A DNA stretch of 41,766 nucleotides from Pseudomonadota bacterium. Its GTDB lineage: Bacteria; Pseudomonadota; Alphaproteobacteria; UBA828. The position numbers and the translations under genes are program-made. Below the pieces are notes generated by a model. The model did not search any database. It saw only the letters and a list, made by a program, of their open reading frames with translations, and was not told where the DNA came from. The stretch is taken from NCBI GenBank assembly GCA_027624955.1, contig JAQBTG010000036.1, forward strand, positions 1 to 41,766, read 5' to 3'. Shown piece by piece: positions 1 through 41,766 of this stretch; the first letter of the stretch is position 1; every line of letters begins with the position of its first letter.

Positions 1-130
1 GGCATTTCAACAGCTTAATCTACGCTCACCGACCCTATCACGACACGCCGTGAATAATCCGGGCTAGATCAATAGGGGGTGTTGGTAAGAAATCGTCATT
101 TAATCAAATGGATAACTTGATTAAGGCTTA

Positions 131-955
131 TCAAATCAGGTTGATTCTCATATTTTCACGGGCCACGAACGCGCCGCGCCATTTCTGACGCGCCTCGATT
201 TCAAGCGCTTCCATGAAGCCATCTTCATGATCCGGGTCGTGATGAAAAATCGCCAGAGACTTGACGTTGGCCATTTGCGCCAATTTAACACCCTCTTCCC
301 AAGTTGAATGGCCCCAACCAACCTTGGCTGGAAACTCCGATTCGGTATAGGTCGAATCATAGACCACCAAATCTGCACCATCGATCAGGTCGAGAATATT
401 TTCATCCGGATGGCCAGGTATATGCTCCGTATCGGTGACATAGCAGATCGACTTGCCCTTGAATTCGACGCGATATCCGGTAGCGCCGTCGGGATGATTG
501 AGCATCGCCGTGCGGACACGGATTTTATCGTTGATTTGAAACGTCTCACCAGCGTCGAAATCGACGAAGCTCAATTTGGATTTCAGCGCCTCAATAGGGA
601 CCGGAAACATCGGGTTGGCCATTTGCCCCGATATCACCTTGTAGAGGCCGCCTTGCCGTTTCAGATGCCCCGACATGAGGGTGAACTCATGCTCGGGATG
701 AAACGCTGGCGCAAAGAACGGAAAGCCGGTGATGTGATCCCAGTGCGTGTGGGAGAACAGCAGGGTCGCCTTCGTGATACCCTTTTTTAAATTCCAATGG
801 CCCAGATTGCGGATTCCGGTTCCGGCATCGAAAATGATCTGCTCACCGCCCGCATTCACCTCCAAGCAACTCGTGTTGCCGCCAAAGGCAATGTGGTCGG
901 GCGACGGGCACGCGATACTGCCGCGTACGCCCCAAAACTTGAGCTTAAAACTCAT
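131..955 (-). CDS. MBL-fold metallo-hydrolase
   Basis: This is a 274-residue metallo-beta-lactamase-fold hydrolase. The metal-binding motif HTHWDH is seen at residues 69-74, and further conserved histidines and aspartates follow in the LNHPDG, VTDTEH and FHHDPDHEDG segments. The N-terminal FWGVRGS and GGNTSC blocks are typical of the MBL branch related to phosphodiesterases such as cyclic phosphoribosyl or cAMP phosphodiesterases, so hydrolysis of a phosphodiester is the likely chemistry; the substrate cannot be read from the sequence. There is no signal peptide, so it should be cytoplasmic. The ATG at 955 is preceded by a GAGGGG ribosome-binding site. The gene stands alone, transcribed leftward, with a candidate promoter and a long dyad upstream at 1038-1101. 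Confidence 0.85.
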   Translation of the reverse strand: MSFKLKFWGVRGSIACPSPDHIAFGGNTSCLEVNAGGEQIIFDAGTGIRNLGHWNLKKGITKATLLFSHTHWDHITGFPFFAPAFHPEHEFTLMSGHLKRQGGLYKVISGQMANPMFPVPIEALKSKLSFVDFDAGETFQINDKIRVRTAMLNHPDGATGYRVEFKGKSICYVTDTEHIPGHPDENILDLIDGADLVVYDSTYTESEFPAKVGWGHSTWEEGVKLAQMANVKSLAIFHHDPDHEDGFMEALEIEARQKWRGAFVARENMRINLI

Positions 956-1037
956 TAACCAAAACCCCTCAGCGTCGCGACTGCGCGCGATGCTACTTCC
1001 CAGGCGCCAAATTCTCCCTGTCGAGAGTTTCCACCGG

Positions 1038-1101
1038 CTATCTACAAGATATCTTTAAGATAGTCGCCGAATAGAAAATGGTTAGCCCCAATATAATTAT
1101 A
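1038..1101 (-). promoter_or_regulatory. Candidate promoter -10 and 26-bp dyad upstream of the MBL hydrolase
   Basis: On the minus strand a perfect TATAAT lies at 1101-1096, but no good -35 box is seen at the usual distance. About 35 bp downstream of it, at 1063-1038, there is a 26-bp dyad with outer arms CTATCT and AGATAG and an inner AAGATATCTT core; 11 of 13 base pairs match and there is no loop. A gapless dyad fits a DNA operator better than an RNA hairpin. It ends about 83 bp before the start codon of the hydrolase at 955. Confidence 0.4.
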
Positions 1102-1180
1102 TCTCTTGCCCGATCCCATACACCGTTCATATGACCGTGGTCACAAAACTGTGCACGGGACCGGCAAGCGATTCTTGTGG

Positions 1181-2848
1181 CTAAATCGGAAATTCAATCT
1201 GACCGAGCCGGCGCGACATCTTCATATTCTCTGAATAATCGATTGGCACACCGATAACGGCCGGACCCTTTTGTTTGAAAGCTTCTTCCAGGGCGCCAGG
1301 CAACTCTTCAGCCTTGGTCAGAGTTTTACCCCAGGCGCCGTAGGATTTTGCCCACATTTCGATATCCGGATTACCGAACGACAGTTCGCTATGTTTGCCG
1401 TTGAAGGAGTTCTGCTGTTTCCATTTGATTAGGCCGTATTCGCCGTCCATCCAAATCATGGCCACCACGTTAATTTTGTAGCGAACCGCGGTCTCGATGT
1501 CCTGGGCGTTCATAAAGAAGCCGGCATCGCCGTTGATCGACATCACCTGACGCTTGGGCAATGCGATCTTCGCGCCGATTGAGCCCGGGAAGGCAAATCC
1601 CATGGTGCAAAAGCCGTTCGAGATCAGACAGGTGTTCGGCTCATCACACTGGTAGTAGCGTGATACCCACATTTTATGCGCACCGACATCGGACAGCAGA
1701 ATATCGCTCGGCCCGAGCGCCTGGCGCACATCATAAAGCACCTTCTGCGGCTTCATTGGGAAGCTCTTGTCGTTTTTCTCGTTCTCGAGATCGTTGAGAA
1801 TGGTCTTACGCAGTTTCGCCCGGCTTGAGATTTTGTTGAGCGGGCCCTTTTTCTTGGCTTTGCGCTGGCGTTTGATGATTTCCTCGTTCATCTGCCACAA
1901 TCCGTCGGCCACATCGCCGACGACATCCACAGCGGCCTCATAATCCTTATCAATCTCGGCCGGCCAGAAATCGACATGAACGATTTTCTTTTCGCGCCCT
2001 GTGTTCCAGAACGACGGCGCGTATTCGACCAGATCGTAACCCACCGAAATGATCACGTCGGCCTCGCGCATGGCGACCAGGATATGGTCCTTGCCCTGCA
2101 GGCCGACGGTAAACAGGCAATGCTCATCGAGGCGTGGGATCGCGCCCTTGCCCATAAATGTGTTGACCACACCGATGCCGGTCAGGTCCGCCAAACGCTT
2201 CAACTGCTCAGAGGCGCGCTTCCGGACTGCGCCATTGCCGGCCAGAATGAGCGGCTTTTTCGCCTTTATCAGGATATCCACTGCCTGACTGACGGCCTTA
2301 TGGTCGGCACCCGGACGGCGTGATTTTATCGGCGCGATCGGCTGACCTTTGGTTTGCGAATCGGCTAAATCTTCCGGCAGTTCGATGAGGACCGCACCCG
2401 GTTTTTCCATTTCAGCGACTTTGAACGCCTTGCGGATGATCTCGGGAATGTTGTCCTGATGGTGCACCGATTGCGCCCATTTGGTGATCGGCTTGAACAT
2501 CGAAACCGAATCCATGTTTTGGTGGCTCTCTTTATGGAGCCGTCCGGTGTCGGCTTGGCCGATCAGGCAGACCAATGGAGCGCGGTCCATATTGGCGTCC
2601 GCTACGCCGGTGACGAGATTGGTGGCGCCCGGCCCGAGCGTTCCTAAACACACGCCCGCCTTGCCGGTCAGCCGGCCATAGGCGTCGGCCATGAAAGCCG
2701 CCGCCTGCTCATGGCGGCAGAGAACAAATTTAATCTTGCTTTTCATCAGCGACATCATGATATCGGCATTTTCCTCGCCAGGAATACCAAAGATGTGCGT
2801 GACGCCTTCTTTCTCGAGACATTTTACAAAAAGATCGGATGCTTTCAT
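1181..2848 (-). CDS. Acetolactate synthase large subunit-like ThDP-dependent enzyme
   Basis: This is a 555-residue thiamine-diphosphate enzyme of the acetolactate synthase/pyruvate oxidase family, most like the catabolic AlsS type, which joins two pyruvates to form acetolactate and CO2. Visible features are the N-terminal FGIPGEEN segment, the catalytic glutamate E47 in CRHEQAAAF, a HQNMDSVSMFKPITKW block, and the C-terminal ThDP-Mg motif beginning INGDAGFFMNAQD. An in-frame ATG at 2911 would add 21 residues, but the ATG at 2848 is preceded by GGGGGAG at proper spacing and matches the usual family N-terminus. No regulatory small subunit lies beside it, which agrees with a catabolic rather than a biosynthetic role. 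Oxalyl-CoA decarboxylase or glyoxylate carboligase relatives cannot be fully excluded. Confidence 0.85.
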   Translation of the reverse strand: MKASDLFVKCLEKEGVTHIFGIPGEENADIMMSLMKSKIKFVLCRHEQAAAFMADAYGRLTGKAGVCLGTLGPGATNLVTGVADANMDRAPLVCLIGQADTGRLHKESHQNMDSVSMFKPITKWAQSVHHQDNIPEIIRKAFKVAEMEKPGAVLIELPEDLADSQTKGQPIAPIKSRRPGADHKAVSQAVDILIKAKKPLILAGNGAVRKRASEQLKRLADLTGIGVVNTFMGKGAIPRLDEHCLFTVGLQGKDHILVAMREADVIISVGYDLVEYAPSFWNTGREKKIVHVDFWPAEIDKDYEAAVDVVGDVADGLWQMNEEIIKRQRKAKKKGPLNKISSRAKLRKTILNDLENEKNDKSFPMKPQKVLYDVRQALGPSDILLSDVGAHKMWVSRYYQCDEPNTCLISNGFCTMGFAFPGSIGAKIALPKRQVMSINGDAGFFMNAQDIETAVRYKINVVAMIWMDGEYGLIKWKQQNSFNGKHSELSFGNPDIEMWAKSYGAWGKTLTKAEELPGALEEAFKQKGPAVIGVPIDYSENMKMSRRLGQIEFPI

Positions 2849-3002
2849 CGAGTCCACTCCCCCAAATTCATATTTAGAATCACTTGAAATCAGATTATCC
2901 GTCGGTTGCAAGCCACGTCAACAGATTGCGCGGCCTGGCGTTCGCCCGACTGACCATCCTGAAGGTTTGTTAACCCTGTGGCGCTAGCATGGCGCCGCGA
3001 CC

Positions 3003-4693
3003 ATGGATCAAACATTAGCCCACAGCACTACAACCGCGCCACACGCGAACGTTGGGTTCCAGGCGGCGTTCGACGCCCATCTGAGCGGTGCGCTCGATGA
3101 AGCGGTGGCCGGCTATCGTGGAGTCGTCGCGGACCTACCTGCGCATGTCGATGCGTGGGCCAATTTATGTGTTGCTTTGCAGGCCCTCGGCCGCGCCGAA
3201 GAAGCCGCCGCTGCGGGGCGCCCCGGGCGCTCGCCCTTCGTCCCGACATGGTGGAGCTTTATGTCAATCTCGCAGCCGCCCTCAAATCATTGGGACAGCT
3301 CGATCAAGCACGCGACGCGCTGGAGCGCGCGATCGCGCTCCAGCCCCGATCGGCGGTCGCGTATCTCAATCTCGGCAATGTGCTGCGCGCCGCCGGCGCT
3401 GCGGATGCCGCGCTCGAAGCCTATGAACATGCCGGCCTGCTCGCACCCGATGATATCGCCGTCCATTCCAACCAAGGCTTGGCACTGAAGGATTTGGGCC
3501 GACCCAAAGCCGCGCTGATTCGGTTCCGCCGGGCGCTGGCGCTTAATCTTAGCGCTGCCGAAGTGCATTTTAATTTCGGTAACACGCTGCGCGAGACCGG
3601 TGCGCTGGAAGACGCCGTGGACTCACTAGGTCGTGCCGTCGCACTGGATCCCGGACACATCCGCGCGCGCACCAATCTGGGCGTTGCCCTGCGCGATCTC
3701 GGCCACACCGACGAGGCGCTGGCCGCTTTCGATGCGGCGATAGCTTGCGACGGCGCGTATGCGGATGCCCATTGGAACCGCGCGCTGGCTCTCCTGTTGA
3801 GCGGTGATTTTGAACGCGGCTGGCCGGCCTATGAATGGCGCTGGCGGGCGACAGCAATGACGTCGCGCGAATTTTCCGCGCCGCAATGGGATGGCACGCC
3901 GGCCAATCAGCGCACGCTGTTGCTTCATGCCGAGCAAGGCTTCGGCGATTGTCTGCAGTTCATCCGTTATGCGCCGCTGGTGGCGGCGCAAGGCGCCACG
4001 GTGGTTGTCGAGTGTCCGCTGCCGCTCGCTGGCCTGGTCGCAAGCTGCACCGGAGTTTCCAACGTCATACCGCGCGGTGCGCCGTTGCCACCGTTTGATC
4101 TGCATGCACCGCTCATGAGCCTGCCAGGCCTGTTGGCAACCCGGGCCGATACCATTCCCGCCAAGACGCCCTATCTGGTCGCTCCCAAAAGTGTCGGCGC
4201 CGCGCTTGAGAAATCGCTGGAGCTTGGCGTGGGGCGCAAGAAAATTGGCATCGTTTGGGCCGGCAATCGGGCGCATGAGAATGACCGCAACCGTTCCTGC
4301 GACCCAGCTCATTTTGCCTGCTTGGCGGAAATTCCAGATATCGCGCTATTCAACCTGCAAAAGGACGCCTCGCCCGTGGCGCTCAGCCAATTGCCCTTGG
4401 CCGCCGATCTCGCGCCGCATCTGGATGATTTCTGTGATACCGCTTTTGCCGCCCAACAGATGGATTTGATCGTAACTGTTGATACCGCAGTCGCGCATCT
4501 GGCTGGCGCCTTGGGCCGTCCGGTTTGGCTTCTCTTGGCGCACGCGCCCGAATGGCGCTGGCAGCTCGCGCGGGATGACAGCCCCTGGTATCCGACCATG
4601 CGACTGTTCCGCCAAACACGGCCCGGCGATTGGGACGACGTGTTCCGGCGCCTTTGCCAAGCCCTTGCGAAGTTCGAATGGACCCCCATGTGA
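3003..4693 (+). pseudogene. TPR protein with glycosyltransferase 9-like C-terminus, interrupted by a frameshift
   Basis: Two overlapping reading frames together encode one protein. The first frame from ATG 3003 gives TPR-type sequence up to GRAEEAAAA at about 3213. After the G/C-rich run at 3215-3227 the repeats continue in another frame from RALALRPDMVELY to the stop at 4693. Aligning to the TPR consensus suggests two extra bases, or one missing base, near 3215-3223. The joined product of about 560 residues would hold several 34-residue TPRs and then a GT9/ADP-heptose-transferase-like domain (HAEQGFGDCLQFIRYAP, GIVWAGNRAHEN, VDTAVAHLAGALGRPVW). Such TPR/GT fusions are common in alphaproteobacteria and are linked to surface polysaccharide or protein glycosylation. 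No clear ribosome-binding site precedes 3003. A sequencing error is as likely as true loss, since the rest of the frame is intact. Confidence 0.72.
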
Positions 4694-4754
4694 GCGTGGT
4701 GGTAGCCTCTACCAAACGGTGGGTGGTCTACCGTCCAGTCGAGGGAGAGCAACC

Positions 4755-5150
4755 ATGGAATTGCCGGAATTAGCGAAAAAACTTCTTGCGGGTAAGAATT
4801 TTGCCACCATCGCCACCTTGATGCCGAGCGGCGCGCCGCAAGCGAGCGTGATTTGGGTCGATGTGGATGGTGACACCATCCTCTTCAATACCTCTGAGGG
4901 CCGGATCAAAGCCAACAATGTGCGCCGCGATGCGCGCGTTGCGATCGCGGTTACCAATGCCGAGAATCCGTATCAGCAAGCGATGATCCAGGGCCATGTC
5001 ACCGAATTGATTCATGACGGCGCGGATGCGCACGTCGATTCGTTGGCAAAGAAATATATGGGCGTCGACACGTACCCCTTCCGTCAGGCAGGTGAGCAGC
5101 GGGTGATCATCAAGATTGCCGCCGACAAAGTCGGGCTGATGGATCCCTGA
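4755..5150 (+). CDS. PPOX-class (pyridoxamine 5'-phosphate oxidase-like) flavin/F420-binding protein
   Basis: This 131-residue protein has the split-barrel pattern of the pyridoxamine-phosphate-oxidase-like family: an N-terminal helix followed by FATIATLMPSGAPQASVIWV, then ILFNTSEGRIKANNVRRDARVAIAV, and a C-terminal RVIIKIAADKVG strand. Members bind FMN, F420 or haem and reduce small substrates; the PPOX-class F420-dependent annotation is the usual one for this length, but FMN is more likely here because nothing else in the window points to F420. The ATG at 4755 has a GGGAGAG ribosome-binding site. A longer upstream frame exists but overlaps the TPR/GT gene and has no better start. Confidence 0.82.
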   Translation: MELPELAKKLLAGKNFATIATLMPSGAPQASVIWVDVDGDTILFNTSEGRIKANNVRRDARVAIAVTNAENPYQQAMIQGHVTELIHDGADAHVDSLAKKYMGVDTYPFRQAGEQRVIIKIAADKVGLMDP

Positions 5151-5188
5151 GCCTGACGATACTTCTGACAGGCGGCGACATTTTGGCC

Positions 5189-5216
5189 CGGCGTTGACGG
5201 TAAAATAACGACGCCG
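5189..5216. terminator. Weak hairpin between convergent genes
   Basis: An 8-bp inverted repeat (CGGCGTTG / CGACGCCG, one G-T wobble) with a 12-base A/T-rich loop lies between the stop of the PPOX gene and the stop of the convergent FG-GAP gene. There is no T tract on either side, so it would be at best an imperfect terminator. Confidence 0.25.
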
Positions 5217-5263
5217 AGTCAGCCGTCTTTGGCGGTGCCGAACGGCAAGCGCTCAGGGTCTTT

Positions 5264-6934
5264 TTAGCGGCCGCTGTCCCGCCCGAAAGCAATGGAAATT
5301 TCTGGGCCGTCGCGTTTCAAGGTGACGAAGCGATTGCTGCCGACGGCTTGCCAGCCGCTCCAACTGCCGTCAGGCCATTGCACTCGGATTTCGGCGTCGC
5401 GTTCGCCGCCAAGGCCGAAATGATGCCACCCGGCTTGGCCGCTGGCGTGGCCGCCGCCGACGACGACTTCCTTGCGCCACATTTCATCTTCGGCGCGTAC
5501 TTCGATCCAGGCACCGATGGCATTGCGATTGCCGCCGTCCTGGCGGAGCGCGATCTGTAGCCAGCCGCCGCCGTCATCGGTCCGATTGTGTAGAATTTCG
5601 ACATTGGCGCTGCGATTGACAACAACGATATCGAGCCGCCCGTCGAGGTCGAGATCGACAAGTGCCGCGCCCCGGCTGCGTGCCATATTGTTGACGCCGG
5701 CGCGCAATCCCACTTCGTGAAAGCCGCCATTTTTCTGGCCGAGCAGCAAATTGTTGGGGTCCTCGATGGCGCCTTCTTCCATCTGATCGACATTGCCTTT
5801 GGCGATGAAAAGATCCACTAGGCCGTCATTGTTGAGATCGGCGAACTGGGCGTGCCAGGCGGTCGACGCCTTGTCCTGATCGCGCCCTACATAGGGATGC
5901 GGCGCCATCACGCCGGCCGGCCCCGCCATGTCGACATAACGCGGCCCGGCCGTCGGATCGTCGCCCAGTGTCACCAATTTGTTGGCCATCATGCTGGTGA
6001 GGAAATAATCCGGATAGCCGTCGCCGGTCACGTCATGACTGGCGATTCCCATACCCCAGATATTGACCGTCTGCCAGCCCTCCTCAGGGCTGTAAAGCGT
6101 GGGTTCTGGGGCCAGATGCCAGAGCTGCTCTTCGCCCGGCGGAAGGTAATAATATTGATCATTGCTTACTCTGAGGTCGCGCTTGCCCGAACGGTCCCAG
6201 TCGGAAAACAGCATCGAGAGCGCGCAAAAGCCAGGCGTGAGCGTGATCGGTGCCGCAAAATGCTGCGCCGCAGGCCCGGCTGGGCGCAGCAGATAATTGT
6301 CGAGGCAGGTGTTGAGGCCGCTTTTGCGGTTTTTATCGTCGACTCCGAACGCCGTGTGGATCGCCGCCCAGACCTGGCGGTTGACATAGTTGCCGAAGGC
6401 GAAGGTTGGAAGCCGCTTGCCATTTTCCCAGGTTGCGCTGAAGGCGGTTGTCCATTCCGCACCGCCATCGAAATTGAAGCGCTCCTGGGCCGCTTCAAAG
6501 CGGCACTCGCCGAGGCCGCGGTAGAGCCGATTGGCACCGATCCTGAGGACGACCAGATCCATATTTCCGTCGCCATCGACATCGAGCGGATAGGCGCCGG
6601 TTGCGCCTTTATCATGCGGCGCTGCGTTGCCGAGCGCGGCAAAGGCCAGGCCGTCTTCTTTGCTGCTGTCGTTGCGAAACAATTGTGTCGGATTTGCGCC
6701 GCCGGCGAAGAACAGATCGGCATCTCCGTCGCGGTCGCAATCGAATGCGGCGACCCCGCCGCCGGTAAAATGCTCCCACGAGCCGCCATAGACATGTTGG
6801 ATTCCGGCTTCCAGCGCAACATTCTCAAAGCGCGGTTCGGCGGGCTCATAGCTGTAATCGAACGCCGCGGCGGCGCCCGCCGCGAGGATTGTGCAGGCGA
6901 AAAACGAGGTTATGAAGCGGTGCAGGCTGATCAT
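5264..6934 (-). CDS. Secreted FG-GAP/VCBS repeat protein with ASPIC/UnbV domain (CRTAC1-like)
   Basis: This is a 556-residue exported protein. Residues 1 to about 24 form a Sec signal peptide (basic MISLHR start, hydrophobic core, AAGAAAA end). The body carries FG-GAP/VCBS-type calcium-binding repeats of a beta-propeller, seen as recurring D-x-D-G-D-x-D-L motifs (for example DCDRDGDADLFF, DVDGDGNMDLVV, DLDLDGRLDIVV). The ASPIC/UnbV domain occupies about residues 467-540 (GNRNAIGAWIEV, then VVVGGGHASGQ). The family resembles the eukaryotic cartilage acidic protein CRTAC1, and its role in bacteria is poorly known; adhesion or calcium binding at the cell surface is plausible. The gene is monocistronic and convergent with the PPOX gene. 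Confidence 0.85.
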   Translation of the reverse strand: MISLHRFITSFFACTILAAGAAAAFDYSYEPAEPRFENVALEAGIQHVYGGSWEHFTGGGVAAFDCDRDGDADLFFAGGANPTQLFRNDSSKEDGLAFAALGNAAPHDKGATGAYPLDVDGDGNMDLVVLRIGANRLYRGLGECRFEAAQERFNFDGGAEWTTAFSATWENGKRLPTFAFGNYVNRQVWAAIHTAFGVDDKNRKSGLNTCLDNYLLRPAGPAAQHFAAPITLTPGFCALSMLFSDWDRSGKRDLRVSNDQYYYLPPGEEQLWHLAPEPTLYSPEEGWQTVNIWGMGIASHDVTGDGYPDYFLTSMMANKLVTLGDDPTAGPRYVDMAGPAGVMAPHPYVGRDQDKASTAWHAQFADLNNDGLVDLFIAKGNVDQMEEGAIEDPNNLLLGQKNGGFHEVGLRAGVNNMARSRGAALVDLDLDGRLDIVVVNRSANVEILHNRTDDGGGWLQIALRQDGGNRNAIGAWIEVRAEDEMWRKEVVVGGGHASGQAGWHHFGLGGERDAEIRVQWPDGSWSGWQAVGSNRFVTLKRDGPEISIAFGRDSGR

Positions 6935-7018
6935 CCCGGCTGACCTATCATTCTCCGGAGCAATTCACCGAATTCGCCGCACATCGATGCCGCCAAACCG
7001 CCACCGGCGGCCCGTATG

Positions 7019-8050
7019 TCAGGCGGTTCGGTTTCGACTGTACATTCGAACGGCGAGTTTGCGCAGCTTGTCGATGCCGCCCGCCACGCCATCGGGCAGG
7101 AAGATCATGAACAGCAGCACCACAATACCGAGGCCGATATTACGCCAATCCGAGAATTCCTTGAATACTTCGTCGGCAGATACCAGCAGGGCGGCGCCGA
7201 GGAGCGGCCCCCAGAGGCGACCGATGCCGCCGACCACCAGCATCGAGATAAGGAACAGCAGTAGCGGGAAGCCAAACAGATTAATGCCGACTGCCTGGAA
7301 ATGCGCGGCGTAGAAGGCGCCGGCAACGGCGGTCATGAAGGCCGACAGGCTGAACACCAGAAGTTGGTACTTATACTGGCTGATGCCGCGTGAGCGGGCC
7401 AATTCTTCGTTGTCGCGCAGCGCCCGGAAGGCCAGTCCCATGCGGCTCTGGGTAATCAGATAGGTGACGACGAGGCCGACCACCAGGAGGCCCAGCATGG
7501 AGTAATAGTCGCCCGTCATCCAATCGCGCGGGCCCAACACGGCGCGCCAGCCGAAATCGCCGAAATCGCCGAGACCCTGCGATCCGCCGGTGAAGGAAAC
7601 GCAACTCGTCGGATTCTTGATCCTGTTGAGCGCGCTGCACGCGGCGTCGGTCTGAATGAGGACAAACATCATCTGCGACACGGCGAGGGTGAGCAGCGCG
7701 ACATAGATGCCGCGCAACCTCAGACAGGCGAGGCCGACCAGCATGCTGAACAGAATGCCTCCCAGCCCAGCGATCGGGAAGGAATACCACAGATTCATTT
7801 CGAGATAGCGCCCGAGAAGCGCGGAGGAATACGCGCCGAAGGCGAAGATGGCGACCTGCGCCAGCGAAAAAATGCCGGCCAGGCCAAACACCAAATTCCA
7901 TTGGCTGACAACGGTGGCGTAGCAATACATGATCAGCACGGCGGCGAGGATGAAGCGTGGCACGCCGAAAAACGGAAAGGCCAGCGCGACGCCCAGAAGA
8001 ATGGCGAAGATGACAAAATCGCGGTATTTCCAAAATATCGCCATGCTCAT
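7019..8050 (-). CDS. livM: Branched-chain amino acid/amide-type ABC transporter permease (LivM type)
   Basis: This 343-residue integral membrane protein is the second permease of a HAAT (LivFGHM/UrtABC) ABC importer. It has multiple hydrophobic segments and the LivM hallmarks: FSLAQVAIFAFGAY near the N-terminal third and, in the cytoplasmic coupling region, MGLAFRALRDNEELARSRGI. Its ATG overlaps the livH stop as ATGA at 8047-8050, so translation is coupled. It is the last gene of a five-gene importer set transcribed leftward. The substrate is probably not a branched-chain amino acid: the surrounding amidohydrolases suggest an amide, ureide or hydantoin, which is an inference from context. Confidence 0.9.
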   Translation of the reverse strand: MSMAIFWKYRDFVIFAILLGVALAFPFFGVPRFILAAVLIMYCYATVVSQWNLVFGLAGIFSLAQVAIFAFGAYSSALLGRYLEMNLWYSFPIAGLGGILFSMLVGLACLRLRGIYVALLTLAVSQMMFVLIQTDAACSALNRIKNPTSCVSFTGGSQGLGDFGDFGWRAVLGPRDWMTGDYYSMLGLLVVGLVVTYLITQSRMGLAFRALRDNEELARSRGISQYKYQLLVFSLSAFMTAVAGAFYAAHFQAVGINLFGFPLLLFLISMLVVGGIGRLWGPLLGAALLVSADEVFKEFSDWRNIGLGIVVLLFMIFLPDGVAGGIDKLRKLAVRMYSRNRTA

Positions 8051-8940
8051 TGTCTCGCCACCGTTGAGCGCCCAAAGATACCGGCGGGTTTCCAGATCAG
8101 GGCGAGGATGACCAAGATCAAAATCGCGGTGAAGCCGTACTGATCGGCGATTAGGACTTTCACGGTCGCTTCAACCATGCCAATCAGGAGCGCGGCATAA
8201 AGCGCGCCCGTGAGATTGCCGAGCCCCGCCAGCACGATCACGATAAAAGCTTTCAGCATCAAGGCGCCGCCCATGAGCGGGTGAACGTCCTTGAAGGAAC
8301 TCAGCATGATGCCGGAAACACCGGCCAACGCGCTCGCCAAGGCGAGAACGGCGATATAGACGTTGCGCACGCGTACACCCATGAGGCGCGCCGCGTCGCT
8401 GTTTTGCGCCACGGCACGAATGGCGCGGCCAAAACTGGTGCGCTTGAGAAACGCCGCAAGGATCAAAATTAGGATCAGGGCGGAGCCCCAAATGATGATG
8501 CGCTGATAACTCACGGGTACGGTGGCGACGAGGAAGGAATCGGCGCCCATCGAAAGCGGTTGGGAGTAGGGCGAGGAGTGAAAGAGCTCGGACAGGAGCT
8601 TTAGCAGGCCCGCCTCCATGGCCATGCCGAGACCGAAGGTGGCGATAATGATGGTGGTTTCGAAATCGCGCTGCTTGATCATCCAATGGGCGGAAACGAA
8701 ATAGACGAACGCGCCCATAAAGCCGCCGCAGAGCATGGCGAAGGGCGCCGCAAAGATCAGCGGAAGGCCGAACAATTCGGCCCACATGAGGGCGAAATAG
8801 GCGCCGAGCGTCATAATGATGCCGTGCGCCATGTTGAGCATATTGAAGGCGCCCCACACCAGCACGAGGCCCACCGCCGCCAATGCGTACATGGCGCTGA
8901 ATGTTAGGCCGCTGACGATGATTTGGACGAAATAATCCAT
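8047..8940 (-). CDS. livH: Branched-chain amino acid/amide-type ABC transporter permease (LivH type)
   Basis: This 297-residue membrane permease pairs with the downstream LivM-type protein. The LivH signature is clear: an N-terminal YALAAVGLVLVWGAFNMLNM segment and the coupling region TSFGRAIRAVAQNSDAARLMGV, followed by the LAGVSGIMLSSF and KAFIVIVLAGLGNLTGAL helices. The start at 8940 follows a GAGCGT/GGAAAG purine stretch. A 71-bp gap separates it from livF and a 4-bp overlap joins it to livM, consistent with one operon in the order substrate-binding protein, G, F, H, M. Confidence 0.9.
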   Translation of the reverse strand: MDYFVQIIVSGLTFSAMYALAAVGLVLVWGAFNMLNMAHGIIMTLGAYFALMWAELFGLPLIFAAPFAMLCGGFMGAFVYFVSAHWMIKQRDFETTIIIATFGLGMAMEAGLLKLLSELFHSSPYSQPLSMGADSFLVATVPVSYQRIIIWGSALILILILAAFLKRTSFGRAIRAVAQNSDAARLMGVRVRNVYIAVLALASALAGVSGIMLSSFKDVHPLMGGALMLKAFIVIVLAGLGNLTGALYAALLIGMVEATVKVLIADQYGFTAILILVILALIWKPAGIFGRSTVARQ

Positions 8941-9011
8941 ACGCTCAGTTGCTTTCCATCGGGCGTTTGGCCGTCGCGTTAGGGATTGGCGCTTTGCCCG
9001 TCATCAGTTCA

Positions 9012-9728
9012 TTATCCGCCCAGATAGGTTTCAAGCACTTGCGGGTTCGATTGCAACTCCTCGCCGCCGCCGTGCCACACGATGGTACCGGTATCGATAA
9101 GATGAATTTGTTCAGCCAGATCGATGATGCGGCTGGCGTTTTCCTCGACCAGCAGCAAGGTCCGGCCTTGCGCCTTGAGGTCGCGGATAATGTCGTAGAT
9201 CTGGTCGATAACAATCGGTGCGAGACCGAGTGAAGGCTCGTCCAGCATTAAAATTTCTCCGCCTGCCAACAAGCCGCGGCCGATCGCCAGCATGCGGCGC
9301 TCGCCACCCGAAAGCGTGCGCGCCATTTGCGAGGTGCGCTCCTTAAGGCGCGGCAGCAGGGTGTAGATTTCCTCCACATTCTGCTCAAATTTGGCGTTCG
9401 CTTCCTTGAGATAGGCGCCCATCCGCAAATTGTCGTAAACCGACATTTCGGGAAACAGCATATCGCCCTGGGGAATCATCACCACACCGCGCGCGACGAT
9501 TTTCTCCGCGTCCATGCCTTCGATGCGCTGGCCGTTAAAGGTGATTGTGCCCTTGGTTGGCTTTACCAGGCCTGAAATACAGCGCAGCAGTGTTGTCTTG
9601 CCGTGGCCGTTCGGCCCCAGCAAACTGATCAGCGAGCCTTTCGGGACGTCGAACGTAATGTTGTTGAGGACGTTCTGTCCTTCATAACCCGCATGCAGGC
9701 CTTCAACACTGAGCAGCGCTTCAGCCAT
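9012..9728 (-). CDS. livF: ABC transporter ATP-binding protein (LivF type)
   Basis: This 238-residue nucleotide-binding subunit of the importer has a complete motif set: Walker A GPNGHGKTT at 38-46, Q-loop at MIPQGD near 87, signature LSGGE at 139-143, and Walker B EILMLDEP at 158-165. The LSGGERRMLAIGRGL block is characteristic of LivF rather than LivG. It starts inside the end of livG (8-bp overlap, 9721-9728) after a GAGGGC ribosome-binding site. With LivG it would form the ATP-hydrolysing heterodimer on the cytoplasmic face. Confidence 0.92.
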   Translation of the reverse strand: MAEALLSVEGLHAGYEGQNVLNNITFDVPKGSLISLLGPNGHGKTTLLRCISGLVKPTKGTITFNGQRIEGMDAEKIVARGVVMIPQGDMLFPEMSVYDNLRMGAYLKEANAKFEQNVEEIYTLLPRLKERTSQMARTLSGGERRMLAIGRGLLAGGEILMLDEPSLGLAPIVIDQIYDIIRDLKAQGRTLLLVEENASRIIDLAEQIHLIDTGTIVWHGGGEELQSNPQVLETYLGG

Positions 9729-10527
9729 TTTGCGCCCTCTCGTCCATCATATGCTGCAGGCGGTCGGCCGTTCCTTCGCCGAGATAAACTTCCACCACCT
9801 TGCGGTCGTTGAGAAGCCCCTTGCTGTCGCCTTCATAAATTTTTTCGCCGTGATGCATAATCACCACGCGCTCGGAAAGCTGTAGCAAAAAGCGCATCAC
9901 ATGCTCAATCAAGATGATGGTGACACCTTCCTTGATCAGGCCGCGGACGATCTCCATAACATCGTCAACCTCGTTCGGGTTGAGGCCGCCGACGGGTTCA
10001 TCGATCAACAGGAGTTTGGGCTCGGTGGCCAGTGCTCCGGCCATCATCAGCAATTTGCGGTCAAGCACGGGGAGATCGCGAACGATGAGATCAGCCTTGT
10101 CTTGCAGGTTGCACAGGACAAGCGCGCGATCCACCCTTTCGCGCATTTCGCTGCTATAGGTCATGCGCGGAAACCAGCCCTTGTCGCCGAGCCCGAAGGA
10201 GGCGCCTACCAGCGTGTTCTCGCGAATCGACATCGATTCGAAGCCGGCATTGAGCTGAAAGGTGCGCGATATGCCGAGGTGGCAAATGGCATCGGGTTTT
10301 TTATTTGCGATCGGGACTCCGCCGAGCGTAATACTGCCGCTCGTGGCCGGATTAATCCCCGAAATCACGTCCAGGAATGTGGTTTTCCCGGCCCCGTTGG
10401 GGCCGCCAATTCCAACCACATCGCCTGGATAGACATCCAAGTCGAAATCATTGATCGCCGCCAGCCCGCCGAAATATTTAAAAATATTTCGGCAGGCCAA
10501 CAACGGTTGCGTGTCACCATTAGACAT
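9721..10527 (-). CDS. livG: ABC transporter ATP-binding protein (LivG type) with a degenerate signature motif
   Basis: This 268-residue ATP-binding subunit is of LivG type. Walker A GPNGAGKTT is at 42-50, the Q-loop glutamine is Q91 in SRTFQLNAGF, Walker B LLLIDEP is at 172-178 and the switch histidine is H209 in LIEHVM. The C-terminal part resembles the LivG extension. The ABC signature that normally reads LSYGQQR or LSGGQ is replaced by LPVLDRK at 152-158, although the flanking helix (LLMMAGALATEP) is in place. The partner LivF keeps LSGGE, so one composite ATP site would be non-canonical. The substrate-binding protein gene ends 45 bp upstream and livF overlaps downstream. Confidence 0.88.
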   Translation of the reverse strand: MSNGDTQPLLACRNIFKYFGGLAAINDFDLDVYPGDVVGIGGPNGAGKTTFLDVISGINPATSGSITLGGVPIANKKPDAICHLGISRTFQLNAGFESMSIRENTLVGASFGLGDKGWFPRMTYSSEMRERVDRALVLCNLQDKADLIVRDLPVLDRKLLMMAGALATEPKLLLIDEPVGGLNPNEVDDVMEIVRGLIKEGVTIILIEHVMRFLLQLSERVVIMHHGEKIYEGDSKGLLNDRKVVEVYLGEGTADRLQHMMDERAQNG

Positions 10528-10572
10528 TGGTCAGGTAGTTGCTCTGACTTCTCATTCGTCCCTGTCCCTAGG

Positions 10573-11967
10573 CTATTTGAGCCAGGGCGGGTTCATCCAT
10601 TCGGCACTGTCATAAGGCTCCGGCGCCACAAAGACGACGTCCTTAGTCCAGTCCTGGCACTGCATGATCAATGTCGGCATGCCGAGCGAGGTATCGTTGG
10701 TCTCCGCCGGATACGGCTGAGCCGCTTGGCCCCACATATATTTGATGGTGCCGACGACGCCACGATAAATCTGCTCGCGCAGGAAGTGGCAAACCTTCTT
10801 GTTTTGCTCGATGCCGTCATACGGCGCCGCACTGCCGCCCGCGCGGGCGGCCGCGATGGCCCATGTGAAGTAGGAATCATAGACCTGACCGGCGGCGCTT
10901 GGCGATGCGTCGGCGCCATAGCGGTCGCGCGTCTTCTTGTAGAAGGCGAGGCCAATTTCATCCTGCAAGGTGCCGATGGTGGTCGAGCAGAACACGCCAT
11001 GCCCGGTTTCCTTGACGATGTCGAGGAAGGCCCGGAGCTGCAAGGCATACTGCACATAGACCAGGCTTTGTGTCGGGTTCTCGGCAAAGCCGGTTACCAG
11101 ACCGGTCTGATCCGACGGCATACCATGAGTGGCGGCAATCAGGGCCGGAGCTTCGGCGCGTGATTTCACCAACGAGGGTCCCCAGTCATCGACCGGCTGC
11201 GTGACGATATCGTCAATCACCAGATCCCAGCCGAACTGCGGCGCCGTGTCCCTGATGCCGCTGGCGATGGTGATGGCGTAATCGATCGAGCCGGAGAATA
11301 GCGCGATCTTGTTGTTTGGCCGTTTCCATTTACCGGTTTTTTCCAACTCGTCCAGGAAGTAGATCAGACCCGGGCCGTAATAATATTCGGACGGATCGTC
11401 CTGGAAGATGCAGTAGTAGCGGTCAGGATTGTCGCGCACTGCGAACTGATGGCCATACTGCGTGTTGTCATGCAAATACGGGATGCCGGCATCGGCGATG
11501 GTGTCGTACTCGGCTCGCACCGATAACGAATTATAGCCGTTAATGATGGCATGCACATTGTGCCGGTCGATCAGGCGGCGTGCCGCTGATGTCACGGTCT
11601 CGGCGGTGATTTCCTTGGTGTCCTCAAAATGAACTTCGAGTGGACGGCCAAGGATGCCGCCATATTCGTTGATTTCTTCAACCGCCAATTCGATGCCGTA
11701 CTGGAAGTTGCGCGCATCATCCGCGCCCCAACCGGTAAACGGCAACATCGCGCCGACCGGAATCGGCTCGCCGTCAGCCTTGGCGCCGTTGTTGAGCGCG
11801 ACCAATGTATTGGCGCCTGCTACGCCCATGGCTCCGATCGCCACAGAGCCGGCAGTGGACATGAAACCACGCCGCGTCGGGTTGAGTATATCCAGCCCGC
11901 CCGTGGCTTTCATTTCCTCGTCGAATTTCTGTTTCTTGGTCTGATTGTTACGATTGTACCACTGCAT
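10573..11967 (-). CDS. Tat-exported periplasmic substrate-binding protein of the HAAT (amide/branched-chain amino acid) family
   Basis: This is a 464-residue substrate-binding protein for the LivGFHM-type importer. The N-terminus carries a twin-arginine signal (TRRGFMS at 31-37 followed by a hydrophobic stretch to about 58), so it is exported folded, which is less common than Sec export for this family. The mature part begins with PIPVGAMLPFTGWGADDARNFQYG and continues with the type I periplasmic fold (EDTKEITAETVTSAARRLID, YLHDNTQYG). Such sequences fall near the UrtA/FmdD/AmiC-like amide-binding branch. The ATG at 11967 has a GGGAGG ribosome-binding site, which supports the long 30-residue n-region before the arginine pair. 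It is the first gene of the importer operon, and the amidohydrolase at 12880 lies 226 bp upstream in the same direction. Confidence 0.88.
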   Translation of the reverse strand: MQWYNRNNQTKKQKFDEEMKATGGLDILNPTRRGFMSTAGSVAIGAMGVAGANTLVALNNGAKADGEPIPVGAMLPFTGWGADDARNFQYGIELAVEEINEYGGILGRPLEVHFEDTKEITAETVTSAARRLIDRHNVHAIINGYNSLSVRAEYDTIADAGIPYLHDNTQYGHQFAVRDNPDRYYCIFQDDPSEYYYGPGLIYFLDELEKTGKWKRPNNKIALFSGSIDYAITIASGIRDTAPQFGWDLVIDDIVTQPVDDWGPSLVKSRAEAPALIAATHGMPSDQTGLVTGFAENPTQSLVYVQYALQLRAFLDIVKETGHGVFCSTTIGTLQDEIGLAFYKKTRDRYGADASPSAAGQVYDSYFTWAIAAARAGGSAAPYDGIEQNKKVCHFLREQIYRGVVGTIKYMWGQAAQPYPAETNDTSLGMPTLIMQCQDWTKDVVFVAPEPYDSAEWMNPPWLK

Positions 11968-12193
11968 CCGAAGCCTCCCAAAGGTTGGTTGCGTTCATTC
12001 CGCCCGGTCCGGGGACAAGGCGGTCGTGTTTCGAGGCACTGTCCAGGAAACGAGCCGCAGCATTCACCGCAGTGCGTACAGGCCAGCACATTGATGCAGT
12101 ATCCTGTATCATTCGAAACCAAATATCCAGCAAGTCATGAGAGTTTATTTTCGGCAGGCGAAGAAAATTTGCTTGATGTTGGGGATTTCCAAT

Positions 12194-12880
12194 TCACACA
12201 TTCGCAAAGGGTTCCAGCGAATTGAGGTAGCCCAGCACCCGTTCCAGCGGCTCGACATCGCAGTATTTCATGTCGAGGTCGAACAGATTCCATTCGACCG
12301 CGGCGGGCACTCGGTCGCCGACACATTCTTTCACCACGACGCTGCGAAAGCCTTCGCCAAGGGCGTCCTCGACCGTATGGCGGACACAGCCTGCCATGGT
12401 GACACCGGTGCAGATCAGCGTGTCGATCCGCGCGGCGCGTAGAATTCCAGCCAAATGCGTGCCGGCGAAAGCGCTCGGGCGTTTCTTCACAATCACCGTG
12501 TCGACGCCGTCCTCAGGCGTGATGCGCGAATCGATTTCCGTGGCCGGCGTACCTATCATGAGATCCTCGAACGGCGTTTTGAGCGGAAAGGCGCCCATGT
12601 CGAAGCGGCTGCAAAACGCCGTCGTGGTGTAGATGATCGGTACCTTCTTGGCGCGCGCCAGCTCGTTTAGGCGCTGCACGCCGGGGATGATTTGATCATC
12701 CATATCATTGCACGAGAACCGGTAGCCCGGCCTGGTCCAGGCATTGGCGAGGTCGATGTTGAGAATGGCCGGGCGCTCGCCAAAACCGCTGCGTTGGTTC
12801 CAGCCGCGCTTTTCGTAGAGATCCGAATCAGCCGCGAAAATCGTATCCAGCGCCGCACGCACGTCTTTATCGACTGCCAT
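12194..12880 (-). CDS. Isochorismatase-family cysteine hydrolase, N-carbamoylsarcosine amidase-like
   Basis: This 228-residue protein belongs to the isochorismatase-like cysteine hydrolases. The catalytic triad is visible: D43 in LNIDLANAW, K132 in IVKKRPSAF and C165 in VTMAGCVRHT, with the usual cis-peptide neighbourhood GVTMAGC. Overall it is most like N-carbamoylsarcosine amidase, which converts N-carbamoylsarcosine to sarcosine, CO2 and ammonia; ureidoacrylate or other carbamoyl amidases are alternatives. An N-terminal extension of about 35 residues before the core is typical of that subgroup. A GAGGAG-type ribosome-binding site precedes the ATG at 12880. It is divergent from the amidase at 12990, sharing a 109-bp intergenic region, and lies upstream of the importer genes, so it probably acts on the imported compound or a product of it. 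Confidence 0.82.
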   Translation of the reverse strand: MAVDKDVRAALDTIFAADSDLYEKRGWNQRSGFGERPAILNIDLANAWTRPGYRFSCNDMDDQIIPGVQRLNELARAKKVPIIYTTTAFCSRFDMGAFPLKTPFEDLMIGTPATEIDSRITPEDGVDTVIVKKRPSAFAGTHLAGILRAARIDTLICTGVTMAGCVRHTVEDALGEGFRSVVVKECVGDRVPAAVEWNLFDLDMKYCDVEPLERVLGYLNSLEPFANV

Positions 12881-12989
12881 TGTTTCTGCTCCTCTTGTCG
12901 GGGGCGGGCAAGGTAACGCATATTTCGCAGGGTAAGAAGAGTAAGTGTAAGAAGTATATTAAAAGCTATTAAATTGAGGAGTGCGCGCG

Positions 12990-14405
12990 ATGTCCGAGCC
13001 GGACCTATGCTATCTGAGCGCCAGCGAGGCCTTGGCCCAGTTCCGTGCCAAGACGCTGTCGCCGGTCGAATTGATGCAGGCCGTTGTTGCGCGCTGTGAA
13101 GACGTAAACCCGCGCCTCAACGCGTTTACCTATACGTTTTTCGAACGCGCCCTCGAGCAAGCACAAGAAGCTGAAACGAGATATGCCAAAGGCGAAGCGC
13201 GCGCCCTCGAGGGCCTGCCGCTAGGCGTCAAGGATTTTCACGCCGTCGCCGGCGAGATCACCACCCTCGGCTCGAAGATTTTCGAACATAATCGCCCGGA
13301 GCGCACGGCGCCCACTGTCGCCCGGCTGCTCGACGCCGGCGCCATCATGCATTGCCGCACCACGACTCCGGAATTCGCGCATGCGCCGGTCACCCATTCG
13401 CCGCTCTGGGGCGTCACGCGCAACCCGTGGAATTTGGACTATACGCCGGGTGGCTCGTCGGGCGGCGCAGGTGCTGCGCTCGCCGCCGGCATGACCTTCC
13501 TTGCAGACGGCACCGATGCCGGCGGCTCGGTGCGGATGCCGGCCTCGGCCTGTGGCATTGTCGGCTATAAGCCACCGTTCGGGCGCAACCCGCTCGACCG
13601 TGATCACCCGCTCGAAAGCTTGCTCCATTACGGGCCGATGGCGCGCAGCGTCGGCGACGCGGCATTGATGCAAAATGTCATGTCGGGCGCGCATCCAGAC
13701 GATATCTGCTCGCTGCGCGAGGACCTTGTCATCCCGGAGGCTCTCGACGGCATTAAGGGCTGGAAAATTGCTCTCTCGATGGATCTCGGCTTTTTCGAAA
13801 TCGCGCCCGAAGTGCGCGACAAAACGCTGGAAGCTGCCGACCTATTCCGCGCCATGGGCTGCCAGGTCGAGGAAGTGTCGCTCGATTGGAGCTACGCTAT
13901 TCATGATCCCTATCTGCAATATTGGGAGGGCATGGCGGCGACCACACTGGCGCAATATTTGCCAGAATGGCGCGACCGGATGGACCCCTATATGGCCGGC
14001 ATCGTCGAGAACGGCGCCGGCCACACGGCGGCGACGCAATATCAATGCAATCTGGTGCGCGGCCAAATGTACCAGGCGCTGGCGCCGATCCTCGATAACT
14101 ATGATGTGATGATCTGTCCGGCGCTCTCGGTGCCGTCGGTCAAGGCGGAGCACAATCTGGCCGACCCCGATTTCCAAATCAACGGCAAGCCCACCGAGGC
14201 TTATCTCGGCTGGAACCTGTGCTACCCGTTCAATATGGTCAGCCAATGCCCGGTGATCTCGGTGCCGAACGGCTTTTGCCCCGACACCGGCGTGCCAATC
14301 GGCCTGCAAATCGCCGCCCGCAGCTACGACGATCTCCGCGTTTTCCGCGCCGCCGCCGCATTCGAGCGCGCGCGCCCGTGGAAGGATGCGCGCCCGGCGC
14401 TTTAG
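12990..14405 (+). CDS. Amidase (amidase signature family)
   Basis: This 471-residue amidase-signature enzyme cleaves carboxamide bonds. The Ser-cisSer-Lys triad is visible: K81 in LPLGVKDF, the GGSSGGA glycine/serine loop at 154-160 and the nucleophile S180 in GTDAGGSVRMP. The C-terminal PFNMVSQCPVISVPNGF and GLQIAARSYDD blocks are those of the GatA/AmiC-like group. A GTG nine bases upstream is in frame, but the ATG at 12990 is preceded by GAGGAG at 8 bases and is the better start. It is the first gene of the rightward arm of the ureide locus. No GatB or GatC is nearby, so a role as tRNA amidotransferase is unlikely; a catabolic amidase or allophanate/biuret-type hydrolase is more likely. Confidence 0.88.
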   Translation: MSEPDLCYLSASEALAQFRAKTLSPVELMQAVVARCEDVNPRLNAFTYTFFERALEQAQEAETRYAKGEARALEGLPLGVKDFHAVAGEITTLGSKIFEHNRPERTAPTVARLLDAGAIMHCRTTTPEFAHAPVTHSPLWGVTRNPWNLDYTPGGSSGGAGAALAAGMTFLADGTDAGGSVRMPASACGIVGYKPPFGRNPLDRDHPLESLLHYGPMARSVGDAALMQNVMSGAHPDDICSLREDLVIPEALDGIKGWKIALSMDLGFFEIAPEVRDKTLEAADLFRAMGCQVEEVSLDWSYAIHDPYLQYWEGMAATTLAQYLPEWRDRMDPYMAGIVENGAGHTAATQYQCNLVRGQMYQALAPILDNYDVMICPALSVPSVKAEHNLADPDFQINGKPTEAYLGWNLCYPFNMVSQCPVISVPNGFCPDTGVPIGLQIAARSYDDLRVFRAAAAFERARPWKDARPAL

Positions 14406-14468
14406 GAACGACACTCTCGAGAACGTCAGAAACCGTGCAGCACGACGCTGCGGCCAAGGAGCACTAGG

Positions 14469-14801
14469 ATGGCAGCAGACGAGAAATTGACCGCCGCGTT
14501 GCGCGCGGCTCTTGCCCAGCGCACAGACGTCGTTGAAAAGAAGATGTTCGGCGGCCTCACCTTTATGGTGGCAGGCCATATGTGCTGCGGCGCAACCGCC
14601 AACGACCTGATGTTTCGCGTCGGCCCCGAGCGCTACGCCGCCTGCCTGAAGGAGCGTCACGCCCGGGCCATGGATATCACTGGAAAGCCGATCAAGGGCA
14701 TGCTGTTCGTCGCGCCGGAAGTCGCTGCCAAGCCGAAGGAGGTGGCGAAATGGGTCGACTGGTCGTTGCAATTCGTCGAGGGATTGCCACTGCGGACATG
14801 A
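14469..14801 (+). CDS. TfoX/Sxy N-terminal domain protein
   Basis: This 110-residue protein consists only of a TfoX N-terminal domain: EKKMFGGLTFMVAGHMCCG, then LMFRVGPERYAACL and KGMLFVAPEV. In gammaproteobacteria the full TfoX/Sxy regulates competence, but stand-alone N-terminal domains are widespread in alphaproteobacteria and their function is not known. The ATG at 14469 is preceded by AAGGAG. It lies 63 bp after the amidase and 213 bp before the first allantoinase homolog, in the same direction. A competence role is not supported by the neighbours. Confidence 0.8.
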   Translation: MAADEKLTAALRAALAQRTDVVEKKMFGGLTFMVAGHMCCGATANDLMFRVGPERYAACLKERHARAMDITGKPIKGMLFVAPEVAAKPKEVAKWVDWSLQFVEGLPLRT

Positions 14802-15014
14802 ACCCAGATCGGGGCCGAGCGGCAGGTAGTGTTGCGGCGGTAACAATCTTCGCGCGGCGAAAATCGCCAGTTCGGAGATGCGTCGCCTAACGCGGCATCT
14901 TGCCGCCAGCATCCACCCTCGCCGGGTCCTTACTCCGTCGCCGCGTTCCCACTTGTATTTCTGCGCTAACATCCGGACACTCTGTCCAACGCAAACACCC
15001 AACAGGCACACAAA

Positions 15015-15938
15015 TTGGCATCGGAATATCCACGAGATCTTTTTGGTTACGGCCCCACACCGCCGGCCGCCAATTGGCCCGGCGGCGCGCGCATCGCGTT
15101 ATCGCTCGTGCTCAATTACGAAGAGGGCGCTGAGAATACTGTGCTGCACGGCGATGCCGGCTCCGAGCAGTTCCTCGCCGATATCGGCCCGGCGCAGATT
15201 GAGCCGCTTGTGGGCGTGCGCGCCTACAACACCGAATCGATGTTCGAATATGGCTCGCGCGCCGGCTTTTGGCGTATTCACAGGCTGCTGACGTCGCGCC
15301 AAATCCCGCTCACCGTTTATGGCGTCGGCATGGCGCTCGAGCGCAATCCCGTGGGTGCGAAGGCGATGGCCGAGGCCGGCTGGGAAGTGGCCAGCCACGC
15401 TTATCGCTGGATTAATTACGGCGATATGCCTGAGACTGAAGAGCGCGAGCAAATTCAGCGCGCCATCGCGGCGGTCGAAAACACCGTCGGCGAACGCCCG
15501 GTCGGTTGGTATTGCGGACGTGTCGGTCCCAACACCCGCCGGCTGATCGTGGAGGAGGGTGGCTTTTTGTATGATTCCGATTCCTATGCGGATGACCTGC
15601 CCTATTGGAATCATGAGCATGGCCGGCCGCATTTGATCCTGCCGTATAGCCTCGACAACAATGATATGCGCTTTTCCACCAACGGCATTTTCACCGGCGA
15701 GGATTTCTTCGAATATATCCGCGACGCCTTCGACATGCTCTATGCCGAGGGCGCGCAGACGCCGAAGATGATGTCGGTCGGCCTGCATTGCCGCCTGGTC
15801 GGGCGGCCGGGCCGCATCAATGGCCTGGCGCGGTTTTTGGATCATGTCGCGGCGCATGACGATGTGTGGATCACCCGGCGCCGCGATATAGCTGCCCATT
15901 GGATCGCCAACCACCCACCAAAAGGGGGTGCGGCATGA
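15015..15938 (+). CDS. puuE: PuuE-type allantoinase / polysaccharide deacetylase-family protein, copy 1
   Basis: This 307-residue protein matches the PuuE family, allantoinases of polysaccharide-deacetylase fold that open allantoin to allantoate. The family-wide blocks are all present: YPRDLFGYGPTPP at the N-terminus, NYEEGAE and LHGDAGSE near 34-51, EYGSRAGFWR at 78-87, SHAYRW at 127-132, WYCGRVGPNTRRL at 165-177, YDSDSYADDLPYW near 186-198 and LHCRLVGRPGR near the C-terminus. The predicted start is TTG at 15015, giving the N-terminus usual for PuuE; it has only a weak AGG upstream. Its stop overlaps the ATG of copy 2 as ATGA. Compared with classical PuuE, SHGYRW is changed to SHAYRW. Allantoin is the default substrate, but in this context a hydantoin or methylated ureide is equally possible. 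Confidence 0.85.
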   Translation: MASEYPRDLFGYGPTPPAANWPGGARIALSLVLNYEEGAENTVLHGDAGSEQFLADIGPAQIEPLVGVRAYNTESMFEYGSRAGFWRIHRLLTSRQIPLTVYGVGMALERNPVGAKAMAEAGWEVASHAYRWINYGDMPETEEREQIQRAIAAVENTVGERPVGWYCGRVGPNTRRLIVEEGGFLYDSDSYADDLPYWNHEHGRPHLILPYSLDNNDMRFSTNGIFTGEDFFEYIRDAFDMLYAEGAQTPKMMSVGLHCRLVGRPGRINGLARFLDHVAAHDDVWITRRRDIAAHWIANHPPKGGAA

Positions 15939-16861
15939 ATACCAGCGATTACCCGCGTGACATGATGGGCTTCGGCCCGACGCCGCCTGAGGCCGATTGG
16001 CCAAACGGCGCGCGCATCGCCATCTCGTTCGTCATCAATCACGAGGAAGGGGCGGAGAGCAGCATCCTGCACGGCGACGCACAGTCTGAGCGTTACCTCT
16101 GCGATCTCGGGCCGGTCGAGGTTCCGCCGGTGGTTGGCGGGCGCGATCTCAACGCTGAATCCATGTTCGAATATGGCGCCCGCGCGGGTTTCTGGCGGCT
16201 GCGGCGCATCTTCACCGAAGCGCAGGTGCCGGTCACCGTTTATGGTGTCGGCATGGCGCTTGAGCGCACGCCCGAAGCGGCGGCGGCGATGGTCGAAGCC
16301 GGCTGGGAAGTGGCCGGGCACGGCTATCGCTGGATCGATTACCGCGACGTCCCGGAAGATGTCGAGCGTGCGCATATTGCGCAATGCGTCGATGCCATCG
16401 CCACCACCATTGGCGAACGCCCGGTCGGCTGGTTCGGCGGTCGGCGCAGCATCCATACTCGCCGTCTCATCGTTGAGGAAAATGGGTTCCTCTATGATTC
16501 AGATGGCTATAGCGACGATCTGCCCTATTGGAATACGGATCACGGCCGGCCCCATTTGATCGTGCCCTATAGCCGCAACAACAATGACCTGCGCTTCGCC
16601 GCTGGCGGCGTCTACACCGCTGGCGATTTCTTTGCCTATCTGCGGGACAGTTTCGACACGCTCTATGCCGAAGGCGCGGAGTATCCCAAGATGATGTCGA
16701 TCGGCCTGCACAACCGCCTGATCGGCCGCCCGGGCCGCGCCGGCGCGCTGCTCCGTTTCCTAGATCATGTGCACAAGCATGACGGCGTGTGGTTCGCCCG
16801 GCGCCGCGAAATCGCTGAGCATTGGCACGCTCGCCATCCCTACCAAGCGCCCGGCACCTGA
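15935..16861 (+). CDS. PuuE-type allantoinase / polysaccharide deacetylase-family protein, copy 2
   Basis: This 308-residue protein is a tandem paralogue of the gene just upstream, starting with ATG in an ATGA overlap after an AAGGGGG ribosome-binding site. It shares the fold-defining blocks (YPRDMMGFGPTPP, NHEEGAE, LHGDAQSE, EYGARAGFWR, YDSDGYSDDLPYW). Several positions usually conserved in PuuE differ: WYxGRxGPNTR has become WFGGRRSIHTR at 166-176, the central LHCRL is LHNRL, and NYEEG is NHEEG. It keeps GHGYRW (128-133) where copy 1 has SHAYRW. The pair may act on different ureides or form a heteromer. Transcription probably continues from copy 1; a repeat element begins right after its stop codon. 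Confidence 0.82.
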   Translation: MNTSDYPRDMMGFGPTPPEADWPNGARIAISFVINHEEGAESSILHGDAQSERYLCDLGPVEVPPVVGGRDLNAESMFEYGARAGFWRLRRIFTEAQVPVTVYGVGMALERTPEAAAAMVEAGWEVAGHGYRWIDYRDVPEDVERAHIAQCVDAIATTIGERPVGWFGGRRSIHTRRLIVEENGFLYDSDGYSDDLPYWNTDHGRPHLIVPYSRNNNDLRFAAGGVYTAGDFFAYLRDSFDTLYAEGAEYPKMMSIGLHNRLIGRPGRAGALLRFLDHVHKHDGVWFARRREIAEHWHARHPYQAPGT

Positions 16862-17004
16862 AGGAACACACAAAGATTCTCTCCAACGGCACCACCAACC
16901 GGAATGTATCTTGCATTCCGGCAAGCGCGACCGCGCGCCCGAGTTAATACGAGGTAGCCAAGAGAGCGGATGCGACCGCCCGGCGATTGAGGGACCAACA
17001 ATTA
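16862..17004 (+). repeat. Dispersed intergenic repeat, copy 1 of 3 (about 145 bp)
   Basis: This copy begins directly after the stop codon of the second PuuE homolog. The 64-bp core at 16899-16962 starts with a hairpin (CCGGAATG / CATTCCGG, 8 perfect pairs plus one T-G wobble, five-base loop) and continues through GCGCGACCGCGCG to TACGAGGTAGCCAAG. The core is about 90 % identical to the copies at 33422-33485 and 41123-41186. A weaker second stem (GCGG / CCGC) and a conserved GAGGG-CCAA tail follow. Confidence 0.88.
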
Positions 17005-17085
17005 AGTCCGCCAGCTCCGCAATGGACCTGGCCAGCGCGCGCGGCTACTCTCGACTTTAGATACAACGAACAGGGAGAACGAGAC

Positions 17086-17523
17086 ATGCCATACAAAGCC
17101 ACAAAGGCCGGTTTGAATGCGGCGTTCGACGATTGGACCAACGCCCTCAACGCAGGCGATCTCAAATCCTTCTACAATTTCTTCGACGCCCGGTCGGAAA
17201 TTCTCGACGAGGATTATCCCTGGCGTATGAACAAGGAAGAATTTGTCGATCACATCGGCTTTCATGCCGGCGTCACCGGCAACCCGGCGGTGTGGGAGCA
17301 TTTCAAATGGATTCCGCGCGATGTCGAGGCCAAGATTTGGAACAAAACCACCGGCCATGTCAGCGGCTTTTCCACATTCCGCGGTAAGCCGGTCGATGCC
17401 GGCTTCCGCCAGCGTTTTATGGGCTTCACCACAAGCTGGTATCACGACGGCAAGACGTGGAAATTGATCTGTTGGCATCAAAGCGTTCTGGCGGGCCGCA
17501 TCGCCGGCGCCTCGCCGAGTTGA
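17086..17523 (+). CDS. NTF2-like (SnoaL/DUF4440-type) small protein
   Basis: This 145-residue protein has the pattern of the NTF2-like superfamily: an N-terminal helix (LNAAFDDWTNALNAGDLKSFY) followed by a strand-rich part ending YHDGKTWKLICWHQSVLAG. Members act as small isomerases, dehydratases or binding domains; nothing in the sequence fixes the ligand. The ATG at 17086 follows CAGGGAGAAC, a good ribosome-binding site. An in-frame start farther upstream at 16987 lies inside the repeat region and is not supported. The M20 hydrolase starts 7 bp downstream, so the two are co-transcribed and this protein probably serves the same pathway. Confidence 0.78.
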   Translation: MPYKATKAGLNAAFDDWTNALNAGDLKSFYNFFDARSEILDEDYPWRMNKEEFVDHIGFHAGVTGNPAVWEHFKWIPRDVEAKIWNKTTGHVSGFSTFRGKPVDAGFRQRFMGFTTSWYHDGKTWKLICWHQSVLAGRIAGASPS

Positions 17524-17530
17524 GCGCGCC

Positions 17531-18793
17531 ATGAGCAAATTAGACGAACAAGCTATGGCCGCTGCCAGCGCGGTCGATGAAACCCGTCTCTGGCGCCGCA
17601 TGATGGATATGGCGCGCTTTGGCGCCACGCCGGCCGGCGGCGTCAACCGCGCCGCGTTTTCGCCCGAGGATATTGCGGCGCGTAAACTGCTGATCGAATG
17701 GGCCGGCGAGTTTGGCTTCACCACGGCCAGCGACGAGATCGGCAATCTTTATGTGCGTCGCGCCGGTATCTCGTCCGAAGAGGCGCCGGTGGTGACCGGA
17801 AGCCATCTCGACAGCCAGCCCAAAGGCGGCAAGTTCGATGGCGCCTATGGCGTGGTCGGCGGCTTCGAGGCGCTGGAGGCAATCGAGCGCGCTGGCGTTA
17901 AGACGCGCCGCCCGATCGAGGTGGTCGCCTGGAGCAACGAGGAAGGCGGGCGCTTTCAGCCCGGCGCCATGGGCTCCGCCGTGTTCGCCGGTGATTATCC
18001 GCTCGCCGACGCGCTGAAAGCTATCGATCCCGAGGGCGTGGTGCTGGTTGATGCGCTGAAAGAGACTCTTGAATCGACGCCGGGAATTGCCGAACGGAAG
18101 ATGCCGTTTGCGATGGCCGGTTACGTCGAGGCCCATATCGAGCAAGGCCCGCGCCTCGAGAATGACGATCTCACCATCGGCGTGGTCTCGGGCGTGCAGG
18201 GCCTGTGTTGGTATCGCGTCGAAGTGTTCGGCGTCGAAGCCCATGCCGGTACCGCGCCCCTAAAGGGCCGCAAGGACGCGCTTAAATCGGCGGTCTCGAT
18301 TGTCGCCGCGCTGGAAGATTTGATGGCCGATGAAAGCGACACCGTTCGCTTCACTGTCGGGCGCTTCGAGTGCGGCCCTGGCGCGCCCAGCACGGTGCCG
18401 AGCCATGTCCTCTTTACCGTCGATTTTCGCCATCCCGATCTCGCGACATTTGTGGAACTGGGCGGGCGCATAAAAGCTGTGTGCGAAGCTCATGCGCGCG
18501 GCTGCCGGGTAACCGTCGAGCGCATCATGTATTCCGAGCCCGTGCTGTTCGATCCCGGCGTCATCGAATTGGTGCGTGACAGCGCCCAGGCGCTCGATCT
18601 TCCGAATATGGATATGGTCTCGGGTGCTGGGCACGACGCCATGCATGTTGCCGGATTGTACCCAGCGGGCATGATCTTCGTGCCGTGCGAAAATGGCCTC
18701 AGCCACAACGAAGCCGAGAACGCCAGCGCGCCCGACCTCGCCGCCGGTGCCCGGGTGCTTGCCGCCTGTCTCGTCGGCCTAGCCAACCGCTAA
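17531..18793 (+). CDS. M20-family N-carbamoyl-L-amino-acid hydrolase / allantoate amidohydrolase
   Basis: This 420-residue binuclear-metal amidohydrolase belongs to the hydantoinase/carbamoylase (HyuC, AmaB, AllC) group, which removes the carbamoyl or ureido group from N-carbamoyl amino acids or allantoate. Metal ligands are visible: H92 in TGSHLDSQP, D103 in KFDGAYG, E137/E138 in WSNEEGGRF, H202 in EAHIEQGP and H392 in GLSHNEAE. The dimerisation/lid domain sits between the HIEQGP and GAGHDAMH blocks. It is the natural partner of both the PuuE homologs (allantoate) and HyuAB (N-carbamoyl amino acids), so the sequence alone does not decide the substrate. The start follows the NTF2-like stop by 7 bp, and the flavoprotein gene begins 5 bp after its own stop. 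Confidence 0.88.
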   Translation: MSKLDEQAMAAASAVDETRLWRRMMDMARFGATPAGGVNRAAFSPEDIAARKLLIEWAGEFGFTTASDEIGNLYVRRAGISSEEAPVVTGSHLDSQPKGGKFDGAYGVVGGFEALEAIERAGVKTRRPIEVVAWSNEEGGRFQPGAMGSAVFAGDYPLADALKAIDPEGVVLVDALKETLESTPGIAERKMPFAMAGYVEAHIEQGPRLENDDLTIGVVSGVQGLCWYRVEVFGVEAHAGTAPLKGRKDALKSAVSIVAALEDLMADESDTVRFTVGRFECGPGAPSTVPSHVLFTVDFRHPDLATFVELGGRIKAVCEAHARGCRVTVERIMYSEPVLFDPGVIELVRDSAQALDLPNMDMVSGAGHDAMHVAGLYPAGMIFVPCENGLSHNEAENASAPDLAAGARVLAACLVGLANR

Positions 18794-18798
18794 AAGTC

Positions 18799-20280
18799 AT
18801 GGACAAATTCAGCGCCGATGTCGCCATCGTCGGGGCCGGCAATGCCGCTCTCTGCGCCGCCCTCGCGGCAGCCGAAGCAGGAGCCAGCGTCGTCGTGTTG
18901 GAGGCAGCACCCGAAGGCGAGCGCGGCGGCAATTCCGCCTATACAGCAGGCGCCATGCGCACCGTCTTTGACGGCATCGCCGATGTCCGCAAACTGGTTC
19001 CCGACATCAATGACGAAGACGCCAAAAAAACCGATTTCGGCAGTTATTCGTTCGATCAATATTTTGATGACATGGCGCGCATCACGCAGCACCGCGCCGA
19101 TCCCGATCTGCTTGAAATCCTGATCCGCCAAAGCCTGCCGACGCTCGAATGGATGCGTGGCCACGGCGTGCGCTTTCAGCCGAGCTATGGCCGCCAAGCC
19201 TTCAAGGTGGATGGCCGCTTCAAGTTTTGGGGCGGCCTCGCAGTCGAAACCTGGGGCGGCGGGCCTGGCTTGGTGCAGGCGCTGTTCGACGGCGCAAGCC
19301 AAGCAGGGGTACGCGTGGTGTACGGTGCGCGTGCCCGCGAGTTGGTGCTGGGCGGCGGGCGCGTTGAAGGCGTACGCGCGAGTTTACGCGGCGGCGAGAC
19401 GCTCGAAATTGCCGCCGGCGCAGTGGTTTTGGCGAGCGGTGGCTTCGAAGCCAACGCGGAAATGCGCGCGCGCTACCTCGGCCCGGGTTGGGACCTCGCC
19501 AAGGTGCGTGGCTCGCGCCACAATATGGGCGACGGAATCCAGATGGCGCTTGCAGTCGGTGCCGAGCCGTTCGGCAACTGGTCCGGTTGCCATGCGGTCG
19601 GCTGGGATATGAACGCGCCGCCTTACGGTGATCTCGCGGTTGGCGACGGCTTTCAAAAGCACAGCTATCCGTTCGGCATCATGGTCAACGCGCTGGGCCA
19701 GCGCTTCCTCGATGAGGGCGCCGATTTTCGCAACTACACTTACGCCAAATACGGCCGTGAAATTCTCGCCCAGCCCGGCCAGTTCGCCTGGCAGATTTTC
19801 GACGCCAAAGTGACGCATTTGCTGCGCGACGAATACCGCATCCGCGAGGTCACCCGCGTGACGGCGGACAGCATTGGGGATCTAGCCGCCAAGATGGAAG
19901 GCGTCGATGCCGCGCGTCTAGCCCGGACGATCGGCGAATTCAACACCGCCGTACAGACGGACGTGGCGTTTGATCCCAATGTCAAGGATGGCCGTGGCAC
20001 GGCCGGCCTGGCGGTCGCCAAATCAAATTGGGCCAATCCGCTCGATACCCCGCCCTATGAAGCCTACGGCGTCACCTGCGGAATCACCTTTACCTTTGGC
20101 GGCTTGCATATTGACGGCAACGGGCGGGTGCTTGATGTTGCCGCGGACCCGATCCCCGGCCTCTATGCGGCGGGCGAGTTGGTCGGCGGGTTGTTCTATT
20201 TCAACTATCCCGGCGGCACCGGTTTAACGGCCGGCGCCGTGTTCGGCCGCCGCGCCGGCAGCGCGGCAGCCAAAAGCTAA
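18799..20280 (+). CDS. FAD-dependent dehydrogenase, TcuA (tricarballylate dehydrogenase)/fumarate reductase flavoprotein type
   Basis: This 493-residue flavoprotein has the N-terminal FAD-binding motif VAIVGAGNAALCAALAAAEA and the following RGGNSAYTAGAMR block, which is typical of the TcuA branch of the fumarate reductase/succinate dehydrogenase flavoprotein family. The C-terminal GGLHIDGNGRVLD and GLYAAGELVGGLFYFNYPGGTG blocks complete the FAD site. TcuA oxidises tricarballylate to cis-aconitate, but many homologs reduce or oxidise other substrates. The ATG at 18799 is chosen over a longer frame because the extension would overlap the M20 gene and has unrelated sequence. It is the last gene of the rightward arm, convergent with hyuB 30 bp away. 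No TcuB or TcuC partner is nearby. Confidence 0.8.
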   Translation: MDKFSADVAIVGAGNAALCAALAAAEAGASVVVLEAAPEGERGGNSAYTAGAMRTVFDGIADVRKLVPDINDEDAKKTDFGSYSFDQYFDDMARITQHRADPDLLEILIRQSLPTLEWMRGHGVRFQPSYGRQAFKVDGRFKFWGGLAVETWGGGPGLVQALFDGASQAGVRVVYGARARELVLGGGRVEGVRASLRGGETLEIAAGAVVLASGGFEANAEMRARYLGPGWDLAKVRGSRHNMGDGIQMALAVGAEPFGNWSGCHAVGWDMNAPPYGDLAVGDGFQKHSYPFGIMVNALGQRFLDEGADFRNYTYAKYGREILAQPGQFAWQIFDAKVTHLLRDEYRIREVTRVTADSIGDLAAKMEGVDAARLARTIGEFNTAVQTDVAFDPNVKDGRGTAGLAVAKSNWANPLDTPPYEAYGVTCGITFTFGGLHIDGNGRVLDVAADPIPGLYAAGELVGGLFYFNYPGGTGLTAGAVFGRRAGSAAAKS

Positions 20281-20310
20281 AACCGACGCCCTGGCCACCT
20301 AAGTGCGGCG

Positions 20311-22308
20311 TTATTCTGCCGCTTCGCCGAGTTCGGCGAGGTTGTCGTTCCAATGGTCGGCGCTGCGCTTTTGCATCGAGGCGCGGTTCTGCTCGGTCGA
20401 TATCGGCATTAGCTCGCCGGTGCCCCAATCGACGATCACGCCGTAGCGCCGGATCATGTCGAAGCTGTTGATTTCGCCTTTGGCATAGCGCGCGGCGATT
20501 GTCGCCGGGTCTTCCTTCAGCCAGCCGCGGCGTGACTTGGCGATCTCACGCCGCGCCGCCTTGGTGGCTTCGACATCGACCTCATACTGCTCAAGATCCT
20601 TGTCGATCACTTTCAAGACGACGCCGTAATCCATCTTGGCCCGCCCGATTGAAACATAATCTTCTTCGACATCGAGCATCACCGCCGCCGGATCGCGCTC
20701 TAACGGATCGCCGAGCCCGCCGCCGCCGGCGGTCGGGCGGCTGAACATATCGCCTGGTTCGATATCGACATCGGAGAAAATAGTGCCGAGCCATTCCTTC
20801 TCGCCGGTCGCGGCGCGTTTCACCCAGAGGCCGTGCGGCATCGACGGCAGGCCGCCTTTGATGCCCCAGACGATGGCGCGCTCGCGGTCGCAAATATAGG
20901 ACAGCACGGTACTCTCAGCTTCGCGCAGCGTGCTCGTTTTGACCACGCCGGTGCCGCCGCGGAATTTTCCTGGCCCGGCTGAATCGCACTGAATTTCGAA
21001 TTCATTGGCGAGGATCGGCGACAGCCGCTCCTGGCCCTCGATCGGCTGGGTCTGCAGGCCGGTACCGAAGCAGGCGGTGGTGACGTTGCAACCGTCCTTG
21101 GTGGAACGGCCGCCCCAGCCGCCGGGCAGCCAGTCATAAAACATGAAGATCGGGTTGCCCTCGTGGCGCGTATCGCGCCCGCCGGTGAGCAGATATTCGA
21201 GATTGAAGGCGCAGGCCATGGCGCGGTGCGGGAAGATGTCGGACCAGATTTCATAGATCGAATTCATGATCTTTTCGAACGGCATCAGGAAGCCGGTCAC
21301 CGCCACGGGCCAACGCGCATCGACGATGGAATTCTCCGGCGCGATGACCTTGATCGGCCGATAGAAGCCGGAATTGAGCGGCAAGTCCGGGAAGTAGGTT
21401 TTCATGCCCGCGACGACGCCTGAGAATGTGGCACCGAAAGCGGAATTATAAAGCGTGCTGATGGTGTTATGGCTGCCGGTGAAATCGTAGGTCACCTCGT
21501 CGCCCTTGATTGTCAATTTCACGCAGATCGGAATGAGCCCTTCTTCGGCCCCCGGATCGCGGTCGATATAATCCACGGTCTCCCAGGTGCCGTCAGGCAG
21601 ATCGGCGATGCGCTGGCGCGTCGCCATCTCGACATAGTCTTGCACTTCCTTGAAGCCGGTGACCACCGTGTCTTTACCGTATTTATCCACGAGACGAAGA
21701 ATCTCGCGCTCGGCCACCCGCGTTGCTTCGATCTGGGCGTGCATGTCGCCGATGACGGATTTGGGGTCGCGCGTATTGGCCGCGATCATGTTGGCCACGT
21801 CCTCGCGTAACACGCCCTGGTCAACAATGCGCACCGGCGTGAGGCGGATGCCTTCGCGGAACATTTCCTTGGCCTTCACATCGAACGAGCCGGGCACGCT
21901 GCCGCCAACGTCCGACCAATGGCCGTTCGATTGGCTGAAGGCGATGATCTCGTCGCCGACAAATACCGGGCGGATCAAGCGGACATCGTTGAAATGGGTA
22001 CCGCCGGCATAAGGATCGTTGATGATATAGACGTCGCCCGGTTTCATCGTGCCTTTGAAGACGCGAATCACATCCTTGCAGGTATAATGCAAAGTCCCGA
22101 CATGCACGGCGATGTCCTGGTTGCCTTGGGCGATCGAATCGCCGTTGGCATCATTCAGCGCCGAAGAGAAATCGCGATTGTAGATGACGAAGGAATAGCA
22201 GGTCCGAAGCACCTGCTCGGCCATCTGATCAACGATGGTGATGAAGGAGTTTTTGAGCACCTCGAAGGTGACCGGATCGAGGGTGAGGCCGGTTTTGGCG
22301 TAACTCAT
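20311..22308 (-). CDS. hyuB: Hydantoinase B / N-methylhydantoinase or oxoprolinase beta subunit
   Basis: This 665-residue protein is the HyuB-type subunit of an ATP-dependent hydantoinase/oxoprolinase. Family blocks are seen: DPVTFEVLKNSF, YNRDFSSALNDANGDSIAQGNQ, YIINDPYAGGTHFNDV, the GHWSDVGGSVPGS segment and the later FDWLPGGWGGR-type region (FYDWLPGGWGGRSTKDG). It acts with HyuA to open a five-membered lactam or imide ring such as N-methylhydantoin or 5-oxoproline using ATP. The start at 22308 overlaps the hyuA stop as ATGA and has GGAGG upstream; an in-frame ATG at 22347 lies inside hyuA and is not favoured. The last roughly 100 residues, rich in charged residues, extend beyond the usual HyuB core. 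Acetone or acetophenone carboxylase relatives share the fold but need extra subunits not found here. Confidence 0.87.
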   Translation of the reverse strand: MSYAKTGLTLDPVTFEVLKNSFITIVDQMAEQVLRTCYSFVIYNRDFSSALNDANGDSIAQGNQDIAVHVGTLHYTCKDVIRVFKGTMKPGDVYIINDPYAGGTHFNDVRLIRPVFVGDEIIAFSQSNGHWSDVGGSVPGSFDVKAKEMFREGIRLTPVRIVDQGVLREDVANMIAANTRDPKSVIGDMHAQIEATRVAEREILRLVDKYGKDTVVTGFKEVQDYVEMATRQRIADLPDGTWETVDYIDRDPGAEEGLIPICVKLTIKGDEVTYDFTGSHNTISTLYNSAFGATFSGVVAGMKTYFPDLPLNSGFYRPIKVIAPENSIVDARWPVAVTGFLMPFEKIMNSIYEIWSDIFPHRAMACAFNLEYLLTGGRDTRHEGNPIFMFYDWLPGGWGGRSTKDGCNVTTACFGTGLQTQPIEGQERLSPILANEFEIQCDSAGPGKFRGGTGVVKTSTLREAESTVLSYICDRERAIVWGIKGGLPSMPHGLWVKRAATGEKEWLGTIFSDVDIEPGDMFSRPTAGGGGLGDPLERDPAAVMLDVEEDYVSIGRAKMDYGVVLKVIDKDLEQYEVDVEATKAARREIAKSRRGWLKEDPATIAARYAKGEINSFDMIRRYGVIVDWGTGELMPISTEQNRASMQKRSADHWNDNLAELGEAAE

Positions 22309-24347
22309 TTGGAATCCTCCGCGACGTAAATTCGGATGTTGTGCCACTCGTCTACTTCGGCCCGCACATCGGGCGGGATGACGGTCGTTGAATCGAGCTG
22401 CTCGACAATCGCCGGGCCGTGGAACGTGGCGCCCGCGGCTAGGTCTTCATGGCGGTAGATCGGCGTGTCAATCGGCGCGTCCTGGCCGTCGAACGCGACC
22501 ATACGGGTGGCGCTGGCCACCGGTTTGGCGCCGGTTTTCTCGTGGCGCTGCAATTCGGCCTTTTGCGTGACCCCGATGGCGGTCAGGTTTAAGCGGAACA
22601 GGTCAATGGCGGCATCGTCACGGCGAAAGGCGTATTCGCGCTCATGATCGCGGTGGAAGGCCTCCACGGCGTCATCTACTGACGTAAACGGCGCGCTGAC
22701 TGGTACCGTGAGCGAGCGCCACTGGCCCTCATACATCATGTCGACGGCGCGTTGCAAAAGCATGTCCTTGGGTTCGACGCCCTCAGTTTTCAGCCGTCCC
22801 CGGGCTTCGTCTTCCATCTCAGTAAATTTGGCCTCGATGTCGCTGGCGTCGGCCTTGCTGGCTGGCATCAAATAGCTCTGTGCCAGGTCATGGCGGATAT
22901 CGACGAGGAGACAGCCAAGCGCCGACGTGACGCCCGGATTGGGTGGTATGATAACCGTCGGGATTGCCAGCTCTATCGCCAGCGCCACGCCGTGCAGGGC
23001 GCCCGCGCCGCCGAACGCGACGAGGCAGAAATCGCGCGGATCGTAGCCCCGGCTGATCGAGATAAGCCGCACCGCATCGGCCATGTTGGCGTTGGCGACG
23101 CTGACGATGGACTTGGCAGCTTCGTCCTTCGACATGCCAAGCGGCTTGGCGACGCCGTTGATCACCGCGTTTTCGGCGGCCGCGCCATCGAGCTTGATAC
23201 TGCCGCCGGCGAGCGATGTGCCAAGGCGGCCCAACGTCACATTGGCGTCGGTGTTGGTCGGTACGTCGTTGCCGCGGCCATAACAGGCCGGTCCCGGATC
23301 GGCGCCAGCCGATTGCGGGCCGTTATGCAGCGCGCCCACATCGTCGATCCAGGCAAGCGAGCCGCCGCCTGCGCCGATGGTGAGCACTTCGATGCTGGGG
23401 AAGCGGATGGGATGGCCAAACTCAATGCCCCATTCCTTGGTGACGCGCGATTGCCCGCCGTAAACCAGCGACACGTCGCAGCTTGTGCCGCCCATATCGA
23501 GGCCGATCGAGTTTTCATAACCGCACAGCATAGCAATATGACGGCTGGCGATAGCGCCCGCCGCAATGCCCGAGCCGGCTAAACGTCCGGCGAAATGCTG
23601 CGCGGTGGCAGGTGTCATCACGCCGCCGCCCGAATGCAGCAACAACAGATCGCTCTTATAGCCACCGGCTTTGAGTTCGCTACTCATGCGCTTTACGTAG
23701 CGTCCGATCACCGGGCTGAGAATGGAATTAACCACCGTTGTCGAGAAGCGCTCATGCTCGAAAATTTCGGGCAAGGTATCGCTCGACGTGGTGATATCCG
23801 CATCCGGCACTTCGGCCTTGAGGATTTCCAGCAGGCGCTGTTCGTGCACCGGGTTCATGTAGGAATTCATCAAGCAGATGGCGATCGATTCGACGCCTCG
23901 CTTTTTCAATACCCGCCCCACTTCGCGGGCTTCATCTTCATTGAGCGCCTCGACGATCTGGCCGCCGTGATCGATGCGTTCGGTGACCACCAGCCGGTCA
24001 CGCCGGCGGATATAGGGCGGCGCGACATCCTTATAGGTGTCCCACAGCTCTTCTTTATTAGCGCGGCGAATTTCGATCACATCGCGAAAGCCGCGCGTAC
24101 ACACCATGGCGGCGGGCGGCAGGCGGCGCGTGAGGAGCGCGTTGGTGGCGATCGTCGTGCCATGCGAAAACAGTGTCACGTCCTTGAGATCGACCTTGGC
24201 TTCGCGCAATCCGTTTAAGGTGCCCTCCAGCGGATCATCCGGAGTGGATGAAGTCTTGGCCACACGGACCTGGCCGGTGGCCTCGTCCATGACGCAAATA
24301 TCCGTAAACGTCCCGCCGATATCGACGGCTACTCTAAGGTTAGACAC
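22305..24347 (-). CDS. hyuA: Hydantoinase A / N-methylhydantoinase or oxoprolinase alpha subunit
   Basis: This 680-residue ATP-binding subunit pairs with HyuB. The N-terminal VDIGGTFTDICV (8-19) is the phosphate-binding signature of the hydantoinase/oxoprolinase N-terminal domain. The central part has LLLHSGGGVMTPATA and SIGLDMGGTSCDVSLV, the second actin-like ATPase signature, and later DPGPACYGRG and LVAFGGAGALHG. The ring substrate is phosphorylated by ATP and then hydrolysed. N-methylhydantoin to N-carbamoylsarcosine is the reaction that best fits the N-carbamoylsarcosine-amidase-like gene at 12194; 5-oxoproline is the main alternative. It is the first gene of a two-gene leftward operon with a candidate promoter at 24384-24411. 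Confidence 0.9.
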   Translation of the reverse strand: MSNLRVAVDIGGTFTDICVMDEATGQVRVAKTSSTPDDPLEGTLNGLREAKVDLKDVTLFSHGTTIATNALLTRRLPPAAMVCTRGFRDVIEIRRANKEELWDTYKDVAPPYIRRRDRLVVTERIDHGGQIVEALNEDEAREVGRVLKKRGVESIAICLMNSYMNPVHEQRLLEILKAEVPDADITTSSDTLPEIFEHERFSTTVVNSILSPVIGRYVKRMSSELKAGGYKSDLLLLHSGGGVMTPATAQHFAGRLAGSGIAAGAIASRHIAMLCGYENSIGLDMGGTSCDVSLVYGGQSRVTKEWGIEFGHPIRFPSIEVLTIGAGGGSLAWIDDVGALHNGPQSAGADPGPACYGRGNDVPTNTDANVTLGRLGTSLAGGSIKLDGAAAENAVINGVAKPLGMSKDEAAKSIVSVANANMADAVRLISISRGYDPRDFCLVAFGGAGALHGVALAIELAIPTVIIPPNPGVTSALGCLLVDIRHDLAQSYLMPASKADASDIEAKFTEMEDEARGRLKTEGVEPKDMLLQRAVDMMYEGQWRSLTVPVSAPFTSVDDAVEAFHRDHEREYAFRRDDAAIDLFRLNLTAIGVTQKAELQRHEKTGAKPVASATRMVAFDGQDAPIDTPIYRHEDLAAGATFHGPAIVEQLDSTTVIPPDVRAEVDEWHNIRIYVAEDSK

Positions 24348-24383
24348 CCCGCAAACACTCCCCTCACATATATACAGGCCGCC

Positions 24384-24411
24384 ACTTTATCTTCCGCACG
24401 CGGGAGGTCAA
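24384..24411 (-). promoter_or_regulatory. Candidate sigma70 promoter for hyuAB
   Basis: On the minus strand a -35 box TTGACC (24411-24406) and a -10 box TAAAGT (24389-24384) are separated by 16 bp, about 37 bp upstream of the hyuA start. The spacer holds a short dyad CCGC-GT-GCGG that could be an operator. Box scores are five of six and four of six. Confidence 0.4.
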
Positions 24412-24420
24412 TTGCCCAAA

Positions 24421-25626
24421 TTAGGCGCTGCGCTCTACCCGCGCCCAGGCCAGGGCGGCGCCGCATAAAACGCTGAGAACGGCGAACCCGCCGACCAGGG
24501 GCAACAGGGTGCCGTCATAGCTTTGCCCGATCAAGGTGCCGAAGACGACCGTAATCAGCCAGGATAGGGTGCCGATGACGCTGGCCGCGATGCCGGCGAT
24601 ATGCCCCATCGGCGTCATCGCCAAGGCGTTGAGATTGCCGAACATAATGCCGAGGCAAAAAAAGATCAGGGCGAGATAGGCCATTGTGCCCCAGATCGGT
24701 GGCGCCCCCGCATAGGCCCAGGTGACGGCGAAATAGGCGACCGACAGCGCTGCCTGGGCCCACGCCGAATAGCTGCAAAGCCGATGCATATCGACAAATG
24801 CGACGAGGCGCGCATTGGCAAGCGTTGCCGCACCGACCGCAATCGTCAGGGAAGAGAAATAAAACGGGAAATAATCGCCGACCAGATAAAGTTCCTGAAA
24901 TATCTGTTGCGCCGAATTGATGTAGCCGAACACCGAGCTGAACACCAAACCGCTGGCGATGGTGTAGGCGAGGGCCGGGCGTGAGGCGAGAATTTCGCGC
25001 GTCGCTGCGGCGATAGGGCGCAGTGCAAACGGGCGGCGCGCGGCGGCGGTCAAGGTCTCCTGCTGGCGGATGGCAAACCACACCAAAACCACCAAGCTCG
25101 ACACCAGGAGCAATATAAATATGGCGCGCCACGACGCCACGAACAGGATGCCCTGGCCGATAAACGGCGCCACCATCGGCACCGTGACGAACACGGTAAT
25201 GACGAGCGACATCACGCGCGCCATCGCCGGCCCGGCAAACTGATCGCGCACCAGCGCCATGATCACGATGCGCGGTCCGGCTGCGCCGAGGCCTTGTAGG
25301 AGGCGCCCGGCCAGCATGGTCGGAAAATCGGTTGCCACCATCGAGACGACGCTGCCGGCGGAAAACAATGCGAGGCCGACATAGATCGACGGCTTGCGCC
25401 CGATACTGTCGGACAGCGGGCCGTAAAAAATCTGCCCGAGTGCCATGCCGAGCACCAGCACTGAGACGATATATTGCGCGTCATTGGCGTTGGTGACGGC
25501 GAGATCGCGCCCAATCAACGCCAGCGCCGGTATGGTGATGTCGATCGATAGCGCAAACACCGACATCATGAACGCGGCGAGGGCGATGAATTCGGGGCCA
25601 CGCAGAACAGGCCGGACAGATGTCAT
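24421..25626 (-). CDS. Bcr/CflA-type MFS drug/metabolite efflux transporter
   Basis: This 401-residue membrane protein of the major facilitator superfamily has about 12 hydrophobic segments. The MFS motif A between segments 2 and 3 is present (FYGPLSDSIGRKPSIYVG), and the fourth and fifth segments show the drug:H+ antiporter-1 pattern (RLLQGLGAAGPRIVIMALVRD; then VFVTVPMVAPFIGQGIL). These features place it with the Bcr/CflA group that exports bicyclomycin, chloramphenicol or small metabolites such as amino acids. It lies 73 bp downstream of the hyuA start in the same direction but is transcribed before hyuA, so it could have its own promoter upstream of 25626. No catabolic link is evident. 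Confidence 0.87.
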   Translation of the reverse strand: MTSVRPVLRGPEFIALAAFMMSVFALSIDITIPALALIGRDLAVTNANDAQYIVSVLVLGMALGQIFYGPLSDSIGRKPSIYVGLALFSAGSVVSMVATDFPTMLAGRLLQGLGAAGPRIVIMALVRDQFAGPAMARVMSLVITVFVTVPMVAPFIGQGILFVASWRAIFILLLVSSLVVLVWFAIRQQETLTAAARRPFALRPIAAATREILASRPALAYTIASGLVFSSVFGYINSAQQIFQELYLVGDYFPFYFSSLTIAVGAATLANARLVAFVDMHRLCSYSAWAQAALSVAYFAVTWAYAGAPPIWGTMAYLALIFFCLGIMFGNLNALAMTPMGHIAGIAASVIGTLSWLITVVFGTLIGQSYDGTLLPLVGGFAVLSVLCGAALAWARVERSA

Positions 25627-25657
25627 GAGGGACTGATGGGTTGTGTGTGGGGCGGCG

Positions 25658-26578
25658 TTAAGCGCCGCGCAGAAGCTGGGCGCGGAAGAACGCCACGTTT
25701 ACCACCAATTCGGGCAGCAGATAGTGAAAAAGCTCCGTTACGGGGCGGATTTCAGCCAGCGGCGCGTCCTCTTCTGCCGCCTTCTGGAGCGCCGCGGCAG
25801 TGAAGCCGCCGGGATTGGGCAAGCCGCCGGCAAGTTCCAGCGCACGCGCGAATACCCGGTCGGCCAGTGCCTTATGCGGCGCCGTCACGGCCGAGGATTT
25901 GAGATCGCTCCAGGCCAGGTCGAAATAGCTCGGCCAGCGCGCCAAGGCGCGATAGTCGGTGTTGACGAGCGGCAAGCCGAGCGTCGCCATGATATCGTCA
26001 TAGACTCCCTGGGTCGGTGCATCGGCGTGATGGCGCTCCATCAGCACGAAGGGCTGCGTCACGTTGGGTGCATGGCGCCCTTCGAACGCCGGCGCGCTGT
26101 CACCCGCGCCACCGAATTCGCCGCCCAACAATAGCGCGCGCGTCAATGTGGCGATCATCAGATAGGGAAAATTGCCATGCGAGAAAATCTCGATCATGTC
26201 GCGGATATTTTCGATTTCGCGCCCGCCATAACCATTCTCGGCCAAGCGCTCGCCAAGCGGCGGTGGATTTAGTGCCAGCACGTTTTCTTCGCAAAAATTG
26301 CGCAACTTGCCGACCGCGTCGATGAATGGTTGGCTGGCGCAAAGTGGCCGCAACCCGCGCCATAACTCACTGAAAAAACTAGGATAATGCGCAAACGCCA
26401 TGGTCACGACGCCCATCCACGGCACTTGCAGCACGGTTTTCATATCGTCGTAGCGCGCTGCCAGCTCGCCTTCCGTCGCATATTCCGGAACCGGATGAAT
26501 AACCGGCAGCGGCGCCGGCAGGCGGCGCGGCGGGGTGCCCAGTTTGTTTGCCACCCTGATATTTCCTTCCGTTACCAT
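25658..26578 (-). CDS. DehI-family 2-haloacid dehalogenase homolog
   Basis: This 306-residue protein matches the DehI (group I D,L-2-haloacid dehalogenase, halocarboxylic acid dehydrogenase DehI) family. DehI enzymes are pseudo-dimers of two homologous halves, and both halves are seen: GELAARYDDMKTVLQVPWMG with LWRGLRPLCAS in the first, and TQGVYDDIMATLGLPLVNTDYRALARWP in the second. LGERLAENGYGGREIENIRD also aligns with the family. The TDYRALARWP block holds the likely catalytic aspartate. Known members hydrolyse both enantiomers of 2-haloacids, but distant homologs may not be dehalogenases. A GTG at 26554 with GGAAGG upstream is a plausible alternative start that would remove eight residues. 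It is divergent from the dehydrogenase gene at 26662. Confidence 0.75.
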   Translation of the reverse strand: MVTEGNIRVANKLGTPPRRLPAPLPVIHPVPEYATEGELAARYDDMKTVLQVPWMGVVTMAFAHYPSFFSELWRGLRPLCASQPFIDAVGKLRNFCEENVLALNPPPLGERLAENGYGGREIENIRDMIEIFSHGNFPYLMIATLTRALLLGGEFGGAGDSAPAFEGRHAPNVTQPFVLMERHHADAPTQGVYDDIMATLGLPLVNTDYRALARWPSYFDLAWSDLKSSAVTAPHKALADRVFARALELAGGLPNPGGFTAAALQKAAEEDAPLAEIRPVTELFHYLLPELVVNVAFFRAQLLRGA

Positions 26579-26661
26579 TTGCTGTAAGTACCTGGACCGG
26601 GGAGATTGCGCAAAACCAGTGTTGCCGCAGTCGGTTTCACTCAGGGAATAGGAATCAAAAA

Positions 26662-27561
26662 ATGAGCAAGAAAATCGGATTCATCGGTCTCGGCACTATG
26701 GGCAAAGTCATGTCGCGCCGCTTGATGGCTGCAGATTATTCCCTCACCGTTTGGAACCGCACTAAAGAAAACGGCGAAGAGCTGGTCAAAGAGGGCGCCA
26801 CCTGGGCGAACACGCCGAAAGAGGTCGCCGCTGCCTGCGATATCGTCTTCACAATGACCAGCGACGCTGCGGCCTCGGAAGAAGTGATCTGCGGCCCGAA
26901 CGGGGTACTGGAAGGCGCGCATCCGGGATTGATCGTCATCGATTCCGCGAGCATTGCGCCCGAAGCCTCGCAGGCCAATGCAGCGCGCGCCGAAGCGGCG
27001 GGCGTGGCGCTTCTCGATGCGCCGGTCTCCGGTGGGCCGAAGGTGGCGGAGAACGGCGCGCTTGGCATCATGGTCGGCGGCCCGGAAGCTGCCTTTAAAG
27101 AGACCGAGCCGGTGCTGAATGAACTCGGCAAGATGGTGCTCTATACCGGCGCCAGCGGCAACGGCACGACGCTCAAGCTGATCGCCAATCTGGTCATGGG
27201 CGTGACCATTCAGGCCTGTGCCGAAGCGCTGGTGCTCGCCGCCAAGATAGGCATTCCGCCGCAGACGGTCATCGATATCACCTCGCTGCCCGGCACCGGC
27301 CCGCAAACCGGCGCCATGGCGACACGAGGCCCCAGAATGATCGCGCAGAATTTCTTCCCGCCGCATTTCTCCACCAACAATATGGACAAGGACCTGACCG
27401 GCGCCATCCGCCTCGGTGAGAAATACGGCGTGTCCCTGCCAACCACCAGTGCGGCGCGGGAGATGCTGCGCGCAGTCAAATCGCAGGGCAACGGCCATAT
27501 CGATTCGAGCGCGGTGGTGACCATACTCGAAGCCATGGCAGATACCTCGGTCGCGAAATAA
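26662..27561 (+). CDS. Beta-hydroxyacid dehydrogenase family (3-hydroxyisobutyrate/tartronate semialdehyde-type) NAD(P)-dependent oxidoreductase
   Basis: This 299-residue oxidoreductase has the Rossmann signature GFIGLGTMG at 6-14, the substrate-binding block DAPVSGG at 119-125, the catalytic lysine K172 in TTLKLIANL, and the cofactor-side block MDKDL near 240. These are the hallmarks of 3-hydroxyisobutyrate and tartronate-semialdehyde reductases and related 2-hydroxyacid dehydrogenases; the exact substrate is not certain. Glyoxylate released from allantoate or ureidoglycolate feeds tartronate semialdehyde, so a tartronate semialdehyde reductase role would fit the ureide locus, but no glyoxylate carboligase is adjacent. 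It starts a rightward group with ridA 25 bp downstream. Confidence 0.85.
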   Translation: MSKKIGFIGLGTMGKVMSRRLMAADYSLTVWNRTKENGEELVKEGATWANTPKEVAAACDIVFTMTSDAAASEEVICGPNGVLEGAHPGLIVIDSASIAPEASQANAARAEAAGVALLDAPVSGGPKVAENGALGIMVGGPEAAFKETEPVLNELGKMVLYTGASGNGTTLKLIANLVMGVTIQACAEALVLAAKIGIPPQTVIDITSLPGTGPQTGAMATRGPRMIAQNFFPPHFSTNNMDKDLTGAIRLGEKYGVSLPTTSAAREMLRAVKSQGNGHIDSSAVVTILEAMADTSVAK

Positions 27562-27586
27562 ACCGCTCGCAAAGGAGAACAGGAAA

Positions 27587-27967
27587 ATGGCAAAAACAAA
27601 ATTGACCCCGAAGAGCTGGATTCCCGCCGGGCCCTATAGCCTGGGAACGCAGGTCGGAAATTTCGCCTTCCTATCTGGCCAGATCGCCATCGCCAATGAC
27701 GGCTCGGTCATCGGCGGCGCCGACGTCAAGGCACAGACCGAAGTGGTGATCGACAAGATCGTGGAAATTCTCGCCGAGGCCGGCATGGGCCTGGACGATG
27801 TCGTGCAGACCACCGTCTATTTGCAGAGCCTCGACGATTATGCCGGCATGAATGAAGTTTATTCGGCGCGCTTCCAGGAGCCGTATCCGGCGCGCGCGAC
27901 GGTGCGGGCGGATCTCGCCGGCGCCGGCCTGCTGGTAGAAATCTCGGCCATCGCCGGGCGCTCTTGA
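27587..27967 (+). CDS. RidA family (YjgF/YER057c/UK114) protein
   Basis: This 126-residue protein is a RidA-family member, a trimeric enzyme that hydrolyses reactive enamine/imine intermediates to keto acids and ammonia. The diagnostic arginine R103 in PYPARATVRADL and the glutamate E118 in LLVEISAIA are present, as is the FLSGQIAI segment. RidA relatives are common in amine, pyrimidine and nitrogen-heterocycle catabolic operons, where they clear unstable imines or carbamoyl intermediates. It lies 25 bp behind the dehydrogenase gene, with an AGGAGAACAGG ribosome-binding site, and is likely co-transcribed. Confidence 0.9.
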   Translation: MAKTKLTPKSWIPAGPYSLGTQVGNFAFLSGQIAIANDGSVIGGADVKAQTEVVIDKIVEILAEAGMGLDDVVQTTVYLQSLDDYAGMNEVYSARFQEPYPARATVRADLAGAGLLVEISAIAGRS

Positions 27968-28011
27968 AACGAGCCAAACTTGCCTGACCTTGTGGGTAGG
28001 CTAGCCCCGAT

Positions 28012-28719
28012 ATGACAAAAAAACCGGTCTTGATGCTGACCCATGTAACGGCCGGGGATGCCGGCGAGATGGCTGTGATCCTCGCCCGCCTGGGCCATCC
28101 GATAGAGACCCGGCGCCTTAACAAAGACGCGGCGCTGCCGGAAAATATTGAGGACTATGCCGGCATTGTTTCGTTTGGCGGGCCGGTCAGCGCCAATGAT
28201 GAACATCTCGATTATATCCGCGCTGAGCTCGACTGGATGCCGCGCGTGATGGCAAAGGGCACGCCGCTTCTCGGTGTTTGCCTCGGCGCACAGATTCTCG
28301 CCCGCAGCCTCGGCGCTAATGTCGCGCCGCACGTCGAGGGGCTTTATGAATTTGGATATTATCCGGTGACGCCGGTCGGCGATGGCGGTGAGTTGCAAAT
28401 GGACGCCCCGCTGCAAGTTTGTCACCGCCACGGCGAGGGTTTTGAACTGCCAGCGGGGGCACGCCTTCTGGCGGCGCGCGAGAGTTTCCCGCATCAGGCA
28501 TTCCGCTACGGTGCCGCCAGCTTTGCCCTGCAATTTCACCCTGAAGTAAACGATACGGTGCACCACGCTTGGCTCAATCGCCAGCCGCCACCAGTGGATT
28601 TAGCGCGCCGCGGCGCACAAAGCGTCACCGAGCAGATCCGCCTCCACACCAGCCATCACAAAGCTATGCATGCCTGGCTGCAAAAATTTCTGACCTACTG
28701 GCTGGCGCAAGGCAGATAA
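28012..28719 (+). CDS. Class I glutamine amidotransferase domain protein
   Basis: This 235-residue protein has a complete class I glutamine amidotransferase triad: nucleophile C90 in LLGVCLGAQ, H176 and E178 in LQFHPEVND. The FGGPVSAND block is the oxyanion strand. Stand-alone members of this type are annotated as GuaA-like or gamma-glutamyl hydrolase-like, and their acceptors are mostly unknown; gamma-glutamyl-putrescine-type hydrolysis is one known role for relatives. No synthetase domain is fused or adjacent. It follows ridA by 44 bp in the same direction and may be part of that group. Confidence 0.83.
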   Translation: MTKKPVLMLTHVTAGDAGEMAVILARLGHPIETRRLNKDAALPENIEDYAGIVSFGGPVSANDEHLDYIRAELDWMPRVMAKGTPLLGVCLGAQILARSLGANVAPHVEGLYEFGYYPVTPVGDGGELQMDAPLQVCHRHGEGFELPAGARLLAARESFPHQAFRYGAASFALQFHPEVNDTVHHAWLNRQPPPVDLARRGAQSVTEQIRLHTSHHKAMHAWLQKFLTYWLAQGR

Positions 28720-28848
28720 CATCATGCGTTGCGGGCAAATGCACAAAATTCTTATGGATTATCGCTGCGTTCTGGAAAATGATGTGGTGCGCGCGCGTTG
28801 GGGCGATCCACTTAAAATTCAACAGGCGACAGGAAGCAGGGCCGCGGC

Positions 28849-29889
28849 ATGATATTTCGCCAGCTTTTCCACCAGGAGACGGGCACCTACACTTATCTTC
28901 TTGCCAGCCGCAAAGGCGGCGAGGCGCTGCTCATCGACGGCGTCCTAGATCGCGCCGACCGGTATGTGCAGCTTCTGGCCGAGCTCGACCTTAAGCTGGT
29001 GAAGGTGATCGACACTCATGTACATGCCGATCATATAACCGCCATGGGCGAGCTGCGCGACCGGACCAAATGCGTGACCGTGATGGGCGCTCAAGCGCCG
29101 ATCGATGTTGTCTCCATGCGGGTTGACGACGGCGACATGGTGACCATCGAGGGTATCCAGTTGGAAGCGCTCTACACGCCGGGCCACACCGTCGATTCCT
29201 ATTGCTTCCGAATGGCCGACCGCGTCTTTACTGGCGATACGCTGCTGATCCGCGGCAGTGGGCGCACCGATTTTCAAGGCGGCGATTCGCGCGCCGCATA
29301 TGAGTCAATTTTCACCAAACTCCTGACCTTGCCTGGCGACACACTCGTCTATCCTGGGCATGATTATAAGGGCGATACGGTCAGTACCATCGCCGAGGAA
29401 AAGGCGTTTAATCCGCGCCTGCAGGTCGCGAGCGCTGATGAATATGCCGACATCATGGACAATCTCAATCTGGCCAATCCCAAGATGATGGATGTCGCCG
29501 TGCCGGCCAACATCGCCATGGGCCTTGGTCAGAGCGATGCCGAGCATCCCGATTGGGCGCTCACAGTTGGTCAGTTGATGGCCCGGCAGGAGAGCAGCGA
29601 ATTCGCACTGGTGGATTTGCGCGAGGATAGCGAGCGCGCCGCCAACGGTCAGATCCCCGGTTCCGTCCATGCACCCTACGGCCGGTTAGAGAATCTCATC
29701 GGCGCCGGCGGCCTGCTGCACGGCATGGCCGCCGCAGGCACCAAGCCGCTGATCTATTACTGCGCCTACGGCGAACGCTCCGCGATGGCGGTGCACGCGT
29801 CGCAGGAGGCCGGCCTGGAGAATGTCAGCCATCTGGTCGGCGGCATCGCCGCCTGGGTAGAAGCCGGCGGCCCGATCGAGAAAGTTTAG
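28849..29889 (+). CDS. ETHE1-type persulfide dioxygenase fused to a rhodanese domain
   Basis: This 346-residue protein has two domains. Residues 1 to about 240 form an MBL-fold persulfide dioxygenase of ETHE1 type, with THVHADHIT at 56-64, H113 in PGHTVDS, D130 in FTGDTLLIRGSGRTDFQGGD and H171 in YPGHDYKG. ETHE1 oxidises glutathione persulfide to sulfite using one iron atom. Residues from about 245 form a rhodanese domain with the catalytic cysteine C305 in YYCAYGERSAMA, which can return sulfur to or take it from thiosulfate. Such fusions are known in bacteria for sulfide detoxification. The ATG at 28849 has a GGAAGCAGGG ribosome-binding site. No sulfide:quinone oxidoreductase is in the window. 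Confidence 0.88.
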   Translation: MIFRQLFHQETGTYTYLLASRKGGEALLIDGVLDRADRYVQLLAELDLKLVKVIDTHVHADHITAMGELRDRTKCVTVMGAQAPIDVVSMRVDDGDMVTIEGIQLEALYTPGHTVDSYCFRMADRVFTGDTLLIRGSGRTDFQGGDSRAAYESIFTKLLTLPGDTLVYPGHDYKGDTVSTIAEEKAFNPRLQVASADEYADIMDNLNLANPKMMDVAVPANIAMGLGQSDAEHPDWALTVGQLMARQESSEFALVDLREDSERAANGQIPGSVHAPYGRLENLIGAGGLLHGMAAAGTKPLIYYCAYGERSAMAVHASQEAGLENVSHLVGGIAAWVEAGGPIEKV

Positions 29890-29906
29890 GCGATAGGCTA
29901 CATCAC

Positions 29907-30146
29907 TTATCCGACGCTCCAGGCGCCGGTGCGCTTGTTCACCTCGGCCGTTTTAATGACCTCGCCGTCCAACGACAGGATATCGGCGCGGAGGAAATCT
30001 GCGCCCCACGCGCGGATCGCGCCGACCTTGCGGTCCTTGCGCCCTTCTTCGCGAAAGCGTGTCTCCAATATTTGCCGCACATCCTCCGCCGACAAATCCT
30101 CCTTGGCCGGCGTGACATAGGTAAAAAGATCGAAGAATTGAATCAT
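29907..30146 (-). CDS. Small hypothetical protein
   Basis: This 79-residue protein is not recognised. It contains no membrane segment or signal peptide, and begins MIQFFDLFTYVTPAKEDLS. A helix rich in charged residues (SAEDVRQILETRFREEGRKD) is followed by two predicted strands (GAIRAWGADFLRADILSLDG, VIKTAEVNKRTGAW). The ATG at 30146 is preceded by GGGAG and is preferred over an upstream ATG at 30176 that lacks a good site. It is antisense to neither neighbour, lying between the persulfide dioxygenase and the EamA transporter, and convergent with the former. Confidence 0.6.
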   Translation of the reverse strand: MIQFFDLFTYVTPAKEDLSAEDVRQILETRFREEGRKDRKVGAIRAWGADFLRADILSLDGEVIKTAEVNKRTGAWSVG

Positions 30147-30217
30147 CGTGCTCCCGCCTGCCTGGCATTCTGTCATGCCATCGGCGGCGCACCTTGACCT
30201 CGATCAAGCGCGGCCCC

Positions 30218-31192
30218 TCAAGCTTTATGTTCGCGCACGCCGTAGCGCTGGGTCAGCCAGACGCCGGCAAGGATGATGATGCAGCCTGCGCCCTGCAGCG
30301 GCCCGAGTGCCTCGGCGAGGATGATCCAGCCAAGAATGGCGGCAATAACCGGCTCGCCGAGAAAGGCGACCGAGGTAAACGACGCCGGCAAATGGGCCAG
30401 CGCGTAAGCCGCCAATCCCTGACCGAGCACATGAACGATGAGCGCTAAGCCGATAATCATCGACCAGCCCAACAGGCTGGCCGACATAAAGCCCTCGCCG
30501 GTGAGGAGCGCCGCCAGCAACAGGCCGGGCAGGCTAAAGAGACCGCTCCAGAACATGATGGCGCCGGTCGGCAGCCTGCTTCGGAGGTGCTTGATAGTGA
30601 GCAGATAGGAGCCGAAGAAAAAGGCGGTGACGATGCCGAACGCATCGCCGAGTAAATCTCCGCCGCCCAATGCGATCGAGGCGCCGAGCAGACAGCCGCC
30701 GCCGACCACAGTTAGAGCAAAGCCGGCGAGAAAGCCGCGGCTGATGCGCTCACCGAAGAACAGCCAGGCCCCGAGAATGACGAAGATCGGCGACGAGCAG
30801 GCGAAGAACGTCGAATTGGCGACATTGGTCAGCGTGATCGACCAATGCCAAAACACCAGATCGCCCGACCAGAACAACCCCGAGAGCGCCAACAACAACC
30901 AATCGGCAAGGCGAATCTGGCGCACCATCGCAGTCCCCACAAGCGCTGGCCGAGCGCTCGGCGCGGTGGACCGGCGCTCAAGGCCGAGCCATAGCAGCAG
31001 AAACGGCAGCGCGAAGGCGACCCGATAAAGCGCTGTGGCGTTCGGGCCGAGATCGGACAGGCGCATAAATATGGGCGCAAATCCAACACTAGCAATGCCC
31101 ACCGCCAGGGCGACAAGGGCAAGGCGCGTGGTCCGCGGTGCGGGCAAAGAGGGGGTCGTAATGGCGTGCTCCTGGGTGACTGGCGCTGACAA
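30218..31192 (-). CDS. EamA (DMT) family transporter
   Basis: This 324-residue membrane protein has the two tandem EamA units of the drug/metabolite transporter superfamily, with about ten hydrophobic segments. The first unit shows LALVALAVGIASVGFAPIFMRLSDLG, and the second shows GLALIVHVLGQGLAAYALAHLPASFTSVAFLGEPVIAAILGW, a typical EamA motif with a conserved glutamate-proline. Members export amino acids, purines or drugs. The small hypothetical gene follows it, about 72 bp further along in the same direction. Substrate unknown. Confidence 0.88.
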   Translation of the reverse strand: MSAPVTQEHAITTPSLPAPRTTRLALVALAVGIASVGFAPIFMRLSDLGPNATALYRVAFALPFLLLWLGLERRSTAPSARPALVGTAMVRQIRLADWLLLALSGLFWSGDLVFWHWSITLTNVANSTFFACSSPIFVILGAWLFFGERISRGFLAGFALTVVGGGCLLGASIALGGGDLLGDAFGIVTAFFFGSYLLTIKHLRSRLPTGAIMFWSGLFSLPGLLLAALLTGEGFMSASLLGWSMIIGLALIVHVLGQGLAAYALAHLPASFTSVAFLGEPVIAAILGWIILAEALGPLQGAGCIIILAGVWLTQRYGVREHKA

Positions 31193-31311
31193 CCGGCGCA
31201 GCGCGCCGGAGCCCTAAAAGTCTATCGTTTGCCGCGCCCGCTGGCCATGCTGGCGCTCGGCGCGCCGCGTCCGCTATATTGCCCCAGCGCTCAGCGGCAA
31301 GGGGAGTTTCG

Positions 31312-32424
31312 ATGAAGTTCGGCATGTTCATGATGCCTGTGAATGATCACAAGCGTGACACGCACACGGTGCTCAAAGAGGATGTTGAAGTCGCGGTCGA
31401 ATGCGACCGTCTCGGCTTCGATGAATTCTGGATTGGCGAGCATTACACCACTCTGTCTGAGCCGGTTTCCTGCCCGTTCATGTTTCTCGCCAACCTGATC
31501 GCGCGGACGGAGAAGATCAAACTCTGCACCGGCGTGGTCAATTTGCCGCAGCGTCATCCGGCGCAGGTCGCCGCCCATGCCTCGTTGCTCGATCATCTGA
31601 GCGATGGCCGCCTGGTGTTGGGCGTCTCGCCCGGCGGACTGGTGAGCGATTTCGAGATGTTCGGTGTCACCGACGTGCAAGTGCGGCGCGAAATGGCCAG
31701 CGAATGCATCGATACGGTGCTCAAGCTGTGGGCGCAGCGCCCGCCCTACAATATTTCCGGCAAATATTGGAACATCCGTCTCGACGAGCATTTCTATCCC
31801 GATCTCGGCGTCGGCGAGATTATTAAACCCTACCAACACCCGCATCCGCCGTTGGTCGCCTCCGCCATGAGCCATAATTCCGGCAGCGTCCACACCGCCG
31901 CCATCAAAGGCTGGGGCGTGATCTCGGCCAATTTTGTCCCGACCGCCACCATCAAGAGCCATTGGGACGGCTTCAGCGCATCCTGCAGGGAAGTCGGGCG
32001 CATTCCTGAGCCCGCCGATTGGCGTGTCGCGCGCACCATCTTCGTCGCGCCCGACGATGATGAGGCCAAGGATTATGCGCTGAGCCCGGATGGCCCATTC
32101 GCCCATTATTTCGGCTATCTGGTGGAGCTCATCCGGCGCGCTGAATTCCACGCCATCATGAAGAGTTCGCCCGATATGCCGGACGACGCGGTGACCGCCG
32201 AATATGCCTGCGAAAATTTTATCATCGCCGGCAGCCCGGACAGCGTCGCCGAGCAGCTCTTAGCGCTGCGCGAAGAAATCGGCCCGTTTGGCACCATCTT
32301 GATGACCGCCGCCGATTTGCAGGGCCCTGTGCACAAGCCGAAGCTGATGGCGTCGATGGACCTGATGGCCAACGCGGTGATGCCGAAACTGCGCGCGGCG
32401 CTCGGCGACGAGGCCGCCGTCTAA
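31312..32424 (+). CDS. LLM-class (luciferase-like) FMN-dependent oxidoreductase
   Basis: This 370-residue flavin-dependent monooxygenase belongs to the bacterial luciferase-like family. Visible signatures include the N-terminal MKFGMFMMPVN, the GFDEFWIGEHYTT block, the IKLCTGVVNLPQRHPAQVAAHASLLDHLSDGRLVLGVSPGG region that binds the FMN phosphate, and a C-terminal IIAGSPDSVAEQLLALREEIGPFG segment. Relatives include limonene 1,2-monooxygenase, alkanesulfonate and nitrilotriacetate monooxygenases; which substrate applies here is not clear, and a separate flavin reductase would be needed. The ATG at 31312 has GGGGAG just upstream. The desaturase gene starts 37 bp after its stop in the same direction. 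Confidence 0.87.
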   Translation: MKFGMFMMPVNDHKRDTHTVLKEDVEVAVECDRLGFDEFWIGEHYTTLSEPVSCPFMFLANLIARTEKIKLCTGVVNLPQRHPAQVAAHASLLDHLSDGRLVLGVSPGGLVSDFEMFGVTDVQVRREMASECIDTVLKLWAQRPPYNISGKYWNIRLDEHFYPDLGVGEIIKPYQHPHPPLVASAMSHNSGSVHTAAIKGWGVISANFVPTATIKSHWDGFSASCREVGRIPEPADWRVARTIFVAPDDDEAKDYALSPDGPFAHYFGYLVELIRRAEFHAIMKSSPDMPDDAVTAEYACENFIIAGSPDSVAEQLLALREEIGPFGTILMTAADLQGPVHKPKLMASMDLMANAVMPKLRAALGDEAAV

Positions 32425-32461
32425 GGGGCGGTCGCCCCGGCACGCGGTCGTCGGGTCAGAC

Positions 32462-33361
32462 ATGGATGAAGCATTCGCCGAGAAACTGGATCGCGACACG
32501 CTCCGCGCGTTGAGCCAGCGCTCCGATATCAAAGGCCTGGTGCGGCTGTTTAGCCACTTCTCTCTGTTGGCAGCGTTGGCGGTCGGGATCGCTGTCGTGC
32601 CGCTTAGTCTGTGGCTGGTGCCGCTATTCGCAGTCTATGGCGCGCTGTTGATTTTCCTTTTCGCGCCACAGCATGAGGCGATCCACCGCACCGCCTTCCG
32701 CGCGCACTGGCTGAACGATGGCGTGGCGCTGTTGGCCGGCGCGGTGCTGGTGCTGCCGCCAGGCTATTTCCGCGAATTCCATTTCGCTCACCACCGCCAT
32801 ACTCAAGATGCTGCGCTCGATCCGGAACTCGCCTCTGCCAAGCCATCTAATTTGGGCGCCTATCTATGGCTGATCTCCGGCTTGCCCTATTGGCGCGAGC
32901 GCATCACCACCACAGTCCGTCACGCCTTTGGGCGCGTGGAGGAAACTTTCATCGCCCCGCGCAAACGCCGCCAAATCATGCGCGAAGCACGGCTCTATCT
33001 GCTTCTCTATGGCGCCGTTATCGCTGCCTCGCTGGCGGCGGGAAGTTTGGCCATCGCGTTCTATTGGCTGGCCCCGGCGCTCTTAGGCCAGCCGGCACTC
33101 CGCCTTTTACTCCTGGCCGAGCATGGCGGCTGCCCCCGCGTTGCCGATATGCTGAAAAACTCCCGCACCACGCGGAGCAACGCCTTCGTCCGCTGGTTCG
33201 CTTGGAACATGCCCTATCACGCCGAACACCACGCCTATCCGGGCCTGCCGTTCCATGCCTTGCCGGCAGCGCATGGCCATTTGGCCGCGGCCATCGAAAC
33301 CCAGTCTGGCGGCTATCTCGCGGTGAACTGGGGGATGATGAAGGCGATCATGGCTCGATAG
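32462..33361 (+). CDS. Membrane fatty acid desaturase family protein
   Basis: This 299-residue membrane di-iron enzyme shows the three histidine boxes of acyl-lipid desaturases and related hydroxylases: HEAIH at 71-75, HFAHHRH at 107-113 and HAEHH at 253-257. Hydrophobic pairs flank each box, as expected for four membrane segments. Fatty acid desaturases, beta-carotene ketolases and alkane hydroxylase-like enzymes share this frame, so the substrate is not certain. The start lacks a strong ribosome-binding site, and the gene may be translated from the same transcript as the luciferase-like gene upstream. A 6-bp hairpin without a T tract follows its stop, then the second copy of the repeat. Confidence 0.8.
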   Translation: MDEAFAEKLDRDTLRALSQRSDIKGLVRLFSHFSLLAALAVGIAVVPLSLWLVPLFAVYGALLIFLFAPQHEAIHRTAFRAHWLNDGVALLAGAVLVLPPGYFREFHFAHHRHTQDAALDPELASAKPSNLGAYLWLISGLPYWRERITTTVRHAFGRVEETFIAPRKRRQIMREARLYLLLYGAVIAASLAAGSLAIAFYWLAPALLGQPALRLLLLAEHGGCPRVADMLKNSRTTRSNAFVRWFAWNMPYHAEHHAYPGLPFHALPAAHGHLAAAIETQSGGYLAVNWGMMKAIMAR

Positions 33362-33380
33362 GGCGGAGCCCGCCCACCCC

Positions 33381-33529
33381 GCGAACGACCCCGTAAAAAA
33401 CTTCCCAAAACGGAACCACCCCCGGAATGCTTTTTGCATTCCGGCAAGCGCGACCGCGCGTCCGGGTTAATACGAGGTAGCCAAGGGAGCGGAGGGGACC
33501 GCCCGGCGTTTGAGGGGCCAAACAGAAAA
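33381..33529 (+). repeat. Dispersed intergenic repeat, copy 2 of 3 (about 145 bp)
   Basis: The 64-bp core at 33422-33485 begins with the palindromic stem CCGGAATGC / GCATTCCGG with a T5 loop and ends TACGAGGTAGCCAAG. It differs from copy 1 at about five core positions, three of them in the loop region. The left flank (from GCGAACGACC) aligns with the other copies less well. The tail CCAAACAGAAAA ends in an A run next to the weak terminator of gmaS. The element lies downstream of the desaturase gene. Confidence 0.88.
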
Positions 33530-33541
33530 GCGCCTCGCGCT
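33526..33541 (-). terminator. Weak rho-independent terminator downstream of gmaS
   Basis: On the minus strand AGCGC-GAG-GCGCT (five pairs, three-base loop) is followed by TTTTCTG, about 55 bp beyond the gmaS stop. The T tract is the complement of the A run that ends repeat copy 2. The short stem makes it weak. Confidence 0.35.
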
Positions 33542-33594
33542 CGGTTCGCTCCTTCTCCCCAACCCCTCTTCCCCGCTGCGGAAGAAGGGCTTAT

Positions 33595-34941
33595 CTAATA
33601 AAGCTCGATATATTCGTCGCTTTCCCACTGGCTGACATGGTCGTTGAAGCGCGCCAATTCGTAGCGTTTCACCGTGGTAAACACATCGACGAACTCCTGG
33701 CCCAACAGGCCGCACAGCGCCTTATCGGCATTGAGCAGATTTAGCGCTTCATCGAGCGAAGCCGGGAAGGGCGGCAGGCCGGTATCATCCTCGCTCGGCC
33801 CGTCGCTTTGGCGCCCCAGTTTGCGCTTTTCCTTGAGGCCCAAGAGCCCGCAGGCAAGCGTGCCGGCAGCGGTGAGATAGGGGTTGCTCAGCGCTGACGC
33901 GGCGCGCATTTCGACATGCATCGCTTTTGAGCCGGGAGATTTGATGCGCACCATGGCGCTGCGGTCTTCCGCGCCCCATGAGATGTTGGACGGCGCAAAC
34001 GTATTTGGTCTCAGCCGCCGGTAGCAATTGGGCGTCGGGTTGAACAGCGCCATGCAAGCGGCGCCGTGATCGATGATGCCTTGCACGAAATAGCGCAGCG
34101 TATCCGACATCGTGTCTGGCTTGCTGTTGTCGATGAACGCGCCACCGCCGCCTTTTTTGTGCACCAGGCTGAGATGATAATGGCAGCCCGAGCCGGCGCT
34201 GCCGGCGAATGGCTTGGTCATGAAGGTGGCGATCTGCCCGGCCTGGTGGACGATCTCCTTCAGGCTGTTCTTGAAAGTATAGGCGTTGTCGGCGCCGGCC
34301 ATGCCTTCGACATGGCTATAGACCAGCTCATATTGCGACGGCGCATATTCGGCGTTGGCGGTGAGCATCGGAATGCCGGCGGCGCGCAAATAATCGACCG
34401 CCTGGCGGATCACCGGGAGCTGCTCGTTACGAAGATTATTGAAAATATGAACGCCGTCGAATAACGGCTTTCGGGTCTCGCGGTCGAGCACGAAAAACTC
34501 ATACTCATGGCTCATCACCGCCTTGAAACCGAGCTTGTCCAGGCGCTTCAGCATCTCGCGCATGACATAGCGCGGCGCGGCGCGCAGCGGCTCACCCGGC
34601 GCCCATTGGGTGTCGCAAATAACCCGCGCGGTGTTCTCGATCCACGGCACCGGGGCCAGCGAGGCGAAATCCGGGATCAGCGTTTGATCGCGGTAATTTA
34701 CCTCTTCGTTGTAGCGCGAACCCGGTACGACCTGCGAGGCGCTGTCGAGCGCGACGACGCCGCCATACATGTTGACGCCGTCGCGGGCGAACTGCGCGAA
34801 CCACTCGATCGGTACTTGTTTGGAGCGCGCCGAGCCATGCAGGTCAGGCAGCTCAAAGCGCACATGCTCGACGCCGGCGCGGCGGAGCTTGGCGAGAATC
34901 TTATCGACCCGGTCCCCGGATTTGCCCTTTGCCTGCGCCAT
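33595..34941 (-). CDS. gmaS: Glutamine synthetase-family protein, gamma-glutamylmethylamide synthetase (GmaS/GlnT type)
   Basis: This 448-residue enzyme is a glutamine-synthetase fold ligase. Seen are the N-terminal beta-grasp region (VEHVRFELPDLHGSARSKQVP), metal-binding glutamates in MSHEYEFFVLD and in NAEYAPSQYELVY, the GSGCHYHLSL strand, and the RRLRPNTFAPSNISWG and RSAMVRIKSPGSKAMHVEMRAASALSNPY blocks. It resembles the GlnT/GmaS branch rather than GlnA. GmaS ligates methylamine to glutamate with ATP, giving gamma-glutamylmethylamide, which feeds N-methylglutamate synthase. The position directly after mgsABC, in the same direction with 43 bp gap and an AAGGAG ribosome-binding site, strongly supports that role. 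A nitrogen-assimilation GlnT role cannot be excluded from sequence alone. Confidence 0.82.
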   Translation of the reverse strand: MAQAKGKSGDRVDKILAKLRRAGVEHVRFELPDLHGSARSKQVPIEWFAQFARDGVNMYGGVVALDSASQVVPGSRYNEEVNYRDQTLIPDFASLAPVPWIENTARVICDTQWAPGEPLRAAPRYVMREMLKRLDKLGFKAVMSHEYEFFVLDRETRKPLFDGVHIFNNLRNEQLPVIRQAVDYLRAAGIPMLTANAEYAPSQYELVYSHVEGMAGADNAYTFKNSLKEIVHQAGQIATFMTKPFAGSAGSGCHYHLSLVHKKGGGGAFIDNSKPDTMSDTLRYFVQGIIDHGAACMALFNPTPNCYRRLRPNTFAPSNISWGAEDRSAMVRIKSPGSKAMHVEMRAASALSNPYLTAAGTLACGLLGLKEKRKLGRQSDGPSEDDTGLPPFPASLDEALNLLNADKALCGLLGQEFVDVFTTVKRYELARFNDHVSQWESDEYIELY

Positions 34942-34984
34942 GTTGCGCTCCTTCGTTAGGTGAGGCGGTCGTTTGGTTAGTCGG

Positions 34985-36316
34985 TCAGAATTTTGTCCAC
35001 CACGGCTTGCGGCCGTTCAGCCCAACCATCGGAATGCCGGTCATCATCGCCACATCCTGAGTAAGCGAGCGCATATCGTTGGGATCAAGATCGGAGACCC
35101 TGTTCTTGCCGCAGGAGCGCGCGAAGAGTTGGATTTCCATGGTCATGGCGTTGAGGAAATTGGTTACGCGATCGGCCGCCTCGTCGACGTCGAGGCGCGC
35201 CATCAGCTTCGGCAACTGGGTCGTGATGCCGACCGGGCAAAGCCCGGTATGGCAATGCTGGCATTCATACGGCGTGGTGCCGAGGCGCTCGTAATCTTCA
35301 AGATAGATCGGCGCGTGGCAATTGAGCGCGATGATCGGCGCGGTGCCGAGATAGACCACATCGGCGCCAAGCGCGATCGCCTTGGCCGCATCGGCGCCGT
35401 TCTTGATGCCGCCGCCGACGATCAGTTTGATCTGATCCTGCTTGCCCATGTCATGCAGCGCCTCCACTGCTTCTGCTATGGCGGCGATTGTCGGAATACC
35501 GGCATGATCGAGCTGGATTGTCGGTGAGGCGGCGGTGCCGCCTTCCATGCCGTCGAACACGATGGCATCGACATCGGCCTTACAGGCAATGCGCACATCG
35601 TTGGCGATACGCGCGGCGCCAACTTTGATCGAGATCGGCACCTCGTAGTTGGTGACCTCGCGGAGCTGCTCAAGCTTCATATAAAGATCGTCGGCGCCCA
35701 TCCAATCTGGGTGGCGGCAGCCGCTACGCTGATCAATGCCGACCGGCAGGTCGCGCATCTTGGCCACTTCCTCGGACATCTTCAGGCCGAGGAGCACGCC
35801 GCCAGTGCCGGGCTTGGCGCCCTGGCCGGCGCCAATTTCGATCATGTCGGCCTTCTTGAGGTCATACGGGTTCATGCCGTAGCGGCTCGGCAGATATTGC
35901 ATCACCAGCTTGGAAGAATGCTCGCGCTCCTCCGGATGCATGCCGCCTTCGCCGGTACAGGTCGAGATGCCGCAGCGCGTCGCCGCGATGCCGAGCGCGC
36001 GCTTGGCGTTGACCGACAATGCGCCGAAGCTCATACCAGCGATCATGATCGGGCGTTCCAGCACCAGCGGGCGTGACACCCGCCCCTCACCGATGACGAC
36101 CTTGGTATCGCAGCGTTCGCGATAGCCTTCGAGCGGCATGCGCGACAGTCCAGCCGGGGTGAACACCAGATCATCGAAATTGGGGAGGTTTTGGCGTTTG
36201 GTCGCCTGGCCGCGAATTTGGTAGCGCCCGAGCTCGGCCTTCTCGTGAATTTCCTCGATCGCGTCGGGGTGCCAGGTGCCGCTATAGGCGGGCGGTCTTT
36301 GGAATTCACCGGTCAT
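34985..36316 (-). CDS. mgsC: N-methylglutamate synthase subunit C / glutamate synthase large-subunit FMN domain protein (GlxD type)
   Basis: This 443-residue protein corresponds to the central FMN-binding synthase domain of glutamate synthase. Blocks include ERPIMIAGMSFGALSVNAKRALG, GEGGMHPEER, MIEIGAGQGAKPGTGGVL, AIVFDGMEGGTAASP and the cysteine cluster C352, C355, C360 (CQHCHTGLCPVG) that binds an iron-sulfur cluster. In N-methylglutamate synthase this subunit transfers the methylamine or ammonia group onto 2-oxoglutarate. Its ATG overlaps the mgsB stop as ATGA. The A, B and C parts being separate genes matches the Mgs/Glx arrangement rather than a fused GltB. Confidence 0.87.
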   Translation of the reverse strand: MTGEFQRPPAYSGTWHPDAIEEIHEKAELGRYQIRGQATKRQNLPNFDDLVFTPAGLSRMPLEGYRERCDTKVVIGEGRVSRPLVLERPIMIAGMSFGALSVNAKRALGIAATRCGISTCTGEGGMHPEEREHSSKLVMQYLPSRYGMNPYDLKKADMIEIGAGQGAKPGTGGVLLGLKMSEEVAKMRDLPVGIDQRSGCRHPDWMGADDLYMKLEQLREVTNYEVPISIKVGAARIANDVRIACKADVDAIVFDGMEGGTAASPTIQLDHAGIPTIAAIAEAVEALHDMGKQDQIKLIVGGGIKNGADAAKAIALGADVVYLGTAPIIALNCHAPIYLEDYERLGTTPYECQHCHTGLCPVGITTQLPKLMARLDVDEAADRVTNFLNAMTMEIQLFARSCGKNRVSDLDPNDMRSLTQDVAMMTGIPMVGLNGRKPWWTKF

Positions 36317-37017
36317 AGTGCGTCCTTCCAGGCAGCAAAATCATGCTTGTTGAAGTTCCATAAGGAACGGTCTGATTGCAGCTTTTTGAACGCTTTTGGC
36401 GGTTTAATTTTATAACGTTCGAGCAATTCGAGAACCTCGTCCAGCTCGCCCGCTTCCGGCTCGACCTCGGTCACGCCGCTGCCCAATTCCTCGGCTTTGC
36501 CGCCGAGCCAAATCTGTCCCTGATACATTGAATCGCCCAATCCCTTGGCCGAATTGCCGCAAACAATCAATTTGCCGTTTTGCATCATGAAGCCCGACAT
36601 ATAGCCGGCGTCGCCGCCGACGATCAGTTCGCCGGATTTGAGATAGATGCCAGCGCGCGGCCCGGCATTGCCCTTAACCACTACACGCCCGCCGCGGATC
36701 GAGGGCGCGGCGGAGCTTGCCGCATTGCCTTGCACCACCACCTCGCCGGCCATTAGATTGTCGCCCACGCCCCAGCCCGAGCTGCCGTGGATTTCCGCCG
36801 TCACGCCGTCACACAGGCCAACCGTGTAATAGCCGACATGGCCGCGATAGATCATGTGGATCGGCTTTAGAATGCCGACGCCGATGTTATGCCGCGCCTG
36901 GGTATTGAGAATTTCCACTGCCGGCACGCCATCCTCCGCCGCCTGGCGGATGGCAATGTTGATGTCGCGCGTCGGCTTGTCGCTGCAGTCGATCGTGAGG
37001 GTTTCTACATTTGCCAT
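36313..37017 (-). CDS. mgsB: N-methylglutamate synthase subunit B / glutamate synthase GXGXG-domain protein (GlxC type)
   Basis: This 234-residue protein is a stand-alone GXGXG right-handed beta-helix domain as at the C-terminus of GltB. Recurrent Gly-rich turns are seen in GSSGWGVGDNLMAGEVVVQGNAAS, GRVVVKGNAGPRAGIYLKSGELIVGGDAGYMSGF and GKLIVCGNSAKGLG. The start at 37017, preceded by GGCGAGGTG, is preferred over the longer frame from 37047, which begins deeper in mgsA; even so it overlaps the mgsA stop by 13 bp. It is a structural subunit that links the amidotransferase and synthase domains. Confidence 0.85.
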   Translation of the reverse strand: MANVETLTIDCSDKPTRDINIAIRQAAEDGVPAVEILNTQARHNIGVGILKPIHMIYRGHVGYYTVGLCDGVTAEIHGSSGWGVGDNLMAGEVVVQGNAASSAAPSIRGGRVVVKGNAGPRAGIYLKSGELIVGGDAGYMSGFMMQNGKLIVCGNSAKGLGDSMYQGQIWLGGKAEELGSGVTEVEPEAGELDEVLELLERYKIKPPKAFKKLQSDRSLWNFNKHDFAAWKDAL

Positions 37018-37901
37018 ACATGCACCTCGCCGGCGCCTGGCTCCCACACATCGATATCGGTCAGCACGCCTTCTCTTAAGGATTGTGGGTCTGATGACAT
37101 CGCGATGAAATCATCGGTCTCGCCGATCACCAGCGGCTTGGCGGCGTAGGCGTCTTTGACAATCGCGAAGCAACTATCTGTGACCGCGATGTAGGTAAAG
37201 CAGCCGTCCAATTTCTCGACCGAGATATGGAGCGCATCCTCGAACGTTGCGCCTTTCGACATTTCATCGATCAGCATGATCGGGATGATTTCTGAATCAT
37301 TCTGCGTCGTGAAACTATAGCCCTTGAGCCCGTAGCTCGAGCGCAAATGGTGATAGTTGGTGATATGGCCGTTATGCACGATCGAGAGGTCCGAATGGGC
37401 ACGCGCCGTCAGCGGCTGGCCGTTGGTAAAATCAATGCGGCTCTCGGTGGCATAGCGGGTGAGGCCCATCGCCAGGCGGCCATTGTAGGATTTGAGATCA
37501 AACTCGGCGTCGAGATTGGCGACACCGCCCATATGTTTGAGCACTTCTAGGTGGCGGGCGATGCTGCCGACGGAAATGCCGGGGTCGAGCGCGTCGATGG
37601 CGTCGACCAAATCCGCTTCCGAGCCGTCAAAGACGATGGCGGCGCTAACATAGCCGTGGCCGTCGGTTGCCCGTTTAACGGTGCCAAGCTGGTCTAACAA
37701 TTCGAGAACGCGCGGCCCACCGCCGGGCGCTTCGCAATTGACGCCAACGTAAAGGAGACCGGGCTCATTGGCGTGCCACAGCGTCACGCCGGTTGAATCC
37801 GGGCCGCGGCGAAAAATGCCGTCCAGGATGCGGTAGGCAATCTCGCCGGTCTTCTGGCCATGCTCCGCAGATTTGAAAAAGATGCCGCCAACGCCACACA
37901 T
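37005..37901 (-). CDS. mgsA: N-methylglutamate synthase subunit A / class II glutamine amidotransferase (GlxB type)
   Basis: This 298-residue Ntn-type class II amidotransferase begins Met-Cys, so the processed N-terminal cysteine (C2 in CGVGGIFF) is the nucleophile. RRGPDSTGVTLW, TRYATESR, and GQPLTARAHSDLSIVHNGHITNYHHLR resemble the PurF/GltB glutaminase active-site loops. In the Mgs complex the subunit releases methylamine from gamma-glutamylmethylamide, by analogy with ammonia release from glutamine. It heads the three contiguous synthase genes, and an 89-residue gene precedes it by 15 bp. Confidence 0.86.
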   Translation of the reverse strand: MCGVGGIFFKSAEHGQKTGEIAYRILDGIFRRGPDSTGVTLWHANEPGLLYVGVNCEAPGGGPRVLELLDQLGTVKRATDGHGYVSAAIVFDGSEADLVDAIDALDPGISVGSIARHLEVLKHMGGVANLDAEFDLKSYNGRLAMGLTRYATESRIDFTNGQPLTARAHSDLSIVHNGHITNYHHLRSSYGLKGYSFTTQNDSEIIPIMLIDEMSKGATFEDALHISVEKLDGCFTYIAVTDSCFAIVKDAYAAKPLVIGETDDFIAMSSDPQSLREGVLTDIDVWEPGAGEVHVWQM

Positions 37902-37916
37902 GGTATTTCTCCTGCC

Positions 37917-38186
37917 CTATTTAGCCGCGCGGTTGAGCTTCAGTTTGGCGTCAAGATCGGACCACGGGATCATCGCGTCGATCCAGGTGTTGACGCGGTC
38001 GATCGCCAGCATTGTGCTTTCCGTGGCGGCGACGATCTGGGCATGGTTTTTCGCCCCATTGGCTGCGAAATAATCGGCCAGATCGTTCACCAGCTTGGCC
38101 GTGTTGGTCAGTTTCCATTTCGCCAAACGCCCGGAATGACGGGTGAGGAGCGCGGAGGCCATACGGTTCAGCGCTTTCACATCCAT
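37917..38186 (-). CDS. Small hypothetical protein heading the mgsABC-gmaS operon
   Basis: This 89-residue protein is not recognised. It is largely helical: MDVKALNRMASALLTRHSG, KLVNDLADYFAANG, and an IVAATESTMLAIDRVNTW segment followed by a charged C-terminus. No membrane segment or signal is evident. The ATG at 38186 is preceded by GAGGGCGAT. It lies 15 bp upstream of mgsA, in the same direction, so it is co-transcribed with the N-methylglutamate synthase genes; a role as assembly factor or regulator of that enzyme is conceivable but not shown by sequence. Confidence 0.65.
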   Translation of the reverse strand: MDVKALNRMASALLTRHSGRLAKWKLTNTAKLVNDLADYFAANGAKNHAQIVAATESTMLAIDRVNTWIDAMIPWSDLDAKLKLNRAAK

Positions 38187-38273
38187 ATCGCCCTCTTTCT
38201 CTCGTTCGACACGTCAGCGTCCAGTCGGCCGCCGCGTGAGTGGATTTTCACCATTGCGATATCACAGAAGGTT

Positions 38274-38317
38274 ATGACAGACAATGCGTCGGCTCGGATA
38301 ATCTGGTCATACCAGAT
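38274..38317 (+). promoter_or_regulatory. Promoter with FadR/PdhR-type operator upstream of the CocE-family hydrolase
   Basis: A strong sigma70 promoter is seen: -35 ATGACA at 38274-38279, a 17-bp spacer and -10 GATAAT at 38297-38302. Overlapping its 3' end is the palindrome ATCTGGTCATACCAGAT at 38301-38317, with 7-bp arms and a 3-bp centre, the form bound by GntR/FCD regulators (TGGT-N3-ACCA). A nearly identical palindrome precedes the FCD regulator gene at 40367. The operator covers the expected start of transcription, so repression is likely. The region 38187-38537 (351 bp) also contains the divergent start of the mgs operon on the other strand. Confidence 0.72.
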
Positions 38318-38472
38318 GTTGCAGCGCGGCATATTCTGCAATCTGCCGGATCCGTAGCCTTGGCGTCATCGAGCGCCAGAGGCCTCATCGATGGAATTTT
38401 GCCGCACTCTGACGGGATCGGATATATTCTCTCAATCTAAGTGTGGTACGCATGTGAGGCGCCTGGGCGGTG

Positions 38473-38491
38473 CGGTTTGAAATCAAAACCG
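38473..38491. promoter_or_regulatory. Short dyad in the leader of the CocE-family hydrolase
   Basis: CGGTTT and AAACCG form perfect 6-bp arms around a seven-base centre, 46 bp before the ATG at 38538. A second possible promoter lies upstream (TTGCCG at 38399-38404, 18-bp spacer, TATATT at 38423-38428), so the dyad could be an operator in its initial transcribed region or a leader hairpin. Confidence 0.3.
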
Positions 38492-38537
38492 ATTCGCAAT
38501 TGGCGAAATATATCAACTCGTTGAGGGGTAGTCACCA

Positions 38538-40268
38538 ATGGCCGATGACAAACTGCACGAGGTTGAGGTTGAAACCGGCGTTGCCATGAAAATGCGCGAT
38601 GGCGTCGAGCTGATGGCGGATATCTATACGCCGAAGGAAGACGGCGAATATCCGGTGCTGCTGTTGCGCCTGCCCTATGACAAAGCCGTGGCGGAAGTTC
38701 AGGCCTTCATGCATCCCGAATGGTATGCCCGACAAGGCTATATTGTGGTCAGCCAGGACACCCGCGGGCGCGGCGCCTCGGGCGGCGAATTCCGCCCGTT
38801 TCACGACGAAGCTGATGATGGCGTCGATACCATTGAGGCTTGCGTGAAGCTCAGCAAATCGAATGGCAAGGTCGGTACGTACGGATTTTCGTATCCCGGG
38901 CAGACGCAATTGCTAGCCGCCGTGAAGCGGCCCAAGGGTTTCACCACCATGGTGCCGGCGCTCACCTCAGACGGCATTTATGACGACTGGACGTTTAAGA
39001 ACGGCGCGCTGCATCAGGCGTTCGTGCAGGGCTGGGCGGCCTATCTCTCGATCGGCGAAGTGTTCCGTAAGGGCAAGCCGGCGGAGGTGCGCCCGGCGAT
39101 CCAACGCCTGACCGGCATTTGCGGTTCCTACGATCATTTACCAGTCACGAACCACCCGGATTTGCCCAAGAAATTCAACAGCTTCTACTATGAGTGGCTG
39201 AAGCACCCGACCTTCGACGCCTATTGGAAAAAGTGGCAGACCTCGGACAAATATGGCGAGATCGATGTGCCGGCGCTGCATATCGCCGGTTGGTACGACA
39301 TTTTCGTCGAGGGCAATATCCGCAATTACCTCGGTCTCAAGGCAGGCGCCAAGACGGAAGAGGCGCGGGCCGGGCAGAAGCTGGTGATCGGCCCGTGGTT
39401 TCACATGCCGTGGACCCAGGCGATGGGTGAGATGGATTTTGGCCCCGAAGCGCGCAACCGCACCGACGAATTAATGATACGCTGGTTCGATCATTGGCTG
39501 GCCGGCAAAGATACGGGCCTTATGGACGAGCCGCCGGTTTCAGTTTTTGTCATGGGTGCCAACAAATGGCGCCAGGCCGAAGAATGGCCGCTGAAGAGCA
39601 CCAAATTCACCAAATTCTTTATGCACAGCGGCGGGCGCGCCAATTCACTGAATGGCGATGGCGTCCTTAGCCGCCAGGAGCCAGGCGAAGAACCACACGA
39701 TATTTATGTGTCCGACCCCAACTATCCGGTACAGAGCTTGGGCGGGCGCAGTTGCTGCCTCGCCGCGCTTGCGCCGATGGGGCCGATGGATCAACGCCCT
39801 GTGGAAACGCGCAACGACGTGCTGGTGTTTACCACGGCGCACCTGGCCCAAGACGTCGCGGTGATCGGCCCGGTCGATGTGACGCTCTACGCTGCGTCGA
39901 GCGCAGACGATACCGATTTCACCATCAAATTGGTCGACGTCCATCCTGATGGACGTGCGATCAATATCGTCGATGCCATCCAGCGTGCGAGCCACCGCGA
40001 GAGCAGCGAGAAGCCAACCGCCATCAAGCCGGGTGAGGTCTACAAATATGATTTCCGTGTTGGCAGCACGGCGATCCGCTTCGCTAAAGGACACCGCATT
40101 CGGATCGAAGTCGCGAGCAGCAACTTCCCGACCTTTGAGCGCCATCTCAACAAATTCCGCAAGGATTTGAATGGCGGTTATTACGATGGGTTCGTCGCGA
40201 CCCAACGCGTATTTCACGATTCGGCGCGCCCGTCGCACATCACCTTGCCGTTGGTGCCCGCCGCCTGA
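38538..40268 (+). CDS. CocE/NonD family serine hydrolase (peptidase S15-like)
   Basis: This 576-residue hydrolase is an alpha/beta-hydrolase of the cocaine-esterase/X-Pro dipeptidyl-peptidase (S15) family. The catalytic triad is visible: S118 in TYGFSYPGQ, D254 in AGWYDIFVEGN and H289 in GPWFHMPW. The DTRGRGASGGEF block at 74-85 is also typical of the family. The C-terminal jelly-roll domain (DVAVIGPVDVTLYAASSADDTDFTIKLVDVHPDG through the IRIEVASSNFPTFERH end) is complete. Family members hydrolyse esters or amides such as cocaine or glutaryl-7-ACA; with dimethylformamidase and methylamine genes nearby, an N-acyl or amide ester is a reasonable guess only. It has its own promoter and operator at 38274-38317, and the regulator gene follows 98 bp after its stop. 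Confidence 0.87.
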   Translation: MADDKLHEVEVETGVAMKMRDGVELMADIYTPKEDGEYPVLLLRLPYDKAVAEVQAFMHPEWYARQGYIVVSQDTRGRGASGGEFRPFHDEADDGVDTIEACVKLSKSNGKVGTYGFSYPGQTQLLAAVKRPKGFTTMVPALTSDGIYDDWTFKNGALHQAFVQGWAAYLSIGEVFRKGKPAEVRPAIQRLTGICGSYDHLPVTNHPDLPKKFNSFYYEWLKHPTFDAYWKKWQTSDKYGEIDVPALHIAGWYDIFVEGNIRNYLGLKAGAKTEEARAGQKLVIGPWFHMPWTQAMGEMDFGPEARNRTDELMIRWFDHWLAGKDTGLMDEPPVSVFVMGANKWRQAEEWPLKSTKFTKFFMHSGGRANSLNGDGVLSRQEPGEEPHDIYVSDPNYPVQSLGGRSCCLAALAPMGPMDQRPVETRNDVLVFTTAHLAQDVAVIGPVDVTLYAASSADDTDFTIKLVDVHPDGRAINIVDAIQRASHRESSEKPTAIKPGEVYKYDFRVGSTAIRFAKGHRIRIEVASSNFPTFERHLNKFRKDLNGGYYDGFVATQRVFHDSARPSHITLPLVPAA

Positions 40269-40294
40269 GCCTATCCGACCCCGGCCGCCAGCGC

Positions 40295-40336
40295 TTGACG
40301 GCGCCGCCCAGCCGGCGTTAGTCTGGTCAGACCAGA
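40295..40336 (+). promoter_or_regulatory. Promoter with FadR/PdhR-type operator upstream of the GntR/FCD regulator
   Basis: TCTGGTCAGACCAGA at 40322-40336 is a perfect 15-bp palindrome, of the TGGTNNNACCA type known for FadR-subfamily regulators such as PdhR and LldR. It overlaps a weak -10 box TAGTCT (40319-40324) placed 18 bp after a -35 box TTGACG (40295-40300). It lies 30 bp upstream of the regulator's own ATG, suggesting autorepression. Confidence 0.72.
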
Positions 40337-40366
40337 TTGCCCGCATCGCAATCATTGGGGTACGAT

Positions 40367-41086
40367 ATGGATGTGCAGCCACTACGCGGCAGCCTCGGCG
40401 AAGCCGCTTTCGAGCGCCTTCGTGAGGGCATTTCCGGTGGCAAATGGGCGCCTGGCCAACGCCTACCGAGCGAGCGCGCCCTGGCCGGGCATCTCGCCAT
40501 CAGCCGCCCGGCGTTGAGAGAAGCGGTGAAGCGATTGGAAGGTGAGGGGCTGATCGAGATCCGCCCGCGTAAAGGCCTTTATGTGCGCGCTGCCTCCAAC
40601 GACCACCTCGGCAATTCTTTCGAGCGTCTGATCGGCACCGATTTTGACCGCGTCAACGAATTGTTAGATTTGCGCCGCGTGTTGGAGCACCGCTCAGCCT
40701 ATCTCGCTGCCGAATATGCCAGCCCAGAGGACATCGCCGACCTGGCCGCGATCTTCGCCGATATCAAACGCGATGTTGCCGAGGGCGGCACTGGCGAAGA
40801 GCCCGATGTGCGCTTCCATTGCGCCATCGCCAAGGCAGCCGGCAATACTGTGCTCACCCATCTGATGGCGACACTGCATGGCGCCCTCGCCAAGGCGTCG
40901 CGCCTGCTCGCCTCGCGCCTGATGGAAAGCAACCACTACCGAGACGGCATGTTCGAACTGCACGTCCGCATCTACGAGGCTATCCGCAGCCACGACCCCA
41001 AAGCCGCAGCCGCGGCCATGGACGCCCATTTCGATTTCGTGCTGCGGGAGTTTTCGCAGTACAGGGCGCGGGCAGGAGAGTCGTAG
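40367..41086 (+). CDS. GntR-family transcriptional regulator, FadR/FCD subfamily
   Basis: This 239-residue regulator has an N-terminal GntR winged helix (AAFERLREGISGGKWAPGQRLPSERALAGHLAISRPALREAVKRLEGEGLIEIRPRKGLYVR, described by its first and last blocks) and a C-terminal FCD effector domain. The FCD metal-site residues are recognisable: DxRFHCAIAKAAGN, then HVRIYEAIRSHDPKAAAAAMDAHFDF. The ATG at 40367 with GGGG upstream is better than a TTG at 40337, which would start within the operator. Regulators of this type respond to organic acids or amino acids. Paired palindromes before its own gene and before the CocE hydrolase indicate their joint control; the divergent mgs operon may be affected too. 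Confidence 0.88.
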   Translation: MDVQPLRGSLGEAAFERLREGISGGKWAPGQRLPSERALAGHLAISRPALREAVKRLEGEGLIEIRPRKGLYVRAASNDHLGNSFERLIGTDFDRVNELLDLRRVLEHRSAYLAAEYASPEDIADLAAIFADIKRDVAEGGTGEEPDVRFHCAIAKAAGNTVLTHLMATLHGALAKASRLLASRLMESNHYRDGMFELHVRIYEAIRSHDPKAAAAAMDAHFDFVLREFSQYRARAGES

Positions 41087-41232
41087 GGAACCCACAAAGG
41101 CTTACTAATACGGCACCACCAACCGGAATGCCCTTTGCATTCCGGCAAGCGCGACTGCGCGTCCGAGTTTATACGAGGTAGCCAAGGGCGCGCACGCGCC
41201 CGCCCGGCGCTTGAGGGCCAAACATAAAAAAA
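41087..41232 (+). repeat. Dispersed intergenic repeat, copy 3 of 3 (about 145 bp)
   Basis: The 64-bp core at 41123-41186 has the stem CCGGAATGC / GCATTCCGG with a CCTTT loop and ends TACGAGGTAGCCAAG. A second stem (GGGCGC / GCGCCC) at the position of the weaker GCGG / CCGC stem of the other copies is stronger here. The copy starts directly after the stop of the FCD regulator, as copy 1 does after its upstream gene. Its tail is an A run that forms the T tract of the terminator on the other strand. Confidence 0.88.
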
Positions 41233-41256
41233 GAGGCCGGCTTGGCGGCCGGCCTC
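41226..41256 (-). terminator. Rho-independent terminator of the dimethylformamidase-like gene
   Basis: On the minus strand an 8-bp GC-rich stem GAGGCCGG / CCGGCCTC with loop CCGCCAAG is followed by seven T residues (complement of the A run at 41226-41232), 24 bp beyond the stop codon at 41280. All features of a strong intrinsic terminator are present. On the plus strand the hairpin is followed only by ATCTCCC. Confidence 0.85.
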
Positions 41257-41279
41257 ATCTCCCTCGGATTCGTGCTTTC

Positions 41280-41766
41280 TTAGAACGGCTTCGGATTGAT
41301 GAAGCGTTTGAGCACGTTTTTTGTCATGCGCGAAACGTTATTCTTGTAATTGTTATGAGACAGGCTGCCGGCCCAGGCGATAGAGCCGGTTGACCAAACA
41401 GCGCCGCCGTTCTGCGTCTCATGGAAGGTAATATCGGCGCGGACCAGCGGATTTTCATGCCCGCCGACGCCCGGTGTGGAGACCAGCATTTCCTCGCAAA
41501 CGACGAGGTAGATGTCGGTATGTTCGACCGAGGATGCGACGACATAGGTATCGGGTGGGGTGCCGAGCAGGCGGTCCGCGCGGTCCAATTCAAGCCCGGC
41601 AGCGCCATTGCCGATCAAACCGAAATCGCCGATTTTCTCGTCCTTGCCGATGCCTTCGAAGATGAACTTGACCTTCACTTTGTAGCTGTCGGGGTTACGC
41701 AGATAGTGGGACGATATATCAAAGCCCTGGGCGGTGAAGCCGACCCCGAGCATTTTCTGTGGCGGG
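41280..41766 (-). CDS. N,N-dimethylformamidase large subunit, C-terminal part (runs off the window)
   Basis: The open frame continues past the right edge of the window; only the last 161 or so residues are visible, so the in-frame ATG at 41753 is internal. The sequence matches the C-terminal domain of the N,N-dimethylformamidase beta/large subunit (DmfA2-type): MLGVGFTAQGFDISSHY, IFEGIGKDEKIGDFGLIGNG, AAGLELDRADRLLGTPPDTYV and the end GGAVWSTGSIAWAGSLSHN followed by NNVSRMTKNVLKRF. The enzyme hydrolyses dimethylformamide and related N-substituted formamides to amine and formate. This agrees with the methylamine-processing mgs/gmaS genes nearby. An intrinsic terminator follows. The small subunit would be expected to lie to the right, outside the window. 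Confidence 0.8.
   Translation of the reverse strand, partial: PPQKMLGVGFTAQGFDISSHYLRNPDSYKVKVKFIFEGIGKDEKIGDFGLIGNGAAGLELDRADRLLGTPPDTYVVASSVEHTDIYLVVCEEMLVSTPGVGGHENPLVRADITFHETQNGGAVWSTGSIAWAGSLSHNNYKNNVSRMTKNVLKRFINPKPF

Follow-up and report, generated by a model that had tools for sequence, protein, structure and literature searches.

The allantoinase PuuE of Pseudomonas fluorescens (PDB 3cl6, 3cl7 and 3cl8; family TIGR03212) is described as a homotetramer in which each monomer has an independent active site (PMC6983136). HpPgdA, reported to bind the metal of its active site through two histidines (PMC3084791), has a related fold, and the cyclic imidase HxnM is described as falling in the PuuE/HpPgdA neighbourhood (PMC9304392). 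In Pseudomonas sp. NS671 hydantoins are converted to amino acids by the products of hyuABC, with HyuAB opening hydantoins and HyuC cleaving N-carbamyl amino acids (PMC8453981). The catabolism of N-methylhydantoin and creatinine in Corynebacterium glutamicum ATCC 14067 is attributed to HyuB, CshA and CrnA, and N-carbamoylsarcosine amidase is stated to release sarcosine, ammonia and carbon dioxide (PMC8864220).

The window analysed here, a stretch of 41,766 nucleotides, carries two PuuE-family genes in tandem on the plus strand. PuuE1 (15015..15938; 307 amino acids) has TTG as its first start codon, PuuE2 (15935..16861; 308 amino acids) starts with ATG, and the stop codon of the former overlaps the start of the latter by 4 bp (ATGA, 15935..15938, plus strand). 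Both open reading frames and their ATGA junction had been reported in the preliminary description, and both are borne out by our analysis. The two proteins contain the Pfam polysaccharide deacetylase domain and, with 475.3 bits for PuuE1 and 445.6 bits for PuuE2, lie above the curated threshold (424.6 bits) of TIGR03212, the family named "allantoinase PuuE". Their best solved relative is PuuE 3cl6 (E values of 3e-123 and 1e-112, respectively), followed by 1z7a and 3s6o. The copies are about 63–65% identical to each other and, across the three genomes in which the pair was found, 57–59% (PuuE1) and 52–53% (PuuE2) identical to 3cl6. The motifs previously noted were confirmed, with SHAYRW, WYCGRVGPNTR and LHCRL in an otherwise PuuE-like PuuE1 and GHGYRW, WFGGRRSIHTR and LHNRL in PuuE2; PuuE2 also has NHEEG and PYSRNNNDLRF.

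Pair and copy-specific motifs recur in genomes G008 (loci L038/L146) and G009 (loci L037/L145), and thus do not reflect chance. In these relatives, too, the copies score above the TIGR03212 cut-off (469.4 and 457.6 bits in G008; 455.8 bits for PuuE2 of G009), and an overlap of 4 bp is kept in all three pairs, as ATGA in the window and G008 and as GTGA in G009/L037. A pseudogene or an assembly artefact was ruled out, since neither copy is disrupted, both are under constraint and the pair reappears in two further assemblies.

To place these motifs within the family we aligned 113 PuuE-family sequences from the loci, including 3cl6 and 1z7a (L077, of 212 amino acids, was dropped and identical rows were merged). 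Residue states were counted in 106 rows, the six members of the pairs and L006, a very distant sequence, being excluded, and are numbered according to 3cl6 by the printed alignment. Both copies keep N34, E36, E37, H126, W130, R167, D187, D191, N216, D217, H259 and R261, of which only E37 (99/106) and R167 (105/106) vary at all among the 106 other rows; the catalytic-motif residues among them (N34, E36, E37, H126, W130, H259) are present in both copies of all three genomes. Differences from P. fluorescens PuuE include the tandem arrangement, A127 of copy 1, and H35, G125, R213/N214 and N260 of copy 2. Neither variant is found in 3cl6, the only proven PuuE allantoinase of the set, or in the close Pseudomonas aeruginosa structure 1z7a.

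The motif blocks that differ between the copies had been taken to be normally invariant. This view stands for G127, which is alanine in PuuE1 and glycine in 104 of the 106 other rows. It had to be dropped as a family rule for WYxGRxGPNTR and LHCRL: column 169 is serine in 79 rows and glycine in 25, column 170 is proline in 76, column 171 is asparagine in 86 and something else in 20 (histidine in 8), and C260, replaced by asparagine in PuuE2, is cysteine in just 79. Similarly, the GHGYRW motif said to be kept by copy 2 is indeed there, but the usual form is SHG, so that the leading glycine is itself unusual (S125G; no glycine in any of the 106 rows). The earlier account overlooked this and other rarer changes of PuuE2, namely Y12F (tyrosine in 106/106), Y35H (tyrosine in 104/106), L213R together with D214N (no asparagine at 214 in the 106 rows), G225V (glycine in 104/106) and F226Y (phenylalanine in 102/106). 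When 98 columns conserved in at least 95% of 87 other rows were compared (a set without the six pair members and without 20 rows that were distant or odd), six fixed changes were counted in PuuE1 and seven in PuuE2; among the latter, Y12F, Y75F, G225V and F226Y are not sequence-adjacent to motif residues.

The NHEEGxE pattern, searched at the DNA level, occurred in two of 385 genomes of the class, both times as PuuE2. The PuuE of a non-alphaproteobacterial metagenome-assembled genome (L062:7854-8909) combines Y35H with C260N as PuuE2 does, in an otherwise different background; an ORF that reads as L-asparaginase-like adjoins it. As a single case outside the pair, this apparent convergence is a lead only. 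In L020, L021 and L023, N260 is combined with Y35.

An AlphaFold2 model of PuuE2 (mean pLDDT 80.3, pTM 0.83) matched 3s6o (Z 39.0), 1z7a (38.4), 3cl6 (38.2; rmsd 1.8 over 289 aligned residues), 3rxz (30.3) and HpPgdA (3qbu; 28.9), and it is of low confidence at 42–62 and 215–229, bordering on or partly covering the changed region. Membership in the PuuE fold is thus supported by the model for PuuE2 and by sequence alone for PuuE1, and fold as well as catalytic-motif residues are those of the P. fluorescens enzyme. In the alignment to HpPgdA, the His and Trp of the PuuE motif SHGYRW fall on the two metal-binding histidines and H259 falls on active-site His 247; this transfer of residue numbers presupposes, as we infer, that the PDB chain carries a tag. 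Unlike HpPgdA, which binds its metal via two histidines, PuuE proteins including both copies have a tryptophan (W130) in the second of these positions. The link of HxnM to PuuE by way of HpPgdA (PMC9304392), together with the presence of an amidase gene in the cluster, would be compatible with PuuE2 opening a cyclic imide or lactam-like ring whose product feeds that amidase. We regard this as very improbable, given that PuuE2 lies within the PuuE clade proper (in trees built without imidases of the HxnM or Pseudomonas putida YZ-26 type) and that the amidase occurs without PuuE in genome G010.

The pair was found in three of 22 genomes of the order (G000, from which the window derives, G008 and G009), all of them draft assemblies and all belonging to one genus represented by six genomes. 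The public loci L038 and L037 correspond to G008 and G009 and do not count as additional cases. No additional pair was present among the best places of 385 genomes of the class (query P0002, E<=1e-118; 30 genomes with a match) and 398 of the phylum (query P0002, E<=1e-115; 11 with a match), these best places alone having been read. Among 293 plasmid records every match was below 60% identity. Two PuuE-like places per record were seen in Sinorhizobium meliloti records and in one Methylobacterium plasmid (H18, H30–H40).

The family tree called for in the preliminary description was built twice from the 113 rows, with 84 rows and with 52 hand-chosen ones. In the 84-row tree a PuuE1 clade (99) is sister to a PuuE2 clade (100) with an SH-aLRT of 97, and 3cl6 falls in the same region of the tree; the 52-row tree recovers the same sister relationship (97/91), with long stems of 0.92 for PuuE2 and 0.62 for PuuE1 at a median end branch of 0.33. 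These trees disfavour a juxtaposition of two old PuuE subfamilies of independent origin, although AU tests leave the named alternatives standing: joining L079 with PuuE1 (p 0.266) or with PuuE2 (p 0.226) was not rejected. For this reason a local origin of the two copies by duplication is likely rather than proven. Among the three genomes dN/dS was 0.071–0.085 for PuuE1 and 0.064–0.102 for PuuE2, indicating strong purifying selection; values for neighbouring genes between the window and G008 were similar (0.113 for the M20 enzyme, 0.050 for N-carbamoylsarcosine amidase). Duplication followed by divergence, as originally suggested, is therefore supported by the sister position of the copies in both trees, by purifying selection on both, and by the fixed changes that each has acquired.

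Retention of both copies under equal constraint, along with the 4-bp overlap in three of three pairs, could also be accounted for if PuuE1 and PuuE2 assembled into a single mixed tetramer and complemented each other there, one tuning, for example, the pocket or the stability of the other. The homotetrameric structure of P. fluorescens PuuE (PMC6983136) makes such an assembly geometrically plausible, but its independent active sites also make complementation unnecessary, and neither copy has lost a catalytic-motif residue as typical pseudo-subunits have. We hold a mixed tetramer to be unlikely. Gene overlaps are, moreover, common in bacterial operons.

The genes around the pair point to the breakdown of ring compounds. 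On the minus strand, an ABC importer of the branched-chain-amino-acid/urea type (two permeases, two ATPases and a binding protein; 7019..11967), which is kept in L146, L184 and L188, is followed by a homologue of N-carbamoylsarcosine amidohydrolase with isochorismatase fold (12194..12880; 229.7 bits to 1nba). An amidase-signature amidase (12981..14405, plus strand; PF01425, 300.6 bits) precedes PuuE1. Beyond PuuE2, and likewise on the plus strand, lie a small protein gene without Pfam or NCBIfam match (17110..17523; conserved in L037 and L146), a gene for an M20 hydantoinase/carbamoylase-family amidase of the HyuC, N-carbamoyl-amino-acid hydrolase or allantoate amidohydrolase type (17531..18793; TIGR01879 388.1 bits at a cut-off of 204, with relatives in the PDB) and one for a TcuA-like FAD-dependent dehydrogenase (18685..20280; NF006130 579.8 bits at a cut-off of 369), whose true start is probably near 18799. 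The minus strand then encodes a HyuB-type subunit of the hydantoinase B/oxoprolinase family (20311..22347; PF02538, 530.6 bits) and a HyuA-type subunit (22305..24347; PF01968) whose best solved relative is the N-methylhydantoinase 7hk5 (473.5 bits). A TfoX-N protein is also encoded on the lower-coordinate side of the pair, and an ORF beyond the cluster (25658-26578) partially matches DehI (halocarboxylic acid dehydrogenase) of Pfam.

The product of 17110-17523, provisionally called SnoaL-like, gave no match below E 0.07 in the PDB. Its homologue in G013 (L182, G013:C69, 8114-8506) adjoins genes for sarcosine-oxidase-type subunits, hinting at a role in the breakdown of N-methyl amino acids; a homologue in G216 adjoins SecA.

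HyuA, HyuB and an M20 carbamoylase are thus grouped near the pair, an arrangement conserved in L038 and seen likewise in hyuABC of Pseudomonas sp. NS671 (PMC8453981). In comparison with that system the window holds in addition two PuuE-type genes, the N-carbamoylsarcosine amidase homologue and the FAD-dependent dehydrogenase, and no racemase ORF was identified between the amidase gene and PuuE1. The NS671 system also has a racemase, HyuE. In G008 the order of the cluster is unchanged, and a gene of the Asp/Glu/hydantoin racemase family (PF01177) is added between amidase and PuuE1; two genes with urea-carboxylase-type carboxyltransferase domains (CT_C_D and CT_A_B) likewise lie between these two, at L146:12011-13916, where the window has the TfoX-N protein. 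An N-carbamoylsarcosine amidase and a HyuA of the N-methylhydantoinase type are shared with the N-methylhydantoin/creatinine pathway of C. glutamicum ATCC 14067, in which PuuE-type genes are not among the components described (PMC8864220). Among 57 other PuuE loci, a number that includes duplicates, HyuA was near PuuE in four, HyuB in two, the M20 enzyme in nine and N-carbamoylsarcosine amidase in none. Genome G010 (L184) possesses transporter, N-carbamoylsarcosine amidase and amidase without the pair, and the cluster therefore probably consists of at least two modules.

By contrast, genes leading from urate to allantoin were missing. OHCU decarboxylase, HIU hydrolase and uricase were each found in none of the six genomes of the genus, while they were detected in 4, 4 and 2 of 14 control genomes, respectively; this absence is a further difference from the P. 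fluorescens PuuE system. Linkage to these three genes is the usual context of TIGR03212, though not a strict requirement of the family. Creatininase-family genes occur in four of the six genomes, and in the present genome they lie elsewhere. As judged from its gene content, the neighbourhood is one of hydantoin-type and not of purine catabolism. The pair sits among genes for hydantoin-type ring degradation and not among uric acid genes, which makes a change of substrate probable for one copy at least. The change of substrate proposed earlier thus receives indirect support, from context.

The chances appear evenly balanced that a lineage-specific PuuE duplication was recruited to hydantoin and N-carbamoyl-amino-acid catabolism and that the pocket of PuuE2 was remodelled for another cyclic ureide. 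Under this preferred reading, a tandem duplication of the puuE gene would have taken place within a single alphaproteobacterial genus, and the two resulting copies would have been retained and recruited into a cluster that degrades hydantoin-type cyclic ureides and N-carbamoyl amino acids. PuuE1 and PuuE2 would be metal-independent ring-opening hydrolases with PuuE fold and catalytic residues, PuuE1 presumably staying nearer the ancestral pocket and PuuE2 having its pocket rebuilt beside the catalytic residues through Y35H, S125G, L213R/D214N and C260N. Both might act on further cyclic ureides in place of, or in addition to, allantoin, with the changes beside the motifs altering the substrate of PuuE2, probably to another cyclic ureide, for instance a hydantoin that is substituted or N-methylated. 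Cleavage of the resulting carbamoyl compounds could then fall to the M20 enzyme and to the homologue of N-carbamoylsarcosine amidase. What the data establish are sequence, conservation, selection and the families of neighbouring genes, whereas activity, substrate and order of the pathway are inferences. Several points argue against this model. HyuAB of the same cluster already opens hydantoins, which would leave a further two ring-opening enzymes partly without need; the part made up of N-carbamoylsarcosine amidase, amidase and transporter may be a separate module, as in G010; and several fixed changes of PuuE2 are away from motif residues in the sequence, the model is weak near the changed region, and the pair was found in just three genomes, all drafts.

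Moreover, allantoin might be taken up from outside, and allantoate is also among the substrates of M20 enzymes, in which case the two copies could be ordinary allantoinases, the M20 enzyme an allantoate amidohydrolase and the motif changes neutral drift. Such a scheme is compatible with both copies passing the equivalog-domain cut-off of TIGR03212, with the M20 enzyme scoring 400.6 bits for the "allantoate amidohydrolase" subfamily at a cut-off of 399, with the M20 homologues near nine of 57 other PuuE loci (L045 and L148 apparently being the same contig), and with the variability of columns 169–171 and 260 in the family. We nevertheless consider it improbable, as Y35H, S125G and D214N have no or almost no counterpart in the family and as the upkeep of two near-redundant enzymes by strong purifying selection would call for an explanation; the lack of urate-to-allantoin genes in six of six genomes also speaks against it, although this point is moot if allantoin is imported.

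Returning to the preferred reading of a changed substrate, it is conceivable, if doubtful, that PuuE1 and PuuE2 are ATP- and metal-independent hydantoinases acting, for example, on N-methylhydantoin or 5-substituted hydantoins, possibly as a mixed tetramer. If this were true, they would represent a class of hydantoinases of their own, beside the metal-dependent amidohydrolases and the HyuAB enzymes that depend on ATP, and HyuAB of the cluster would serve substrates that the pair cannot open.

The genome contains five places matching PuuE2 at E<=1e-60: the pair and one gene each on contigs C47, C5 and C6. The C47 gene (474.7 bits) scores above the TIGR03212 cut-off, those on C5 (392.1 bits) and C6 (332.9 bits) below it. 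In a paralogue group comprising the C5 gene (L143, G000:C5, 8340-9260), L022 and L030–L034, E37, which adjoins the conserved E36, is replaced by Cys, Gly or Ala (7/106 rows) and the final motif reads LHDRL/I; the C5 member may be another changed enzyme. The C6 paralogue (L144, G000:C6, 8487-9386) is without the G166 column and is located between genes for a periplasmic binding protein and an amidase, with no obvious purine context.

Our study describes a duplication within a known enzyme family that is well conserved, of narrow distribution and set in an unusual context; at the level of titles and abstracts, we found nothing in the literature on tandem PuuE genes or on a hydantoin cluster that contains PuuE. 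The annotation of PuuE proteins as allantoinases is made purely from sequence, and with five PuuE-type genes in a genome that encodes no uricase, HIU hydrolase or OHCU decarboxylase this label is unsafe in the present lineage. The tandem pair offers a natural before-and-after experiment for substrate change in metal-independent hydrolases of the polysaccharide-deacetylase fold. Should it indeed open hydantoins, it would constitute a third route for this reaction, which would be of biochemical and biocatalytic use.
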